DNA of 64,000 nt from Cellvibrio sp. OA-2007 (GTDB lineage Bacteria > Pseudomonadota > Gammaproteobacteria > Pseudomonadales > Cellvibrionaceae): the NCBI RefSeq assembly GCF_000953825.1, contig NZ_BBUL01000020.1, positions 62,001 through 126,000 on the forward strand, in the 5' to 3' direction. The position numbers and the translations under genes were made by a program. Shown one piece after another: positions 1 through 64,000 of the stretch. How positions within the stretch are numbered: position 1 is the first letter of the stretch; each line of letters opens with the position of its first letter. The notes beneath the pieces were generated by a model. That model was given only the letters and a program-made list of their open reading frames with translations. It made no database searches and was not told where the DNA came from.

Positions 1-948
1 GATTTTCATTTAAGCGATCTCGGCCCGCAAATTATTGAAATTAATACCAACGCCGGCGGTGGCTTTTTAAATGCGGTGTTGCTCAGCGCGCAAACTGCCT
101 GCTGCAATGCAAGCGGAAGTTTTCCCGCACTGTTACAACCGCAAATAGAAAATGAATTTATCACCATGTTTTTGCGCGAATGGCAGTTGGCGCGTGGCGA
201 TCAACCACTGCGGACTATTGCAATAGTGGATGAAGATCCAACCAGACAATTTCTCTATCCGGAATTTTTATTGGCGCAATCACTCTTTGAACGAACAGGC
301 ATTAAAACGCTGATTGTCGATCCGCGCAAACTGGAATTAAATTCAGGAGAGTTATTTTATCAGGATCAAGTTATCGATTTGGTCTACAACCGTTTAACCG
401 ATTTTTCGCTGGCGCAACCCATCAACCAAACCTTACGCAGCGCTTATGAACTGGATGCGGTAGTGCTGACACCCAATCCATTCCATCACGCACTTTACGC
501 CGACAAACGCAATCTGGTTGTATTAAGTGATGCACAGCAACTCAGCGACTTGGGTGCAAACACTGAGGATATTAAAACCCTGCTGGCGGGAATACCGCGC
601 ACACAATTAGTCACAGCTGAGCGCGCCGATGAATTATGGCAAGCGCGCAAACAATTATTTTTTAAACCCGCCACCGGCTACGGCAGCAAAGCCGCCTATC
701 GCGGCGACAAAATTACCAAACGGGTGTGGGATGAAATCCTGCAGGGCGATTACATCGCGCAACAACAAGTACCACCCAGCGAACGCGGCATTTTAGTCGA
801 TGATGAAAAACAGCAATTAAAAATGGATATCCGCGCCTATGTCTACGCTGGAAAAATCCAGCTACTCGCCGCGCGTTTATACCAAGGCCAAACCACCAAC
901 TTCCGCACTCAAGGTGGTGGATTTGCGCCGGTGTTTGTGGCGGGGTAG
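1..948 (+). CDS. ATP-grasp-like protein, 5' truncated by the window edge
   Basis: The reading frame is open from base 1, so the real start lies upstream; the first in-frame GTG at 76 is probably internal. The N-terminal part carries EINTNAGG, and the C-terminal part has FFKPATGYGSKA followed by YIAQQQVPP and KMDIRAYVY. These resemble ATP-grasp enzymes, including circularly permuted members that ligate amines or amino acids using ATP. The last third (about residues 220-315 of the visible frame) looks like the nucleotide-binding lobe. It ends at TAG 946-948, forty bases before an unrelated AT-rich gene. The substrate cannot be deduced from the sequence. Confidence 0.75.
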   Translation, partial: DFHLSDLGPQIIEINTNAGGGFLNAVLLSAQTACCNASGSFPALLQPQIENEFITMFLREWQLARGDQPLRTIAIVDEDPTRQFLYPEFLLAQSLFERTGIKTLIVDPRKLELNSGELFYQDQVIDLVYNRLTDFSLAQPINQTLRSAYELDAVVLTPNPFHHALYADKRNLVVLSDAQQLSDLGANTEDIKTLLAGIPRTQLVTAERADELWQARKQLFFKPATGYGSKAAYRGDKITKRVWDEILQGDYIAQQQVPPSERGILVDDEKQQLKMDIRAYVYAGKIQLLAARLYQGQTTNFRTQGGGFAPVFVAG

Positions 949-988
949 TATTACCAAGAGACAATTGCTAATTATAATGGATCAATAA

Positions 989-2212
989 ATGGCTATAAAA
1001 TTCAAAGCAAACTTTAATCCTCAAGCCATTCTCGACGAAATAGAAAAGGCGAAAAGAATATCAGAAGATGGCCGCCTTTCTTTTGCAGTTACAGATGGTT
1101 ATTTTAATTCGCAGGCAGCTTTGCTATCCATGCTTGAATTTCCAGATGGCGTTAAGTCAGAACTAGACATTCATCAACTTATTTCAAGCGCCATAAACAA
1201 AACGGCTATTGCAGGAAAAGTAACAAAAGATAGTTATTTAAAAAAGATAAATGAATTAGCAGTGACTCAAAAATCAAAAGCGGAATGTGTATTTTTTTTA
1301 TTGTCATCAATATCAATAGATTACGATTCGTTGCCTTTCAAAAAAATAAACATTGATGATTGTGAAATAAATTTTGTTACTAATTTCAATAAAAAATTTA
1401 CATCTATAAACTCTATAAAGGTAGAAAAATATGGATCAGGCGATGACTCGGGGTACTCGAAAGTCATTGTAAAAATGAAATCAAAAAACATAAAGAATGC
1501 TTTTTCTAAGGCTTTAAAGTCGCTTGATTTTTTGAGGTCAATTTTTTGTTTTTTTGCAAATAATCAATCTGAAATTATAGGAGATCCATACATACCAATT
1601 AATAAGGTAATGTTTGGTCCGCTTCACACTCTTCATCATACTGATGGCAGCCTGGCAACAAGAGAATTTTGGTTCGAGATGAACTATCTTAAAATAAATC
1701 TATATCAATCAAAAGCAGTAGATATTTACACAAAAAATGTAAAATATTTTATTAAAAAGGCAAATAAAGTTAAATACAAAGAATTGATAAAAAATTCAAT
1801 GATAAGTTACGTCAGAGCTTTCGACTCTCAAGATCAAAGTGATGCATTATTTAAGGTTTGGGGGGCTTTGGAGAAAATAATTACGCCAAAATCAGGTAAC
1901 GATTATGGAAAAATAGTCTCAAGATGTGCGTTTTTGTATACTGAGTATTGTTATCACAGGGAGCTTCTAGAACATTTGCGAGTCAGAAGAAATGAGTATG
2001 TGCATGTTGGAGAAAAGGCAGATGACTCCAAAAAATGTTGTTATCAAGTCCAGGAGTATTTCAGAACGTCTATACTTTTTCACATAAAAAATAAATTTTC
2101 CTTTGACTCTATCGATCAAGCTAACGAATTCTTAGATTTACCAGTAAACATTGATACTCTTAATAAAAAAAGAAGCTTGTATACGAAAGCTATTAAATTC
2201 AGAAATATTTGA
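989..2212 (+). CDS. HEPN-domain (ApeA-like) hypothetical protein
   Basis: A soluble 407-residue protein without signal peptide or membrane helix. Near residue 335 it carries RRNEYVH, which fits the Rx4-6H motif of HEPN ribonucleases with a polar residue after the Arg. The surrounding helices (KVWGALEKI, then the CAFLYTEYCYHRELLEHL segment) resemble the Apea-like HEPN family found in abortive-infection and other defence proteins. The gene is visibly AT-rich and full of Lys, Asn and Ile codons compared with the genes on both sides, which suggests horizontal acquisition. It stands alone. The start ATG at 989 has only a weak ribosome-binding site. The HEPN assignment is by motif; an RNase role in phage defence is inference. 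Confidence 0.6.
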   Translation: MAIKFKANFNPQAILDEIEKAKRISEDGRLSFAVTDGYFNSQAALLSMLEFPDGVKSELDIHQLISSAINKTAIAGKVTKDSYLKKINELAVTQKSKAECVFFLLSSISIDYDSLPFKKINIDDCEINFVTNFNKKFTSINSIKVEKYGSGDDSGYSKVIVKMKSKNIKNAFSKALKSLDFLRSIFCFFANNQSEIIGDPYIPINKVMFGPLHTLHHTDGSLATREFWFEMNYLKINLYQSKAVDIYTKNVKYFIKKANKVKYKELIKNSMISYVRAFDSQDQSDALFKVWGALEKIITPKSGNDYGKIVSRCAFLYTEYCYHRELLEHLRVRRNEYVHVGEKADDSKKCCYQVQEYFRTSILFHIKNKFSFDSIDQANEFLDLPVNIDTLNKKRSLYTKAIKFRNI

Positions 2213-2274
2213 TTCATCGTCATCGGACATAAATTTTTATATAAATACTATTTCTTGTCAGGAACGGCGAAAGT

Positions 2275-2457
2275 TCAAGTTAATCTTAATTCCAGAATAG
2301 CCAACACATGTGCTATTGAATTCCCATCCCAATAAAACTGGTAATGCCCCGCTTGGATAGCCGGTGGCGTTAATGCTTTTGGGCGCAGTGCAGCGATGCA
2401 TTCACCGCCCACATAACGCACTGAGTTATACAAAAACCCCATCACCAGTCGCTGCAC
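2275..2457 (-). CDS. possible small protein or gene remnant behind the chemoreceptor
   Basis: A 60-codon frame starting at GTG 2457. It stays open upstream, in the same frame, as far as the stop codon of the chemoreceptor gene at 2512. The peptide looks protein-like, with VRYVGGECIAALRPKAL and HYQFYWDGNSIAHVLAIL, but I do not recognise it. It may be the decayed 3' part of a lost gene. It has no good ribosome-binding site. Low confidence that it is expressed. Confidence 0.25.
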   Translation of the reverse strand: MQRLVMGFLYNSVRYVGGECIAALRPKALTPPAIQAGHYQFYWDGNSIAHVLAILELRLT

Positions 2458-2511
2458 GAGCCACTGGTGATAAGGAGAATTTTCAACTTGGGGGAAAACA
2501 GAGGCTGGCGA

Positions 2512-4017
2512 TTAACTCGCCAGTTTGAAGAACGACATCAGCTGTTGCAGGTGGTGTGATTGATCATTGGTCTGCTCTGCCGTTGCTGCCAGCTCTTCGG
2601 CGGCGGCGGCGTTTTGTTGGGTGGCGCTGTTGATTTGGCTCATGGCGACATTGACTTCGGACAAGCCACCGGATTGCTCCACTGAGCTGGCTGAAATTTC
2701 CTGTACCAAGTCTGAGGTTTTGGTGATGGCGGGCACCATGTCATCCAATAATTGACCGGCGCGTTCAACCAACTGTACGTTGCTGTTGGTCAGCGCATCG
2801 ATTTCCTGTGCGGCTACGCGGCTGCGCTCTGCGAGTTTGCGCACTTCGCTGGCCACTACCGCAAAACCGCGCCCATGTTCGCCCGCGCGCCCGGCTTCAA
2901 TTGCTGCGTTGAGCGCGAGCAAATTAGTCTGGTAGGCAATGTCGTCGATAATAGCGACTTTTTCGGCCACCAAGCGCATGGCATCTACCGTTTTTGTCAC
3001 TGTCTCGCCGCCTTCTTTGGCTTGCTGCGCCGCTTTTGCCGCTATGCCATCGGTGATTTTGGCGTTGTCAGAATTCTGCGCCACCGAGCCGGAAATTTGC
3101 TCTAGCGTGGCCGATATTTGCTCCACACTACTAGCTTGCTCGGTGGTGGATTGGCTCAGGCTTTGGGTGGTGGCAGATACCTGCGCAGAGGCACTGGAAA
3201 GAGCATCCGAGGTTTGCAATATATCGGTCACGGTTTGCGATAGGCGCTCCATCGATTCATTCATTGCATTCAATAGCTCACCAAATTCATCCTTGCGCAT
3301 ATCGTTGTTGCGAAAAGTAAGATTGCCCTCGGCCAATTGACGCACTGCATGCACCACCGTTTGTAGCGGCGCAGTAATGCTGCGAAACAAGGCAACCGAC
3401 AATACCACCGCTAACAACACACCAATCAAAGCGGTGATCACCATCGCCAGCGAGGTACTGCGGAAATTTGCCACCGCCGACTCGTGTTTATCAGCGAGAA
3501 TTTGCTCCAACCGGTCCTGCATTAAATCCAGTTCATTGCGCATAGCTTCAAAATCTTCCGCCGCTTTGCCGGTACTCAATTGCAATGCTGCCGCCTGATC
3601 ACCCTGTTTAACCAAGGCAATAACCTGATCGGTAGATGCCTCCCAGGTATCGCGCAAACCGGTGTAGTTATGCATCAACTCACTCAGCTTGTCGTCGGAC
3701 ATAAGGCCGAAAAACTTATCGACCCTATCGCGTGCTTGCTGTTTGTTTTCTGCATGATCTGCCAGCAGTGACTCAAATTTTTCACTGGCAGAATCCGTTG
3801 CGATCAGCGTGCGCTCGGCCACCAATGCTTGTTGTAAATCCCGGTCTGACGAATAGAGCGTGCTGGTGCCAGGGATAAAGTTGCTCAGAATTAATTTGGT
3901 CGTCGAGTGTTCTGCCTGAAACGCCAGCGCCACAAAAACCAGCAGCGCCACAAACGTTAATGTCACCAGCGCAAAACCGCCACCCAGGCGTTTGGAAACC
4001 GAGATATTGACTAACAT
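2512..4017 (-). CDS. methyl-accepting chemotaxis protein
   Basis: A 501-residue transmembrane chemoreceptor. Membrane helices lie at about 12-33 and 189-210 and bracket a periplasmic helical domain resembling the four-helix-bundle ligand domain. A HAMP segment follows (about 212-265), then a long cytoplasmic coiled coil with the conserved hairpin tip ([20 protein letters not shown]) that contacts CheA and CheW. Glu/Gln-rich flanks are typical methylation regions. There is no CheR-docking pentapeptide at the C-terminus (it ends FFKLAS). The ribosome-binding site GGAACGGAG lies just upstream of ATG 4017. The ligand is unknown and no other chemotaxis genes are nearby. Confidence 0.95.
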
Positions 4018-4152
4018 AAGGATGACTCCGTTCCTGCTAGAAATTGAAGATTAATAACCAATAACCACAATGATGTGAGCTTAACCCTAGCCCCAAAACA
4101 TGGCAGATGCCAGTTTGCCCCGCCAGATTAAGGCTAGGCAGCGGCCAGCGAG

Positions 4153-4572
4153 TTGAGTATGCTCTGCTCATCTTTATCGGCGCCGAACCCCATGCTTACA
4201 CGCTCCCATCAATTTGCTTTTATCGCACTCGCGTTCTGGTTGCTCAGCAACTGGGCGGGCGCTCATGGGCATTTGTGTTTTGATGGCCAGGAGCCGCCGG
4301 TGTCGGTGCAGATGAGTGTGATGAATGGGCACCTTGAGCACCATGCCGATGAGCTGCATCAGGATGTCGATGTGGATTTGGCGCAATCGATACTGGCGCA
4401 ATCCAGTGCCAAGCTAAGCAAAATCGATTGGGCGCTGGGGCTGATCGCCGCTTTGTCGCTGGTGCTGCTAATCCTGCCTCGCGCTGCTTTTATCTGCGCT
4501 TATCGCGCCTTTTACCCTCCTATTTCCCTCCATTGGCGGCCTTTACTGCGCGCGCCGCCGCTTTCTGTCTGA
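4153..4572 (+). CDS. small His-containing membrane protein ahead of the czc operon
   Basis: Up to 139 residues; ATG 4192 (MLTRSHQF) is an alternative start and would give an N-terminal signal or membrane segment (FIALAFWLLSNWAGAHG). The middle is rich in His and Asp (GHLEHHADELHQDVDVD), and one further membrane helix lies near LGLIAALSLVLLIL. Small proteins of this composition are common directly upstream of czcCBA-type efflux genes and are thought to bind or sense metal; that role here is inference from position and composition. It is separated from czcC by a REP-like repeat, so cotranscription is uncertain. Confidence 0.6.
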   Translation: MSMLCSSLSAPNPMLTRSHQFAFIALAFWLLSNWAGAHGHLCFDGQEPPVSVQMSVMNGHLEHHADELHQDVDVDLAQSILAQSSAKLSKIDWALGLIAALSLVLLILPRAAFICAYRAFYPPISLHWRPLLRAPPLSV

Positions 4573-4593
4573 GTTTTTAACCTACAACTCGTC

Positions 4594-4675
4594 CGTCACT
4601 CCCGCTCGCGGGAGTCCAGCTCTGATTGAAAGCCCAGCTTTCGTTTTTATGGATCCCCGCTACGCGAGGATGACG
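4594..4675. repeat. REP-like palindromic repeat pair
   Basis: Two imperfect copies of a GC-rich element face each other: CGTCACTCCCGCTCGCGGG at 4594-4612 (continuing AGTCCA to 4618), and TGGATCCCCGCTACGCGAGG plus ATGACG at 4650-4675. Each copy contains its own small palindrome, and together they can fold into one long hairpin. The CGTCAYTCCCGC...GCGGGAATCCA type is a familiar dispersed intergenic repeat in proteobacteria. It lies between the small His-rich gene and czcC and could act as transcript stabiliser or attenuator. Confidence 0.7.
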
Positions 4676-4720
4676 ACTCCCTGTTCGGTTTTACGTGACT
4701 GGCTCACGACAGGATTGACC

Positions 4721-5983
4721 ATGAACAAATTGTTATTTGCGCTGCCCTTGTTGGTGGGCGCTTTAGCCTGGCCCGTTGCGGCCGAGAGCATCAGCCTGCA
4801 ACAGGCGCTCAGCGCCAGTTTGCAGCACAACCCCCTGCTAGGAGGATACCAATTTCGCCGCGCCGCGCTGGCCGGTGAACAGACTAGTGCCGCCCTGCGG
4901 CCGGAGCTGCGTCTGCATTCAGAGCTGGAAAATATCGCCGGTTCAGGTGATTTTTCCGGGGTCGATGGTGCTGAACTGACGCTTTCGTTTGCCTCCATTA
5001 TCGAGCTAGGTGACCAGCGCGATGCCCGCATCCAGGCAGTCACTGCCCGCCAGCAACACTTGGCGACGGAACAGCGAGTGGCGGTGTTGGATTTGGTCGC
5101 CGCCGTGAATTATCGCTTTATCGCCCTGCTTGCCGCCCAGGAACAACTGCAGGTTCAAGAGCAGGCGCAGCAACTGGCGCACAGCCTGGTCGCCAGTTTG
5201 AACCGGCGGGTAGAGGCGGGGCGGGCGCCAAAAGAGGAGTTATTGCGCGCCCGCGCCGCCGAGGCCAGCGCCAACTTGCAGCTAGGCAAAACCCGCCAAC
5301 AAGTGCAGCTGGAGATGCTAAAACTGAGTGCCTACTGGGCCGATAGCTCGCCGGATTTCACTCGTGCCAGCGGCGATTTATTATCGCTTACTAACCCCGC
5401 AGCCCTTGCCGATTGGCAAAAACGCCTGGCCAATAACCCCGACTTGCGACTGCTCGCCGACACTACCCGGCTGCAGGCGGCGGAGCTGCGCAAGGCCGAA
5501 GCCCAAGGCCAGATGACGCTGGGCTGGAATGCCGGTGTGCGCCAGCTACAGGCGAGCGATGAACAGGCGCTGGTACTGGGCGTGAATATTCCGCTCGCCA
5601 GTGGCAAACGCGCCAGCGGGGCGATCAGCAAGGCACGCGCCGAGCAGGATGCCGCCGCATTTGCGGAAGATAGCGCCAAAATCCAGCTAGAAGCCCGTTT
5701 AAACCAAGTCTATAGCGAACACACCCAAGCCCTCAGCGCCTTGCACAGCCTGCGCGATCAAATCCTGCCGTTGCTGCAAGAGGCCTATAGCGCCACTGCC
5801 GCTGCGTTCGAACAGGGTCGCTACAGCTCGCTCGAACTGGCCTTCGCCCAGCGCGAATTGCTGGACACACGCGCTGCGCTGATCGCCACCGCCCTGCGCG
5901 CCCATGAAACCCGTATTGAACTGGAGCGTTTGACCGCGTCCGCTCCGCTGGCATCAACCTCATTAGCTGAGACTGCACCATGA
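4721..5983 (+). CDS. czcC: TolC-type outer-membrane efflux protein (CzcC-like)
   Basis: About 420 residues from ATG 4721. An in-frame ATG at 4649 exists but lies inside the REP-like repeat, whereas ATG 4721 begins a normal signal peptide (MNKLLFALPLLVGALAWPVAAE) behind AGGA. The mature part has the long alpha-helical repeats of outer-membrane efflux proteins (two OEP modules, rich in Ala, Gln, Leu and Glu). It forms the outer-membrane duct of the tripartite metal exporter encoded by the next two genes. Its stop overlaps the start of czcB by four bases (ATGA), which indicates translational coupling. Confidence 0.9.
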   Translation: MNKLLFALPLLVGALAWPVAAESISLQQALSASLQHNPLLGGYQFRRAALAGEQTSAALRPELRLHSELENIAGSGDFSGVDGAELTLSFASIIELGDQRDARIQAVTARQQHLATEQRVAVLDLVAAVNYRFIALLAAQEQLQVQEQAQQLAHSLVASLNRRVEAGRAPKEELLRARAAEASANLQLGKTRQQVQLEMLKLSAYWADSSPDFTRASGDLLSLTNPAALADWQKRLANNPDLRLLADTTRLQAAELRKAEAQGQMTLGWNAGVRQLQASDEQALVLGVNIPLASGKRASGAISKARAEQDAAAFAEDSAKIQLEARLNQVYSEHTQALSALHSLRDQILPLLQEAYSATAAAFEQGRYSSLELAFAQRELLDTRAALIATALRAHETRIELERLTASAPLASTSLAETAP

Positions 5984-6912
5984 ATCTATTTATTAAAACC
6001 CTGATCTTAACCGCCAGCCTGGGTTTGTCTGCCCAACTGCTAGCCTCCGGCGATCACGACCACCATGACGATCACGGCCACGACGAACACCATGAGCATG
6101 AGGAGCGCACCAGCATCACCCTGAGCGAGCAACTGGCCGCCGCCTCAGGCATTAGCACCGCTATTGCGAGGGCGGGTGAGCTGCAGGAGCGCATTAAACT
6201 CTACGGCGTAATCGTCGCCGACCCGCTGCGGGTCAGCCATATTCAGGCGCGCTACCCGGGGCTGATCCGCTCGGTAAAACCCACCATTGGCGCGCGCGTC
6301 AAAGCGGGCGATGTATTGGCAACCGTGGAATCCAACGAAAGCCTGCGCGAATACCCATTGCTGGCGCCGATTGATGGGGTGGTGGTGGAGCGCCATGCCA
6401 ACCCGGGTGAGTTCAGCGCCGACAAAGTCTTGTTTACCCTGCTCGATGAGCGCGTATTAGAGCTGCATTTGCAGGCGTTCCCTGCCGATGCCAGCAAGAT
6501 CACTAATGGTCAAACCATTACTTTCAGCGCCAACGGCACTCAAGCCAGCACCCGCAGCGAGTACATCACCCCCCGCCACGGCGACACGCCCACACTCGAA
6601 GTACACGCGCCGGTGGATAACAGCGCCGGCAACTGGGTGCCCAATCAGGCCGTAGAAGCTTGGGTTGATATAGCCCGAACTCCAGTGCCGCTGCTGGTCG
6701 ATAACCGCGCGCTGCAGTCGTTTCGCGATTGGCAGGTAGTATTTATCCACATCGGCGATACCTATGAGATACGCCCACTCGAACTAGGTCGCAGCGACGG
6801 CCAATTTACCGAGGTGCTCAGCGGCCTGAACGCGGGTGATGCCTATGTGGTGGATAACGCTTTTTTGCTCAAGTCCGACCTGGAGAAATCCGGCGCGACG
6901 CACGATCACTAG
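5980..6912 (+). CDS. czcB: periplasmic adaptor of HME-RND metal efflux (CzcB-like)
   Basis: A 310-residue membrane-fusion protein. A signal peptide (ending near LLASG) is followed by a strongly His/Asp-rich stretch (DHDHHDDHGHDEHHEHEE) that probably binds zinc-like cations. Lipoyl/barrel-sandwich halves follow (IQARYPGLIRSVKPTIGARV, LAPIDGVVVERHANPGEF), then a beta-barrel and a membrane-proximal domain ending DLEKSGATHDH. It connects CzcA to CzcC in the periplasm. It is shorter than the roughly 500-residue CzcB of Cupriavidus and has no separate C-terminal metal-binding domain. It is coupled to czcC by overlap, and czcA follows after 12 bases. Confidence 0.92.
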   Translation: MNLFIKTLILTASLGLSAQLLASGDHDHHDDHGHDEHHEHEERTSITLSEQLAAASGISTAIARAGELQERIKLYGVIVADPLRVSHIQARYPGLIRSVKPTIGARVKAGDVLATVESNESLREYPLLAPIDGVVVERHANPGEFSADKVLFTLLDERVLELHLQAFPADASKITNGQTITFSANGTQASTRSEYITPRHGDTPTLEVHAPVDNSAGNWVPNQAVEAWVDIARTPVPLLVDNRALQSFRDWQVVFIHIGDTYEIRPLELGRSDGQFTEVLSGLNAGDAYVVDNAFLLKSDLEKSGATHDH

Positions 6913-10017
<3,105 letters not shown>

Positions 10018-10097
10018 GGTTTAATATGGAAAAAGTTGGAGCGCGCCGCTTATGGAGTTGCGCACTCCAACAGAATTTATTTCACGCGGAGCAAACT

Positions 10098-10718
10098 ATG
10101 GGCGCCCATTGCTGTAACCACGATCACCAATCACCACCTCAACCCGATCCAAAATACCGCCGTATTTTATGGATAGCGTTAATCATTAATGCGCTGATGT
10201 TTGTGGTTGAAATTATTTTTAGTCAGCGCGCTGATTCTGTGTCGCTGCTGGCGGACTCTATCGACTTCCTTGGCGATGCGGCCAATTATGGGCTTAGCAT
10301 TTGGGTGCTGGCGATGAGTGTGCAGACCCGTGCAAAAGCATCGCTTGTTAAAGCGGCGTCCATGGGAATTTTTGGAATTGCAGTATTAGGTCACGCGATT
10401 TGGAATGCGGTTGCTGGTGTGGTGCCGGATGCACAGACTATGACGCTAATTGGATTTCTTGCGCTAGTGGCCAATGTGAGTGTAGCCATTTTGCTCTACG
10501 CCTATCGCAATGGCGACAGCAATATGCGCAGCGTCTGGTTGTGTACCCGCAATGATGCGCTGGGCAATATCGCGGTAATTATTGCGGCCATTGGTGTATT
10601 TGGCACTGGAACCGCCTGGCCGGATTTAATTGTCGCCAGCATTATGGCATCCCTGGCACTAACCGCAGCTTGGCAAGTGGTAAAACAGGCACGGCAGGAA
10701 TTGCATCAACAAACATAA
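10098..10718 (+). CDS. CDF-family cation transporter
   Basis: About 206 residues from ATG 10098, which is preceded by CGGAG. An upstream in-frame ATG at 10026 would add 24 residues with no membrane or family character. The N-terminus is Cys/His-rich (MGAHCCNHDHQ). Membrane helices follow, with the DSVSLLADSIDFLGDAANY motif in place of the HxxxD/DxxxD metal sites of cation diffusion facilitators. There is no large C-terminal cytoplasmic domain, so it is a short CDF variant. It probably exports a divalent metal from the cytoplasm and so supplies the Czc pump. It follows czcA closely and is likely cotranscribed; it converges with the next gene ten bases away. Confidence 0.85.
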   Translation: MGAHCCNHDHQSPPQPDPKYRRILWIALIINALMFVVEIIFSQRADSVSLLADSIDFLGDAANYGLSIWVLAMSVQTRAKASLVKAASMGIFGIAVLGHAIWNAVAGVVPDAQTMTLIGFLALVANVSVAILLYAYRNGDSNMRSVWLCTRNDALGNIAVIIAAIGVFGTGTAWPDLIVASIMASLALTAAWQVVKQARQELHQQT

Positions 10719-10727
10719 ACAGATTAA

Positions 10728-13280
10728 TTATTTTTTGCTGTCAACAAGCGGATAAACATTTGTGCTTGCCGCTTGCGCTTTCATAAAACTAACAAAATCT
10801 TCCGGCGAAATAGGTTTACTAAAATAATAACCTTGAGATTGATCACAAGCATGATCGCGTAAAAACGCTTCTTGTTCTTGTGTTTCTACGCCTTCGGCGA
10901 TCACCGTCAAACTCAAGGTTCTGCCCATAGCGATAATCGCTTCGGTAATGGCTCGGTCTTCGCGATTTTGTGGAATATCGCGGATAAACGAACTGTCTAC
11001 TTTTAACGTATCTATAGGAAAGCGTTTTATTTGCGCGAGCGATGAATAACCCACACCAAAATCATCAATGGCCAAGCGCACACCCAGGGCTTTAATGGCG
11101 GTGAGAATGCGAATGGCGCGCTCGGCATCCTGCATTACCATACCTTCAGTAATTTCCATTTCCAGCAACTGCGGTTGCATGCCCGATTCTGTTAAGGCGT
11201 CGGCAACATCGTTAATTAAATTTTCATCAAAAAATTGCCGCACCGATAAATTTACTGCCATACACAGTGGCGGCAAGCCTTGTTGCAACCAAGCTACATT
11301 TTGCGCACAGGCAGTTTTTAATACCCAGCGGCCAATTAATACAATTAAGCCAGTTTCTTCTGCGAGGGGGATAAATTGTGCAGGCGAAATAATTCCCAGT
11401 TCAGGGTGTTGCCAGCGCACCAAGGCTTCAACACCGGCAATTTCCCCAGTTTGTAAATTGCGTTTTGCCTGATAGTGCAAAAAAAATTCATTGCGCTCTA
11501 GTGCCATGCGCAAATTATTTTCCAGCACTAACCGCTCGAGTGAGCGAGCTTCAATATGGGGCGAATAGAATTGGTAATTATTTTTACCTTCTTCTTTCGC
11601 GCGGTACATGGCGATGTCAGCATTTTTCATCAAGGCCTGCTCACCAATTCCATCATCCGGGTATACGCTAATACCAATACTGGCGGTGACGCGACACTCC
11701 TGTCCATTGATGTCGATAGGGTTGAGCGATGCCGCCAAAATTTTCTTTGCTACTGTGGCTATTTGCTCTGTGTTTTCCATCTCGGGCAACAAAATCACAA
11801 ACTCATCGCCACCCAAACGCCCCACAACATCGCTGGCACGCAAACATTGTTTCAGGCGTGTGGCCATTTGGCGCAACAGACAATCGCCGGCCTCATGACC
11901 CAATGTGTCATTAATATTTTTAAATCTATCCAAATCGATAAAAAAAACGGCGAGCTTGCGCTGATAGCGATGAGACGATTCAATTGCCAAATTCAAAATT
12001 TGGCTAAACATAAAACGATTGGGCAGTGAGGTTAAACTGTCATGTGTGGCGAGATAATGAATATGCTCCTCAGAGCGTTTGCGCTCGGTAATATCGCGAC
12101 CAATGCCACGATAGCCGCGAAATTTGCCGTTTTCATCAAACGCGGGCAAGCCCGTTAAACTAATAAAATAGGTATTGCCGTTATCAGCGACGCGACGCAA
12201 TTCCAAATCGCGAAAGGGGCTGCGCTCAGCCACTAGATCGTCGTATTCAATCCAGGATTCTAATAAAAGTTCAGTGCCGGGCAGCGCCTTTAAACCCTTG
12301 CCCAATACTTCATCGCGTTGATAACTGGATTTGTTATTGGGGTCTTCAAATTCAATAAATTGTAAATCCGCATCTTGCTCCCAATACCAGTCGGACGACA
12401 ATTCAATCAAACTGCGAAAGCGCGCTTCACTTTCACGCAAGGCGCGCTCGGCGCGGCGACGTAAGGTAATATCGCGACCAATACCCACCAGCGCAACAGT
12501 TTCATCTTTGTCATTGCGCACGGGGAGTTTAGTCGTTAGAAACCAGCGCATATTGCCAGTCTCTTTATTCACCGCCAGCTCCTCCCGGTTTACCAAGCCT
12601 TCACCGGTGCGCACTATGGTTTGTTCATCTTCAAAAAAATTCTGCGCCATCTCTTGCGGGAAAAAATCAAAATCATCCTTGCCAATTAAATTCTCTGGCC
12701 TAGTGCCCATGCCTCGGGCAACGGCTTCGTTCGCCAACAAAAATTTGCTATTAATATCTTTGACAAAAATATTGTCAGGCACAGCATCAACCAAGGTGCG
12801 CATCAAATTGCGCTCCTGCTCAAGAGTCGCACTTATGGCTTGCAGTTCGGCAGTGCGCTGCGCCACCCGCAGTTCCAATTCCGTATTTTCATCGCGCACA
12901 TCGATTTCGGTTTGTTTGGTTTGGGTGATATCGCGGCTAATACCCATAATGCCAATGATCTTGCCGTTGTTATCTCGCAGCGGCACCTTAGTGGTAGAGT
13001 ACCAGTGCGATTCCCCCGTCTTCGCGTCTCTGAGCAGCTCTTCTCGCCCTACTAGGGGCTGGCCAGTACGGATTACCCATTGATCATCGTCAACATAGGC
13101 TTGCGCGGCAGCCGGGGGATTAAGATCAAAATCGGTTTTCCCCAATATATTCTCTATAGACTCCGCACCGGTCATATTTACCAAAGCCAAATTGGCATAA
13201 ATAAAACGGCCGTTTTCATCCTTGGCATAAATAAGGTCGAGCATGTGGTCGCCGAGGGTGCGAAGTAAATAACGTTCCAT
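10728..13280 (-). CDS. PAS-PAS-PAS-GGDEF-EAL cyclic-di-GMP protein
   Basis: An 850-residue cytoplasmic protein without membrane helices. Two closely similar PAS domains (about 8-125 and 150-280, both with GKxDFD...NREEL-type segments) and a third PAS (about 285-410) precede GGDEF (motif GGDEF near 490) and EAL (motif EALVRW near 618). Both catalytic signatures are intact, so synthesis and hydrolysis of cyclic-di-GMP are both possible. The EAL part retains the EMEITEGMV and DDFGVGYSSL segments. The PAS domains probably sense a small ligand or redox state. It is transcribed alone, convergent with the CDF gene. Confidence 0.95.
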   Translation of the reverse strand: MERYLLRTLGDHMLDLIYAKDENGRFIYANLALVNMTGAESIENILGKTDFDLNPPAAAQAYVDDDQWVIRTGQPLVGREELLRDAKTGESHWYSTTKVPLRDNNGKIIGIMGISRDITQTKQTEIDVRDENTELELRVAQRTAELQAISATLEQERNLMRTLVDAVPDNIFVKDINSKFLLANEAVARGMGTRPENLIGKDDFDFFPQEMAQNFFEDEQTIVRTGEGLVNREELAVNKETGNMRWFLTTKLPVRNDKDETVALVGIGRDITLRRRAERALRESEARFRSLIELSSDWYWEQDADLQFIEFEDPNNKSSYQRDEVLGKGLKALPGTELLLESWIEYDDLVAERSPFRDLELRRVADNGNTYFISLTGLPAFDENGKFRGYRGIGRDITERKRSEEHIHYLATHDSLTSLPNRFMFSQILNLAIESSHRYQRKLAVFFIDLDRFKNINDTLGHEAGDCLLRQMATRLKQCLRASDVVGRLGGDEFVILLPEMENTEQIATVAKKILAASLNPIDINGQECRVTASIGISVYPDDGIGEQALMKNADIAMYRAKEEGKNNYQFYSPHIEARSLERLVLENNLRMALERNEFFLHYQAKRNLQTGEIAGVEALVRWQHPELGIISPAQFIPLAEETGLIVLIGRWVLKTACAQNVAWLQQGLPPLCMAVNLSVRQFFDENLINDVADALTESGMQPQLLEMEITEGMVMQDAERAIRILTAIKALGVRLAIDDFGVGYSSLAQIKRFPIDTLKVDSSFIRDIPQNREDRAITEAIIAMGRTLSLTVIAEGVETQEQEAFLRDHACDQSQGYYFSKPISPEDFVSFMKAQAASTNVYPLVDSKK

Positions 13281-13605
13281 AGAGAGGTCTTATGTTTTTA
13301 GTGGTTCTGTTAATTACACAATTTGCATTAGGCTTGAGTATAGGCAGTGATTAGCGCAGATGAGAAAAATAACATTAATAAACATTTGCACCTGCCAGCT
13401 TATTGACAGACTAAGGCAGCAGTAGCTGCGCCAATGCGTTTGGGGCGGATTTTTGGCAGAGGTCGAGAAAGCAATTAACTGATTGGTGCTAGATAACAGG
13501 TACAAGCCATGTGACGCGGAAGAAGTTAACCGGCAGGATTCCTCTGTAGTTGCATGAAGAATCCTGCTGTGTGCAGCGCCTTGGTATATCTATTCCTTCA
13601 TTTAT
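13281..13605. other. intergenic region with one inverted repeat
   Basis: This is the upstream region of the PAS-GGDEF-EAL gene and the downstream region of the lipoprotein gene. I see no convincing gene; a 63-codon frame on the minus strand has no ribosome-binding site and no protein character. An eight-base perfect inverted repeat (CAGGATTC...GAATCCTG) lies at 13534-13566. Confidence 0.5.
13534..13566 (-). terminator. stem-loop downstream of the lipoprotein gene
   Basis: CAGGATTC and GAATCCTG form a perfect eight-base stem around a 17-base loop, about 40 bases beyond the stop of the minus-strand lipoprotein gene. There is no T-run after it, so it may be only a weak or factor-dependent terminator. 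Confidence 0.3.
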
Positions 13606-15399
13606 TTACTCAATTGCTTGCAGATGAAATTGCACGGCCTTTTTCTGCGTGACCGGTTTAATAAACTTGATTTTTTTATGGGGAATAAAAGGCATGGTGT
13701 AATTAAATTTAGCCTCTGTGTCATTGGGGATAATTAATTCATAGTCACCTTCGGCAACCACCGCATTAACCTCCAGTTTAACACTAGTCTCGGTTTGATC
13801 TTTGACTTTATAGGTGATGGGCAAAAAGCCCTGATAACCAAGTTTGTTGTTGATAGGGGCAATAGCCAGATCAAAGTAGTAAGGTGGTGTGAGAAAGTTA
13901 AGTCCGTTCAGAGTCAGCGTGAAAGGCTTGCCACTTTCAATAATAGTAGGAGTAACACTGGTAATTTCCGGCAAAATTTTACTGTAGAGAATATTTACCG
14001 TGACTGGATCAAATTTTTTGCTGGGGTCACTAATTTGAATACGGTTGGTTTTGGTACTGTTGTTGGCCATTGCGGCAATATAGTTTTTATCGAAACTAAC
14101 ATTGATAATACTTTCACCAATCCCGCTTTTTGTTTTTGCATCAACAATAGTTCCGGCATCTAATGAAACGGCTTGCCAGCTAAAACCTTGATTGTTTTCT
14201 GTGGCGTGCAGCGCAATGGGCAAATTGCCAAAATCAGCGGTTTGAGCCGCGAAAAATAGTTGGCCATTAAACTGCTGGTCAGCAATAAACCCTTTGGTAA
14301 TGTTAAGCGTTATTTTGGCGGTATCTGACTTGTTGTCGCAAGTAGTGGCTTTGACAGCAGCAGTGTAGCTTCCGGCCGTCAGGCCAGCTGAGTTGGCTGT
14401 AACACTTAATGAATTGCTGCCCGCGTAATCTACCCTCAGCCAATTAGCCCCTGTCGTATAATTAAGTTCTATGGTTGGCAGCTGAAGCGATTTTCCGCAC
14501 ACCGAATAGGGAAAAAAGTAGGCAAGTGCCTGGCTGGCAATACGCTCTGAATTGACTGGGATATTTAAAATAATATCGCGCTTTAAAAAAGCGAATTCAT
14601 CACTTTTAATATTTTCAGGGCTTACTATCTGTACGATATGAAAGCCAAATACACCTGCTTTTGATGAGCTATCAAGGGTATTTAAAATATTGTTTATCCG
14701 ATGGTAGCCGGTTGTTGTTTGGGCTGGCGCAATGAAATCAAATCCGGTTTTACTGAGGTTGGTAATAGAAAGCCGCGCCACTGTTTCTGCATCAAAACTA
14801 ACCTGTGTAATTGAATCAGGCACATCCATGCGCATGTGGATCACTTCCGATGGTTTATTCGCTTGTGTGTAAAGTGTGACAACCTCACTGCCAATTTCAT
14901 TGGTAAATTCCTTAACACTGCTTGATGCTGTTACCACTGGCTCAAGGCGTATTCCAGCCGACTTCACATAAAAGGTGTAGGGAATTTTATAAGGGGATTT
15001 AGCCAGATGTTTAGTGCAGCTTGAGTTACTGCAAATATTTACTGTAATGTTTCCTTGGTAGATGCCATTCCATAGGTTGCGTTTTTGGTGAATGAATAGG
15101 CTGCCATAATCTGCACCTAGCGACATAGTCACATTTTCTATGCCATCGCCAGAATAACTGGCGCTCACATAAACCACGCTGACCCCAGGGTCGCCAGTCG
15201 CTTGTGCATCAAGAATGATGGTGTCTTCCGGTTTGGGTAGATTTTCAATAATTTCCGTTTTTGAAAATGTCACTGCAAAGTTATTATTCTTAGTGCCTGA
15301 GCCGCCACCGCCACCGCCACCGCCACCGCCACCGCCACAAGCTGAAAGCAGTGTGACGCACATCGCAAATATCAATGTAATACGTAAATAGTTAAGCAT
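13606..15399 (-). CDS. poly-glycine surface lipoprotein with Ig-like repeats
   Basis: A 597-residue secreted lipoprotein. The signal peptide ends with lipobox LLSAC (Cys21 is the lipidated residue), followed directly by twelve glycines encoded by alternating GGC/GGT, then SGTKNNN. The rest is beta-rich, with Ser/Thr/Asn-rich repeats reminiscent of BACON or Ig-like folds (NWLRVDYAGSNSLSVTANSA near 310, then SVTPTIIESGKPFTLTLNGL near 490, the latter like an IPT/TIG domain). It is probably anchored to the outer membrane by the lipid, with the glycine run as a spacer. No catalytic motif was seen. AAGGAG stands upstream of ATG 15399. The function is unknown. Confidence 0.8.
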   Translation of the reverse strand: MLNYLRITLIFAMCVTLLSACGGGGGGGGGGGGSGTKNNNFAVTFSKTEIIENLPKPEDTIILDAQATGDPGVSVVYVSASYSGDGIENVTMSLGADYGSLFIHQKRNLWNGIYQGNITVNICSNSSCTKHLAKSPYKIPYTFYVKSAGIRLEPVVTASSSVKEFTNEIGSEVVTLYTQANKPSEVIHMRMDVPDSITQVSFDAETVARLSITNLSKTGFDFIAPAQTTTGYHRINNILNTLDSSSKAGVFGFHIVQIVSPENIKSDEFAFLKRDIILNIPVNSERIASQALAYFFPYSVCGKSLQLPTIELNYTTGANWLRVDYAGSNSLSVTANSAGLTAGSYTAAVKATTCDNKSDTAKITLNITKGFIADQQFNGQLFFAAQTADFGNLPIALHATENNQGFSWQAVSLDAGTIVDAKTKSGIGESIINVSFDKNYIAAMANNSTKTNRIQISDPSKKFDPVTVNILYSKILPEITSVTPTIIESGKPFTLTLNGLNFLTPPYYFDLAIAPINNKLGYQGFLPITYKVKDQTETSVKLEVNAVVAEGDYELIIPNDTEAKFNYTMPFIPHKKIKFIKPVTQKKAVQFHLQAIE

Positions 15400-15470
15400 G
15401 GCTACTCCTTAGTAAAAATTAAAAGTGCGGCATCTTAATCTTCTTATTTATGGCGTGGAAGTGTGCCTGT

Positions 15471-15504
15471 AAAAAAACCGGCACCATCCTGATGCCGGTT
15501 TTTA
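15471..15504 (-). terminator. rho-independent terminator of the amylase gene
   Basis: CCGGCA-loop-TGCCGG is flanked by runs of A on the left and T on the right of the plus strand. On the minus strand the hairpin is followed by seven Ts, 28 bases after the amylase stop. The symmetry could allow it to work in both directions. Confidence 0.85.
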
Positions 15505-15531
15505 ATTATGCATAACAATGAGTGATAAAAA

Positions 15532-16950
15532 TTATTCAGGTAGCCACATACGTGCGGTACGTGATGGCAACGCAAATGTGTAACTGCTGCTGTTGATGTA
15601 CACCAGGTTTCCATTGGTTAATACATCGCGATAGTTGCGGTACCACTTAAAGCGATTGTTGGTATTCACACTAAAGTTTTGTTGGCTGCCACACTTGTTA
15701 ATGCCCACCACGCCTTCTTCACCGCGACGGAATAAAATTGCACAACTGTTGTGTGCCAACACTTCCATACCTTGGCCTTGTACTTTGTTGTGGAATTTTA
15801 TCATGGCGGTAATGTGTGCTGCTTTGTAAGCATTAACCCAACGATTGCTATCAGTGCCTGTAGTATCGCTAAAAATCAAGGGTTTACCACCATCGCGCCC
15901 CATGATGTAGGCATAGGCTAATTTCTCATCGGTGGCATCCATTATCCAGCTGCGAAAACCTCCATTGAGTGGAATATCGTGATTGACGGTAAAGGTCACT
16001 GCGCGGAATTTATCAATCGCCTGACCAACTGCTTGTGGGTCAACCAATGAACTCATACTGCCGCCGACACTGAACGCATTGCGGATACTTTGAAACAACG
16101 GAAAGTCATAGGCTTTGTGGTCGGTATCGCGCAAGTAAGGCGTAAGAAAGCGATCGTTGTCTGTATTGCCTGCACCACCACCAGTAATAATTTCGCCAAA
16201 CACATACATGTTAGTTTTAATAGTGGACGTAAAAATTTGATTGATGTGATAGGCGGTCATATGTTTGGCGGCATCGACGCGGAAACCTTTAACACCCATG
16301 GTTTTTAACGCGCTTAAATAATTGCGCTGCTGTGTTACCACCCAGGAATTAGGATTCAAATCTGGCAAACCTGTATCGCCACTGCCACCACACAAGCGCC
16401 AATTTTGCACCTGCCAAACATCGTTGTAATCGCTAATACAATTGGCCGGATTAAAATCGGAGCCGCCAAATAAGCCCTGGGTTAAATCGCCAAATAATTT
16501 CTGATTGTTCCAGTAAGTTGTGTTGGAAGCATAAGTGCTCAAGGCCGCAGCACCGGGAAAATCGGTCGCGCCATTGCGCTCATTGGCCATGTGATTCAAT
16601 ACAATATCGGCATACACTTCTACGCCCTGCGCGTTTAACGCATTGACCATAGTTTGAAAACTTTGTTTATTGCCGCGCGCATGGTCGATAACACGAATAT
16701 CCTGCGGTTGGTAACGCTGCCACCACTGGGAATTGGCGGCGTTGGATTTTAACGGCGGTGCAACCAATACCGCTTTGTAACCGAGATTTTTTATCTCCGT
16801 TGCTTTGGCCGAAACATCGCTATAGTTCCAATCAAACGCGTGTAAAATAGCGTCGGCACTGGCCTGTTGCACACTGACAATACTGGCAAAGGCCAACGTA
16901 AGTGTGAGTGTTGTTTTGGAAAAAAATTGTGATAATGCATTGGTTTTCAT
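15532..16950 (-). CDS. secreted alpha-amylase (GH13)
   Basis: A 472-residue enzyme that hydrolyses internal alpha-1,4 bonds of starch outside the cell. A signal peptide is cleaved after about residue 32 (VQQASA). The four GH13 signature regions are present: DIVLNH (115-120), GFRVDAAKH with nucleophile D226, FGEII with acid/base E253, and TVNHD with D325. This is a single-domain enzyme; no starch-binding module is seen and the C-terminal beta domain ends at MWLPE. AGGGAATCC stands just upstream of ATG 16950. It is monocistronic, with a strong terminator behind it. The closest type by motif is the bacterial and animal-like secreted amylases. Confidence 0.95.
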   Translation of the reverse strand: MKTNALSQFFSKTTLTLTLAFASIVSVQQASADAILHAFDWNYSDVSAKATEIKNLGYKAVLVAPPLKSNAANSQWWQRYQPQDIRVIDHARGNKQSFQTMVNALNAQGVEVYADIVLNHMANERNGATDFPGAAALSTYASNTTYWNNQKLFGDLTQGLFGGSDFNPANCISDYNDVWQVQNWRLCGGSGDTGLPDLNPNSWVVTQQRNYLSALKTMGVKGFRVDAAKHMTAYHINQIFTSTIKTNMYVFGEIITGGGAGNTDNDRFLTPYLRDTDHKAYDFPLFQSIRNAFSVGGSMSSLVDPQAVGQAIDKFRAVTFTVNHDIPLNGGFRSWIMDATDEKLAYAYIMGRDGGKPLIFSDTTGTDSNRWVNAYKAAHITAMIKFHNKVQGQGMEVLAHNSCAILFRRGEEGVVGINKCGSQQNFSVNTNNRFKWYRNYRDVLTNGNLVYINSSSYTFALPSRTARMWLPE

Positions 16951-17381
16951 TCAGGATTCCCTCGCAAAAGCTCGCCGCTGCAATCGGAGTATTTTGCAGC
17001 ACAAACCTCGGCTGATAGTGGTAAATTATGCTTATTGTGTTTTGGCAGGCAGCAAGGTGCCCTCGAGCCTCAGCCCGAAAAAATAGCGTTGGAAACGGAT
17101 ACATTTATCCCGACATGTCGGACTGCGCGGCGTGGATCGCACACCTGGCCAGTTGACAAAAATGGTTGTGAACCTAGCTCTATCCAGAGTTATTGTTATT
17201 TCATTAACAGAGTGCAGTAAAAGCATCACTGATGTGGCGCAATTCCAGCTAGCTATAGTTAAATCCATTTGCTGCAATTTAACCAGCCTGCTGCATACGT
17301 ATTCAATAATCACATTTATAACTGGCTGTGATACTAAAAAAACATTATCGCCATTAACTACTTTCATTTTGCGATGCCCCC
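16951..17381. other. divergent regulatory region between amylase and the cysteine-cluster gene
   Basis: No convincing gene lies here; short frames overlap one another and lack ribosome-binding sites. It must hold the promoters for the amylase (minus) and the next gene (plus). A perfect 12-base palindrome, CCGACATGTCGG, at 17110-17121 could be an operator. I cannot assign a regulator. Confidence 0.5.
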
Positions 17382-18062
17382 ATGACAAACGATTTTCAAC
17401 AAGCCGCACTCAACGAATTTCAAAAATCTGCCAGCCAACTTGCAAAAGGTAAAGACGCAAACGCCGCATTAACAAAATCCTATGAGCGCTACGATAATTT
17501 AATCGCTAAAACGATCGAGGCATCTTCCATCAAACCAGCGTGCAAAGCAGGCTGCGCATTTTGTTGTCATTACAAAGTAGAAGTGCGCGCCCATGAAATG
17601 TTGTTAATCAAGGATTACCTCAGCAAAACGTTTAGCGCCGAAAAAATTGCAGCTGTACTTGCAGAAGCCGAAACGAACGCAGCGATTATCCGCACTCTCA
17701 CTCCCGAGCAACATCTCACCACCAACATAAAATGCCCAATGCTGCAAGATAATCAATGCAGCATTTATCCCGTGCGCCCATTCCGCTGCCGCAATTTCCA
17801 CTCAACCGATGCCAATGCCTGCGAACAATCCCACGGCGACCCAAGCAATATGGAAATCGCCACCGGCATGATTGAAGATGTCGCGATGTTTGCCGATGCC
17901 CACACACAAGGTTTTGAAGCAGCAGCAGAACAGACAGGAAAAGATGCGCGGGTTTATGACTTTACGACCGCGCTGCTAGAAGTATTTGCTGATGCAAATG
18001 TGCTTAAACGTTATCAGCGCGGTAAAAAAACGCTTCAACAAGCGATAGAAATTAGCACCTAG
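17382..18062 (+). CDS. YkgJ-type cysteine-cluster protein
   Basis: A 226-residue soluble protein of the YkgJ (CxxCxxCC) family. It has CKAGCAFCCHY near residue 50, and KCPMLQDNQCSIYPVRPFRC with a later Cys near 115-145, the set of cysteines expected to bind Zn or an Fe-S cluster. The biochemical function of the family is not established. ATG 17382 is the natural start; no other gene is within 200 bases, so it is probably monocistronic. Confidence 0.85.
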   Translation: MTNDFQQAALNEFQKSASQLAKGKDANAALTKSYERYDNLIAKTIEASSIKPACKAGCAFCCHYKVEVRAHEMLLIKDYLSKTFSAEKIAAVLAEAETNAAIIRTLTPEQHLTTNIKCPMLQDNQCSIYPVRPFRCRNFHSTDANACEQSHGDPSNMEIATGMIEDVAMFADAHTQGFEAAAEQTGKDARVYDFTTALLEVFADANVLKRYQRGKKTLQQAIEIST

Positions 18063-18118
18063 TCAGCAGTGTAATAGGGTGTAATTTATGCTCGTGTTAA
18101 ATGCGGTTATTTTGCACT

Positions 18119-18247
18119 ATGGCACAATTCAGGTTGTGCGAGCCGCTGAAGGTCGTAGAAGTGCCCGAAGCGGAAGTTGGTTTATCCTTGGATACCAATC
18201 TCGTTAAATATAACCCGCTTGAATATCAGTTTTTAATAGCGTTATAA
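18119..18247 (+). CDS. possible 42-residue small protein
   Basis: An ATG frame of 42 codons (MAQFRLCEPLKVVEVPEAEV...) lies between the cysteine-cluster gene and the HNH gene. The composition is protein-like but I recognise no family and see no clear ribosome-binding site. It may be the remnant of a longer gene. Confidence 0.2.
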   Translation: MAQFRLCEPLKVVEVPEAEVGLSLDTNLVKYNPLEYQFLIAL

Positions 18248-18276
18248 AAATATTCGATCTGAAGAGGTATTAAAGT

Positions 18277-19251
18277 TTGCACAATCTTTCTAGCAGTCCT
18301 CATCGCTGTGCTTTATGCAATGTCCCATTGAGCGAAACTAATGATACTGAGGAACATATTATTCCAAATTCAATTGGTGGCAGAAGGACTGTGCGAGGAT
18401 TTATCTGTAATCCTTGTAATAACAATCGTGGTGATCATTGGGATAATGCTGTGGCAAAGCAGTTTACGAGTATCGCATTGATAACTGGGATAAAACGACA
18501 ACACGGAGATGTCCCTCCGATCAAATTTGAAGATAAAGATGGAAAAACAATCGCTTTGAGTGCTGATGGTCAAATGAAACTTACAGGAAAAGCCGTCGTT
18601 ACTGAGTCCGTTGGCTCCTCCGGCATTACTACTAACATACGTGCGGGGACAGACAAGGAAGCTGATAAAATTGCTGAAGGATTTTCAAAAAAATATAATA
18701 AGCAAGGCATCAATAACATTGAATATTCTAAGAAATATATAGCTGAAGAAATTTCAGAAGATGTTGAATTCGAATTTTCATTTGGTGATAAAGGTTCAGG
18801 AAAATCATATGTAAAAACCGCAATGGCGTTGGCATCAAAGAATGGAATTAGTATTGATGAGTGTGAATGCGCTAAAGATTTTTTAGTAAATGATGGTTAT
18901 CCATGCTTTGGATACTATTATGCAAAAGAAGTGTTAATCAATCGGCCAGAATTTTTACATATTGTCACATTGGAAGGAAACCCAAAAGAAAAACTTTTGC
19001 TTTCTTACATAGAGTATTTCAGTTTTTTTCGTATTGTTGTTTGTTTATCTAGAAATTACCTAGGGAAAGCATTCAAGGATTCATATGCGCTTGACCCAAG
19101 AGCTGGCGGTCAGTTAGACATAGATTTTAATGTACCACTTAGCGCATGCGAAATAGAATCACTATACAATTGTGACTACTACAACCCAGAAGTGCTTGGA
19201 GCTAGCCTAAAAAATGTGTTGAGCCTCAGCCCACGTAAGATGCAGAGTTGA
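18277..19251 (+). CDS. HNH endonuclease-domain protein
   Basis: A 324-residue protein starting at TTG 18277 behind GAAGAGG. The N-terminus has a zinc-supported HNH motif: C11-x2-C14, EEHIIPNSIGG (His27), then C44-x2-C47-N-N-N-R, the treble-clef arrangement of HNH nucleases. The remaining 260 residues have no recognised domain. The gene is AT-rich and lacks a modification partner. Stand-alone HNH proteins of this type occur in defence islands and mobile regions; a restriction role is inference. Confidence 0.75.
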   Translation: MHNLSSSPHRCALCNVPLSETNDTEEHIIPNSIGGRRTVRGFICNPCNNNRGDHWDNAVAKQFTSIALITGIKRQHGDVPPIKFEDKDGKTIALSADGQMKLTGKAVVTESVGSSGITTNIRAGTDKEADKIAEGFSKKYNKQGINNIEYSKKYIAEEISEDVEFEFSFGDKGSGKSYVKTAMALASKNGISIDECECAKDFLVNDGYPCFGYYYAKEVLINRPEFLHIVTLEGNPKEKLLLSYIEYFSFFRIVVCLSRNYLGKAFKDSYALDPRAGGQLDIDFNVPLSACEIESLYNCDYYNPEVLGASLKNVLSLSPRKMQS

Positions 19252-19379
19252 TAAACACTCGTTTGTGATCTTAGTGTCCGTTCTTGGCCGATAATTAAGC
19301 GGTAAAAATTGAGTTATCTAACCCTCAAGTTATTTGGTTGCCGTCCAAACGCAAGCAAACCTTCGAATGCTATTACCTT

Positions 19380-20627
19380 ATGACAGAATCTAAATCTTAT
19401 GCTCTATCACTTGAGACTTTGCCTGCGCTTGATTTTTCACACCATTTGGAAGATCTGATTGAATTGCGCGGGTTTCTTGAAATGCGAGGAATCAGCACCA
19501 AGAATACTAGAATAGAGCGATACATTTCTTACCTGAAAAAAATAATTGAACAAAACTCGTTTAATGCGGAGAGTATTTTCAAGAATTCTATGGGTGCTCC
19601 ATTTAATAGTAATTTAGATTGGATGCTCTATGTGTTGCGCGAGATCCATGAATTGATGTGGATATTGAAAGGTCTCAAAGTGCATATCCCTCCAGGCATT
19701 AATGAGAAGCTGAATATCATTGTGAGTGGCAGAGATTTTGCTGCACTGGATTCCGATACAAGTTCTAGAAACACTCAGTTCGAATTAAGAATAGCGAGCT
19801 ATTTCTGTCAGGCAGGCTGCGATGTAGATCTTTCGACTGATACCGATGTAATCGCGCTATCGGATAACCAAGCTTTTTACGTGGAGTGTAAAAGAGTTAG
19901 TGGTTATAACCAGCTGTCAAAAAGATTAGCCGAAGCAAAAAAACAGTTGCGATTAAGGATGCCTAAGAAGAATGGTAAACGCGATATATACGGATGTATT
20001 GCCGCCGATATTACAAAATTGGCTTTTTCGCACAATGGATTGACTCTAGGCGCAACCAATGAGCACTCTAGAGATGTTATCCAAGAAAAGCTCTTAGAAA
20101 TTGTGGGTCGGTTTCAAGAGCGTCAGCTTTTTGAAGACTGTCGTAATGTCTCCAGCTATTGGTTTCAGATACATATCCCCTCGTTAATTCTTCAGCCACC
20201 CACTACAGCCACCAGATTCTCGTCATATCATGTATTTGATGAGAATATGAACCGTAAACAACGTAGAGCTGCAAAGGAATTTATCAATATTTTTGAATCA
20301 GTATCGAAGGGAGATCCGAGAGAAACTCCATCAAAGCGGCTAACTCCAAGGAATACATTCACTTTTCCCAAAGGAACGCTCTTCAGCTTTGCAGATGAAC
20401 TTCCTGCCATTCTTGCGGGTGATGCCACTAGTCGAGAAGAAATAGTCGAGGATATCGCAAGTATTACAATTAATGACCAAGTACATAAATTCTCAACATA
20501 TGACATTTGGACGATTCCCGCTCACATTAAGGAGGAATTACAAAACCTAATGAAAAAGGATCTTGTTCGGGCACAGGTTGAGTTAGTGGCGAAAATGTAT
20601 GCCCAGCGATTCCCTTACGAGCAATAA
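19380..20627 (+). CDS. PD-(D/E)XK-like nuclease-fold protein
   Basis: About 415 residues from ATG 19380; a TTG at 19338 would add 14 residues. The centre contains FELRIASYF (E135), TDVIAL (D156) and FYVECKR (E169-x-K171), the E...D...ExK pattern of restriction-endonuclease-like folds. The motif is preceded by a helical N-terminal region; the C-terminal half is unassigned. AT-rich, without methylase or helicase partner, it follows the HNH gene in the same orientation with a 128-base gap. A role in DNA cleavage is inferred from the motif alone. Confidence 0.6.
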   Translation: MTESKSYALSLETLPALDFSHHLEDLIELRGFLEMRGISTKNTRIERYISYLKKIIEQNSFNAESIFKNSMGAPFNSNLDWMLYVLREIHELMWILKGLKVHIPPGINEKLNIIVSGRDFAALDSDTSSRNTQFELRIASYFCQAGCDVDLSTDTDVIALSDNQAFYVECKRVSGYNQLSKRLAEAKKQLRLRMPKKNGKRDIYGCIAADITKLAFSHNGLTLGATNEHSRDVIQEKLLEIVGRFQERQLFEDCRNVSSYWFQIHIPSLILQPPTTATRFSSYHVFDENMNRKQRRAAKEFINIFESVSKGDPRETPSKRLTPRNTFTFPKGTLFSFADELPAILAGDATSREEIVEDIASITINDQVHKFSTYDIWTIPAHIKEELQNLMKKDLVRAQVELVAKMYAQRFPYEQ

Positions 20628-20719
20628 TTCCAAGAAAAGAATACACAAAAGCAGCACGAAATAATTTAAATTTGATTGGTTCTTGTCTAATTGATCAATG
20701 TCCGCAATTGGCCGAAACC

Positions 20720-20767
20720 GGAAACCCACCCAAAGTGAAATTCTATTTTACTTTGGGTAGGTTTCCC
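20720..20767. terminator. long stem-loop between convergent genes
   Basis: GGAAACCCACCCAAAGT and ACTTTGGGTAGGTTTCC pair over 17 bases with one mismatch around a 14-base loop. It sits between the convergent nuclease-like gene and the membrane-protein gene and could end transcription from either side, although the flanking T-run is weak. Confidence 0.65.
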
Positions 20768-20784
20768 TTCAAAAAAATAGTTTC

Positions 20785-21486
20785 CTAACTCTTCTTTCTG
20801 CGCGTACTCCACAACAAACAACACCCAAGTGCACTAAACCATAGGGTAATCATTAATACAAATAGGCTCATTCCTTTCACATTTAAAGGCCACTTACCGG
20901 TAGCCAATACGAGCAAGCTGGCACCGCCGAATAATAAACCTGCTACTCCCACCCAGCGAAAGAAACTTTTATCTCGAACCAGATTGCTGCTCCAACAGAT
21001 CAGCGAGCATAACCATGCAAAGGCTCCGGCATTCGCTAGCACTTGATTCGATTGCATTAATAGGCGTGATTGAAATTCGAAAATTGCCAACTGCTCAGCG
21101 GTGCTGGTCTCTGCACCTAGCAGCATAGCGGGTGCGAGAAAACCACTAATCAATGCCGCTCCAGCTATTGCTAATCCGCCCACTGTAAATAAACCACTTC
21201 CAAGCCAAACGATGGGGGTATTTTTTGCGGCACCATAGAGCGTAAATAACCAAACGTAGATGAGTACCACCAGAATTAATAAGCCGTGCACATGCATAGT
21301 GAGCCCGGCAATTTGAGCCATTTGTTCAATTTGTGCGTGAGGTTGTGAAGCGTTGATAGTTGGGTGATGAGCCATGCCCGCATTCGCCAGTATGGACAGG
21401 ACAATTAAGCTCCAACCAATAAGGCGGTAATAGGAATTTATTTTTTGTTCATTTTCATTTAACACAATGCCTCCAAAGAAAATCAT
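20785..21486 (-). CDS. multi-pass membrane protein of unknown function
   Basis: A 233-residue protein with about six hydrophobic helices (for example LIGWSLIVLSILANAGMAHH, LLILVVLIYVWLFTLYGA, VAGLLFGGASLLVLATGKW, SLFVLMITLWFSALGCCLLW). I do not recognise a family. It is divergently transcribed from the TetR regulator with only 48 bases between the annotated starts, so it is the likely target of that regulator. ATG 21486 or GTG 21465 could be the start. Confidence 0.75.
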   Translation of the reverse strand: MIFFGGIVLNENEQKINSYYRLIGWSLIVLSILANAGMAHHPTINASQPHAQIEQMAQIAGLTMHVHGLLILVVLIYVWLFTLYGAAKNTPIVWLGSGLFTVGGLAIAGAALISGFLAPAMLLGAETSTAEQLAIFEFQSRLLMQSNQVLANAGAFAWLCSLICWSSNLVRDKSFFRWVGVAGLLFGGASLLVLATGKWPLNVKGMSLFVLMITLWFSALGCCLLWSTRRKKS

Positions 21487-21528
21487 TTAAATGGAGTGCC
21501 AGCCTAACAAGCGCTTATAGATAGTTGG

Positions 21529-21552
21529 CGGACAATGCTATTAGAATGTCCG
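21529..21552. promoter_or_regulatory. candidate TetR operator
   Basis: CGGACA-N12-TGTCCG is a perfect six-base inverted repeat in the narrow divergent region, overlapping the first codons of the longest TetR frame. Dyads of this size beside a divergent tetR-type gene are typical autoregulatory operators. Confidence 0.45.
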
Positions 21553-22134
21553 GCATCTAAAACAAAACTTTGGGTAAATGGTGTGACAGAAGAATTTGAA
21601 GGAGACAAGCGCACCGAGCGTACACGGTTAGCGTTACGCAACGCGTTTTTTGAATTGGTGTTATCGCAGCCTTACAGTAGGATAAAAATTGCCGACATCA
21701 TCGCCAAAGCTGATGTGGGGCGCTCGACGTTTTATGAACATTATAAAAATAAAGACGATCTGCTCTATGCGAGTTTGCATTGGCCTATGACTGTTTTGGC
21801 CTCTGCTATGTTACCGCCGAGTAAAGTGTTGGATGTACAGGGGATACTGGAGCATTTTTGGCAGAACAGAAGTTTTGCTCGCCCTATATTGACGGGAAGT
21901 ACACGTAAGCATGTTAATCGCTGCCTTAGCCAGATACTTGTCGAGCAATTACACAACATGTCTTCGCCTTCACAAAATCGCTATGTCCCTGTATCCGCTA
22001 TTGCTCAGGCGCTAGCCGCAACGCAACTCTCTTTATTAAGCGACTGGCTAACCGGTGTCTATGCCACAACACCAGATAAGCTTGCGCAACAGTTAATGCT
22101 TACCAGCAGAGCGATTGCTATTCCTACTGTGTGA
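21535..22134 (+). CDS. TetR/AcrR-family transcriptional regulator
   Basis: Up to 199 residues. The N-terminal helix-turn-helix is clear: RTRLALRNAFFELVLSQPYSRIKIADIIAKADVGRSTFYEHYKNKDDLLYA, the last part being the recognition helix signature GRSTFYEHYKNKDDL. The C-terminal ligand domain is divergent, and the inducer is unknown. The annotated ATG 21535 overlaps a candidate operator, so the real start may be GTG 21583 (GTGACAGAAGAATTTG). It probably represses the divergent membrane-protein gene and itself. Confidence 0.9.
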   Translation: MLLECPASKTKLWVNGVTEEFEGDKRTERTRLALRNAFFELVLSQPYSRIKIADIIAKADVGRSTFYEHYKNKDDLLYASLHWPMTVLASAMLPPSKVLDVQGILEHFWQNRSFARPILTGSTRKHVNRCLSQILVEQLHNMSSPSQNRYVPVSAIAQALAATQLSLLSDWLTGVYATTPDKLAQQLMLTSRAIAIPTV

Positions 22135-22155
22135 TCATAAATAAAGAATCATCGC

Positions 22156-22258
22156 ATGACTGCCAACTTGCAAGGCATACAAGCCGCTGACATTTTCCGC
22201 GACGCTTATCATTTTTACGCAACCAACGACGACCTGTTACCCCAAGCCAATAATGTTA
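22156..22258 (+). pseudogene. 5' stump of a truncated gene at the eCIS locus boundary
   Basis: ATG 22156 opens 33 codons with good protein character (MTANLQGIQAADIFRDAYHF...LPQANNV). After that the frame continues only as the antisense of the last payload gene, with low-complexity Arg/His. The simplest reading is that a gene downstream of the TetR regulator lost its 3' part when the payload end of the eCIS locus was joined here. The original function is not recognised. Confidence 0.4.
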
Positions 22259-22960
22259 CTCGCCATCGGCGTCATCGTCGTCCTCACTCCAGTTTGCGTA
22301 ACCGCCATGATGGCCAAAACCACCATGAACATACATGTCAACCAATTCCATATTGTATTTTCCCATTTGATGATGCCAGGTCAGTTTTCCTTTTCGATCC
22401 GACGTACTTTTACCTATTGCACGATCCCCTAATCCAAAATGGCGCGGTCTGGACATACTACCTAACAATGATGGGTCTATATTCTCTTTTGTTGCTTGAG
22501 CACCAATTTCAACGGATGTCTGAACTGGGTTGCTACCTTTGTCGGTACTGTGTGGATAAATATTATTTGAAAATGAATCAATCACATTGCCATTAATATT
22601 AAACCGGAACCATTTTGTGCCCTGCGTGGGCGTAGCAATTTTTTTACTGGCAGTCTCAGTGGATGTAGCATCATTTTTATTCTCTTTTACATCTGTTTTT
22701 GCCTGTACTACGCCAGCAGACAAGCTCGCTGCAATATTTAACGGCGTTACCTGATGGTTATTCATTTTGGCTTGCAACGCATGCAAACCTTTATTTTGTG
22801 GGCTTTGCGCCAAAAGAGCTTGCACAGATTTTAGTTGCGTAGTCACCGAACGCGAATCCGCAAACGGCAGATTGGTCCCGGTATGAAGTTGTGTTGGCTG
22901 TTGCATCGCCTGATCTGCTTGCTTGGTTCTTTCAGCCTTTGAAGGTATCTGGGTTTGCAT
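22256..22960 (-). CDS. eCIS payload: WHH-type HNH/EndoVII nuclease toxin
   Basis: A 234-residue protein. The C-terminus carries KLTWHHQMGKYNMELVD, then VHGGFGHHGG (WHH at 195-197, GHHGG at 216-220), the signature of the WHH subgroup of HNH/endonuclease VII toxins found at the tips of polymorphic toxins. The first 90 residues form a disordered leader with SRSVTTQLKSVQALL, resembling the SDQRASTAVQLKQQ leader of the neighbouring payloads. There is no secretion signal. It is the last gene of the eCIS locus and has no adjacent immunity gene. It is predicted to cut DNA inside a target cell after injection. Confidence 0.8.
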   Translation of the reverse strand: MQTQIPSKAERTKQADQAMQQPTQLHTGTNLPFADSRSVTTQLKSVQALLAQSPQNKGLHALQAKMNNHQVTPLNIAASLSAGVVQAKTDVKENKNDATSTETASKKIATPTQGTKWFRFNINGNVIDSFSNNIYPHSTDKGSNPVQTSVEIGAQATKENIDPSLLGSMSRPRHFGLGDRAIGKSTSDRKGKLTWHHQMGKYNMELVDMYVHGGFGHHGGYANWSEDDDDADGE

Positions 22961-23124
22961 ATTAGTTAAATCCTTTGGGGAATTTGATACCAGAAGATTA
23001 GATAGTAAATCCCATTTATTGCACTATCACAGCTTGGGATGGACGACGCCCGTGCCCGTCCGTTTGAGATTATCGCTTGGGTGGTTTTACTTGATCATAT
23101 GCATTGAGTCTGTATAAATTCTCT

Positions 23125-23169
23125 GTAGCTGTTTATGATTAATCTCCTCTAGGCAGGATAAACAGTTAC
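23125..23169 (-). terminator. inverted repeat between two payload genes
   Basis: GTAGCTGTTTAT and ATAAACAGTTAC pair over 11 of 12 bases with a 21-base loop, starting 31 bases after the stop of the endonuclease-like payload gene on the minus strand. There is no T-run, so attenuation or RNA processing is as likely as termination. Confidence 0.35.
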
Positions 23170-23200
23170 ACAGATTTACTTGCAGTCTCGGAATTACACA

Positions 23201-23959
23201 TTAGATCAGCTTAATCCACCAAGTACCACCGCCATCATTTTCTACTCCCTCCCGAAATGTATTTTCGTGGGATCGCCACAGTGGATATGTTTCTTCAACA
23301 TTGTCCATATTTCTGCTATTACCTTGGTTAAACGCAGGATTTTGAGGAAATACCCAATCGTCGTCATTACCAAGCCCACCATTTTGACGACCAAGCTTAT
23401 GGCCTGCATCCCAATAACGTCCAGATTTATAGGATCTATCTGCCTCTGGGTTCTCAACTTCATAGGCATATTTGTTGCCAGTCACAGTGTGTGTTGATAT
23501 TTTTGTCGACTTTGCCGAGGCGTAATCAAATCGAACTGCATCGGGCTTAAAAGTCGATGGATTATTGACATAATCGCGAGTCCCCTGTGATGTACCCGTT
23601 CCCGTATCTAGATCAGAATCTAATACAGTGAAAAGATCACCACCCAAGTGACTGGTTTTTGTAGGCAAACGCTGAACAACATTGCCTGCACTATCAACCA
23701 AAGGGTTTTCCATTTTTCCTTTTTTAAAAGAATCTACTAAGTGCTGCCTGGCTTGATCTTCCGGTAGTTGAGTTAGATGCACTTCCCTGACATTTTCTTC
23801 CGATGGCTTTTTTTGAGATACATGTGATGAATGCATCATCCCTTGCTGTTTTAATTGCACAGCAGTCGATGCACGTTGATCCGAAAATGTGGGTGTCGTT
23901 ATTGAGCGTGCAGGACTTTGAGCTGGTTCTTGTTGTGATTGTTTGCTGATGTAGCTCAT
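23201..23959 (-). CDS. eCIS payload: DNA/RNA non-specific endonuclease-like toxin
   Basis: A 252-residue protein. The C-terminal part has DAGHKLGRQNGG (184-195), then WVFPQNPAFNQG (202-213) and a downstream Glu. This matches the DxGH...PQ..xxNxG...E pattern of the NUC1/EndA-type metal-dependent nucleases, with Ala in place of Arg in the usual DRGH. The N-terminus carries FSDQRASTAVQLKQQGMM (25-42), the leader shared with the other payloads. There is no signal peptide, DUF4157 domain or immunity gene. It starts at ATG 23959, fifteen bases after the preceding payload gene, so the two are cotranscribed. Predicted role: nucleic-acid degradation in the injected cell. Confidence 0.75.
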   Translation of the reverse strand: MSYISKQSQQEPAQSPARSITTPTFSDQRASTAVQLKQQGMMHSSHVSQKKPSEENVREVHLTQLPEDQARQHLVDSFKKGKMENPLVDSAGNVVQRLPTKTSHLGGDLFTVLDSDLDTGTGTSQGTRDYVNNPSTFKPDAVRFDYASAKSTKISTHTVTGNKYAYEVENPEADRSYKSGRYWDAGHKLGRQNGGLGNDDDWVFPQNPAFNQGNSRNMDNVEETYPLWRSHENTFREGVENDGGGTWWIKLI

Positions 23960-23974
23960 TTCCCTCTCCTGACA

Positions 23975-25825
23975 CTATGCTAGTGCCCTATCAATGGCGT
24001 CTTCGACGTCCTCAATTTCGCGAGCGGTGAGCGGTCGCATAACCAGAGCTTCATCTTGAAGCAAGGCTCCTAATCGATAGCCAATATATATCATTCTTTC
24101 CGGATGCTGTTTGCGCACGCCTGTTAATTTATCTCGCACACGTTGCTCTTCACTACTGCGAATAACTTCAACTCTTGCTGCATTACCTAAAGTATCAGGT
24201 GCATTCACACGGGTTTCAAATTCTTCAGAGACAATTTCATTTGCCTCCTGCTCGTTTTCCACTATTTCTGATTCCACCAACTCCCTTTTCACTTCAGTAT
24301 CCATAGCTTTATTCATATCTTCGATGCGAGTTCCAGCGCCTGCTGGGTCTAGTTGACCGCGATCGACCTTTTTTCCACGCTCATTTATTAAAAATTCGGC
24401 TATTGCGGGTGCATCCATATTCGCGTCTACATCAAAGTTGGACGCAAGGAAGCGAGTGTTTTGTTTTGGCGGTCCTTTATAGCCTTTCATGAGGGAGCCA
24501 CCGTAGAAAATTTCCCAGTTTTCATTGTCAATTCGTTGCTCCCAGTTCCGTTGGTTTCCTGGCGTGTTTGGTGATGCATCACCCTTATGGTTTTTTGCGA
24601 CTGCTTTTAGAGTGTTTCGCCACCATCGCCACAACCTGGTGATGGCTCTATCAACGGCGCCTTTGGTTTGCAACCATCGCTCCCGCCATAACTCGGTGCC
24701 TGTCTCTTTTAAGGATTCTCCCTCTTCCAGATATCCCCTATCTTCAATAATTTTTTTACCATGAGTAGCAAGAAGTAGCAGATCTCTTGCCAAATCATCC
24801 ATATCGCCCAAATAGTTTTGCTGGAGATTGTCTTGGGTTTCATTGCTTGTCACATTGCGCATTGCTGATTTGTAGGTCTTGGCATGACCCTTCGCTTCCG
24901 ATTGCAGATCAACCATCATTTGGCGCAACACAGCAGTGTCTACCTCCGGATCTGGGCCTCTATCCTCCAGTACCATAATCACATCGTGTAGCATATGCAT
25001 TGCAAGACGATATTCTTGATGCTGGGGCACATCATCCGGTCGCATCTGATCTTCTTGTAATTCCCTTATGCCGTTATTTTCTTCTCCTATCTGATCGGGA
25101 TCGATTTCTTCGTTAGCGGAAAATTTACCAAAGTCCTTGGTTCCAAAACGAAAGCCTTGTGCACCAATGCCGCCCTCGATTTCTTCACCTTCGTCATCGT
25201 CAACCAGCTGCGCAGTCGGGGAATTTATTGTTGAAGTTTTATTAGTTTGAATATCAATACTTTTTAACTGCAGTGCTTTTGCGCCCATCACATCCGCTTC
25301 ATGTTCCAGCCCCGCATCATCATTCACCGGCACACCGGCTTTCATTTGCATAGTGGGTTGTACACGCCCCTGCTTCTGCTGCACAACATGCCAGGCTTCG
25401 TGCGGTAGATGTTGTTCTTGACCGGGAGCGACGTGGATGTCAGTTCCCTGTGCATAAGCGTGGGCATTTAGTTGTGCGGGTTGAGCTGAGTTGTAATGGA
25501 CTTTTACATCATCCATGGAATAGCCGGATAAATTTTCGATACCGGATTTTAAATTGTCGGGCAGACCAGTGTTGTTGGGTTTTGCAGCAGCAGATTCTTG
25601 CAATTGTGTTGGAGTTTCGCTTTCAAATTTTCCTTGCAGTGGCTCATCCTCGGCGCTTATTTGTTGAATCACGTTCGGGGAGTGTGCTGCTTGCATTATC
25701 TGTTGCTGTTTGAGTTGCACTGCGGTTGAGGCGCGCTGATCAGACAACATAGAAATAGGTGATGTGAGAGCCTTTTTTTGCGTCGGATCTATATTTTTCC
25801 TGAGTTGCTTGCTTGTATAGGTCAT
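23975..25825 (-). CDS. eCIS payload: DUF4157 protein with nucleotidyltransferase-like region
   Basis: A 616-residue protein from ATG 25825, which has AAGGA eight bases upstream; a longer frame to 25849 has no such site. In order: leader SDQRASTAVQLKQQQIM (28-44), one EPLQGKF motif, then a DUF4157 domain (about 83-180) with HEAWH at 142-146, the HExxH of a putative metallopeptidase. The acidic, helical middle is unassigned. Near 440 it has IFYGGSLMKGYKG and, after a gap, NFDVDANMDAP (GGS 442-444, DVD 465-467), similar to the G[GS]...DxD core of nucleotidyltransferase folds though the spacing is long. DUF4157 is a known marker of eCIS cargo. The toxin activity is inferred, not certain. Confidence 0.75.
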   Translation of the reverse strand: MTYTSKQLRKNIDPTQKKALTSPISMLSDQRASTAVQLKQQQIMQAAHSPNVIQQISAEDEPLQGKFESETPTQLQESAAAKPNNTGLPDNLKSGIENLSGYSMDDVKVHYNSAQPAQLNAHAYAQGTDIHVAPGQEQHLPHEAWHVVQQKQGRVQPTMQMKAGVPVNDDAGLEHEADVMGAKALQLKSIDIQTNKTSTINSPTAQLVDDDEGEEIEGGIGAQGFRFGTKDFGKFSANEEIDPDQIGEENNGIRELQEDQMRPDDVPQHQEYRLAMHMLHDVIMVLEDRGPDPEVDTAVLRQMMVDLQSEAKGHAKTYKSAMRNVTSNETQDNLQQNYLGDMDDLARDLLLLATHGKKIIEDRGYLEEGESLKETGTELWRERWLQTKGAVDRAITRLWRWWRNTLKAVAKNHKGDASPNTPGNQRNWEQRIDNENWEIFYGGSLMKGYKGPPKQNTRFLASNFDVDANMDAPAIAEFLINERGKKVDRGQLDPAGAGTRIEDMNKAMDTEVKRELVESEIVENEQEANEIVSEEFETRVNAPDTLGNAARVEVIRSSEEQRVRDKLTGVRKQHPERMIYIGYRLGALLQDEALVMRPLTAREIEDVEDAIDRALA

Positions 25826-25876
25826 AACTTGGTCCTTAATTCTGTTCAACGTTTATAACCGGCCTGAAATATTACT

Positions 25877-27052
25877 TTATATATTTGCCAAATGATTAAT
25901 CACAATATCGTCCACTCCTGCTTTCTTGGTTACACCAACAGCACATTCTCTGGCAGCAGCCTCTAAAGTGCGAGTAACCGGTTTGCCCGCACCATTACCG
26001 GCTATAGTTTTGTCGTACTGTGTCGTAGTAATCGTTGGCCTGATTTCCTTATATCCTAGAACAGGTGTTGTTTCGACAAAATCATGCGCGTCATTATTAA
26101 CTGCTGCAATAACTTCAGCACTATCAGAAATAAAAGTTGTTTTTGGTTTTTCTTTGCTCGTTGCCCACGCCTCTTGATTTGCTAACGGCACCAAGTGTTT
26201 AGCAAGCTCTACAGTTGGCACCTTTGGCGTCGTTCTTACAGACATTAATTGATTTACATTTAAAGCAGGTAAATTCGTCTTCAATGCGACAAGACCACTC
26301 TCCACTGGCAAGCTACTCTGTTGGATCGCCTTAGCCCCCATCACATCCGCTTCATTTTCCAAACCCGCATCATCATTTACCGGCACACCCGCTTTCATTT
26401 GCATAGTCGGTTGTACACGCCCTTGTTTCTGCTGCACAACATGCCAGGCCTCGTGGGGTAGATGTTGCTCTTGACCAGGAGCGACATGGATATCAGTTCC
26501 TTGTGCGTAGGCATGGGCATTTAATTGTGCGGGCTTGGCAGAGTTGTAATGGACTTTTACATCGTCCATGGAATAGCCGGATAAATTTTCAATGCCGGAT
26601 TTCAAGTTATCCGGCATACCGGTGTTATTGGGTTTTTGTTCACGTTGCGCGGTTGCGTCGGAAGAAAATTTTCCTTGTAGTGGTTCTTCCTCTTCAGCGG
26701 CGCGTTGAAGAGGTTCAAACTTTCCCTGAATGGGTTCCTCTTCTTCCATTAATTGTGCGGTCGCAAATTTACCTTGCAGTGGCTCCTCTTCTTCGACTCG
26801 CTGCGCCACGAACTTACCTTGCAGCGGCTCTTCTTCCTCCATTAATTGTGCTGTCTCGAATTTCCCTTGTAATAACTCTTCATCTTCAGCGCGCTGCAGA
26901 GGTGCGCTTTGCGAGGAGGTCATCATCTGCTGCTGCTTGAGTTGTGCAGCGGTGGAGGCGCGTTGGTCGTTAAATAATTGTACGCTGGGTTTGGCAGCGG
27001 CTTCTTGCGCGGATCTGTCTTCGCTGGCAGCTTGGCGGGTAGTGAAGGCCAT
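25877..27052 (-). CDS. eCIS payload: DUF4157 protein with LQGKF repeats
   Basis: A 391-residue protein. The leader [17 protein letters not shown] (28-44) is followed by five acidic repeats of the EEEPLQGKF type (LQGKF at about 61, 77, 92, 108 and 125), then DUF4157 (about 140-240) with HEAWH at 200-204. The last ~100 residues (from [13 protein letters not shown]) match nothing I know and probably hold the effector activity. The DUF4157 part is nearly identical in protein and DNA to that of the next payload. GGGAGAACACC precedes ATG 27052. It is the first payload gene after the ion-channel-like gene. Confidence 0.75.
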
Positions 27053-27134
27053 GGTGTTCTCCCGGGGTTTCCCTGGTAATAGATCAATGATTTAAACATC
27101 AACGTTGGTGCGTACCGCTAATTCCTTCTACTGC

Positions 27135-29297
27135 CTAGTGGCGAAACGCCCAGACAGTGCACATAAACAGAGCGCCGGAAATGGCCGGCCAATAAAACAG
27201 TTTAGGCAATAAATTGTCATGGAACTGAATAAATGACAACTGCACCTTTAAGGATAATAAAACCGCATTTGCCGTGATTAATAGAATAATTACATAGGTT
27301 ATTAAATAGAAATATTCTAAATAGACCACTGAGTTGGCGGCTAACTCATTGCGCATCTGCACATGGGAGATAAGCGCAACAAAAAACAGTGCCGAGCAAG
27401 ATGCAACTACTCCAGCAGCGTTAAAGCCCAGAAAGTCTTTTTTCTCATCATCGGTAGACATGGTGACGACAATGGCAAAAAGCATCAATACCACCACAAA
27501 TAGTGGGAATAGGTGCGCAAGAAAGGGATTGATAAAGTTGCGCATAATTTCAATATTGAAATACAGCTCCGGCACGACCCCGCCAGGTGTTTTGCTGGCA
27601 ATACCGAGACGGGTGTTGTATTGGTTTTCACGCATCTCAAAATAGGAGCGAAACAAGGACCAACCGGATAAAACAAAATCTCTTTCTATGCCTGGCAATG
27701 AACGGGTATTCAGGCTGTTGTAAGATTTTAGATCTGGCACTAGCACTATGTTATCGCCAATTTTTTCATGCCAGAGCCTGATCCATACTGATTGCCGGTC
27801 TAGCGGAAAAAGATCGGGGGAAAAATTTTCGCGCAAAGTTGTTTCAAAATACCAGCCTTTTAAGGTCTCGCCATTTTTTTCCTGCTCATAAGCTAATTTG
27901 ATATTTGTTGTAATTGCTTCGGGAAAAACCGTACCAATCTCGTAGTTAGAATCTTGCCCTTCCTGGTAGCGGTGCCAAATATAACCGGTGATATTGACAT
28001 TGCTGGCGCTGAGAAACTCTATGGACTGAATAAATAATCCGACCGGCACATAAATAGGCGCATCGTCATATGCATTGAGTGAGCGCAATGCATTTTCGCG
28101 TTCAAATTTTTCGATAATTGCTTTATTAGCCAATACTACCGATTGACTTTTTGGTGGATTGATAGCGCCATATTCAAGAACCCAAATACTAATAACGCCG
28201 GAGAAAAAAATTACCGTATATATTCCGGTATCAATCCACAATTGCAATCTACTGGTTCTTTTACGCCGTAACCGCATACAGCTATAAAATAAAATTCCTA
28301 TGATAACTAATAGGGTAACCCAATCGACTCGATCATTTTTAGTGAGCTTATGCAAAATGCCAGTATCTCTATTGCCATTACTCGCAGTAGATTCTTCTAC
28401 CATTTCTGCGATAGTCGTTTTAGAAATTACACTAGTCAACTGCCATTGAGTTGCGGAAATAGTTACGCTGTGTTGCCATGCATCTTCCCCCGTTAACAGA
28501 TTAACTGTGTTATTCGCTGCGGTGTTAACTGAGGTAATTTGAGAAAGTTGTTGCGTGGTCTGAGCGATACCACTCAAGCTATGATACAACTCACTACCTT
28601 GCGCGGTGATAAGATTTAAATAGTTATTATCTTTGATGTCATATTTTTCGATTTGATCATGTAACCATTCAAAATTAATATCGACAAAAACCAAACCAAT
28701 TTTTTGTTGCTGTGCATTATAGACCGGTGCTGTATAACGAATAATATGCTGATCCAGTGCCGCTTCATAAAAAGGTGTCAGCCATTGGCGCTCATGAGTT
28801 TTAGCAATGTGGTACCAAGCTTCAGGGTTATGCAGTAAATCCTGCGGTTGTTTATTACTGACAAAGTAATCGTAATAGCTATCTAGCCGTTCAATTCTGG
28901 CGCCTTTGGAGTGCTGCCGAATAAAGGGGGCATAAAGGCGAAAATGAGTCGCGGATGCTTCTGCATCAAACGCTACACCCAGCGCGACAAATTCTGTGTG
29001 CTGTAAATAGGTAGCACGAAGATTCTCTTCAATATTACATGGGCTACAAACCGCTGTGCTTAGCAGCGCAGCGAGCTCATCGGCAACAACCGCAATCGCC
29101 TGAATTTTATTAGATAAATCCGCTGCCAAAAATTGTGTTTGTTGCTCAGCCCATAATTTTGATTGCTGTTGATTATGCTGATACTTATTAAAGACATAGA
29201 TAGCTTGAACAACAGCAAACAATATAAGCGCTGCGGTAATGAAGCTTAAGCCAAGTAACAATAGTCGCGGTTTATTATTTAACATTGGCAGCTTCAC
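27135..29297 (-). CDS. dCache sensor fused to a pentameric ligand-gated ion-channel-like domain
   Basis: A 720-residue membrane protein. TM1 is at about 9-33; a periplasmic double-Cache-like sensor (about 45-300, with RLDSYYDYFVS, WLTPFYEAALDQHIIRYTAPV and GLVFVDINFEWL) is followed by helices at about 326-343 and 355-374. A second extracytoplasmic region (385-585) ends in the LFPLDRQ element (496-502), close to the FPFDxQ hallmark of Cys-loop-type channels. Four C-terminal helices follow (589-614, 625-648, 657-683, 698-717), the number expected for such channels. Start 29297 overlaps the preceding gene by 23 bases; M5 (29285) is an alternative. The channel assignment is an inference from motif and topology. 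Confidence 0.7.
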   Translation of the reverse strand: MKLPMLNNKPRLLLLGLSFITAALILFAVVQAIYVFNKYQHNQQQSKLWAEQQTQFLAADLSNKIQAIAVVADELAALLSTAVCSPCNIEENLRATYLQHTEFVALGVAFDAEASATHFRLYAPFIRQHSKGARIERLDSYYDYFVSNKQPQDLLHNPEAWYHIAKTHERQWLTPFYEAALDQHIIRYTAPVYNAQQQKIGLVFVDINFEWLHDQIEKYDIKDNNYLNLITAQGSELYHSLSGIAQTTQQLSQITSVNTAANNTVNLLTGEDAWQHSVTISATQWQLTSVISKTTIAEMVEESTASNGNRDTGILHKLTKNDRVDWVTLLVIIGILFYSCMRLRRKRTSRLQLWIDTGIYTVIFFSGVISIWVLEYGAINPPKSQSVVLANKAIIEKFERENALRSLNAYDDAPIYVPVGLFIQSIEFLSASNVNITGYIWHRYQEGQDSNYEIGTVFPEAITTNIKLAYEQEKNGETLKGWYFETTLRENFSPDLFPLDRQSVWIRLWHEKIGDNIVLVPDLKSYNSLNTRSLPGIERDFVLSGWSLFRSYFEMRENQYNTRLGIASKTPGGVVPELYFNIEIMRNFINPFLAHLFPLFVVVLMLFAIVVTMSTDDEKKDFLGFNAAGVVASCSALFFVALISHVQMRNELAANSVVYLEYFYLITYVIILLITANAVLLSLKVQLSFIQFHDNLLPKLFYWPAISGALFMCTVWAFRH

Positions 29298-30480
29298 CTT
29301 GCTTTTGCATTACATTTTTATTATGTAATTGTGTCAACCACACTTTATCCATCATTTGATGATCGCCTGCATTACCGGGTAATTGACTCTCCAATTGCAC
29401 CAAGCTCGCGCGTAAAGTCTGACTATTTACTGCATTTTTAATATTGCGTATTGCCCCTAACAACAATTCTGTTTCTAAATAGCCTTCGTGATACACCTCA
29501 TTCGGTATTGATCCATAATCATAAACCCTCGCGCTTCCACCATTGGGGTTAGGCACCACTTGCGAGAGAGTGAGATTAAAATCACTCGTTGCCAATTTTT
29601 CTGTTAACGCGGTTGCACTGGTAAAAGACAAACTATAAAACCGGGTGGCAGGCGATAAGCGCTGTGCAAAACGAATAAATTCAGCGGTTGGCTCAACCGC
29701 GCCCACCAAAATAACAACTTTTGGTTTTACGCTTGCCCTAATAAATTCTTGCAGTGCCGCATTGGTTTTTAAGCTGTTGCGCTCGTAGCGCATTTGCAAC
29801 ACATTTTCCTGGCAGTCATTGCATACTTTGGCTAAGGCTTTTTGCAATGAGGCTAAACCAGCATTGCCAAAAGAATCATTTTGCAAAAATAAACCGATGG
29901 ATTTAATTGAGATACCTTGTTTAACAATATCCGCAACTATCGCATCCATTTCCTGATCATAACTAGGGCGATAATTAAAGACATAAGCAGCGGGAGGGCT
30001 CAGCCGTAATATGTTTGCGCCAGTGTACGCACCGTAAAATACCACTTGTTTTTCGTTGGCAATTTTCCAGGTTTTATCGGCCGTGGGAGTGCCGACATTA
30101 CCCACAATAGCGATCACCTTATACCTATCAATAAGCTCACGGGTATTTTGTGCTGCAGCTTCAGGATCGTAACTATCATCTAATACAATCAGTTCAAATT
30201 GAATACCTTGGCGGCGCCAAAACGCATCGCAATTCGCCTCTGCAATTCGCTGCTGCACTCCTTGTGACATTGACACACCCAGATATTGAATAGGGCCGCT
30301 CAATGCCGTACTCATACCTAATTTAATCGTTCTGCTGGCTGCTGGAAATTGTTCGCTACACGCAACGTCTGCACTGGTGTTAATCGCCCAGAGACTAGTA
30401 TTAAACATTATCGCCAACCACAAATAGCGCTCCGCATAACCCCGCATTATGTTCGGCATTTTTAGTTTAGTTGCTGTCAT
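29275..30480 (-). CDS. type I periplasmic binding protein (Leu/Ile/Val-binding-like)
   Basis: About 401 residues from ATG 30480; a longer frame to 30513 lies within the upstream gene. A signal peptide (ending near NTSADVA) is followed by the two-lobed fold of branched-chain amino-acid/amide-binding proteins: IKLGMSTALSGPIQYLGVSMSQGV, then VIAIVGNVGTPTADKTW and VVFYGAYTGANILRLSPP. No ABC permease or ATPase gene is near, so it is more likely a receptor than a transport subunit. It overlaps both neighbours by a few bases, which argues for tight coupling with the 1006-residue protein and the Cache/channel protein. Confidence 0.88.
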   Translation of the reverse strand: MTATKLKMPNIMRGYAERYLWLAIMFNTSLWAINTSADVACSEQFPAASRTIKLGMSTALSGPIQYLGVSMSQGVQQRIAEANCDAFWRRQGIQFELIVLDDSYDPEAAAQNTRELIDRYKVIAIVGNVGTPTADKTWKIANEKQVVFYGAYTGANILRLSPPAAYVFNYRPSYDQEMDAIVADIVKQGISIKSIGLFLQNDSFGNAGLASLQKALAKVCNDCQENVLQMRYERNSLKTNAALQEFIRASVKPKVVILVGAVEPTAEFIRFAQRLSPATRFYSLSFTSATALTEKLATSDFNLTLSQVVPNPNGGSARVYDYGSIPNEVYHEGYLETELLLGAIRNIKNAVNSQTLRASLVQLESQLPGNAGDHQMMDKVWLTQLHNKNVMQKQGEAANVK

Positions 30481-33400
30481 TATTTTTATCGCCATTAAAA
30501 TCGCTATCATCAATCAGTTGCTCGTTTTGGCTAACCTGTGTTTGCCGCTGGGGCAGAGCAGAAGATTTTTGATGCTGCAATAAATTGCGGTTCGGCTTAT
30601 CTTCCTTAAGCGCCTTTATCGCATTAATTCCAGCTCTAATCGCAAGCGCCACTAACACCACACCTAACACGCTGGATAAATTCATAATATTAAATAGCGG
30701 ATCTACCACAATTAAATAAACCCAAATAATAATTGGAGGTAAAAGCGCGCAGATCACAGTTAACGGATGCGAGACCCACTGAATATAGACGGGGAGTTTT
30801 TTGCAGCGATGAGGGTAGATGTAAAACACAACCAATATATAGATCAGGGCCAATATTAATCCGATATTCATTAGCGCAATAATCGACCAGCGGTAACCAC
30901 ACAGAGTTTCATTCCACAGCGACTCGGAATAACCGGGCGAAAAATGTGTGCCTATATAACTATTCACCGCTTTATAGTCTTTGCCGTCACTGGCGCCAGT
31001 GTATTCCAACATTGGCCAAAATCCGCCGCCGCCAAAACTTTCATGGATATATTCCAAGCGTTTTTGGCGTTCATCGATTTGCTCTGCACCATTGCTCAGT
31101 GATTTATTCTCCATTGCGGAATAATCGATAAACATTAACGGCGCGACTATATCGCGGTTAATACTATTAGTTATCGCATAGATTTCATCGAGTGCGGTGT
31201 AATAGGGGTCTTCCAGAATTAACACTACCATGCTGCCCACTATTTCCTGCACTTCCGGTATAGAAAGGTTTTCACTCGCGTAATTATTAATGCCAGTCAG
31301 CAAATCAATATGATTACTGCCAAATACAAAGTCCGATTCCAGAAATTCATTTTGCCTAACCATTATATTGATGTAGGTTTTATTTTTTATGCTATGAAAA
31401 CGGTCGCGGGTTTTATCTTGTGTGGCCAACTCTGCTTTTAATTCTTTATAGAAAACATCAAACCTGTCCTTCGCCATTTGCGAGCGAGGATAGTTTTTAA
31501 AATAAAAAGTTACACCATCGCCATTGCTAGGCTGTGCAGCTAAACCCAGGGTTAACCAAGGGCGCAAGCGTGCTTCGGCATCGGTAAGCGGCAGGGCTAA
31601 GAGTGCCTTTAATTGAATTTTCAAATTATCAAAGAATATCTTCAAATTCTTTTCATCAGATAATTCCGGCGATAGGGAAAATTCTTTTTCGATAATCCAA
31701 TCTACTTTGCTGCCATAACGGCGCGCCTCATGAATGAATGCCTTGGCATTGTCACTATTATCACTTAACAAATTGGGCGCGCCCGGTCGATTATTAATTT
31801 GATTAAGCTGGCCAGTGTCAGTCGCGGTTAGCCCAAAATAGGCCACCCGATTAAAAGTGCTGAAATCAAATACCTGCGCTTCATCGGTGGTTTTCCAATA
31901 AGGAAAAATACCATAGGCCATAGTCTGTATTTCTTTGGGAACACAACCGCAATTTTTATGGGAGCCATCCCAGAGAATAGGTTTACCGCTATAGGGCGGC
32001 ATAGGTTCACTGTAAAATTGTTCTAATATTGGCAATAACTCTTTATTAAAGTAGTTACCCAAATGCTGCACGTGATCTTCGTTGCAGTATTTGACCGGAC
32101 CCTGAGCACTGGCCTCAAAATAAACCTTTAGTTCATTAAACAGAATGGTTTTTTCGGCCGGCTCTAAATTGCCCAGTTGGGTATCCACTGTGTTGGATTT
32201 ATCCAACTTACAAATGCCCGATGCTTTAAATATTTTATTTTTAATTGCCAATTGCAATAGCTCAGCACTGGGATATTCAACATCTTTCAGTGTTTGCATT
32301 AATTTGATCACCACACTGGCAAGCGGTTTTTTACCGGTGCGCATTGAATTTGCCGCTGCCTCAGTGAGCATAAAATAGGATTTCTGACTGGCAATTTGGA
32401 TTTGAATCAAAAGTTTTTCGCTATTGGGCGCTATATCTTTTACTGCCACAGTGTCCGCTGCCACTGAACTGGCTGCAGCACTCGTGTTATTTTCGCCGGA
32501 GGTTGGATTTGCGCTTTGCGTTGGATAGGCCTTTTTAATTGCGGCACTAATAACCTTGGCAAACTCGGATTGATCGGCAAATGCTTTATCGCGCAGGGTC
32601 GATAGCTCGCCGAACAGCGCATCGCTAATACCCTGTTGCGCCAATGTATTTAACGCTTGTTCATCAATAAGATAAACAGTATGTTGGCTGACACCGGCGC
32701 TGATTTTCTCAGTAATTTTCTGACTTTCTTCGGCGGGCAATTTAGTTAGTAGCGAAGCTATTTTTGTGGTTGCCGATAATTTGTCGGGAAATTGTTGCCC
32801 TTTAATTGCATCCAACACGGCCTCTGCGGTACTTATTTTTGTTACCGCACCGGCCATAGCTTCAAAGTCATCTTCACGCAATACATAGAGTTGAAACGGC
32901 TCAATCGGTTGCGCTGGTGTTATGTCAGGCTCAGCAACTGCTGGCGGCTGTAGATAACAACGCACCAGTGCTTGCAGTTGTTTATCGCTGCCTTGCGCCA
33001 ATGTTTGTTTGACATCCAACTCACATGCAGTGAAATGGGTCGCCGCCCAAACCGCAAAGGGTTTACTAATCAGCGTATCTACATAGGTGCGATACTGTTG
33101 CGAAAAACTTGCGATAGCAGTTGCCCGTGTTGGCAAATGTGCTACTGCATCACCTGTACTATCCAGTGCAAAGCTATGACAAAAGCGCTGCATCCACGAC
33201 CAGGTAATTGGCCCTAAAATACCATCGTTTAACGGCTTACCAGTGCGGCTTGCATCTTTTTTCCAATCTGGTTCCAGATGGTATAGCTGGTACATATCAG
33301 CCTGTACTTGGGCAATGATCGGCTTGGGATATTTTTTATATTCCAACTCATATCCGAGGCATTTATCTTTATTAAGTATTGCACCTGCAGGTGCTGCTTG

Positions 33401-33487
33401 CGCCGCCGGCATTATTAAATTCAATGCGATTGCGCAGAATAGAGCCAGCAGCAATAGCGATGATTTTTTGGTTAAGGCAATAATCAT
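30467..33487 (-). CDS. secreted/membrane protein with peptidoglycan-binding-like and TIM-barrel-like regions
   Basis: A 1006-residue protein with signal peptide (cleavage near AAQAAPAG, residue 32). At about 55-105 it has a peptidoglycan-binding-like segment (NDGILGPITWSWMQRFC). A long Ala/Gln-rich helical stretch follows, then a region from about 520 to 855 resembling GH18-type barrels (MAYGIFPYWKTTD, FNRVAYFGLTATD, GGGGFWPMLEYTGASD). I could not find the DxxDxDxE catalytic motif of chitinases. Three membrane helices lie near the C-terminus (about 865-960). It begins five bases after the eCIS ATPase stop, so it belongs to the eCIS operon. It may bind or remodel cell wall or anchor the particle; this is inference. 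Confidence 0.6.
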   Translation of the reverse strand: MIIALTKKSSLLLLALFCAIALNLIMPAAQAAPAGAILNKDKCLGYELEYKKYPKPIIAQVQADMYQLYHLEPDWKKDASRTGKPLNDGILGPITWSWMQRFCHSFALDSTGDAVAHLPTRATAIASFSQQYRTYVDTLISKPFAVWAATHFTACELDVKQTLAQGSDKQLQALVRCYLQPPAVAEPDITPAQPIEPFQLYVLREDDFEAMAGAVTKISTAEAVLDAIKGQQFPDKLSATTKIASLLTKLPAEESQKITEKISAGVSQHTVYLIDEQALNTLAQQGISDALFGELSTLRDKAFADQSEFAKVISAAIKKAYPTQSANPTSGENNTSAAASSVAADTVAVKDIAPNSEKLLIQIQIASQKSYFMLTEAAANSMRTGKKPLASVVIKLMQTLKDVEYPSAELLQLAIKNKIFKASGICKLDKSNTVDTQLGNLEPAEKTILFNELKVYFEASAQGPVKYCNEDHVQHLGNYFNKELLPILEQFYSEPMPPYSGKPILWDGSHKNCGCVPKEIQTMAYGIFPYWKTTDEAQVFDFSTFNRVAYFGLTATDTGQLNQINNRPGAPNLLSDNSDNAKAFIHEARRYGSKVDWIIEKEFSLSPELSDEKNLKIFFDNLKIQLKALLALPLTDAEARLRPWLTLGLAAQPSNGDGVTFYFKNYPRSQMAKDRFDVFYKELKAELATQDKTRDRFHSIKNKTYINIMVRQNEFLESDFVFGSNHIDLLTGINNYASENLSIPEVQEIVGSMVVLILEDPYYTALDEIYAITNSINRDIVAPLMFIDYSAMENKSLSNGAEQIDERQKRLEYIHESFGGGGFWPMLEYTGASDGKDYKAVNSYIGTHFSPGYSESLWNETLCGYRWSIIALMNIGLILALIYILVVFYIYPHRCKKLPVYIQWVSHPLTVICALLPPIIIWVYLIVVDPLFNIMNLSSVLGVVLVALAIRAGINAIKALKEDKPNRNLLQHQKSSALPQRQTQVSQNEQLIDDSDFNGDKNNDSN

Positions 33488-33492
33488 ATCAG

Positions 33493-34848
33493 TTAGAGCG
33501 TACGCCCCTCCTTGAGAAGTTCTTTATTGATGCCTTGTACTAAATCAGCTTGTTCAAGGGTATTGCGCTGCATACGTGTTGCACGAATTGCCGCATAGCG
33601 CACCACATTAGTTAAGGAGCCGCCAGAGAGCTCATATTTTTCTGCCAGTGCTGCCAGATCTACATCGCTGGATAACAAGGATGTATCGGGCAAAAGATTT
33701 TTCCACAGACGCAAGCGCTCGGTTTCATCGGGCAGCGGAAAATAAATGATCGATTGAAAGCGGCGTGCAAAAGCTTCATCGATATTCGCTTTGATATTAC
33801 TGGCCAGAATGACCACGCCGGGAAAGTCTTCTACCCGTTGGAGTAAATAGGAAATTTCCTGATTGGCATGGCGATCATTGGAGCTGCTGGTTTGGGTGCG
33901 TTTGCCAAACAAGGCATCGGCCTCATCGAAAAATAGAATCCAATTTTTATTTTCGGCTTGATCAAATACACCGGCGAGATTTTTTTCTGTTTCACCTATG
34001 TATTTGGAAACCACCATAGATAAATCAATGCGGTAAACATCCACACCCACACTGGCACCCAATAAGGTAGCAGTGAGAGTTTTACCTGTTCCCGGTGGCC
34101 CAAAAAATAAACTGCGATAACCTGCTTTAATGGATTTTTCCAAACCCCAGCGATTGACTAACTCTTTACCTTGACGCAACCAGGTATGCAGATGATCAAT
34201 TTCATCTATTACATCCGCTGATAAAACCAAATCATCCCACGTAAGTTTGCTGGTGATTAATTTTGCCGGGAACTCGATGCTGTAATCCGGTTTATGTACA
34301 TGACCATGGGTGCAGCGATGTAAAAATTCGGCGGTGACTGAAATAGTTGCATTTAAAAAAGGCTCACCACTGGCTTGATGCTCTAGTTTAATCAACCGCT
34401 GTTTTAAAAAATAATGCTGCTCGTCAAATAACTGCAACGCATCAAAACGGCGATTTAACTCCTGCCCGGCCAAAATAAACACGGCAGTTTCTGCGGTAGG
34501 TAAAAAGCCGCTGTGCGCTTTGCCACGCCAGCCACCAAATTCGGTATAGGTGCGACCGGTCACCTGGCTCTGGGTAAAAAAGATATCCAACGCCTGTGGC
34601 CGCAAATGCGGGATCAAACATAAAATAAATATCAACCGCTCATCAAAGCCCATTTTGTAATCGCGCACGATCTGCGCATAGGGGGATTTATCATCACTCA
34701 GATCTGGCGGATTCAAACTGCGCACATCGGCAGTCGCCTGTTGTGTTTCAGGCGAACCAAAATAATGGGTAAAGCGCAAATTCAACACAGCATCGAACCA
34801 GGCAAGTTCCTGTTCAAGTGTTTTGGCATTGGCTTGGCTAATCTGCAT
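33493..34848 (-). CDS. eCIS AAA+ ATPase (Afp15/Pvc15-like)
   Basis: A 451-residue protein with Walker A GPPGTGKT at 250-257, Walker B ILFFDEAD at 304-311 and the second-region Arg near FARRFQS. The N-terminal ~200 residues are the family-specific domain seen in injection-system ATPases (VLNLRFTHYF, RLIFILCLIPHLRPQALD). In Afp and PVC the homologue is cytoplasmic and is needed for particle assembly or payload loading. It follows the tape-measure gene by 23 bases in the expected order. Confidence 0.92.
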   Translation of the reverse strand: MQISQANAKTLEQELAWFDAVLNLRFTHYFGSPETQQATADVRSLNPPDLSDDKSPYAQIVRDYKMGFDERLIFILCLIPHLRPQALDIFFTQSQVTGRTYTEFGGWRGKAHSGFLPTAETAVFILAGQELNRRFDALQLFDEQHYFLKQRLIKLEHQASGEPFLNATISVTAEFLHRCTHGHVHKPDYSIEFPAKLITSKLTWDDLVLSADVIDEIDHLHTWLRQGKELVNRWGLEKSIKAGYRSLFFGPPGTGKTLTATLLGASVGVDVYRIDLSMVVSKYIGETEKNLAGVFDQAENKNWILFFDEADALFGKRTQTSSSNDRHANQEISYLLQRVEDFPGVVILASNIKANIDEAFARRFQSIIYFPLPDETERLRLWKNLLPDTSLLSSDVDLAALAEKYELSGGSLTNVVRYAAIRATRMQRNTLEQADLVQGINKELLKEGRTL

Positions 34849-34871
34849 AGCTTATTTATCTCAATCAATAA

Positions 34872-37800
34872 TCAGGAGTGATTGCGCCAGGAAACGCGCA
34901 GCGGTTTATCCATCCATCCATGTTTAATCAGGCTGATACTCCAGGGTAATCGGTCGAGCAGTAAATCAAAGGTCTGCTCTTTTACTTTCAGCCGCCAACA
35001 ATCTTCTTCCAAAACCAACCAACCCTGTCGCTGGAAAAAGGTTTCGCGCAATCCGGCGATAGACGTCGAGCCCAATACTTTCCAATGCTGGATCATACTG
35101 GTAAGCATTTGTTCAATTAGCGTCTGCTCCTGCTCGGTAATTTCAATGCCCGCACTAACTGGAATGCTGGTGCTTATACCGCACAAAATTTTATTGAGGA
35201 TTAAATCGTATTCCGGTGTGCAGGCTTCACCGGTCACCATAAATTGCACTAAATGCACCGCGCGATCCGCTGCACCTGGGTGAATAAATTTTCCATCCTG
35301 AATTAGATTCAACATAGAAAATAAACGCGGTAAAAAAGCGCCCGCTAATACCTGACCGGCATTATTAATATGCAGGCCGGATTCCCATTGCGGCGTACTC
35401 TCATCGCTTTGGGTTGCGGGATTGGTATTGATTTCTTGCAAGCGCATCGCCGGCTTTTGTTGTGCCACAGGTTTTAATAACGCAATACGACGTTGTGTCA
35501 AATTCACTAGCCGCTGCAGATCATTAATCCCTGCAGCAGTCGCCAGATGTTCACATAAGTCAATGGATAGGGTCTGCGCCAATTCACTACTCGCCGTTAC
35601 TATCTGATTGTCATTAACTGTTAATAGATAGCGAATAATAAATTCCCATCTGGCCTGTTTAATTGCCGGGTTATTCAGATCATTGACCAACAGCGCCATG
35701 GCTTCTAGTACCACTTTCACCACGGCATCCAGCGCGGCATAGCGCGCAGGTTGTAAGCGCAGCATTATTTGATGCAGCAAATGTGAAGGCACTAACTGAA
35801 TTAACAGTTGCGCATTATTTGCCAGAGTTAACAATTCACTCCATTCAGCAACCAGGGTTGGATTGGGATGATTGAGCAGCAAATTAACATGCTGTTGTAG
35901 CATCAATAATTGTTCTTGCGTTAAAGGCTGGTTAGCCGCGAACAATTGCGCCAGAGAGAGTGCAGGTTTGCGCACAGAAGTATCAGCTCCTGTTGATAGC
36001 GAATAATCTATCGCTTGTTCTAGGTAAAGGCTTTTTGAGCCAGGAGATTCCGAGTTGAAATACTCAGGATGATCAGCATGAGTGGCAATTGTTACTTCTT
36101 GCGTTAGATTATTAACGCTACTGTTTGCACTGGTGTATTGCTGATCCGCATTTGTTGCTGAGAACGCTTCAAGGTCAATCGGCTGCTGTTGCAAGACTGC
36201 TTGAATAATCTGGCGATAATAGATAATTGGATTAAGCGCAGAACGCGCCTGAGATTTAATAGCCGCGATCAACTCTGTGTTGCTAGCAACATCAGTTATA
36301 TCAGCGACATCAGTTACATTAGCAACCGCATTATGCTTAATCAGCTCACAGGCCAATTCTTGCCATTGTGTTGCGTCTAGTTGCAATTGCTGTAAATGCG
36401 ACAGCGGCCATGTATCGATAGTTAATGTTTTTACTATAGATGCAATAGGATCTGTTGCCGCTGTCGTATAAGTTGAAGCAATGCCGTTTTGATCTTGTGA
36501 ATGAACACTAGAGTTTTGCGGAATTTTTTCAACTACCTGAGCCTGTTGTGGCAAGTCACGTCCACCCGTTTGTGTAATTGCATTTACCGGATTTTCTGTT
36601 GATTCGTTCCCAAAGGCTTCAAGATCTATAGACTGGTGTTGCAAAATCGCTTGAATAATCCGACGATAACAGAGTGTTGGATTTAATAGCCATCGTGTTT
36701 GTATTTCAATCGCCGCAATCAAGTCCGCATGTGCATCAGTCACTGAGCTGCGCTTAAGCAATTCAAACGTTAATTCCTGCCACTGTATGGTATTGAGTTG
36801 TAACTGTTGCAAGCGCGATAGAGGCTGCGTATCTCTCAGCAGTTCTTGTGTAATCGCTTCAATATCATGTTTAACTACCGATGTAACAGCTTCCGGAATT
36901 TCAGCATTAACCTGTGGGCTGTTGTTATTGCGTTGCACAGTTTGTGCAATCAACTCTAGATCTATTAGTTTATCGGCTATCAGTGTTTTTAATACGGTTA
37001 GGTAAAAAGTAGCGGGGGCATAGCTGGATTCTGCTTGCGCATCTATAGCCGCAACAAATTCAGCGCAGTTTTCGGCGGTGGCACTGTGGCCAAGGCGAAT
37101 ATAACTGCTAATCAAACGCTGCAATAAAACCACATCAGCAGCCAGTGACGACCAAGCCAGCGCGCCACTTTTTAAACGCAGGCACAAATCAAATAACTGA
37201 TGATCGCTAACACTGACCAAACTATTGGCAGTGAAACGAGTAGTATCGGAATTTAAACGAACAGAGTCTGCAATGAGACCAGAAGCATCTGCAGTAAAAT
37301 GATATGTATCGGCAGCAAAATCAGAAGTATCAGGCGCAACACTTGCACTCGCTAATGTCGCGTTCGATACAGGGTAACTTGATTGTTGTTCTTGATTTTT
37401 TAGTAGTAGTTGGTTTTTTTGTAGTTCTTCATTTTTCTGTAGTATTTGTTGGTTTTGTTGCAACTCTGCTGTGGGATTAATGCCATCTGGTCCAGCGTTA
37501 ATGCTTTCGGTCTTTTCACTAGATATATCATCACTACTGCTCGCTTCGTCCTGTTGCTGGCCAAATACCAGCGTCTGCAATAATTGTTGCAGACGCTGCT
37601 CGTCCAAATTATGCAGTTCAGCATAACGCTGCGCCACCGCATTTATAAATACTTTACTCTGGCCCTGATAATGCGAATTGATTGAAGAGCCGTTAAATAA
37701 GAGACCCAGCGTTATTTCCCATAGTTGCCGAGCAACTAATTCAGCGGATTGCTGGACAACTTTATTTTCGTTTTGGCTATTGTCTTCACTGCGGGCAGTT

Positions 37801-39275
37801 AAAGATGTGAATGATTTTAACTGTGCAACAATGTGATAATTTAATTGTGTAGCGCATTGTTGTAAGCGATAAAAAATATCGGTTAAGGCTGGCGCCAACA
37901 AAGCAATGATCCCCGCCTGCAAATCAACGGGTAGGCGCAACATTAATTGTTGCCGAATTTCGGGTTGCGGTAGGTAATGCTGTAATGCTGTTATGAATAA
38001 TTGATCATTCGCCAGTAACTGTGGCCAGAGTTGCTGTAATTGACTGACATCCGCGCGAATCAGTGCAGCTGCAACTAATTGCTGTAATTGCCCAGTAGAT
38101 TGTTGTTCATGGTCAATGGGTAATTCACCGCTGGCTGATGGCTGCGCAGTCTTATTTAATGCAGATTGGCTAGCACTTGCTGGATACACAGGATTATCTA
38201 TCTGATTTGCAGCAAAATTTTGGGCATCGCCTGAAAAACTCGTGTCAGCTACTGAGTTTGCAATAACTGCTTGTAGATCCTCCAGCGCCTTGGCGGCAGC
38301 ACCAGAGGGACGTTTAATGGCGACTAAATCTTGTCGTAATTGATTTTCGCTGAATGCAAATTTGCTCGCCAGTTTATGCAGAATCTGATTAATCCAAAAT
38401 TGTGTTGTTGCCTGCGGCTGTGCTAACGCCAACTCCAATAAGGCTTCCCATACCGTCTGTTGTACTGCGTCGGAACCCAGCGAGTCATAATTAATAAGTT
38501 GATCACCAGCCATTAAACGCTCAGTTGTTGAGCCTTTAATTTCTGTAGGCTCAATCGTTGAACCAGCAATTATCGATTGGTCTTTTGCGTGGGATGAATA
38601 AATTCGGTAGTTGCTCCCTAATAATTGCAATAGATCAAACAGGGCGATGGCATTTTGCACTTGTTGCGGTGCAAGTTGACGCAATAATTCCATGCGCTGC
38701 AGAAGCGTAAATTGGGTTAACAAACGCTGAATCAACAGATCGCGCTGCGGCAGCTCACGCAGTAAGTCGGCAATATTATGTTGCGCAATTACCGCATCCA
38801 ACAATTGCGCATGAAGCCCAGGCGATTGAGTCTGTTTATTTTTGCTAGCCGAAGTCTGCTGTTGCACAACAGGGCGATGCGCCGACAATTGTCCGGTAGC
38901 TAAATAGCTAAATAATTGCTTCAGGGCCAGCTCGGCATTTGGCGTGTCGCGCTGTGCAGTTGATATTTGCAGATGCGTATTTTCTGGCGCTACGGCTAAT
39001 AATTGCGACGCTAATAACTGCGCAAACTGTTTTAATAATTGCTCGCGAATTGCTTGTTGATAATGGCGGCTAGTCAGACTACCGCAATCAAACTCCAGGG
39101 TTTCAAAGCGTAAAATTTGCGTTCCCGGCGAGTAGTGCGAAAACACTCTGTCCAACGCGGGTAACAAATCCTCAGTTAACCATTCATTGAGCTGCGCAGT
39201 TTCATGACGAGCGAGTCTGGTCGTGTTGAACGACAGATCGACAATCAACTCATCAATGCGATGCTCGGTTTGCAT
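34872..39275 (-). CDS. eCIS tape-measure protein (Afp14-like)
   Basis: A 1467-residue protein. The N-terminal (HRIDELIVDLSFNTTRLARH, residues 4-23) and C-terminal (AGAFLPRLFSMLNL...HLVQFMVTGE, then WSISLIKHGWMDKPLRVSW) blocks are characteristic of contractile-injection-system tape-measure proteins. Between them is a very long helical, Gln/Ala-rich region with internal duplications: an RLQQLQLNTIQWQEL...QAILQHQSIDLEAF unit recurs about 150 residues later as HLQQLQLDATQWQEL...QAVLQQQPIDLEAF. It also has short runs such as LLQKNEELQKNQLLLKNQ. Tape-measure length sets the length of the tube. It starts three bases after the Afp12-like gene. Confidence 0.88.
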   Translation of the reverse strand: MQTEHRIDELIVDLSFNTTRLARHETAQLNEWLTEDLLPALDRVFSHYSPGTQILRFETLEFDCGSLTSRHYQQAIREQLLKQFAQLLASQLLAVAPENTHLQISTAQRDTPNAELALKQLFSYLATGQLSAHRPVVQQQTSASKNKQTQSPGLHAQLLDAVIAQHNIADLLRELPQRDLLIQRLLTQFTLLQRMELLRQLAPQQVQNAIALFDLLQLLGSNYRIYSSHAKDQSIIAGSTIEPTEIKGSTTERLMAGDQLINYDSLGSDAVQQTVWEALLELALAQPQATTQFWINQILHKLASKFAFSENQLRQDLVAIKRPSGAAAKALEDLQAVIANSVADTSFSGDAQNFAANQIDNPVYPASASQSALNKTAQPSASGELPIDHEQQSTGQLQQLVAAALIRADVSQLQQLWPQLLANDQLFITALQHYLPQPEIRQQLMLRLPVDLQAGIIALLAPALTDIFYRLQQCATQLNYHIVAQLKSFTSLTARSEDNSQNENKVVQQSAELVARQLWEITLGLLFNGSSINSHYQGQSKVFINAVAQRYAELHNLDEQRLQQLLQTLVFGQQQDEASSSDDISSEKTESINAGPDGINPTAELQQNQQILQKNEELQKNQLLLKNQEQQSSYPVSNATLASASVAPDTSDFAADTYHFTADASGLIADSVRLNSDTTRFTANSLVSVSDHQLFDLCLRLKSGALAWSSLAADVVLLQRLISSYIRLGHSATAENCAEFVAAIDAQAESSYAPATFYLTVLKTLIADKLIDLELIAQTVQRNNNSPQVNAEIPEAVTSVVKHDIEAITQELLRDTQPLSRLQQLQLNTIQWQELTFELLKRSSVTDAHADLIAAIEIQTRWLLNPTLCYRRIIQAILQHQSIDLEAFGNESTENPVNAITQTGGRDLPQQAQVVEKIPQNSSVHSQDQNGIASTYTTAATDPIASIVKTLTIDTWPLSHLQQLQLDATQWQELACELIKHNAVANVTDVADITDVASNTELIAAIKSQARSALNPIIYYRQIIQAVLQQQPIDLEAFSATNADQQYTSANSSVNNLTQEVTIATHADHPEYFNSESPGSKSLYLEQAIDYSLSTGADTSVRKPALSLAQLFAANQPLTQEQLLMLQQHVNLLLNHPNPTLVAEWSELLTLANNAQLLIQLVPSHLLHQIMLRLQPARYAALDAVVKVVLEAMALLVNDLNNPAIKQARWEFIIRYLLTVNDNQIVTASSELAQTLSIDLCEHLATAAGINDLQRLVNLTQRRIALLKPVAQQKPAMRLQEINTNPATQSDESTPQWESGLHINNAGQVLAGAFLPRLFSMLNLIQDGKFIHPGAADRAVHLVQFMVTGEACTPEYDLILNKILCGISTSIPVSAGIEITEQEQTLIEQMLTSMIQHWKVLGSTSIAGLRETFFQRQGWLVLEEDCWRLKVKEQTFDLLLDRLPWSISLIKHGWMDKPLRVSWRNHS

Positions 39276-39278
39276 GGC

Positions 39279-41822
39279 TTAGATCCAATAGGCCGCAGAG
39301 GGCGTGTGTTGCTCAAGCCAAGCGCGCACACGCTGCGCCGCTCGGTCAAGCGTTTTTGTAATCGTGCCATTCACTTCAGCTGCCAAATGTTGTTGCTCGT
39401 ACTGATGCAACGCGTCTAACCAGGGTTGATAGCTGCGTTCGAATGCTTCCATCTCTCGTAAACTCAGCCAATAGACTTGAGGAAATAAATGCGCGGGCAA
39501 ATGATTGGCAATGGTTTTTTCGGCAAATTGGCGAAACGCGGGATTGGCAAACCTTGCGGTCCATTTGGGGAAAATAAAACTTAAGCGGCAGTGATAGAAA
39601 TCATCGCTCAGCGACGTTTGGCTTTCATCTTTAGCGTCTGTTGTGTTTGCCTCTGTGCGCGGCCGCAACAAAATATGTTCGAGCAAATAGAATCCTTCTG
39701 AACCGGCATTTATATCGGTGATGATTTTTTTGAATTTATGCACATAGGCTATGGCCTGCTCCCGCTCCATCGATTTTTTTAGCGCTGTCCAGCGGTCTTG
39801 AGCCTGGGAATAAAAATACACATCAACTAGGTCACCTTGGCTCTGCGGGCGCAGACGATAGGCATCAATACTGGTACCTTCACAAATCATCGCCGGGCTA
39901 AGCGTGAGCGCTTTACTTGGAGTGTAATTCCACTGCAACAATTTTTGCTGCTGTTTTGTTTTGAGTTTGGGTACGGGTTGCTGCGCAGCACTTTCACTGT
40001 CGCCCGCATTCAAACGCTGGCCCATGGTTTTATCATCCACCAAATTGATTTGATTGGCGGCAAAACACTGCGACAAAGGAGTGATGCTATCCAGTTGTTG
40101 AATACCGAGCAGAATATTGATTTTTTTATGCAGGCTACTCAGGTTACTGGATTGCCAATGTGCTTCGCTGGTATTAAACGCACCCGAGCGGCTATTGCTG
40201 ATTTCAACCAAGTGCAATAGATAACGAATTTTATTATCTATTGCCCAATAATCCGGCTGTTCTTCATGATAATAATTAAAATGCAGCAGCGCTTCTTGTG
40301 AAAATTCTTCGCCATAGAGTGCGAGCAGTGTATCCAGCGCGCGACTTTTGCGATCCCATGCCTGATCATGCTTCGCCTGCACAGCTTGAATTGCCGCCAA
40401 ATCAATCCGATCATTTGCGTACAGCTCGACAAAATTGGGGATATGGTGATTATCTAAATATTGCGCAAAATAGCTGTGATTCGGTTGTTCATTTAAACTA
40501 AACAACTGCTGCAAATTCTGGATATGGGCAAGCATATTGGCCAGCAGCTGTTCACAGGGATAGAGATAGGATTTAAGTTGCTGCGCCTGTATTTTGCGTT
40601 CAGCCAATTCACTGTGGGGCACACCCGCCGCATTAATGCCGTAAACATTAGGGAAATGGTGTTGCACAGAATAATAGGCAATTTCGCTATGCGCTCGCCC
40701 TTGCGGTAGCGGATAGAAATTTGTTGCATTGGTTTTATTGGTGCGAAATGCACGGTATTCAAATTCCAATTTTTGCAACGCGCGCCGCGCCTCTTCCATA
40801 AGCACTTCAATGGTTTCGCCACGGGCTTTTACAACACCGGCCGGATCGGTTGTTTTACCTGGATTAAAATCGATTTTTAGCCACTGCTGTTGTTCGAGAT
40901 CTTCCGGAAATTTAAGAAAAAATGATTGCTGGTCAATCGCCTGAGTATCTAGGGCTTTACCGGTGCTATCGACCAGCTCTAAACGATAGACTTTTTTCAC
41001 GCCCTCGATTTTTGCCACCAAACCATTAAGTTCTTCTAATGATTTGGTACTGTTGTGCGCATTGAGTTCATCGCTGTAGATATAGCCGTGGCGAGTTAGC
41101 GGACCGGTGAAAATATCCGCCAGATCCATTTCCTGTTGCACTAGCGTTTCATAGCGCTCGATGCGAATGTTGGAGGAGATTTTGCGAGCGACCTGAAAAA
41201 ATACATCGGCATAAATGGCCGCCGTATTGCGTTTACCCGTTGTCTCAATCACACCTTTTAAAAAACAGGCTTCACTCTGTTCGATGTTGACACTGGCGAG
41301 ATCTTCCCCCAGATTGCGATTTTGCAGAAAAACACGCTGTACTTTTTGCACTATGTGTTTTTTTTGTGCGTCGCTATAGGCAGGGCCGGTCAGTGGCTCT
41401 AATAATTTAATCGCGATTTGATAAAGACACGCGCCATAACTAACCTGCGCATCCAACGTGGTAATAGTAACTGCATCTATCTCGGGCACTTCATCCAATA
41501 AACGCTTGCAATAATCTTCTGCAGTAACTGGCCGAGTGGGGAAAATATCCTGCGGTTTATACAAAGCGTATTGATTAAAATCGATCAGGCCGCGCTCATT
41601 GGCAAGATAATCTGCTACCGGTACATTGGCTTGATAGGCCAACTCCGTTAACCCAAAGCACAACTGCTCCAAAATAGTCACACCCGGATCATGCAGGTTG
41701 TAATCCGTCCAGATATTGCCGGCAAGTTCTTGCGCGCGGGCAATACCCTCGCTGCGCAAACTGGCAAAGTCTAGCCCATCTGGATCTTGTTGCAGACGCG
41801 CGATGACTTCCGACGAACTCAT
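39279..41822 (-). CDS. eCIS baseplate protein (Afp12-like)
   Basis: An 847-residue protein. The N-terminus (LASLRSEG-type start, GNIWTDYNLHDPGVTILEQL, then FGLTELAYQANVPVADYL) is the conserved opening of Afp12/gp7-like baseplate wedge proteins. It probably forms the outer baseplate wedge with the J protein and supports the fibres. The start codon overlaps the stop of the upstream 115-residue gene (ATGA). No enzymatic motif is present. Confidence 0.85.
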   Translation of the reverse strand: MSSSEVIARLQQDPDGLDFASLRSEGIARAQELAGNIWTDYNLHDPGVTILEQLCFGLTELAYQANVPVADYLANERGLIDFNQYALYKPQDIFPTRPVTAEDYCKRLLDEVPEIDAVTITTLDAQVSYGACLYQIAIKLLEPLTGPAYSDAQKKHIVQKVQRVFLQNRNLGEDLASVNIEQSEACFLKGVIETTGKRNTAAIYADVFFQVARKISSNIRIERYETLVQQEMDLADIFTGPLTRHGYIYSDELNAHNSTKSLEELNGLVAKIEGVKKVYRLELVDSTGKALDTQAIDQQSFFLKFPEDLEQQQWLKIDFNPGKTTDPAGVVKARGETIEVLMEEARRALQKLEFEYRAFRTNKTNATNFYPLPQGRAHSEIAYYSVQHHFPNVYGINAAGVPHSELAERKIQAQQLKSYLYPCEQLLANMLAHIQNLQQLFSLNEQPNHSYFAQYLDNHHIPNFVELYANDRIDLAAIQAVQAKHDQAWDRKSRALDTLLALYGEEFSQEALLHFNYYHEEQPDYWAIDNKIRYLLHLVEISNSRSGAFNTSEAHWQSSNLSSLHKKINILLGIQQLDSITPLSQCFAANQINLVDDKTMGQRLNAGDSESAAQQPVPKLKTKQQQKLLQWNYTPSKALTLSPAMICEGTSIDAYRLRPQSQGDLVDVYFYSQAQDRWTALKKSMEREQAIAYVHKFKKIITDINAGSEGFYLLEHILLRPRTEANTTDAKDESQTSLSDDFYHCRLSFIFPKWTARFANPAFRQFAEKTIANHLPAHLFPQVYWLSLREMEAFERSYQPWLDALHQYEQQHLAAEVNGTITKTLDRAAQRVRAWLEQHTPSAAYWI

Positions 41823-42166
41823 TGGTCAGCTTCCTGCGTTGTTATATTATCTGTGCGCGAATGAATCGCACCTATCTGCTGGGTTTGCAATTGTTGATGC
41901 AGATAATTAACCAGTGTGCATACGCGGTTGTAAGGCAGCTCACCCAGCGCTTTGATGCAAACACTAAAATCTGCGGCGCTGATAACAAACAGTGCAGGGG
42001 CGCTGCGGGCAGCGTCGGTTTGATAAAATTGCTGCGCCTGATGATTTAATTGGCCGATAATTTCAAACACCTGTTTAAACGGCTGCTCAACCAGCGCCTC
42101 CAAAATCAGGCTGCTCTGTTCCAACGTCAGATAAAAATGCAGTTCACGCGCAGCAGCTTCAGTCAT
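41819..42166 (-). CDS. small conserved-context eCIS protein, unknown
   Basis: A 115-residue helical protein (LTLEQSSLILEALVEQPFKQVFEIIGQL, SVCIKALGELPYNRVCTLVNYL) without signal or membrane segment. It lies between the fibre-like gene and the Afp12-like gene and is translationally coupled to the latter by a four-base overlap. I do not recognise the family. Its place suggests a baseplate accessory or chaperone role. Confidence 0.6.
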   Translation of the reverse strand: MTEAAARELHFYLTLEQSSLILEALVEQPFKQVFEIIGQLNHQAQQFYQTDAARSAPALFVISAADFSVCIKALGELPYNRVCTLVNYLHQQLQTQQIGAIHSRTDNITTQEADQ

Positions 42167-42222
42167 TTTTTTTGCTCATCTCATTGATTGCGTTAATTGG
42201 TTAAAAACACGATCAAGACCAT

Positions 42223-43005
42223 TTATTTATTGGGCGCTTGATTACTTTCTAACATCAGCGGATCAAACCACAGGCGCGTCAGATGATATTTAATCCAGAT
42301 ACTTTTTCCGTAGGAACATTGCGTGCGCATTTGCAATTTAAAATGAAATTGGCCCTGCTCCGGCACGGGCTGCCAGCGCAATTCAATGCGATTACATTTG
42401 TTGCCAAAATGGGCGTCCTGCGCGTTGATACTGCCCTTGCCATTAAAAGTATTTAACGCGGTTGCATGCAGCAGCGCGTATTTGCCATCGGCATCCTGCC
42501 CACCCACGCCAGCGACAATCTCAAACGCTTCACAACCGGTTAAGGCGCTGGTGATGTCGTACCAGTTGCCATCGGCTGCTACCGCCATCTCACCGTTTTT
42601 ACCCATGCGCCCGGTAGAGGCAATAGTGCCTTCAACATCGAGTGTGGTCTGCGGATTTTCTTTGTTAATACCCACCGCCACGCGTAAGTTGCCCTGACTG
42701 TCATCGCTGTGACTATAAAGGCTTAATACACGCGGGCAGTTGGGTGTACCAAAGTGCAATTTATTTTCACTGGTGCTCAATTCAAGAAACCACTGCGGGC
42801 TTTCCACCGCGATATTTTTATAAAAGCTGAGCAACCTGCCAGAACCCATCAATTGGGAAATTTTTAAACCATCGCGACTGGTTTTATCAAAACCCTCTTC
42901 GAGGATATTGACCATCGAATCAATTAAATTGGAAAAATCTTGCTCCGAAGGCATTTTTCCTTTTTTGAATTTATTTTTTAGCGCGTTTCTATCTAATTTT
43001 TCCAT
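42223..43005 (-). CDS. fibre-like / host-contact eCIS protein
   Basis: A 260-residue protein. The N-terminal segment (ALKNKFKKGKMPSEQDFSNLIDSMVNILEEGF) is helical and resembles the attachment part of short tail fibres. It is followed by the element VAVGINKENPQTTLDVEGTI, typical of phage tail-fibre and fibre-head proteins with trimeric intramolecular-chaperone-like context. The C-terminal part is beta-rich (NRIELRWQPVPEQGQFHFKLQM). In position it corresponds to the fibre gene of other eCIS clusters, but it is much shorter than Afp13. A receptor-binding role is inference. Confidence 0.55.
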   Translation of the reverse strand: MEKLDRNALKNKFKKGKMPSEQDFSNLIDSMVNILEEGFDKTSRDGLKISQLMGSGRLLSFYKNIAVESPQWFLELSTSENKLHFGTPNCPRVLSLYSHSDDSQGNLRVAVGINKENPQTTLDVEGTIASTGRMGKNGEMAVAADGNWYDITSALTGCEAFEIVAGVGGQDADGKYALLHATALNTFNGKGSINAQDAHFGNKCNRIELRWQPVPEQGQFHFKLQMRTQCSYGKSIWIKYHLTRLWFDPLMLESNQAPNK

Positions 43006-43031
43006 CGTGCTTGCCTATTCGTGCTTGCCTG

Positions 43032-46000
43032 TTAGGGAATGATGAAAGTACTACCCACTTCCAGTTCATCCACACCCGTGCGCTGGGCGTGTATCTGGCG
43101 ATGTTGATCCAGTGTGTCTAAATAGTGATGCTGCAGGGGTACAGCGGTACTCCAGGCATAGTTGGGCTTCAGTGTTTGGCGATATTTTTCTGGGCCTTCC
43201 ACACTGCCGGTATCGTCGAGAATAAATAACCCATCACCTTGGGGTGCAATGCGCAGTAGCGAAAAATCAGTAACGTGTTCTATGTATTCCAAATTGTGAA
43301 TAAAGGATTTCACTTCCTGCTCGCTCACACTCCAGCCAAAATGCACACTGTTGCCCTGCGCAGTCCAGGGCGATAAATAATCACAGAGCGCCTGATTTAA
43401 TAGATTTTGGTGGCGACCGCTATGCAGACCTTTTTTAAATTGCACCGCACAGCGCACCTGAATTTCTTCATAGACTGGATTTTCTACCGAAATCTTCACC
43501 AGTGACGGCGTTAATGGTGCAATAAATTCTTTAATGGATAACATTAAGTGTCCATCGAAATAGGGCTTGTAACCCTGGCCATCAGTTAAATCGCGATGGG
43601 CGATGGGAATTATCAGCAAATGCCCCGGGCAGACAGGAGCGTGGGGATCAGTGCACAAATTGGCAAAACACTTCACTTTATAAACTTGCGGAAACTTTTC
43701 TAGAATAAGCATTTCGTAATCGAGCGGCGTGAGCGCGCGATTTTTATGACGCAAGCGTTCGCTGATACGAGTGCGCAGATGGGCGATATTTTCGGCAGGC
43801 ACACCACCAAACGAGTGAGTAATTTGGCTGATGCCGGTGATTCCGGGAATCGTGCTCCGTGTGCGTTTAATCGTATCGGGCGGCAACTGCATAGGATGCT
43901 CCGCTGCGGGATGGGCACCCGAGCGCCAGCTCACTTTTACTGCTTGGGCATAGACAGAAAATAAGTCGCTAAAATGGGTGAGCGCTTGATTGGCGCTGAC
44001 TTTCAACCAATACAAATCGCCGGGCATAATGCTGTTGCCGGTGGTTATTTTTTCCGGCATGGTGAGCGTAACAATACCGGAGGTCATAAAACCTTCGGTA
44101 GAGTCGCTCAGAATATAGCGCGGATTCAGCGGCCGCCATTGGTTGTCACTCAAGTAAGACCAGTTCACCAAGGCGGCAGGGGTGAGCGAACCGGTGCGGC
44201 CTTCGCGGCGCGCTTGCGCGAGTATTTCATTGCTCAAAGGCAATGAATTATTTTGTAAATGAAAATATAAACTTAACTGTTGAATTTCACTTGCTGCTAT
44301 GCCGATAAAAAGCGACCCATCATCAGAATATTGCGGCAATAAATACAAACGTGGATGACGTAGCGGCGATATAGCTTCCCAGCCCAAAGGGTGCAGATGA
44401 AAAAATTGATCTTTATAACAGGGGTCATCTTCGCGACCGGTATCCGCAAGCGTCAAAATCGATACCGCCGAATAATTCAACCTAATCGCACTGATTTCTG
44501 GTGTATAGGGCGGATTGGGAATGGGCCGTGCAAAACGCGGATGTTTAATTCGGGTATTGTGCGTTAACACTTCGGCAAGCAAATTGGGATATTCGCGGTG
44601 ACCAAATGCCCCCGCTGGCCCCTGCAAAGTAAATTTAAATAAACCGGAGCGAGTTTGCGGCGAATAGCTAAAAGGGCGCTTGGCCTGATGTTGATCTTGC
44701 GCTTTGTAAAACGGAATTGCGCTCGCGGCCGATAGGGTTTGCGGCGCAGTTAAATGAGCTGTGCCATTTTTTAGCGGAAAATTAAACAGGGGTTGTTCAC
44801 TGTTATTATCTACCCCATTGGGCTGCCAGCGACCATCGGCCAAAACACTCACACCGGCAACAAACAGTTGATTTTTTTTCGGCTGCAGATAATCGCGATA
44901 CCAGCTATCGAACCCGCCTGCAACAACGGGCAAACTGCTCCATTCCACATCCACACTTAAAGATGTGAGTTGTTTGGTGCGTGTCTCTTCATGGCCAACA
45001 ATAAAATAGGAACCCACATCCGGCATGGGGCCAAACGGTGCAAACGGCGCGAGTGGTGAAAGCTGACCGATATTATTGTGCAACAACAAATCGTGACAGC
45101 CTTTTACATCCACCTGGATACGCACCTCTTTCAACACCAATTGTTTCAGAATGTCGTAGGGATACTGCAGATAATTTTCTTTTAAGCTAAAGCGCAATAC
45201 CGGCAGTGCGGTGGTTAAGGGGTCGCCATGTACGTCTGTTTTATAAGCGCTAATAGCCGGGCTATTTTCCGGCAATAAAAAACTCAAGCGCACAGTATTG
45301 GGGTTAATACTGACATCGGTCGCGCTGTAAGCAGGTTTGTATTCGGCAATATCTAACCAACTGTCTGCCGTGGTCAGGCTGAGTTGAAACATTTTGCTGA
45401 AGTAAGCAAAAAACTTTGCTTTGTCATCGGCAATATTGTCTTTGATATTGGGCAAGTAGCGCAGGATATTATTAAGCTTGCTCCAAGGCTGCCGAGTGAT
45501 ATCTTCAAATACCAGTTCCACCGTGATATGGCGTTGGCCTTCGCGCAATAACAACACATTACTCGCCACTGCAAAACCGAGACGCGCACTCTGTGCTGCG
45601 TCGCTGGCACGGCCATCGCTATTGGTGAGATTGCGCGCGGCGCCAAAAAAGGGATGAGCGCTGAATCTATCCCGGGTTTTTTTATCGGCTTTTGGTGCGG
45701 CATTAATTGCGTTTAACCAGCAGCCATCGGCCAGTGATACGCTGGCGCGCGCGGATATTTTTTTGCTTTTTTCTGCAGTCTTGTGCGGTGCTGTTTGTGT
45801 GCGCAAATCAAGATTAATACGCGGGAAAAACAAACTGTACAGCTGTTCTACCTGAGCGTCATTGATAATCACCTCATCGTCAGAGGCGTAAACAATATCG
45901 CGGCTGGCGCTATCTATACCGGCAAAAAATTCGGTGCCCTTGGGCAGGCGAATATCGCGCTCTTTAGCGCCGGGCTGAAATACCAGATAGACGCTATCGG

Positions 46001-46856
46001 GTTGAATCGGGCGCGGCCTGGCTTGCAATACCTGAGTAAAATAGAAATCGATAAAATCCAGGGTAAAGCGATTTAAACGCAGCTGCAATTTTTGATAAAG
46101 CGTTGCGAACGCAACACGCAGTGCCAGCGCCGGGTCGTGATTTTTACTCTGCATGGATCCCGGTAATAGTTCACGGGCACTGGCCTGAATCATATCGGCC
46201 GCCTTAAGCAGCGAGGAATAGAGCGAGCGAATATTTAATTCACTATGCTGATGTATGTTGTGTTGTTCGCGTATTCGATCCTGTTGATCACCCGCCGTGA
46301 TCAAACTCATAAAATGTGCAGAAAAATACTGGGATTGTTTAACACGCTCCGGCATCACTCCGTGCACGCGATACAATTCTTTAGCCAGACCGAGAATCAC
46401 ACTCTCAATCAAGCCGTAGAGATTTTCGCCGGCGCTGCTCTGCGGGTGTTTTAACAGGCACAGCCAATGATCCAATAGACGCGCTAAACCCAATACCGAA
46501 GCAGGATTTTGCGCTTCGCTCAGCGCCCATTCCTCACTGCCAATTTCCTGTTGCAAACGCGCGTTAAACCGTCGCTCCAGATCATCGATATTCAACGCGA
46601 GTATCTGAGCCATGACGACAATTTCATCGCGCGCAAATAAGAGTTGCTCAATGTCTTCCGGCGAAAAATTGACACCGGGCAATTTCACCAGACGCGCATA
46701 GTCTTGCAACTGCGTGAGCAACTGCGCGAAGCTCATCTCATCAACATTAAAATAATTTTGCTCAAGCGCAGGTAAATAGCGACGCTGCCGACTCATGCCA
46801 TCGCGGACATGCAGCTGTAGTGGCAAGCCTGTTGGCGCCGTATGCGTGTCGCTCAT
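43032..46856 (-). CDS. eCIS baseplate J-like protein (Afp11-like)
   Basis: A 1274-residue protein. The middle carries HLRTRISERLRHKNRALTPLDYEMLILEKFPQVYKVKC, and the C-terminus has VKISVENPVYEEIQVRCAV, both diagnostic of baseplate J/gp6-type wedge proteins. The first 800 residues are the long N-terminal extension found in eCIS members. It builds the inner ring of the baseplate that holds the spike. It lies downstream of gp25 with 48 bases between them. Confidence 0.9.
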   Translation of the reverse strand: MSDTHTAPTGLPLQLHVRDGMSRQRRYLPALEQNYFNVDEMSFAQLLTQLQDYARLVKLPGVNFSPEDIEQLLFARDEIVVMAQILALNIDDLERRFNARLQQEIGSEEWALSEAQNPASVLGLARLLDHWLCLLKHPQSSAGENLYGLIESVILGLAKELYRVHGVMPERVKQSQYFSAHFMSLITAGDQQDRIREQHNIHQHSELNIRSLYSSLLKAADMIQASARELLPGSMQSKNHDPALALRVAFATLYQKLQLRLNRFTLDFIDFYFTQVLQARPRPIQPDSVYLVFQPGAKERDIRLPKGTEFFAGIDSASRDIVYASDDEVIINDAQVEQLYSLFFPRINLDLRTQTAPHKTAEKSKKISARASVSLADGCWLNAINAAPKADKKTRDRFSAHPFFGAARNLTNSDGRASDAAQSARLGFAVASNVLLLREGQRHITVELVFEDITRQPWSKLNNILRYLPNIKDNIADDKAKFFAYFSKMFQLSLTTADSWLDIAEYKPAYSATDVSINPNTVRLSFLLPENSPAISAYKTDVHGDPLTTALPVLRFSLKENYLQYPYDILKQLVLKEVRIQVDVKGCHDLLLHNNIGQLSPLAPFAPFGPMPDVGSYFIVGHEETRTKQLTSLSVDVEWSSLPVVAGGFDSWYRDYLQPKKNQLFVAGVSVLADGRWQPNGVDNNSEQPLFNFPLKNGTAHLTAPQTLSAASAIPFYKAQDQHQAKRPFSYSPQTRSGLFKFTLQGPAGAFGHREYPNLLAEVLTHNTRIKHPRFARPIPNPPYTPEISAIRLNYSAVSILTLADTGREDDPCYKDQFFHLHPLGWEAISPLRHPRLYLLPQYSDDGSLFIGIAASEIQQLSLYFHLQNNSLPLSNEILAQARREGRTGSLTPAALVNWSYLSDNQWRPLNPRYILSDSTEGFMTSGIVTLTMPEKITTGNSIMPGDLYWLKVSANQALTHFSDLFSVYAQAVKVSWRSGAHPAAEHPMQLPPDTIKRTRSTIPGITGISQITHSFGGVPAENIAHLRTRISERLRHKNRALTPLDYEMLILEKFPQVYKVKCFANLCTDPHAPVCPGHLLIIPIAHRDLTDGQGYKPYFDGHLMLSIKEFIAPLTPSLVKISVENPVYEEIQVRCAVQFKKGLHSGRHQNLLNQALCDYLSPWTAQGNSVHFGWSVSEQEVKSFIHNLEYIEHVTDFSLLRIAPQGDGLFILDDTGSVEGPEKYRQTLKPNYAWSTAVPLQHHYLDTLDQHRQIHAQRTGVDELEVGSTFIIP

Positions 46857-46904
46857 TGGCGAACTCGCAGGTGGCGCTCACTCGCGCGCATGGGTAATAG
46901 CAAG

Positions 46905-47312
46905 TTAAGCTGAGACATTACTGCCTTCATTAAAATAAAACGGATATACCAGGTTGTAGCGATTGTTAGTCGCTCGCACCCGGTAGTGAACATGAATTTC
47001 CACTTTGCCTTCGCGATAGTCGTCACCGCTCACATCAATGCGCTCGACAATGACTCGCGGTTCAAAAAATAAAATCGCTTGTTCTACCGTATCGCGCATT
47101 ACCGCAAAACTACTTTCATCGAGTGTATCGAATACGTGCGCCTTTAAACCGCAGCCATAAATAGGCTGCATCACGCGTTCACCCGGTGTGGTTGATAACA
47201 GAATCAATAAGCTTTCGTGAATATCCTGTTCTGCACTGACCATTGCCAATCCTTTGCTGGTGAACTGCGGAGGAAAACTCCAACCGGTTCCTAAAAACGA
47301 TTTATTACTCAT
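46905..47312 (-). CDS. gp25-like baseplate wedge protein (Afp9-like)
   Basis: About 135 residues from ATG 47312 (MSNKSFLGTGWSFPP); ATG 47321 would add three residues. The family core is intact: SAEQDIHESLLILLSTTPGERVMQPIYGCGLKAHVFD. The ERV-P-GCGL segment is the GPW/gp25 signature. The protein links the baseplate to the first sheath ring. It sits between the PAAR and J-protein genes, the usual position is next to the spike genes. Confidence 0.93.
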   Translation of the reverse strand: MSNKSFLGTGWSFPPQFTSKGLAMVSAEQDIHESLLILLSTTPGERVMQPIYGCGLKAHVFDTLDESSFAVMRDTVEQAILFFEPRVIVERIDVSGDDYREGKVEIHVHYRVRATNNRYNLVYPFYFNEGSNVSA

Positions 47313-47339
47313 AGCCAACATCTGTGTGTGTTAATCGAA

Positions 47340-47630
47340 CTAGCCGCCAATCATTACCGTGGGCAGACCCAAAACTATATTGCCGCCATGGGCGGTGGTA
47401 TCGCCCATGCGCGCTGCGGGTTTACCGCCAATCATCACTGTTGCGGAACCTTTTACAATTGAGTCGGGTGGGCCGACACACACGCACATATCACCCACTA
47501 CTGCGGCGGGCAAACTGCCAATTAATACGGTGGGCACACAGGGGCCACTAATGGGCCCGCCCACATGGGGCACTATGCCTGTCACCATAGGGCAGGCATG
47601 CATATCGGTAATTCGTGCTGCAGGTGGCAT
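47340..47630 (-). CDS. PAAR-domain spike tip protein (Afp10-like)
   Basis: A 96-residue protein beginning MPPAARITDMHACPM, with the repeated beta-turn pattern and metal-coordinating His/Cys of PAAR proteins (HACP, then GDTTAHGG). It forms the sharpened cone on the VgrG-like spike. There is no C-terminal toxin extension. Its gene follows the spike gene by 58 bases. Confidence 0.93.
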   Translation of the reverse strand: MPPAARITDMHACPMVTGIVPHVGGPISGPCVPTVLIGSLPAAVVGDMCVCVGPPDSIVKGSATVMIGGKPAARMGDTTAHGGNIVLGLPTVMIGG

Positions 47631-47688
47631 GGTTTAATTTCCTTTTTGGGCAATAACGATTTTGCTAGCCTTTAATGCAAATAAAAAA

Positions 47689-49479
47689 CTAATTAATCAT
47701 CACCATCGCGCCTTTGATGGTGGTGGTACCCGATGCGGAAACTTCCGCCGTTGCACTGCCTTTGGCAGTGAAGCCAACGTTGGCAGTGCTGGTGATATTT
47801 AATCCGGTTTGTTTGATATCCATTTGCGCCGTAGCTTCGATATTTTGCGTTGCCTGCAGCACAATTTTGCCTTGTGCTTTTAGCGTAATATCTTTGGGGC
47901 TGTCGAGTGTAATACCCGCCGAATCGAGAGTTACCTTATTGTTATTTTGATCTTGCAACAGAATGGATTTGCCATCGTCACTGATAACAATTTTGTTCGC
48001 GCCAGGGGTGATAAGCGTGATGATTTTTTTCTCTTCATCAAACTCCAGTTTCATTTTGGTACGGGTAACAATTGCTTTGGTATTATTTTCTGCTGCCAAA
48101 CTATAGGGCGGAACATTTTTGCTGCTGTAGAGGCTGCCGAGAATGACGGGGTAGGATGGGTCATTGTTAAAAAAGCCCAACACCACTTCATCGCCAATTT
48201 CCGGAATAAAAAACGCACCAAAACTATTTGAACTATAAAAATTGGCAAGCCGTGCCCAGAAGCCATCGGTGGCAGCGCTCATTTCCGGAATGGAAACCTG
48301 CACGCGGTGCTGACCGTCTGGATCGGCATCCAATTTTTTTACTATGCCGATATGCAAACCACTGACTCCGGAGGTTAAACCTGCCGCTGGCCGCGCCATA
48401 GTTTCATGGGTTTCGGTAAACCAGTTGGGCGACATACCAAATTCAACTCGCGTAATCCAGTTACCATCGCGCACGGAATGATTGACGCCGCTGACAAAAA
48501 TATTGCCATTAAAACGCTCGCCCACTCCAGCCAATTCGATCAGCGTGCCCGGCTTGGCCAAGCCGCTACCTTGAAAACTCACATGGCCGCGAATGCGCGC
48601 CAACCCAGATTTGAGCTGCTGGGCTTTGGCCCAAGTGGATAAAAATGCCGACTCCAACGGCACTGTGCTTTGCAGACGATAATCACTCAGCCCCAACACA
48701 CTTGCCAGAGTGGCGGAGTTTATATTGCCTTGTTGATTCAGTTCTTCTGCGGCAGCTTCACCCTGCTGCAGAGCTAGGGTGGCGAGATCCCAAGCATTGC
48801 CGGTTACTTTTTGAAATTGATGGCGCGCATCCAAATCTGCACTGAAATCGATAATATCTATCCCGTAGGTTAGTGATAACACTGCTGCACCGCTCACCTC
48901 GGGCGCTTTGACACTCACTTTGCCTGCATCGAGTGTCACTAACATGCCATTGGCTTCGGCGCGCGCGAGCATAAAATCCCAATCGCTGCAATAAAACTGC
49001 ACCAACTCTTTGTGTTGTGTTGTTGTCACACTGACATCGGCGCTAAGCCCCGCATAGTTGCCGATTAACTGCGCGATAATATCGCTGTCTTTTTTATCAA
49101 TATAATTCGCGTTTTTGCGCCCGGCGGTCATTGCCAGGGCTTTGTCTTTGCATTCGATAATTAAATGTGACGCGTTATTGCCGCTGATTCTGATCGAGTG
49201 CTTGATAATCACACCGCTGAAAACATCTACCACCGTCTGGTCGTAACCTAATTGGATTTTGATTTCACTACCTGGTTTAAAAGTCTCGGTATCGCTGACT
49301 GGAAACTCACCATTAGGCATATCGCCATCGTTAACAATCAGGGTTGCGGTATTGATCCGATTTGCAGCAAGTTGAATTTCAATCGATACCACTTCAATAG
49401 TAGTTGCAATCGCAGTGCCATCGCACAGCACAATGCAACTGACAACACCATCACTATTGAGTAAAGGAGAATTGGCCAT
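47689..49479 (-). CDS. VgrG-like central spike (Afp8-like)
   Basis: A 596-residue protein. The N-terminal gp27-like part (SEIKIQLGYDQTVVDVFSGVIIKHSI-type segment, residues 65-95) is followed by an OB-fold gp5-like part (GIVKKLDADPDGQHRVQVSIP, near 380) and a C-terminal beta-prism with repeats such as KDITLKAQGKIVLQATQNIEATAQ. The trimer would sit at the front of the tube under the PAAR tip. No enzymatic extension is present. It starts three bases after the LysM gene stop. Confidence 0.93.
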   Translation of the reverse strand: MANSPLLNSDGVVSCIVLCDGTAIATTIEVVSIEIQLAANRINTATLIVNDGDMPNGEFPVSDTETFKPGSEIKIQLGYDQTVVDVFSGVIIKHSIRISGNNASHLIIECKDKALAMTAGRKNANYIDKKDSDIIAQLIGNYAGLSADVSVTTTQHKELVQFYCSDWDFMLARAEANGMLVTLDAGKVSVKAPEVSGAAVLSLTYGIDIIDFSADLDARHQFQKVTGNAWDLATLALQQGEAAAEELNQQGNINSATLASVLGLSDYRLQSTVPLESAFLSTWAKAQQLKSGLARIRGHVSFQGSGLAKPGTLIELAGVGERFNGNIFVSGVNHSVRDGNWITRVEFGMSPNWFTETHETMARPAAGLTSGVSGLHIGIVKKLDADPDGQHRVQVSIPEMSAATDGFWARLANFYSSNSFGAFFIPEIGDEVVLGFFNNDPSYPVILGSLYSSKNVPPYSLAAENNTKAIVTRTKMKLEFDEEKKIITLITPGANKIVISDDGKSILLQDQNNNKVTLDSAGITLDSPKDITLKAQGKIVLQATQNIEATAQMDIKQTGLNITSTANVGFTAKGSATAEVSASGTTTIKGAMVMIN

Positions 49480-49482
49480 GTA

Positions 49483-50160
49483 TTACACCAGTGGAGGAAA
49501 ACGCAGCAATTGGCCAGGCTGCAATTGACGGAAGTTCTGCAGCTGGTTAAGGCGTGCAATCGCGAGATAATAAGAGCTATCTTTATAAATTTGATAGCAG
49601 AGCAGGGGCAGTGTATCGCCCGCTTTGACTTCCACTAAATGGGTTAAATCCGGTGATTCCAGACTCGCCCCGCGAAACGTTTCTTCGATACTTTTATAGG
49701 CAGTAAACGATAAATCTATTTTTGCGCGTAAAGGTTCACCGCTGGGTTTAAACAGGGTGTAATTTACTTTTAAGGCTTCCATTCGCGCTTTAAATAACAA
49801 TGGCCCCCAGGAAACTTCTACCACTGGCGGTTCATGTTCGGAGCCATCGTAGTCATAGGCTACTTTACGCAGCAGTGCGACTTGCTCACGCACACTTTGA
49901 GTAGTGCCTTCTACTACCCCTGTGCCATCCAACACCAATTCTTTAAATTCATATTTGTCGGGTTTGGATTTACTGTATTTTTTTTCGCTGCCCGGTCCCT
50001 GTGCCTCATTTTCGGCATAGACAATAGCAGAGCTGTGGGTATAACCCGCAGGGTTTATTAAGGCTTCGAATGGTGTATCACCATTAACTGTGGCAACGCC
50101 GTCGTTGACATCACATGGCGAAATTTTTAATTTTATTTTTGTACCTGTAGCCACCGACAT
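49483..50160 (-). CDS. LysM-containing baseplate/tube-cap protein (Afp7-like)
   Basis: A 225-residue protein. The N-terminal half (EALINPAGYTHSSAIVYA) is the conserved region of the Afp7/gp53-like hub adaptor, and the C-terminus is a LysM (VEVKAGDTLPLLCYQIYKDS...LQPGQLLRFPPL). In phage and eCIS such proteins attach the spike to the tube and hold it in the baseplate; the LysM need not bind peptidoglycan here. It starts two bases after the DUF5908 gene. Confidence 0.92.
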   Translation of the reverse strand: MSVATGTKIKLKISPCDVNDGVATVNGDTPFEALINPAGYTHSSAIVYAENEAQGPGSEKKYSKSKPDKYEFKELVLDGTGVVEGTTQSVREQVALLRKVAYDYDGSEHEPPVVEVSWGPLLFKARMEALKVNYTLFKPSGEPLRAKIDLSFTAYKSIEETFRGASLESPDLTHLVEVKAGDTLPLLCYQIYKDSSYYLAIARLNQLQNFRQLQPGQLLRFPPLV

Positions 50161-50162
50161 GA

Positions 50163-50330
50163 TTAGCGCTGCCCTTTATCCTGAAGCATTTCCAATATCA
50201 ACCGGCGACATTCACTCATCACTTCCTGCTTGATGCTGGCACTGGCGATTTCTCGCTCGGCAACTGGCGCAGACTCTTCTTCATCCACCACATTGGATTT
50301 AATTAACAATTGTTTAATTTCTATGGCCAT
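50163..50330 (-). CDS. 55-residue DUF5908-type protein (Afp6-like)
   Basis: A 55-codon frame from ATG 50330 (MAIEIKQLLIKSNVV...RRLILEMLQDKGQR) to TAA 50163-50165. It fills the gap between the second tube gene and the LysM gene. The opening MAIEIKQLLIKSNV and the C-terminal helix ECRRLILEMLQ are typical of the small DUF5908 family that occurs at this position in eCIS clusters. The exact role in the particle is not known to me. It is too short for many gene finders and easily missed. Confidence 0.85.
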   Translation of the reverse strand: MAIEIKQLLIKSNVVDEEESAPVAEREIASASIKQEVMSECRRLILEMLQDKGQR

Positions 50331-50364
50331 GATGGATTAATCGCCGCTGTATCGTTGACAGGTG

Positions 50365-50847
50365 TTACACAATTCGTTTCGAGTAGGTGTAACTGAATAC
50401 AATTTTTTCAATGGCAACTTCATTTTTAGTTGCGTTAAAGGCTTCTACTTCCCACTTGATGGGGAATGCATTGGCGAAAGTCCAACCGCGAATCGGTTCA
50501 GCGTTTTCATTCAACAGATACACATTGATGGTGCGCGGTACAATCGCATTAATGAAATCGCCTTCCATAATCTCCCTGCACCAGACCACTAGCGGTGAAG
50601 CGCTAGAGGCAATGCCACGCTTCAACTCCAGATTGCTCTGTTTGATCGCGGTAGGCAATTTATGCACAAAGCGATTTTCGCCACCTTCCGACACGTCTTC
50701 CGTCGACATTTCACTGCTGATGCCCGACACATCCTGAAAGGAAGAATCAACACCATCACTGCTGCCTTCAAAAACTACTTTGAAATAAAACGCAGAAGGC
50801 GGGTATAAACCGCCTTCTGTGCTGACTCGGGAAGCTGCTGCGGACAT
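50365..50847 (-). CDS. second tube protein (Afp5-like)
   Basis: A 160-residue T4 gp19-like tube protein. The core FYFKVVFEGSSDGVDSSFQDVSGI (residues 21-44) and the C-terminal AFPIKWEVEAFNATKNEVAIEKIVFSY match the hexameric tube fold. It is shorter and slightly different from the main tube protein encoded just before it, as with Afp1 versus Afp5, where the Afp5-type ring caps the tube at the baseplate. Confidence 0.92.
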   Translation of the reverse strand: MSAAASRVSTEGGLYPPSAFYFKVVFEGSSDGVDSSFQDVSGISSEMSTEDVSEGGENRFVHKLPTAIKQSNLELKRGIASSASPLVVWCREIMEGDFINAIVPRTINVYLLNENAEPIRGWTFANAFPIKWEVEAFNATKNEVAIEKIVFSYTYSKRIV

Positions 50848-50863
50848 TTAGCTATGTGCACCC

Positions 50864-51322
50864 TTAACCATTTGCAATGGTCAAACCTTCGTGAACAATT
50901 TCAATGCTCTCGATCGCGACTTCATTGCCTTCTGCTTTTAAATCAGTAGACGAAATTTTAGTCGGCCAGGCATTTGCCAAAGTCCACACCATAGTGGGTG
51001 CGCTGCTCTCATCGAGCAAACTAATGGTGATAGGAACACGCTTGATGGTGTTCAATTTAATTTGATTGAGCCAATCCCAAAATTTGTTATCGCCCTTGAA
51101 CACGCCTTTTTTCATGGTCACATTGCCAAACTTTTTCATGCCCGGCATTTTGATCACAGAAAATTGCTTGCTGTCACCTGAGCGATATTTAATTTCTTCC
51201 GATTGAATATCCAATCCGCTGACTTCCTGAAAGGACATTACATTGGAATCCCACTTCACTTCAAAGTGAAACTTGGGCAGGGGCCAAATATTGGCTGATT
51301 GTGTTGAGCCGTCTTCTGCCAT
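50864..51322 (-). CDS. main inner tube protein (Afp1-like)
   Basis: A 152-residue tube subunit with the gp19-like signature: PLPKFHFEVKWDSNVMSFQEVSGLD (15-39), then KKFGNVTMKKGVF and AWPTKISSTDLKAEGNEVAIESIEIVHEG. Hexamers stack into the tube that carries the payload. AAGGTAGAG precedes ATG 51322. A terminator-like hairpin separates it from the sheath gene, so it may also have its own promoter in the 163-base gap. Confidence 0.95.
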   Translation of the reverse strand: MAEDGSTQSANIWPLPKFHFEVKWDSNVMSFQEVSGLDIQSEEIKYRSGDSKQFSVIKMPGMKKFGNVTMKKGVFKGDNKFWDWLNQIKLNTIKRVPITISLLDESSAPTMVWTLANAWPTKISSTDLKAEGNEVAIESIEIVHEGLTIANG

Positions 51323-51465
51323 AGTAATCTCTACCTTAATTTATCTATGGATTGAAAAATGTGCAAAGTCCTTGCAGTGAATTCACTGGGCATTTATCCG
51401 CAAATAAAATCAGCAAATGAAATGCAACAACCTCGCGTCAAATGTATTCGCTTAACAACGTTTGT
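51323..51465 (-). promoter_or_regulatory. possible tube-gene promoter region
   Basis: This AT-rich gap between the sheath terminator and the tube gene holds weak promoter-like pairs on the minus strand, such as TTGCAC, 17 bases, TAAATT. The evidence is slight; it rests mainly on the terminator upstream of it. Confidence 0.25.
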
Positions 51466-51496
51466 AAAAATCCGAGGCGAGCGCCTTAGGATTTTT
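51466..51496 (-). terminator. hairpin at the 3' end of the sheath gene
   Basis: AAAAATCCGAGGCG and CGCCTTAGGATTTTT form a stem with one bulge; read on the minus strand the stem ends in TTTTT. It overlaps the sheath stop codon at 51486-51488. This is the form of an intrinsic terminator or attenuator. Confidence 0.6.
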
Positions 51497-53132
51497 GCAT
51501 TTGTTGCTGGAAGGTAATCTCAATGAATTCTGCTGGGCGACTCAATGCAACCAATACCGTCACACGCAAAATACCTTCGAGAATATCTTCGGCAGTCATG
51601 GTTTCGCCCAAGCCTACGTGCACACTAAATGCATCTTCCGGGCTTGAACCAGCAAGGCCGCCACGCTTCCATACACCGGTGAGGAAATTGCCAATCATAC
51701 TTTTGATGGTGACCCAGGTATTGGCAACGTTTGGCTCAAACACATAAGCCTTGCTCGCCAATTTTACCGACTCTTCCAACATGATCATGGTGCGGCGCAC
51801 ATTCACGTAGCGCCAATCCAGACTGTTGCCATCGAGTGTGCGTGCGCCCCATACCAGCGTACCTTCACCGATAAAGGTGCGAATTGCATTGACGGATTTA
51901 CCGGCGGTATTCACGTTGAGGTCTTCTTGCTCTTCATGATTAATATTCACCGTGGGTGATGCAACTGCGCTCAAGCTAACGTTTGCTGGCGCTTTCCACA
52001 CACCGCGGGTGTTATCCACCATGGTGTAGATACCGGCCATAGCGGCGCTTGGCGGCAGTAAATTTAATTTGTGTTGAATACCGGCGAGCACTTTGTTGTA
52101 CAGCGGGCAAACTGCGCTGAGAGTTTTATGCAATTCATTGTTTTCCGCACTGCTTTTATTCGGGGTATCCGACAGTTTGGCAATTTCAGCAATGATGCTT
52201 TCCTGCTTTTTCAGCGATGGAATCGTTTCGCGCACCTCTTTGGTCAACAAACTTTCCAGCGCAGGCAAGCTGTCAGCGTGAATATTGCGGAATGACAACT
52301 CAGACACAGGCACAATCGAACTATTGACCCATGGGTAATAGACGGCACTAAAGGCGGGGAAGTTAGTGGCCATTTTATTGCGGAAATTATCGATACATTC
52401 GTTATCGCGGTTATCCATAAAACCGCCGTAGATATCGAGAATCGCGAAGCGGTTTTTCATTTCATAACCGCAGTGTGCCACCATAGATTGCTGCAGTTTG
52501 TAACAATCGGCTTGCTCTAATGACACAGCATCGGGAATCACCAACATGGTTGGCTCTTGCTCTTTTTTCAGCAATTGAATACCGGTAGCTAGATCACCCT
52601 CTTCAATACCATTGCTGTAATTACCCACGGAGACAACGTAACAAGCACCGCCACCGTTTTGGAAAAACAACATCATGCTGCGATACAGCAGATAATAAGA
52701 GCCTTCAAGTGACAGGAAAAACTTGTCATCTTTACCAAGTGAAAAATCTTCATCGGCGCTGCTAAACGGATCGGGATTTTTATCCACACCGGAGATAGCA
52801 GCAACTGCCTGACGGGCGTTATTAATTTCGGTAGCGATTGTTTTTTCATCGTCCGAGGCGCCAGGTGCGGCGGCAAACACCGCAGGAGTTGGTGCAGCAC
52901 TGCCCTTGCGCGCAAGGCTAAATGTGGCTGGCGGCGGGCCGCCGAAGTAGCTGATAAATTCAGCCATTGAGGTAATGCGCCAGGGTTTGTTGAGCAGGCT
53001 TTTGCCTTTGTTATCGGCAAACTCTGTGTAGCCGACAAACGCCGGAACAGCGGTAGCTACTTCAACAACTGAGTTGGGAAATGCGTCTTTCTCGAGGATG
53101 TAGACGCCGGGAGTTTTATACGCGCCAGCCAT
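51486..53132 (-). CDS. contractile sheath protein
   Basis: A 548-residue sheath subunit. The N-terminal YKTPGVYILEKDAFPNSVVEVATAVPAFVGYTEFA (5-40) and the C-terminal VWGARTLDGNSLDWRYVNVRRTMIMLEESVK, followed by WKRGGLAGSSPEDAFSVHVG, are the two conserved parts of phage and eCIS sheaths. Only one sheath gene is present, against three in Afp and PVC. Between residues 60 and 135 there is an insertion rich in Ala and Pro that probably forms an outer decoration domain. Contraction drives the tube into the target membrane. Confidence 0.95.
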   Translation of the reverse strand: MAGAYKTPGVYILEKDAFPNSVVEVATAVPAFVGYTEFADNKGKSLLNKPWRITSMAEFISYFGGPPPATFSLARKGSAAPTPAVFAAAPGASDDEKTIATEINNARQAVAAISGVDKNPDPFSSADEDFSLGKDDKFFLSLEGSYYLLYRSMMLFFQNGGGACYVVSVGNYSNGIEEGDLATGIQLLKKEQEPTMLVIPDAVSLEQADCYKLQQSMVAHCGYEMKNRFAILDIYGGFMDNRDNECIDNFRNKMATNFPAFSAVYYPWVNSSIVPVSELSFRNIHADSLPALESLLTKEVRETIPSLKKQESIIAEIAKLSDTPNKSSAENNELHKTLSAVCPLYNKVLAGIQHKLNLLPPSAAMAGIYTMVDNTRGVWKAPANVSLSAVASPTVNINHEEQEDLNVNTAGKSVNAIRTFIGEGTLVWGARTLDGNSLDWRYVNVRRTMIMLEESVKLASKAYVFEPNVANTWVTIKSMIGNFLTGVWKRGGLAGSSPEDAFSVHVGLGETMTAEDILEGILRVTVLVALSRPAEFIEITFQQQMQKS

Positions 53133-53149
53133 ATTCGTTCCTTTAAGTG

Positions 53150-53959
53150 CTATTGATTTACATAAATTTCTGCAACAAGGATTTGCTGCCCCCTGAGATC
53201 CATGCTCCTGCTGATCAAGTTAACTCCTGCGTTGGGTAAACGCTTGATCAGAATTTTGCCTGCGTTGCTTTTATCTTTCAGTTGAAACCGCTGTTTTGGC
53301 GCACTGTTCATTGCAATGGGAGTTTGCGAAATAAACGCTTTGCCATTTTTGACGACAACTTCATCACTAGGATCAAATGCCACCGCCAATTGCGAACTTA
53401 AATCATGGATCTCCAATTCCAATTTCGCAAGTTCACCAAAAAAATAGTACTTCCAATAGATATCGCGTGTGTTGAATTTAATATTGCGCAAAACCGGTGC
53501 GATCGATTCGCGTACTTGCGCAAATTCAGTGCTACTTAAATCTATATCCACAATTAACAGCGGTGTTTTATCGCCAGGTTTTGCGCGTACAGGTCGCGTG
53601 TCTTGCGATTCTGCCGGTTGCGTATCAAGTAATACAAGGCTGGTGTTATCTGCTGTAATATTTTTACTGTGGTAATACAAAGGCAATTTTCTATTTTGTG
53701 TTTCCAGTGTATAGAAACCAAAATAAGGATCTTGCGCAAACACTTCAAACCGCAGTACTGCTTCTTCATCAAATGCAAGCAAACATTCTTGATCCGCGAT
53801 CAATGAAAATCCTGTCGCTTCAATGCGCATTAATAATTGATATTGCTGCATTACTCGCCGCGTTGCGGGCGTGGGTGAAAAAATTAAATTAGTGCAACGA
53901 CCATCGGCAAAAAAAAGGTGCTCAACCGTCAGAGTCAATATGGGTTTGAAATGTGCCAT
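53150..53959 (-). CDS. conserved-context eCIS protein of unknown function
   Basis: A 269-residue soluble protein (MAHFKPILTLTVEHLFFADG; SSQLAVAFDPSDEVVVKN; C-terminal QILVAEIYVNQ). It is beta-rich, without signal peptide or catalytic motif. It lies between the DUF4255 terminator gene and the sheath gene with 15-17 base gaps, so it belongs to the particle operon. Genes of this size are found at this position in several eCIS clusters. The exact structural role is not known to me. Confidence 0.65.
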   Translation of the reverse strand: MAHFKPILTLTVEHLFFADGRCTNLIFSPTPATRRVMQQYQLLMRIEATGFSLIADQECLLAFDEEAVLRFEVFAQDPYFGFYTLETQNRKLPLYYHSKNITADNTSLVLLDTQPAESQDTRPVRAKPGDKTPLLIVDIDLSSTEFAQVRESIAPVLRNIKFNTRDIYWKYYFFGELAKLELEIHDLSSQLAVAFDPSDEVVVKNGKAFISQTPIAMNSAPKQRFQLKDKSNAGKILIKRLPNAGVNLISRSMDLRGQQILVAEIYVNQ

Positions 53960-53974
53960 GAAGATTGACCCGCA

Positions 53975-54535
53975 TTAACCACGCAAATCGCCTTGCGGTT
54001 TGCTAACCAGAGGCAACTGAGCAATTACGTTATCAGGATTGATGGTTACCATGCGCACACGGTAATACACGGAGGGAAGGTATTTCCCGCCCAACAAACC
54101 CCAAAGATTACTTAAATCCTGAATGTTCAGGTTCTCGATATCCAATACGAGTTTATCGATGCGAGAGTCCAGATCCGGTGTTGAATGTTTATCAAATACC
54201 GGCTGCATCTGAAAAAATGCGATAGCTTTGGAAATAAATTTCAGCGCTTCGGCATAGTTGCTACCACTGAAATTCGCCGCCAACATCACATACAAATTTA
54301 AATAGACCGAGCGACTGCCAACTAGAGCGCGACCATCAAAACCGGCAGTGCGCGCTGCGCCAGATTGCGGCACAGTATCTTTTTCAATATTGGTCAGCAG
54401 TAAAATTAATTTATTGTTGGTGTGTGGTGCCGCGCTGCCATCGCTCTCCACCAAACTGGATACCACGACGATATCTTCAGTGAGATTATTGGTGCGCTTG
54501 AGATAAGCATTCAGCTGCGTCGCTAAATGATTCAT
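53975..54535 (-). CDS. tail-terminator / DUF4255 protein (Afp16-like)
   Basis: About 186 residues from ATG 54535; the longer frame begins with TTG at 54550. MNHLATQLNAYLKRTNNLTEDIVVVSSL and the later YLNLYVMLAANFSGSNYAEALKFISKAIAFFQ are the DUF4255/Pvc16 signature. The family member in Afp caps the tube end and helps set particle length. It is the first gene of the eCIS operon in transcription order, unlike Afp where it is near the end. Confidence 0.9.
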   Translation of the reverse strand: MNHLATQLNAYLKRTNNLTEDIVVVSSLVESDGSAAPHTNNKLILLLTNIEKDTVPQSGAARTAGFDGRALVGSRSVYLNLYVMLAANFSGSNYAEALKFISKAIAFFQMQPVFDKHSTPDLDSRIDKLVLDIENLNIQDLSNLWGLLGGKYLPSVYYRVRMVTINPDNVIAQLPLVSKPQGDLRG

Positions 54536-54823
54536 GGCAGCCTGGATCAATCCACACCCCTAATGACGATTTCTAAATTTATGATTTTGGGGATGGTAGC
54601 ACAAAATATTTTTGCGTCTTGTTCTTTTTTAAATACCGACCAGTTCACAAATCAAATTTGATGATTGATGCGCCAATAAATATTGGCCTCCCTGTTTAAG
54701 TATAAAAATCAAACAAAATGGCACGCAAATCACTTTATTCTTTTCGCGGATGTATTTGAATACTTCATTCTTATCGTTATGTTTTTAAAATAACCTGCGT
54801 TAAGGTTGATAATAGTTAGGCAT
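54536..54823. promoter_or_regulatory. eCIS operon upstream region
   Basis: The 288 bases between the cyclic-di-GMP gene and the first eCIS gene contain no gene. A perfect seven-base inverted repeat, GCCAATA-AA-TATTGGC, lies at 54672-54687 and could be an operator for the eCIS promoter on the minus strand. The region is AT-rich as promoters often are. No regulator can be assigned. Confidence 0.45.
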
Positions 54824-57418
54824 TCAAGCCGACATATTAAATTTATCTACCGGCACCGGGCGGCCAAAATAATAGCCTTGGTATTTTAAACAGCCTTCTT
54901 TTTCTAACCAATCGCGCTGCTCTTTAGTCTCTACACCTTCGGCAATTACCGTGAGTTCCATGCTCTGCGCGAGGCGAATAATCATGCGCGCGATGGCGGC
55001 GTCATTGGGGTCGATGAGGATATCCTTAACAAAAGATTTATCGATTTTTAATTCGCTGATTGGCAGGCGTTTTAAATAGGAGAGTGATGAATAACCTGTG
55101 CCGAAATCGTCGAGGGAAAATTTAATCCCGTGGCTTTTTAGGGCATCCATTTTAGTGATAATTTCCTGCTGGTTAGCAACCAACATACTCTCAGTGAGTT
55201 CGAGTTTTAATTTATAGGGCGCCGCACCGCTCTGTTCAATGATGCCCAGCAATTGCGCAACAAAATCCGGGTGCTGGAATTGGCGTGCGCTGACATTGAT
55301 CGAAAGAATAATATCGGCTGTTTGTGCTGATTTACTCCATTCCACTAATTGCGCGCAAGCGGTGGCAAAAATCCAATTGCCCATGGGCAGGATCAAACCG
55401 GATTCTTCGGCGATGGGAATAAAATCCAACGGCGGGATCATTCCGCGCTGTGGGTGTATCCAACGAATCAACGCTTCTGCACCCACTAGTGTGCCGGTGT
55501 GATTAATTTGCGGTTGATAATAGAGTTGGAATTGATGCTGTTGCAATGCATCACGAATTTCATTTTGCAACGCAAATCGCTGTGCCGTTAAAGTTTGCAT
55601 TTCCGGATCAAAAAAGCGCAAGGTATTACGCCCTGCCGCTTTGGCGTGATACATGGCTTGATCAGCTTGTTTTAATAATTCTTCTATCTGTACCGGTTTA
55701 TCACCAAACAAACAAATACCAATACTAGGTGAATTAAAATATTCCTGTCCCTCTAATTGATAAGCACAATTTAGACTGGCCAGAATTTTTTCTGCAATTT
55801 GTTGTACATGCAATGCCGCTTTATCGTGATCTTCATCAAGCCCTTCAAATACCACTAGAAACTCGTCGCCGCCCAGACGCGCGACGGTATCCTGCGTGCG
55901 CACCGCAAGCCGCAACCGTTCAGCAACGGCAATTAGTAAAAGATCGCCTATATGATGGCCACGATTATCATTGAGCGTTTTAAAATCATCGAGGTCGATA
56001 AACAAGAGTGCACCGAGTTTTCCTTGCCGCAAGCTTGTCGCAATCGCATGTTCCAGCCGGTCTTGCAGCAGGCGACGATTCGGTAGTTGTGTGAGGGGAT
56101 CAAAAAATGCCAGTTTATTGATCCGCTCTTCACTTTCTTTGCGCTGGGTGATATCGCGGCTCAGCACTACAAAACGTGCAATTCCATCTTGCTCATCAGC
56201 TTTGCGCGAAACCGATAATTCAAAGGTGGCAAAACCGCGCGGTAACATCAGCGAATAACATTTACCAGAAGACATGCCTTTTTCAGCAGCTTCATCGAGC
56301 GCGGCATGAACGATAGTGCAGGCGTCTTCTGGTAAAAATAAATGAAAACTTTTGCCCAAAAATTTTATCGGCGCTACGGTGAGTAGTTCAGGTTGATTAG
56401 TGTGGTAATTGTGAATAATGCCGTTGATATCAATTTCAAATAACAAGTCGGGAATCGCATCTAGTGTTGCCTGCAAATGCGCGCGCGCATGCAGCAGTTC
56501 GCGAGTCTGTTCGGCAACTGCTTCTTGTAGATGTAATCGCCGCCGCTGCAACATCACCATCAACCAGCTCTGATAAGCCAACAAAAAACTCAATACCAAG
56601 GCAATAAGTATTTCGCCAATTAATTGCCAGCGTTTAGTCCAACCTGCGATGGGTGTAACACTGAGCGTCCAACTGCCGTTGGGCACTTCGAAGGATTTAT
56701 CAACCGGGTCGATCAAATACTCAGGCGAGTTCACTGCAATAATATCTTGCTCACCAGTTTCTGGATTTATTCGCCAGAGCTTATAAGCCATACCCTGCGT
56801 ATCCAACTGAGAGAGATTAGCCGCCTTCAATAATCGATCTATGCGAATGGTGACATTGCTGAAGCCCCAGAACTTCGTTTCACTTTGATCAACCAAATAA
56901 ATCGGCAAGCGCGCAATGGCACCTACACCACCTTGCACCAATTGCACCGGCCCAGCGAGAGTTAACTTGCCGGAGTCGCGGGCACGAATCGCTTCTTTAT
57001 TTTGTATGGTATCCGCAAGCTGATTAAAACCGAGGGATTTTTCGTTACCGGCTAGAGGATAAACCTGAGTGATGATGCCATTTGGCGACAAGCTGATATG
57101 AGAGACGCTATCGAAGTAGGGTAGTAGCTCGCGCGCTGCGTCATCAAAACGGCTTGTTGAACCATGCCCCAAGCGGATCATGGCGGCAAAAGAATAATTG
57201 AGTGTAAGCGCCTGATTGAGGCTATCGCGCACCAAAAAAGCATGATTCTGCGCAATATTTTCCACATCCGCACGGGTTGCATGGCGCTGATTTTGCTCAA
57301 ACTGCCAAATTATAAGCGCCGAAAGACTGAGGCAGACTAAGAATACTGCCAACGCCATGGCTTTAGGTCTGCGCAGTAAAAAAGGAATGACCTCAGGCAT
57401 AACAGCGAAAACACCCAC
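54824..57418 (-). CDS. CHASE-PAS-GGDEF-EAL cyclic-di-GMP protein
   Basis: An 864-residue inner-membrane protein. Helices at about 18-38 and 265-290 enclose a periplasmic CHASE-type sensor (NHAFLVRDSLNQALTLNYSFA, then PLAGNEKSLGFN). A PAS domain (about 310-425), GGDEF (motif GGDEF near 518) and EAL (EALIRW near 650) follow. Both catalytic motifs are intact. It senses an external signal and changes cyclic-di-GMP. It lies directly upstream of the eCIS operon in the same orientation; a functional link is possible but unproven. Confidence 0.95.
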   Translation of the reverse strand: MGVFAVMPEVIPFLLRRPKAMALAVFLVCLSLSALIIWQFEQNQRHATRADVENIAQNHAFLVRDSLNQALTLNYSFAAMIRLGHGSTSRFDDAARELLPYFDSVSHISLSPNGIITQVYPLAGNEKSLGFNQLADTIQNKEAIRARDSGKLTLAGPVQLVQGGVGAIARLPIYLVDQSETKFWGFSNVTIRIDRLLKAANLSQLDTQGMAYKLWRINPETGEQDIIAVNSPEYLIDPVDKSFEVPNGSWTLSVTPIAGWTKRWQLIGEILIALVLSFLLAYQSWLMVMLQRRRLHLQEAVAEQTRELLHARAHLQATLDAIPDLLFEIDINGIIHNYHTNQPELLTVAPIKFLGKSFHLFLPEDACTIVHAALDEAAEKGMSSGKCYSLMLPRGFATFELSVSRKADEQDGIARFVVLSRDITQRKESEERINKLAFFDPLTQLPNRRLLQDRLEHAIATSLRQGKLGALLFIDLDDFKTLNDNRGHHIGDLLLIAVAERLRLAVRTQDTVARLGGDEFLVVFEGLDEDHDKAALHVQQIAEKILASLNCAYQLEGQEYFNSPSIGICLFGDKPVQIEELLKQADQAMYHAKAAGRNTLRFFDPEMQTLTAQRFALQNEIRDALQQHQFQLYYQPQINHTGTLVGAEALIRWIHPQRGMIPPLDFIPIAEESGLILPMGNWIFATACAQLVEWSKSAQTADIILSINVSARQFQHPDFVAQLLGIIEQSGAAPYKLKLELTESMLVANQQEIITKMDALKSHGIKFSLDDFGTGYSSLSYLKRLPISELKIDKSFVKDILIDPNDAAIARMIIRLAQSMELTVIAEGVETKEQRDWLEKEGCLKYQGYYFGRPVPVDKFNMSA

Positions 57419-57443
57419 AATTGCTAGATAAATTTAGTGCTCA

Positions 57444-57641
57444 CTATAGCATCGTCGATGAGAAGTGCGTCCTGTGATTATTACCACTGGCATCTATCAC
57501 TTCCAACGCCACCTCAGATATCCAACCCATCTCGGTTTCCGCTTCGCACAATTGCCATGGATTAGAGCGGCCGCTACTGGGGATTAACAACAATGGTTTT
57601 TTAATGCCGCCGAGATTGATGGGGGTAAGACTGAAAAAGGT
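57444..57641 (-). pseudogene. gene remnant, unidentified
   Basis: On the minus strand, in the same frame as the RES remnant and just past its stop codon, an open stretch reads protein-like residues (PINLGGIKKPLLLIPSS...CEAETEMGWISEVALEVIDA). It ends at TAG 57444-57446. It has no start codon of its own and looks like the tail of a lost gene. Confidence 0.25.
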
Positions 57642-57845
57642 CTACAGCAAAAACCGCGTATCAAACGGATACTGCCTGACACTAATAATTTCTGCATTGG
57701 CAGCAGCGACATGACGTGGGTTAAACAAATAGTTGAAGCTGTGCGGCACTACCGCACTGGGTACACGCATGAAGAGTGAGCTGCCGCTGATTAACCATTC
57801 ATCACCTATGGCGCGGGTGAATTCGAGATCGTTTTGCCGCACGTA
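57642..57845 (-). pseudogene. RES-domain toxin C-terminal remnant
   Basis: The minus-strand frame contains TRAIGDEWLISGSSLFMRVP, then SAVVPHSFNYLFNPRH and FDTRFLL, the conserved C-terminal half of RES toxins, which degrade NAD. The N-terminal half with the catalytic Arg and Tyr is missing or out of frame. It is a relic of a RES-Xre toxin-antitoxin pair. Confidence 0.6.
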
Positions 57846-58080
57846 ACCAGCGCTCTGTTTCATCGGTAGTCTGTTTTTGGCCTTTTTCACGGCAATGGGT
57901 GAGCCTACGCAGCGGAATGATCCAATCCAGATCGCGCCGGTTAAACCCCTGATCCACCAACAAGTCCACCGCCGAGGTAACAATGCCTTCGCGGCTGACT
58001 CGCACTACATCACCGTGATGCTCTAGCAGTTCTATTAGCCGCGCATTTTCAATACTAAGCCTTTCAAGATCTGTAACCAC
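57802..58080 (-). CDS. 92-residue frame of unknown status
   Basis: Opens with MVTDLERLSIENARLIELLEHHG and continues in a helical, charged style to IIPLRRLTHCREKGQ. It overlaps the RES remnant in another frame and may be a truncated regulator or the upstream half of a frameshifted gene. No family recognised and no clear ribosome-binding site. Confidence 0.3.
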   Translation of the reverse strand: MVTDLERLSIENARLIELLEHHGDVVRVSREGIVTSAVDLLVDQGFNRRDLDWIIPLRRLTHCREKGQKQTTDETERWLRAAKRSRIHPRHR

Positions 58081-58126
58081 AGGAGTTTATTCGCCATTTA
58101 AAAGATGATTTTGAACCGACCAGTTG

Positions 58127-60502
58127 TCATTGCACTCTAGCCCGAGCTCTAATTTGCTGCTCTATACGTTGTGATATTTGGGTATACAACTGTGCATTTT
58201 CATTTTCACGATCAGTTACCGTAACAACAAGGGCATAATCTTCTTGCTCGAAGCTCATCGACTGTCCCCACTCTTTGTCTTGGCGAGTAACTACCACAAA
58301 CCATTTTTCTGTAGGATTTGGCTGTCGAATACGCCAAGTTGAAGATTGAACAGTACCTTTACCTCTCAACTCTTCACTGATATCTCTGTTGCTTATTGCG
58401 CTTTCTTTTCTGGTCGAAGTTTCAGCTTGAGTATCATGATTGAAATGGCGCTCAACGGCTTCAAGAGAACTATCCTTGATTAATTTGAAGTGAATTTTTG
58501 TTGCAATGTAATCAATTCTTGTAGTTCTTACCGCCGGACAATAAGCCAACGTTACCCTGATCTCCCGAGCTGCGCGCTGTGATCTCAAAAATTCTACGGG
58601 CAATGGTAGTTCGAAGAAGTGATGTGAATTATTTTCAATTTTTTCTTCAGCCATGAGGACAACGGCATTCTGTGATGACCGAAATAACTCTCCTTCATCA
58701 ATAACACCGTAACCTGCAACATCTCTACTCGCTTCACGATCAGTCTCAGATTTATATATTTCCTTCATTTCATAAGGAAAGCTATTTTCAATTTCAGGAA
58801 GCATATTTGCATGATTGACTAACAATGCTCGAAGTAAATTAGCCGATGCTTTAGGGTAATTATTAAGAACGCGACCAGCAAGATGGGTAATATAAGGTGC
58901 GGCAAAGCTAGTGCCGCTGATTTCACTGAATAATGTATTGCCAATAAATTTATTATTGCAGGTAAGCACACCCAACCCACGCATCACAGCACGATGCCCA
59001 TCACCCGTTCTCATTGCAACAGCGAGATTACCGCCGACAGCAACCAACTCAGGTTTGATTGCACCTTTGATGGAAGGACCATGGCGACTAAATGGAGATG
59101 GTTGATTTTCGGTAGCTGGCGCTAACTGCCCGATTTCAGGATATCTTTGTGCATCAAAGGTAGCATTGTGACGAGCCAAGCTACCTACTGTCAGTACATT
59201 GAGTGCGGGAGCAGGGTCTATTATAACGCTTGCATCGGCCAACAAATATTCCGGGTATTCATCTCTCCAACTATTCGTTGGCACATTAGGGTCTGTAGAG
59301 CCAGAAAAATTTCCTGCCGATACAACAAATAAAATATTTAAATCTCTCGCCAATTTATCCAATACATAAGCGATACCTCGAATATGACGGTTGTCATAAG
59401 GAGCATTTGCATTACCTATAGATAAATTGAAAATTCGACATTGGTGCTCTTCAACAAAATAAGTTACCGCGTCCACCAATGTTTTTTCGATGGATGCTTC
59501 ATCAAACTCGGCATTATCGTCCATAATTTTGCCATTGAAGATTAAAAGCTCTGGCCTCCAAAAATTGGTTGTATTACAAGCTTCAAGATCACCGTAAAGT
59601 ACAATTCCTGCAACGGCAGTTCCATGGCCGTTTAAATCACCGCCATCTTCACCTCCTATGAAATTAACACTTTCAGCGATCGCTGGCGCTAACAATGGGT
59701 GGTTAGTTGCAACTCCACTATCAAGAACACAAACCCTAGCCGCTTCCGGCGAAGGAGATGAAATACCTTCCGGTAAATTTTCAATATCGCAATTTAATTG
59801 GCTATAGCGGATACCACTTTCAGGCGGTATATCTACCAGTCTTACGTCTGTGTGATTTAAAAGTGCGTCAGCCTGTGCAGAGTTAACCGACACTCGATAC
59901 ATAATTAAACTATCAAGATTTACTTTATCCTTGCGGCTGATATTGTTCTGAGTTAACCAACGCTCGAAGGCCTCGCAAACACTCAATCGTTTTGGGTGAT
60001 GAGTAACTTCAACAGGCCAGAGCTCAACATCTAATAAATATTGCTCACTCTCCGGCAAGCCCTTTTTCTTGATGGCCCAGCTTTTACGATCTTCACTTGT
60101 CCAGTTATCGATGCCATCTATCGCTTCAAGAATTTGCCTGTATGTCAGTTCAGCATTGTCTAGTCCCAAACGTTGCAAATGATCTGCGAACATGGCAAGT
60201 CCGGTTTCGTCCGCAAATACTACGCAAATTTGATTGTCCTCTTGGCTTACAAACTCAATACCATGTCTGTGCAAATGGCTAATATCGAGATGCCCGACGT
60301 AACGTAACTTCAGTACAAAATTACCAGGGCGAGAGGTTTGCTGCTGCCGAGCAAACCGGAAGGCTTTGGTTAAATCAGTTGTTAGCTTCTGACCATGTCC
60401 ACTAAGGTCACCCCTTGGGTGGCGAGGCATATTTATTTTTCTTGTGCGGCGATCATTTTCGAGTGGCTCTCTCTCGATCCTGAGATGTTCAAAATCAGCC
60501 AT
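58127..60502 (-). CDS. subtilisin-like serine protease (S8) linked to an AAA ATPase
   Basis: A 791-residue protein without signal peptide, so probably cytoplasmic. The catalytic triad is complete: D261 in CVLDSGVATNHP, H293 in NGHGTAVAGI and S532 in SGTSFAAPYI, with oxyanion N398 in VSAGN. The first 250 residues form an unassigned regulatory domain, and residues 600-791 add a C-terminal beta-rich part. The gene starts 23 bases after the AAA gene. An intracellular protease paired with an ATPase suggests regulated cleavage of a partner or phage protein; this is inference. Confidence 0.92.
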   Translation of the reverse strand: MADFEHLRIEREPLENDRRTRKINMPRHPRGDLSGHGQKLTTDLTKAFRFARQQQTSRPGNFVLKLRYVGHLDISHLHRHGIEFVSQEDNQICVVFADETGLAMFADHLQRLGLDNAELTYRQILEAIDGIDNWTSEDRKSWAIKKKGLPESEQYLLDVELWPVEVTHHPKRLSVCEAFERWLTQNNISRKDKVNLDSLIMYRVSVNSAQADALLNHTDVRLVDIPPESGIRYSQLNCDIENLPEGISSPSPEAARVCVLDSGVATNHPLLAPAIAESVNFIGGEDGGDLNGHGTAVAGIVLYGDLEACNTTNFWRPELLIFNGKIMDDNAEFDEASIEKTLVDAVTYFVEEHQCRIFNLSIGNANAPYDNRHIRGIAYVLDKLARDLNILFVVSAGNFSGSTDPNVPTNSWRDEYPEYLLADASVIIDPAPALNVLTVGSLARHNATFDAQRYPEIGQLAPATENQPSPFSRHGPSIKGAIKPELVAVGGNLAVAMRTGDGHRAVMRGLGVLTCNNKFIGNTLFSEISGTSFAAPYITHLAGRVLNNYPKASANLLRALLVNHANMLPEIENSFPYEMKEIYKSETDREASRDVAGYGVIDEGELFRSSQNAVVLMAEEKIENNSHHFFELPLPVEFLRSQRAAREIRVTLAYCPAVRTTRIDYIATKIHFKLIKDSSLEAVERHFNHDTQAETSTRKESAISNRDISEELRGKGTVQSSTWRIRQPNPTEKWFVVVTRQDKEWGQSMSFEQEDYALVVTVTDRENENAQLYTQISQRIEQQIRARARVQ

Positions 60503-60525
60503 AGTCTGTCCTTATTAAATCTTAA

Positions 60526-61497
60526 TTAATCTTCCCGTGATGCAGCCTGTTTCAAATCTTTAACAGTTAAAAATTCCTGACTCCGCAAAATTATTCGCTT
60601 AACCGCTCTGCGCACTATTCTTTCAATATCTGCGCCGCTGCGTTTGCTGAATAGATCAAGCAATGGTTTTTCATCAAGTTCAAATTGTCTGCGAACACCG
60701 CGCAGCTTGAGTGAAAGAATTTGTTGAATCTGTTCGCTATTAGGCAATGGAAAATCAATTGTTTCGTCAAAGCGACGCCAAATGGCGCTATCCAAAATTT
60801 GCTCATGATTGGTAGCTGCGAGAATAAGGCTCTTACCTTGATAGGCATCCATCATTTGGAGTACTGCGTTCACTACTCTGCGTAATTCGCCGTGCTCACC
60901 GGAGTCTGAACGCTCTTTACCAATTGCATCAAACTCATCAAACAGCGCAACCATTGGGAATTCAGCGATGAAGTCAAACACCTTCCGAAGATTAGCGGCT
61001 GTCTCACCCAGAAACGACGAAACCAGTGCATCAAGGCGAACGATAGCCAGTGGTAAATCAAGCTCAAACGCTATTACTTCAGCCGCCAAAGTTTTACCGC
61101 AACCTGGCGGTCCATGAAAAATAACTTTTCCAGAAGGCTTCATACCAAAACTGCGCAATACATCTGCCCTACGATGCTCTTCTAGCAATTCTTCAATCGC
61201 TAATTGGCTGGACTCTGGCAAAACCATTTCTTCCAGTGGTCTTTGGGCCTGACATATATCCAGCAGGGGAAGCCCCCGTTCTTTATCAACAGGCGGAACA
61301 GGCAGTACACCTCGACCATTCGGTTTCACTGGCTTCAAATATTCGCCATACAACATTTGCTCCAGGTCATTAGCTAACAGGTGATGCTGTTTCTGCCGCT
61401 CATCTTGAATAATAGCTTCGGATGCACGACGAAAAGCATCGGAGTCACCGCTAGCGCCTGCCTTAATGAGTTGTCTCAGTATTTTTCCGTTCGCCAT
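60526..61497 (-). CDS. AAA+ ATPase paired with the S8 protease
   Basis: A 323-residue protein with Walker A GPPGCGKT (129-136), Walker B VALFDEFD (183-190) and sensor/arginine-finger segment FDETIDFPLPN. It is of the FtsH/proteasomal-type AAA lineage but lacks protease and membrane domains. It probably unfolds or selects substrates, or gates the protease encoded next. It lies between the HigA-like gene (73 bases) and the protease gene (23 bases) in one apparent operon. Confidence 0.92.
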   Translation of the reverse strand: MANGKILRQLIKAGASGDSDAFRRASEAIIQDERQKQHHLLANDLEQMLYGEYLKPVKPNGRGVLPVPPVDKERGLPLLDICQAQRPLEEMVLPESSQLAIEELLEEHRRADVLRSFGMKPSGKVIFHGPPGCGKTLAAEVIAFELDLPLAIVRLDALVSSFLGETAANLRKVFDFIAEFPMVALFDEFDAIGKERSDSGEHGELRRVVNAVLQMMDAYQGKSLILAATNHEQILDSAIWRRFDETIDFPLPNSEQIQQILSLKLRGVRRQFELDEKPLLDLFSKRSGADIERIVRRAVKRIILRSQEFLTVKDLKQAASRED

Positions 61498-61570
61498 TTT
61501 AGCCCCCTTGGCTAAAAAACTTTAATTTTCTTCGATTTCGATTATTGATTTCTATATAAATTCAGCTTTT

Positions 61571-62002
61571 TTAAGCAGCCTTTGACCGCTTGTGTTCAGA
61601 CGCTTTTTGTAAAGCGGCACTCTTGGCAACTTTAGATTTTGACATGCAGATCAAAATTTCTACCGAGATATCTAATCCATCACTCAATTTGCGAATCATA
61701 TTCAAACTAAGCTGACGTGTACCATTGAGAACTTCAGTAACTTTAGATGCTGAACCAATAAAAGGGATTAAATCTTTTTTCAATAACCCAAGCTGCTCCA
61801 TTCGAAACTTGATAGCGTCTATAGGATCAGGTTTCTCTATCGGAAAATTCGTTTGCTCGTAGTGCTCAATTAATAAAGACAACACTTCTAACTCGTCGGC
61901 TTCTTTACTATTGGGCACTAAATTTTTGTTCATTAGTGTTTTGATTCGCGCCAGAGCTTTAGCGTGATCATATTTATTTTTTATTAGTTTTATATGATTC
62001 AT
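61571..62002 (-). CDS. HigA-like helix-turn-helix regulator
   Basis: A 143-residue protein. MEQLGLLKKDLIPFIGSASKVTEVLNGTRQLSLNMIRKLSDGLDI (about 69-113) is the Xre-type helix-turn-helix of HigA/COG5499 antitoxins. The N-terminal helices (ARIKTLMNKNLVPNSKEADELEVLSLLIEHYE) fit the same family. No HigB toxin precedes it; instead it heads the AAA-protease pair and probably controls it. ATG 62002 has an excellent site, AGGGGGGAAG. Confidence 0.85.
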   Translation of the reverse strand: MNHIKLIKNKYDHAKALARIKTLMNKNLVPNSKEADELEVLSLLIEHYEQTNFPIEKPDPIDAIKFRMEQLGLLKKDLIPFIGSASKVTEVLNGTRQLSLNMIRKLSDGLDISVEILICMSKSKVAKSAALQKASEHKRSKAA

Positions 62003-62081
62003 GCTTCCCCCCTAAGAAATAACTTTTCGACAACGCTATTGCTGATAGCTCCTTTTTGGGAAGTATAGAGGGATATGTCGG

Positions 62082-62172
62082 TTTAAAATAAACCTTCATA
62101 CTCCCCGAAGCTGCTAACTCATTGATTTTGCTAGGCTTGCAAAAATCACATTTTAAAATAAACAATCATACT
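62082..62172. promoter_or_regulatory. direct repeats upstream of the HigA-like gene
   Basis: TTTAAAATAAACCTTCATAC (62082-62101, next base T) and TTTAAAATAAACAATCATAC (62152-62171, next base T) are 21-base direct repeats differing at two positions, 70 bases apart. Their place just upstream of the regulator gene suggests binding sites for it. Confidence 0.45.
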
Positions 62173-62874
62173 GTTTTGTCGAAATGACAAAAACACTCTT
62201 ATTTACCTAAAATAAAGAAGTTACCTTTCCTTTAAAATCAAAGACTTATAAAAAAACAGGCTTTAGCTGAGTGCTTAATGCAACTGGCGTCATCATATAT
62301 GTAAATTGGACTGTATTTCAGCATTAAATTATCTCACAACAATGCGGTAAAACTTATATAACCTTTTATTAATACTGATTGAATATTCTGCACGATAACA
62401 GGGTGCGGTCTATCTCAATAGCGCTTCTGATAAATAGATAACCCCAGCCAAATAGTCTTTCTGAATGCAGTAGAGCCGCAGAAAAAATAGCGTACTCAAA
62501 TGAATATAGCTAATCGTATGAGCGCAACATATTAAAAATATGTCTTCTTCATTTATTTTTGTTACTTCCCGGAGTAGCTACCTATTTATTTCTAATAGAT
62601 CGGTTAAATTAGATCTAACAGGTTGAAGATGACTTGCTCGAAGTCGATTAGTTTCTTCGTAGCCTACTAGAAAGATGGTCGCCCGCTTGGTTTGGAGCTT
62701 AGTCCCGCAGGCGGTTCCGGCCAACCAACTGTGATTAATGCAGTTTATTTTATAATTTCATCTCTCGGCTTCAATGCGACAAAATGAACGGGCATATTTT
62801 TCATGTAGAGAAAGCAAAGTTTATTTTTCCTATTGATAATTAAATAACTTCTGATTTTAACTAAGGAATTTACG
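62173..62874. other. AT-rich intergenic region without a gene
   Basis: About 700 bases with only short, poorly supported frames on either strand. There is no tRNA-like fold or repeat array that I can see. It separates the minus-strand HigA-AAA-protease operon from the plus-strand small genes and presumably contains both promoters. Confidence 0.5.
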
Positions 62875-63093
62875 ATGACTGCGAATGAGATTGATTTTGA
62901 GGAGCTGTTTCGCAGAATCAGCTCTCCCCAAACAAGTGAGCGTTTTAAAGCATTGCGCCTAGCTACAACTGAGGGCTTAGCCAGCACATTTAAACCTAGC
63001 GCCGCTGATTCAGAAAAAACCGAAGTTGCAGCCAAATTTCCCATCGGCATCAATTGTTCTTTTGAAAGGAGGAAAAAGAGTGACTTGGAATAA
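62875..63093 (+). CDS. small protein of unknown function, first of a pair
   Basis: A 72-residue soluble protein (MTANEIDFEELFRRISSPQT). AAGGAATTTACG precedes ATG 62875. The frame on the other strand over the same bases has no good start and is judged a shadow. It overlaps the next gene by 14 bases. The family is not recognised; a toxin-antitoxin pair is conceivable. Confidence 0.55.
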   Translation: MTANEIDFEELFRRISSPQTSERFKALRLATTEGLASTFKPSAADSEKTEVAAKFPIGINCSFERRKKSDLE

Positions 63094-63334
63094 CCGCATT
63101 TATAAGCATCTCATCAAAGGCAAGGAGTGCTTCGCCCTTCACGAAACATTTTATAACAACGAGACCGGTTTGATAGAAAACTGGACAGAAGAGCCACTTA
63201 CCGAATTCAGCGATTCGATTGACGAACTTATACAGGATCTGGAACAGAAATTGGTTGATGCCAAGCGATTCAGAAATGCAGTTCTACTCCCTAATGCAAG
63301 CGTGGAAGAGAACAATAGAATTGCATGCAAGTAA
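63080..63334 (+). CDS. small protein of unknown function, second of a pair
   Basis: An 84-residue protein from GTG 63080 (VTWNNRIYKHLIKGKECFALHE). The longer frame to 63026 is less likely because a strong AAAGGAGGA stands seven bases before this GTG. The C-terminal helix IDELIQDLEQKLVDAKRF is acidic. It overlaps the previous gene and is coupled to it. No family recognised. Confidence 0.6.
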   Translation: MTWNNRIYKHLIKGKECFALHETFYNNETGLIENWTEEPLTEFSDSIDELIQDLEQKLVDAKRFRNAVLLPNASVEENNRIACK

Positions 63335-63495
63335 ACTAATAATTATCAAACATGCTGAGTTGCACTACTCATAATCAACACCCTAAAGAACATATTCAGG
63401 AAGGCTATAAAGCGTCTCACATACAAATAGCCAAGCATTAATCAGCATGCTATTTTTTATAGCAATCGGTTTGGTAATTTTACGACATTCTATAA

Positions 63496-63513
63496 ATTGA
63501 GATTTTTCTCAAT
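63496..63513. promoter_or_regulatory. palindrome upstream of the antitoxin-like gene
   Basis: ATTGAGA-TTTT-TCTCAAT is a perfect seven-base inverted repeat about 100 bases before the Xre/MbcA/ParS-type gene. Antitoxins of that family autoregulate, so it may be its operator. It could also be a weak hairpin. Confidence 0.35.
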
Positions 63514-63610
63514 ATCCGCAATTACTAGTAGGGTGTTTTATTGACGACTGGGGTCTCCTGCGAGACAACAATCCAAGCTGACTGGTGACTGTGCCATGGT
63601 AGCTATCTAA

Positions 63611-64000
63611 ATGGTGATGCTTATGGATTCCGTTAAAACCATCTCTAAGCACAATCGAAGCCGCATTAGCAAAATGTTAATAATGCTCTTCGAGCATTGG
63701 AACCTGTCAGCAAAGGATCAGCTCGGCCTACTCGGAGTATCGAAGAATAATAGATCACCGCTGCAGCGCTATCGGCGGGGAGGTCCCTTAACCAATGACC
63801 GAGATAAGTTAGACCGCGTAGCGATATTGCTGAGCATCCATAAATCCCTGCGTCTGCTATTTCCCCATAATCGTAATTTGGTATATTCCTGGATGACGAC
63901 TCCCAATCGTGCCTTCAATGAACGTACCCCTACAAAGCTAATTGATGAGCAAGGGATGATGGGACTTTATATCGTGCAAAACTATCTTAATCGCCAGATA
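63611..64000 (+). CDS. Xre/MbcA/ParS-type antitoxin, 3' truncated by the window edge
   Basis: An open frame of 130 codons runs off the right edge. ATG codons at 63611, 63617 and 63623 are in frame; none has a clear ribosome-binding site. LGLLGVSKNNRSPLQRYRRG, then DKLDRVAILLSIHKSLRLLF and SWMTTPNRAFN are the helix-turn-helix and the toxin-binding domain of antitoxins that neutralise RES toxins (the W-x3-P-N-x2-F signature). The toxin gene should follow beyond 64000. It is unrelated in position to the RES remnant at 57642 but of the same system type. Confidence 0.8.
   Translation, partial: MVMLMDSVKTISKHNRSRISKMLIMLFEHWNLSAKDQLGLLGVSKNNRSPLQRYRRGGPLTNDRDKLDRVAILLSIHKSLRLLFPHNRNLVYSWMTTPNRAFNERTPTKLIDEQGMMGLYIVQNYLNRQI

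Follow-up and report, generated by a model that had tools for sequence, protein, structure and literature searches.

Predicted pentameric ligand-gated ion channels at eCIS loci with a companion membrane protein gene in Cellvibrio and other bacteria

Results

We analysed a stretch of 64,000 nucleotides from Cellvibrio sp. OA-2007, here called the window. On its minus strand three genes for envelope proteins stand in line with the genes of an eCIS, which agrees with the original prediction that all three proteins act at the envelope. The eCIS identity of the gene cluster upstream of the trio was established by Pfam matches of the window proteins to eCIS core parts: the tape measure protein (34872..39275; PF19268, 2e-89), the AAA ATPase directly upstream of the trio (33493..34848; PF00004, 4e-29) and, within 39279..54550, baseplate J, gp25, spike, tubes, sheath and Pvc16_N, a region that also holds four ORFs without a Pfam match. 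Both genes downstream of the trio encode an eCIS_core (DUF4157) domain and are payload candidates (25877..27052, PF13699 3.6e-9; 23975..25849, PF13699 1.2e-9); like the eCIS genes upstream, they are on the minus strand. The three ORFs expected between the ATPase and the payload genes are all present and encode a membrane protein (MEM; 30467..33487, 1006 aa), a periplasmic binding protein (PBP; 29275..30513 as an ORF of 412 aa) and a channel protein (CHAN; 27135..29297 as an ORF of 720 aa).

The MEM gene starts 5 bases past the stop of the ATPase gene. The three genes had been described as overlapping or nearly abutting each other, which holds in part. The apparent 46-base overlap of MEM and PBP depends on the choice of start and is probably an artefact, arising because a TTG was taken as the PBP start; the distance from the MEM stop to an in-frame ATG is 7 bases in the window and 1 base in the copy at another Cellvibrio locus (L035). 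The PBP gene of the window likely occupies 29275..30459 (ATG at 30459 or 30447). The overlap of PBP and CHAN, by contrast, looks real. The likely CHAN start is an ATG in the window (at 29285, giving 27135..29285 and 716 aa) and a GTG in L035, followed by TTAAATAATAAA, and it falls within the last PBP codons in both known copies, so that the overlap is retained.

PBP is a type-I periplasmic binding protein of the LivJ-like kind (Peripla_BP_6, 8.7e-36; PDB 4kv7, E=6e-52), and Peripla_BP_6 has one match in the whole genome. It had been predicted to lack an ABC transporter, and none was matched among the 28 window proteins scanned.

The N-terminal part of CHAN is a Cache sensor by Pfam (MCP-like_PDC_1, 1.6e-7, or dCache_1), which bears out the expectation of a Cache/channel protein together with the C-terminal part (27135..28271), where a family profile points to a pLGIC (pentameric ligand-gated ion channel, the kind to which neurotransmitter receptors of animals are related) with a ligand-binding beta domain, a Pro-loop and helices M1-M4. 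Pfam on the window proteins alone missed this region, as it did the peptidoglycan-binding and GH18 regions of MEM. The pLGIC identity rests on the family profile, since window CHAN alone gave no pLGIC match at E<=1: the profile, built from 10 sequences and 378 positions long, matches GLIC through its positions 141-337 (E=2e-5), and a canonical pLGIC from a locus of this kind matches GLIC-GLRA1 at 3e-6. The motif (F/Y)PxD of the Pro-loop, which we take as the pLGIC signature, reads FPLDRQ in the window, and its family column is aligned with YPFDSQ of GLIC. Hydropathy placed M1-M3 over the threshold and M4 under the cut in the window protein, and gave four transmembrane helices for two relatives (L072a and L072b). 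The Pfam models PF02931 and PF02932 did not match window CHAN, the curated cut-off not being reached, and produced two weak matches only, of 14.5 and 15.5 bits, among ten related proteins. These comparisons identify the CHAN family as a distant branch of the pLGICs by sequence, and CHAN as a Cache sensor fused to a GLIC-like channel, for which a pentamer and ion flux are predicted. The profile match rules out that CHAN is a mere Cache sensor.

MEM has a signal-peptide-like N-terminus and about three C-terminal transmembrane helices by hydropathy, with peptidoglycan-binding-like and GH18 (chitinase)-like regions. At E<=0.5, PG_binding_1 (PF01471) matched three of 15 MEM family members (best 1.9e-6) and Glyco_hydro_18 matched one (9e-5), window MEM being among neither. 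An AlphaFold model from 6 close sequences was poor (mean pLDDT 48); in a Foldseek search with it, GH18 enzymes topped the best 50 of 568 rows at E 0.08 or worse, which is a hint only. The position compared in MEM is presumably that of the catalytic glutamate in the GH18 motif DGxDxDxE. Window MEM reads DGVTFYFK there, with K in place of the glutamate, which is missing from all 15 family members, five of them having D (L153, L072, L074, L075 and L076). MEM therefore probably cuts no cell wall.

This bears on whether the channel and MEM might form a ligand-gated lysis device, in which a signal would make the channel collapse the membrane potential like a triggered holin while the wall-binding domains of MEM help to open the envelope and let particles escape. 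Producer lysis is described as an exit route of eCIS particles in the part of PMC10598620 consulted, and the row joins a channel gene with one for a probable wall-binding membrane protein. We nevertheless think such a device unlikely, given the missing glutamate and the seven of nine Cellvibrio loci that do without the channel. It also counts against it that pLGICs conduct small ions, not proteins.

MEM is homologous to a protein of known structure, PDB 9r9a (864 aa, 'Uncharacterized protein'): window MEM matches 9r9a_B at E=8e-21, and the family profile shows homology over the full length (4e-113). The structure is a close relative of the MEM of eCIS locus L153 (E=1e-182), where the stretch read, unlike the window, shows no pLGIC. 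The number of the entry is close to those of 9r9h and 9r9n, to which the tube protein of the window is most similar in the PDB; one structural project may therefore hold both a MEM relative and the tube, as would be expected if MEM were a structural part of the particle and not a membrane dock. The signal-peptide-like start and the transmembrane helices make this highly improbable.

Analysis of other genomes indicates that MEM is a companion of eCIS, restricted to eCIS-bearing genomes in the samples examined. Of 21 Cellvibrio genomes, all nine with an eCIS tape measure have it and the 12 others do not, and in 9/9 Cellvibrio eCIS loci its gene directly follows the AAA ATPase gene. Strong MEM matches in the class sample (274 genomes) fell in six of the eight tape-measure-positive genomes and in 0/266 others. 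The gene order tape measure, ATPase, MEM recurs across loci, MEM usually following the ATPase gene; an exception is L153, where the gene before MEM is that of the tape measure, the ATPase gene being on the opposite strand. A plasmid search found no MEM.

The PBP and CHAN genes behave differently from MEM. The pair is present in two of the nine Cellvibrio eCIS loci, the window and L035, where CHAN is 73% identical and occupies the same site, and is absent from the other seven; it is thus an optional cassette of these loci. The proposal that the three form one conserved module is ruled out because the pair occurs in so few of them; moreover, BLAST found no PBP relative in other pLGIC-bearing eCIS loci, and the channel family also occurs away from eCIS. 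A leader similar to the one before the payload gene at 25877..27052 is seen, compared by eye, both in loci that have the cassette and in loci that lack it.

The expected co-occurrence of the trio with eCIS elsewhere was found in part. In each of the two Cellvibrio genomes that carry the trio, it stands inside the eCIS locus, and the channel is enriched in eCIS loci of the class, where 6/9 strong channel places lie inside such loci, the window's own place excluded. Among the 273 class genomes other than the window's, seven have strong CHAN matches, seven a tape measure and five both (Fisher p=3.6e-8), and in all five the channel lies within the eCIS locus. In the phylum sample, on the other hand, none of six further strong channel places was in an eCIS locus; a tape measure was present in two of the six other strong-channel genomes, never at the channel's locus.

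One to three pLGIC genes are present in 12 of 16 readable non-Cellvibrio MEM loci, against 0 of 14 eCIS loci without MEM, and in many MEM loci one or more of them lie no more than a few genes downstream of MEM. Among loci found by MEM alone, all six new ones readable past MEM carry pLGICs. The stretches read of four non-Cellvibrio MEM loci (L041, L151, L153 and L155) held none. The pLGICs in or beside eCIS genes represent four lineages in several families, with up to three genes together. Thus the trio is not conserved, but the link of pLGICs with MEM-type eCIS loci is.

Channel relatives without eCIS nearby were found at seven loci (L070, L073, L144, L146, L147, L165 and L166), one of which, L070, has a sister pair of PBP and Cache-pLGIC genes. 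Four plasmid records carry the channel, and the two inspected by BLAST with the window proteins lacked eCIS genes. No channel relative was found in viral contigs, and none was seen in loci related to the window by DNA or locus search. In G008 (L095), a 37-residue channel-like stretch lies in no ORF that matches the channel.

The pair could be a passenger, a self-contained chemosensor cassette expressed through the operon but functionally unconnected to the particle. The sister pair in L070, the two of nine Cellvibrio loci and the phylum sample speak for this, as does the pairing of known bacterial pLGICs with PBP or Cache genes elsewhere, at least in the portion of PMC549065 consulted. It is hard to reconcile with the presence of four pLGIC lineages, as many as three genes in one place, in eCIS loci from several families, and with their absence from the 14 eCIS loci without MEM, and we judge it rather improbable. 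That the channel or MEM shields the producing cell against the DUF4157 payload it makes seems very unlikely to us. The pLGIC and DUF4157 genes often adjoin (L071, L072, L074, L188, L189 and L190), also away from eCIS in L142, but many loci hold DUF4157 genes without any pLGIC, and the payload homologues vary in length and align only partly between Cellvibrio loci.

Discussion

We tentatively propose, at a little short of an even chance, that the window locus is the eCIS of a branch with a dedicated envelope layer, which would place docking, firing or release of the particles under ligand-gated control. MEM would sit in the inner membrane, gripping peptidoglycan through its periplasmic domains, and would thereby provide an envelope site for the cytoplasmic particles. 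PBP would capture a small solute and, together with the Cache domain, gate the pentameric channel; ion flux, or movement of the channel, might then be the signal on which the cell docks, fires or releases its particles.

Such a scheme would be comparable to that of the Streptomyces protein CisA, a proposed membrane checkpoint that has a solute-binding-like domain, except that the sensor would be an ion channel. In the part of PMC12237407 consulted, CisA is a membrane protein of the CIS gene cluster of Streptomyces coelicolor, needed for contraction in cells, whose extracytoplasmic domain resembles solute-binding domains; it is modelled as a pentamer and proposed as a firing sensor or checkpoint. 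It is described there as bitopic, with one transmembrane segment, and no ion channel is described. In the window locus the binding protein has a gene of its own, and it is the pLGIC that would be pentameric; the likeness appears to be one of setting only.

Bacterial pLGICs with a fused Cache domain or an adjoining PBP or Cache gene have been reported, with solute sensing proposed (Tasneem et al., PMC549065). CHAN resembles this group, to which DeCLIC also belongs, in its Cache domain fused to the pLGIC core and its neighbouring PBP gene. The part of PMC549065 consulted mentions no injection systems; the window genes stand within an eCIS locus, and other genomes have up to three pLGIC paralogues together. 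The window locus likewise shares its core genes and cargo domain with the DUF4157-carrying eCIS AFP, PVC, MACs and AlgoCIS; genes for MEM and a pLGIC, standing between ATPase and cargo, would set it apart from them. No paper linking pLGICs to eCIS was found in a literature search that for many papers covered titles and abstract openings, and term searches of the parts consulted of PMC8213781, PMC12210884, PMC11297309, PMC12923769, PMC10598620 and PMC4795631 gave no link of ion channels to eCIS.

A bolder form of the proposal, which we hold to be possible yet doubtful, is that a branch of eCIS is controlled by channels resembling neurotransmitter receptors. The one to three different pLGIC subunits of many MEM-type loci (Cache-fused, short and canonical) might form a heteropentamer that reads several solutes; its opening would set the moment at which the producer docks or fires its particles or gives itself up to free them. 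If true, this would give bacterial pLGICs a physiological task. Outside Streptomyces, the decision on eCIS deployment is to our knowledge an open question, as is the part that bacterial pLGICs such as GLIC, ELIC and DeCLIC play in nature. The recurrent placement of pLGICs in one eCIS branch joins these two questions and brings both within reach of gene deletion, for instance by comparing Cellvibrio strains that have the cassette with strains that lack it.

Gene order at the eCIS locus

The three ORFs were confirmed on the minus strand: MEM (30467..33487, 1006 aa), the binding-protein gene PBP (29275..30459) and CHAN (27135..29285). They are flanked by two DUF4157 genes on one side and on the other by the gene for the eCIS AAA ATPase (33493-34848), with the eCIS gene cluster located upstream. 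The five bases originally predicted between the ATPase stop and the MEM start were also confirmed. The sequence indicates that PBP probably starts 7 bases (or slightly more) past the end of MEM and that CHAN probably starts within the final PBP codons, and this PBP/CHAN junction layout is retained in L035, the second Cellvibrio locus with the pair. A CHASE-PAS-GGDEF-EAL protein (54824-57418) adjoins the start of the eCIS cluster, and a cyclic-di-GMP link through this neighbour is possible. Beyond the eCIS there are a Subtilase gene and a second AAA ATPase gene (58127-61497), and past both DUF4157 genes a weak match to the DNA/RNA non-specific endonuclease family (23201-23959; E=0.001, below the curated cut-off).

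Identity of CHAN and PBP

Pfam detected only a Cache-type sensor in CHAN. The channel part of its earlier Cache/channel label was supported by the family: a profile built on the C-terminal region of ten CHAN relatives matched GLIC in a PDB search (E=2e-5). The same profile matched 70 PDB sequences at E<=10; the 60 listed are named proton-gated ion channel, Glr4197, Glr4197 chimeras and, once, ligand-gated ion channel; proton-gated ion channel and Glr4197 are names of GLIC. The CHAN profile also matched the profile of two canonical-looking pentameric ligand-gated ion channels (pLGICs) from eCIS loci (93% probability, 188 columns), one of which alone matches GLIC-GLRA1 and GABA-A chains. As a single query, CHAN of the window gave no pLGIC match at E<=1, so its assignment as a pLGIC rests on the family. 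PBP is a type-I binding protein whose nearest solved structure is 4kv7, with one match in its own genome. This genome carries a second, canonical pLGIC gene away from the eCIS (contig C7, L148, 5838-6845).

Distribution and features of MEM

MEM is present in 9 of the 96 relatives drawn (own genome included), all within the 21 genomes of the genus, and these nine are exactly the Cellvibrio genomes with the tape measure PF19268, the other 12 having neither. MEM comes after the ATPase in all nine loci (in L008 the contig begins inside the ATPase). A profile built from 15 diverse members, some drawn from the class genomes themselves, gave seven matches in 274 class genomes; six are strong, all among the eight tape-measure genomes. 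The seventh, in G166, which has no tape measure, is weak and spans about 100 positions (E=4e-6).

Judged by hydropathy, members of the family show a signal-peptide-like N-terminus and about three hydrophobic segments near the C-terminus. Pfam matches to PG_binding_1 were found in 3 of 15 members and to GH18 in one. The catalytic glutamate of the GH18 motif is missing in all 15 members compared, with aspartate instead in five. The sole clear PDB relative of MEM is 9r9a chain B, near the MEM of eCIS locus L153, and the window tube protein best matches 9r9h and 9r9n; the nearness of these entry numbers may point to one structural project. In L153 (9398-19806) the tape measure is directly followed by MEM, with the ATPase and a DUF4157 gene on the opposite strand, another layout of the same eCIS branch.

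PBP and CHAN in two of the Cellvibrio eCIS loci

The original prediction of a single MEM-PBP-CHAN module was not sustained, as PBP and CHAN occur in just two of the nine Cellvibrio eCIS loci; in the other seven MEM is followed by a DUF4157 gene. A CHAN search over the 21 genus members returned only the two pair-bearing genomes and, in G008, a stretch of 37 residues that shares 62% identity with the end of CHAN (L095, about 9089-9199), which lies within no CHAN-matching ORF and is perhaps a remnant. The two pair carriers are separate in the MEM tree, which requires two changes, either a gain in each or a single gain with a larger number of losses, although they share 73% identity in CHAN and 52% in MEM. 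Compared by eye, the leader ahead of the payload gene is similar whether or not a locus has the pair. The nearest non-Cellvibrio relative of CHAN in the tree, L070, is divergent to a PBP gene and outside any eCIS locus.

Association of the channel with eCIS

In one branch the channel is tied to eCIS. A CHAN search of 274 class genomes, made independently of eCIS presence, gave 14 matches at E<=0.001, of which eight are strong (E<1e-40) and six weaker ones (five confined to the Cache region, the sixth matching in the channel region) were left out of the counts. The tape measure occurs in 8 of the 274 genomes, and both occur together in six, five of them besides the window's own and from four genera and three families (Fisher p=3.6e-8, window's genome excluded, relatives treated as independent). 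In all five the channel lies inside the eCIS locus downstream of MEM, not always adjacent, since a TPR or DUF4157 gene can intervene. In the remaining two strong genomes the channel has no eCIS around it (G223) or lies at a contig edge (G240), and G299 has a second copy (L070) away from eCIS genes. Counted by place, 6 of the 9 strong matches besides the window's are within eCIS loci.

The link is weaker in the phylum sample than in the class sample. Among 398 phylum genomes, 26 gave channel-profile matches at E<=0.001. Seven of these are strong, one being the window's own genome, and the weaker 19 were left out of the counts. There were also 10 tape-measure matches, nine above the cut-off (G408 dropped). 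The tape measure is found in two of the six other strong-channel genomes (p=0.005, relatives treated as independent), and in none of the six is the channel within an eCIS locus. The G466 channel is on a different contig from the eCIS, and those of G473 and G523 are on short contigs; in G455 the channel is separated from the eCIS by 187 kb and has a DUF4157 gene as its neighbour (L142). In L142 (8787-11016) a short pLGIC gene is convergent with the DUF4157 payload gene, and from this arrangement payload and channel may travel together.

A MEM-first search of two orders (11 and 20 genomes) found four and seven matching genomes, 7 of the 11 being new; in one of these the contig stops inside MEM, and the other six all carry pLGICs. 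Of 17 non-Cellvibrio MEM loci, 16 are readable past MEM, and 12 contain pLGIC genes (L071, L072, L074, L075, L076, L154, L186 and L188-L192), with none in the stretch read of L041, L151, L153 and L155. By comparison, none was present in the stretch read of 14 eCIS loci without MEM, some short or fragmentary (such as L158) and excluding the weak tape-measure place G047:C53 (p=2e-5). When the count is limited to genomes found by the tape measure, Cellvibrio included, pLGICs occur in 8 of 19 with MEM versus 0 of 12 without (p=0.0096). These p-values are too small because related genomes enter the tests as independent cases, and some of the counted sequences are part of the MEM and channel profiles.

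Several pLGIC genes and lineages

Three distinct pLGIC genes (Cache-fused, short and canonical) stand together in each of four eCIS loci (L186, L188, L189 and L072), possibly encoding a mixed pentamer or a receptor set. A tree was built from 23 pLGIC sequences, and in it the pLGICs that are encoded in eCIS loci or next to an eCIS payload divide among four lineages, namely the window/L035 pair, the short forms, the Cache forms and the canonical forms. The eCIS label requires five changes (4-5 in bootstraps; starred branches alone force only two), and the deep branching order is unsure because branches are long; the pLGICs of eCIS loci appear to have several origins. A protein of about 480 aa lies between MEM and the Cache-pLGIC in one genus (L072:3603-5024, L074:8743-10209, L188:7367-8836, L189:2203-3654), the L072 copy with TPR matches and hydrophobic stretches, and is possibly a further envelope partner there. 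In some genomes stops or frame changes divide or shorten genes for a pLGIC, channel or MEM (L075, 5891-6994 and 7075-9159; L192), reflecting decay or assembly error.

Proposed role

Cache-fused pLGICs and their PBP gene neighbours are already known, and a chemosensory role was proposed for them (PMC549065). No published report of pLGICs in eCIS loci was found in a search of the open-licence literature. PMC12237407 describes CisA, the nearest precedent for the mechanism proposed here, as a membrane protein required for contraction in cells, whose extracytoplasmic domain resembles solute-binding domains. Beyond the joint encoding of MEM, PBP and pLGIC, we infer every step: MEM would be an anchor in membrane and wall, PBP and the Cache domain would read solutes, and the pLGIC would act as a switch, whose outcome may be docking, firing or release.
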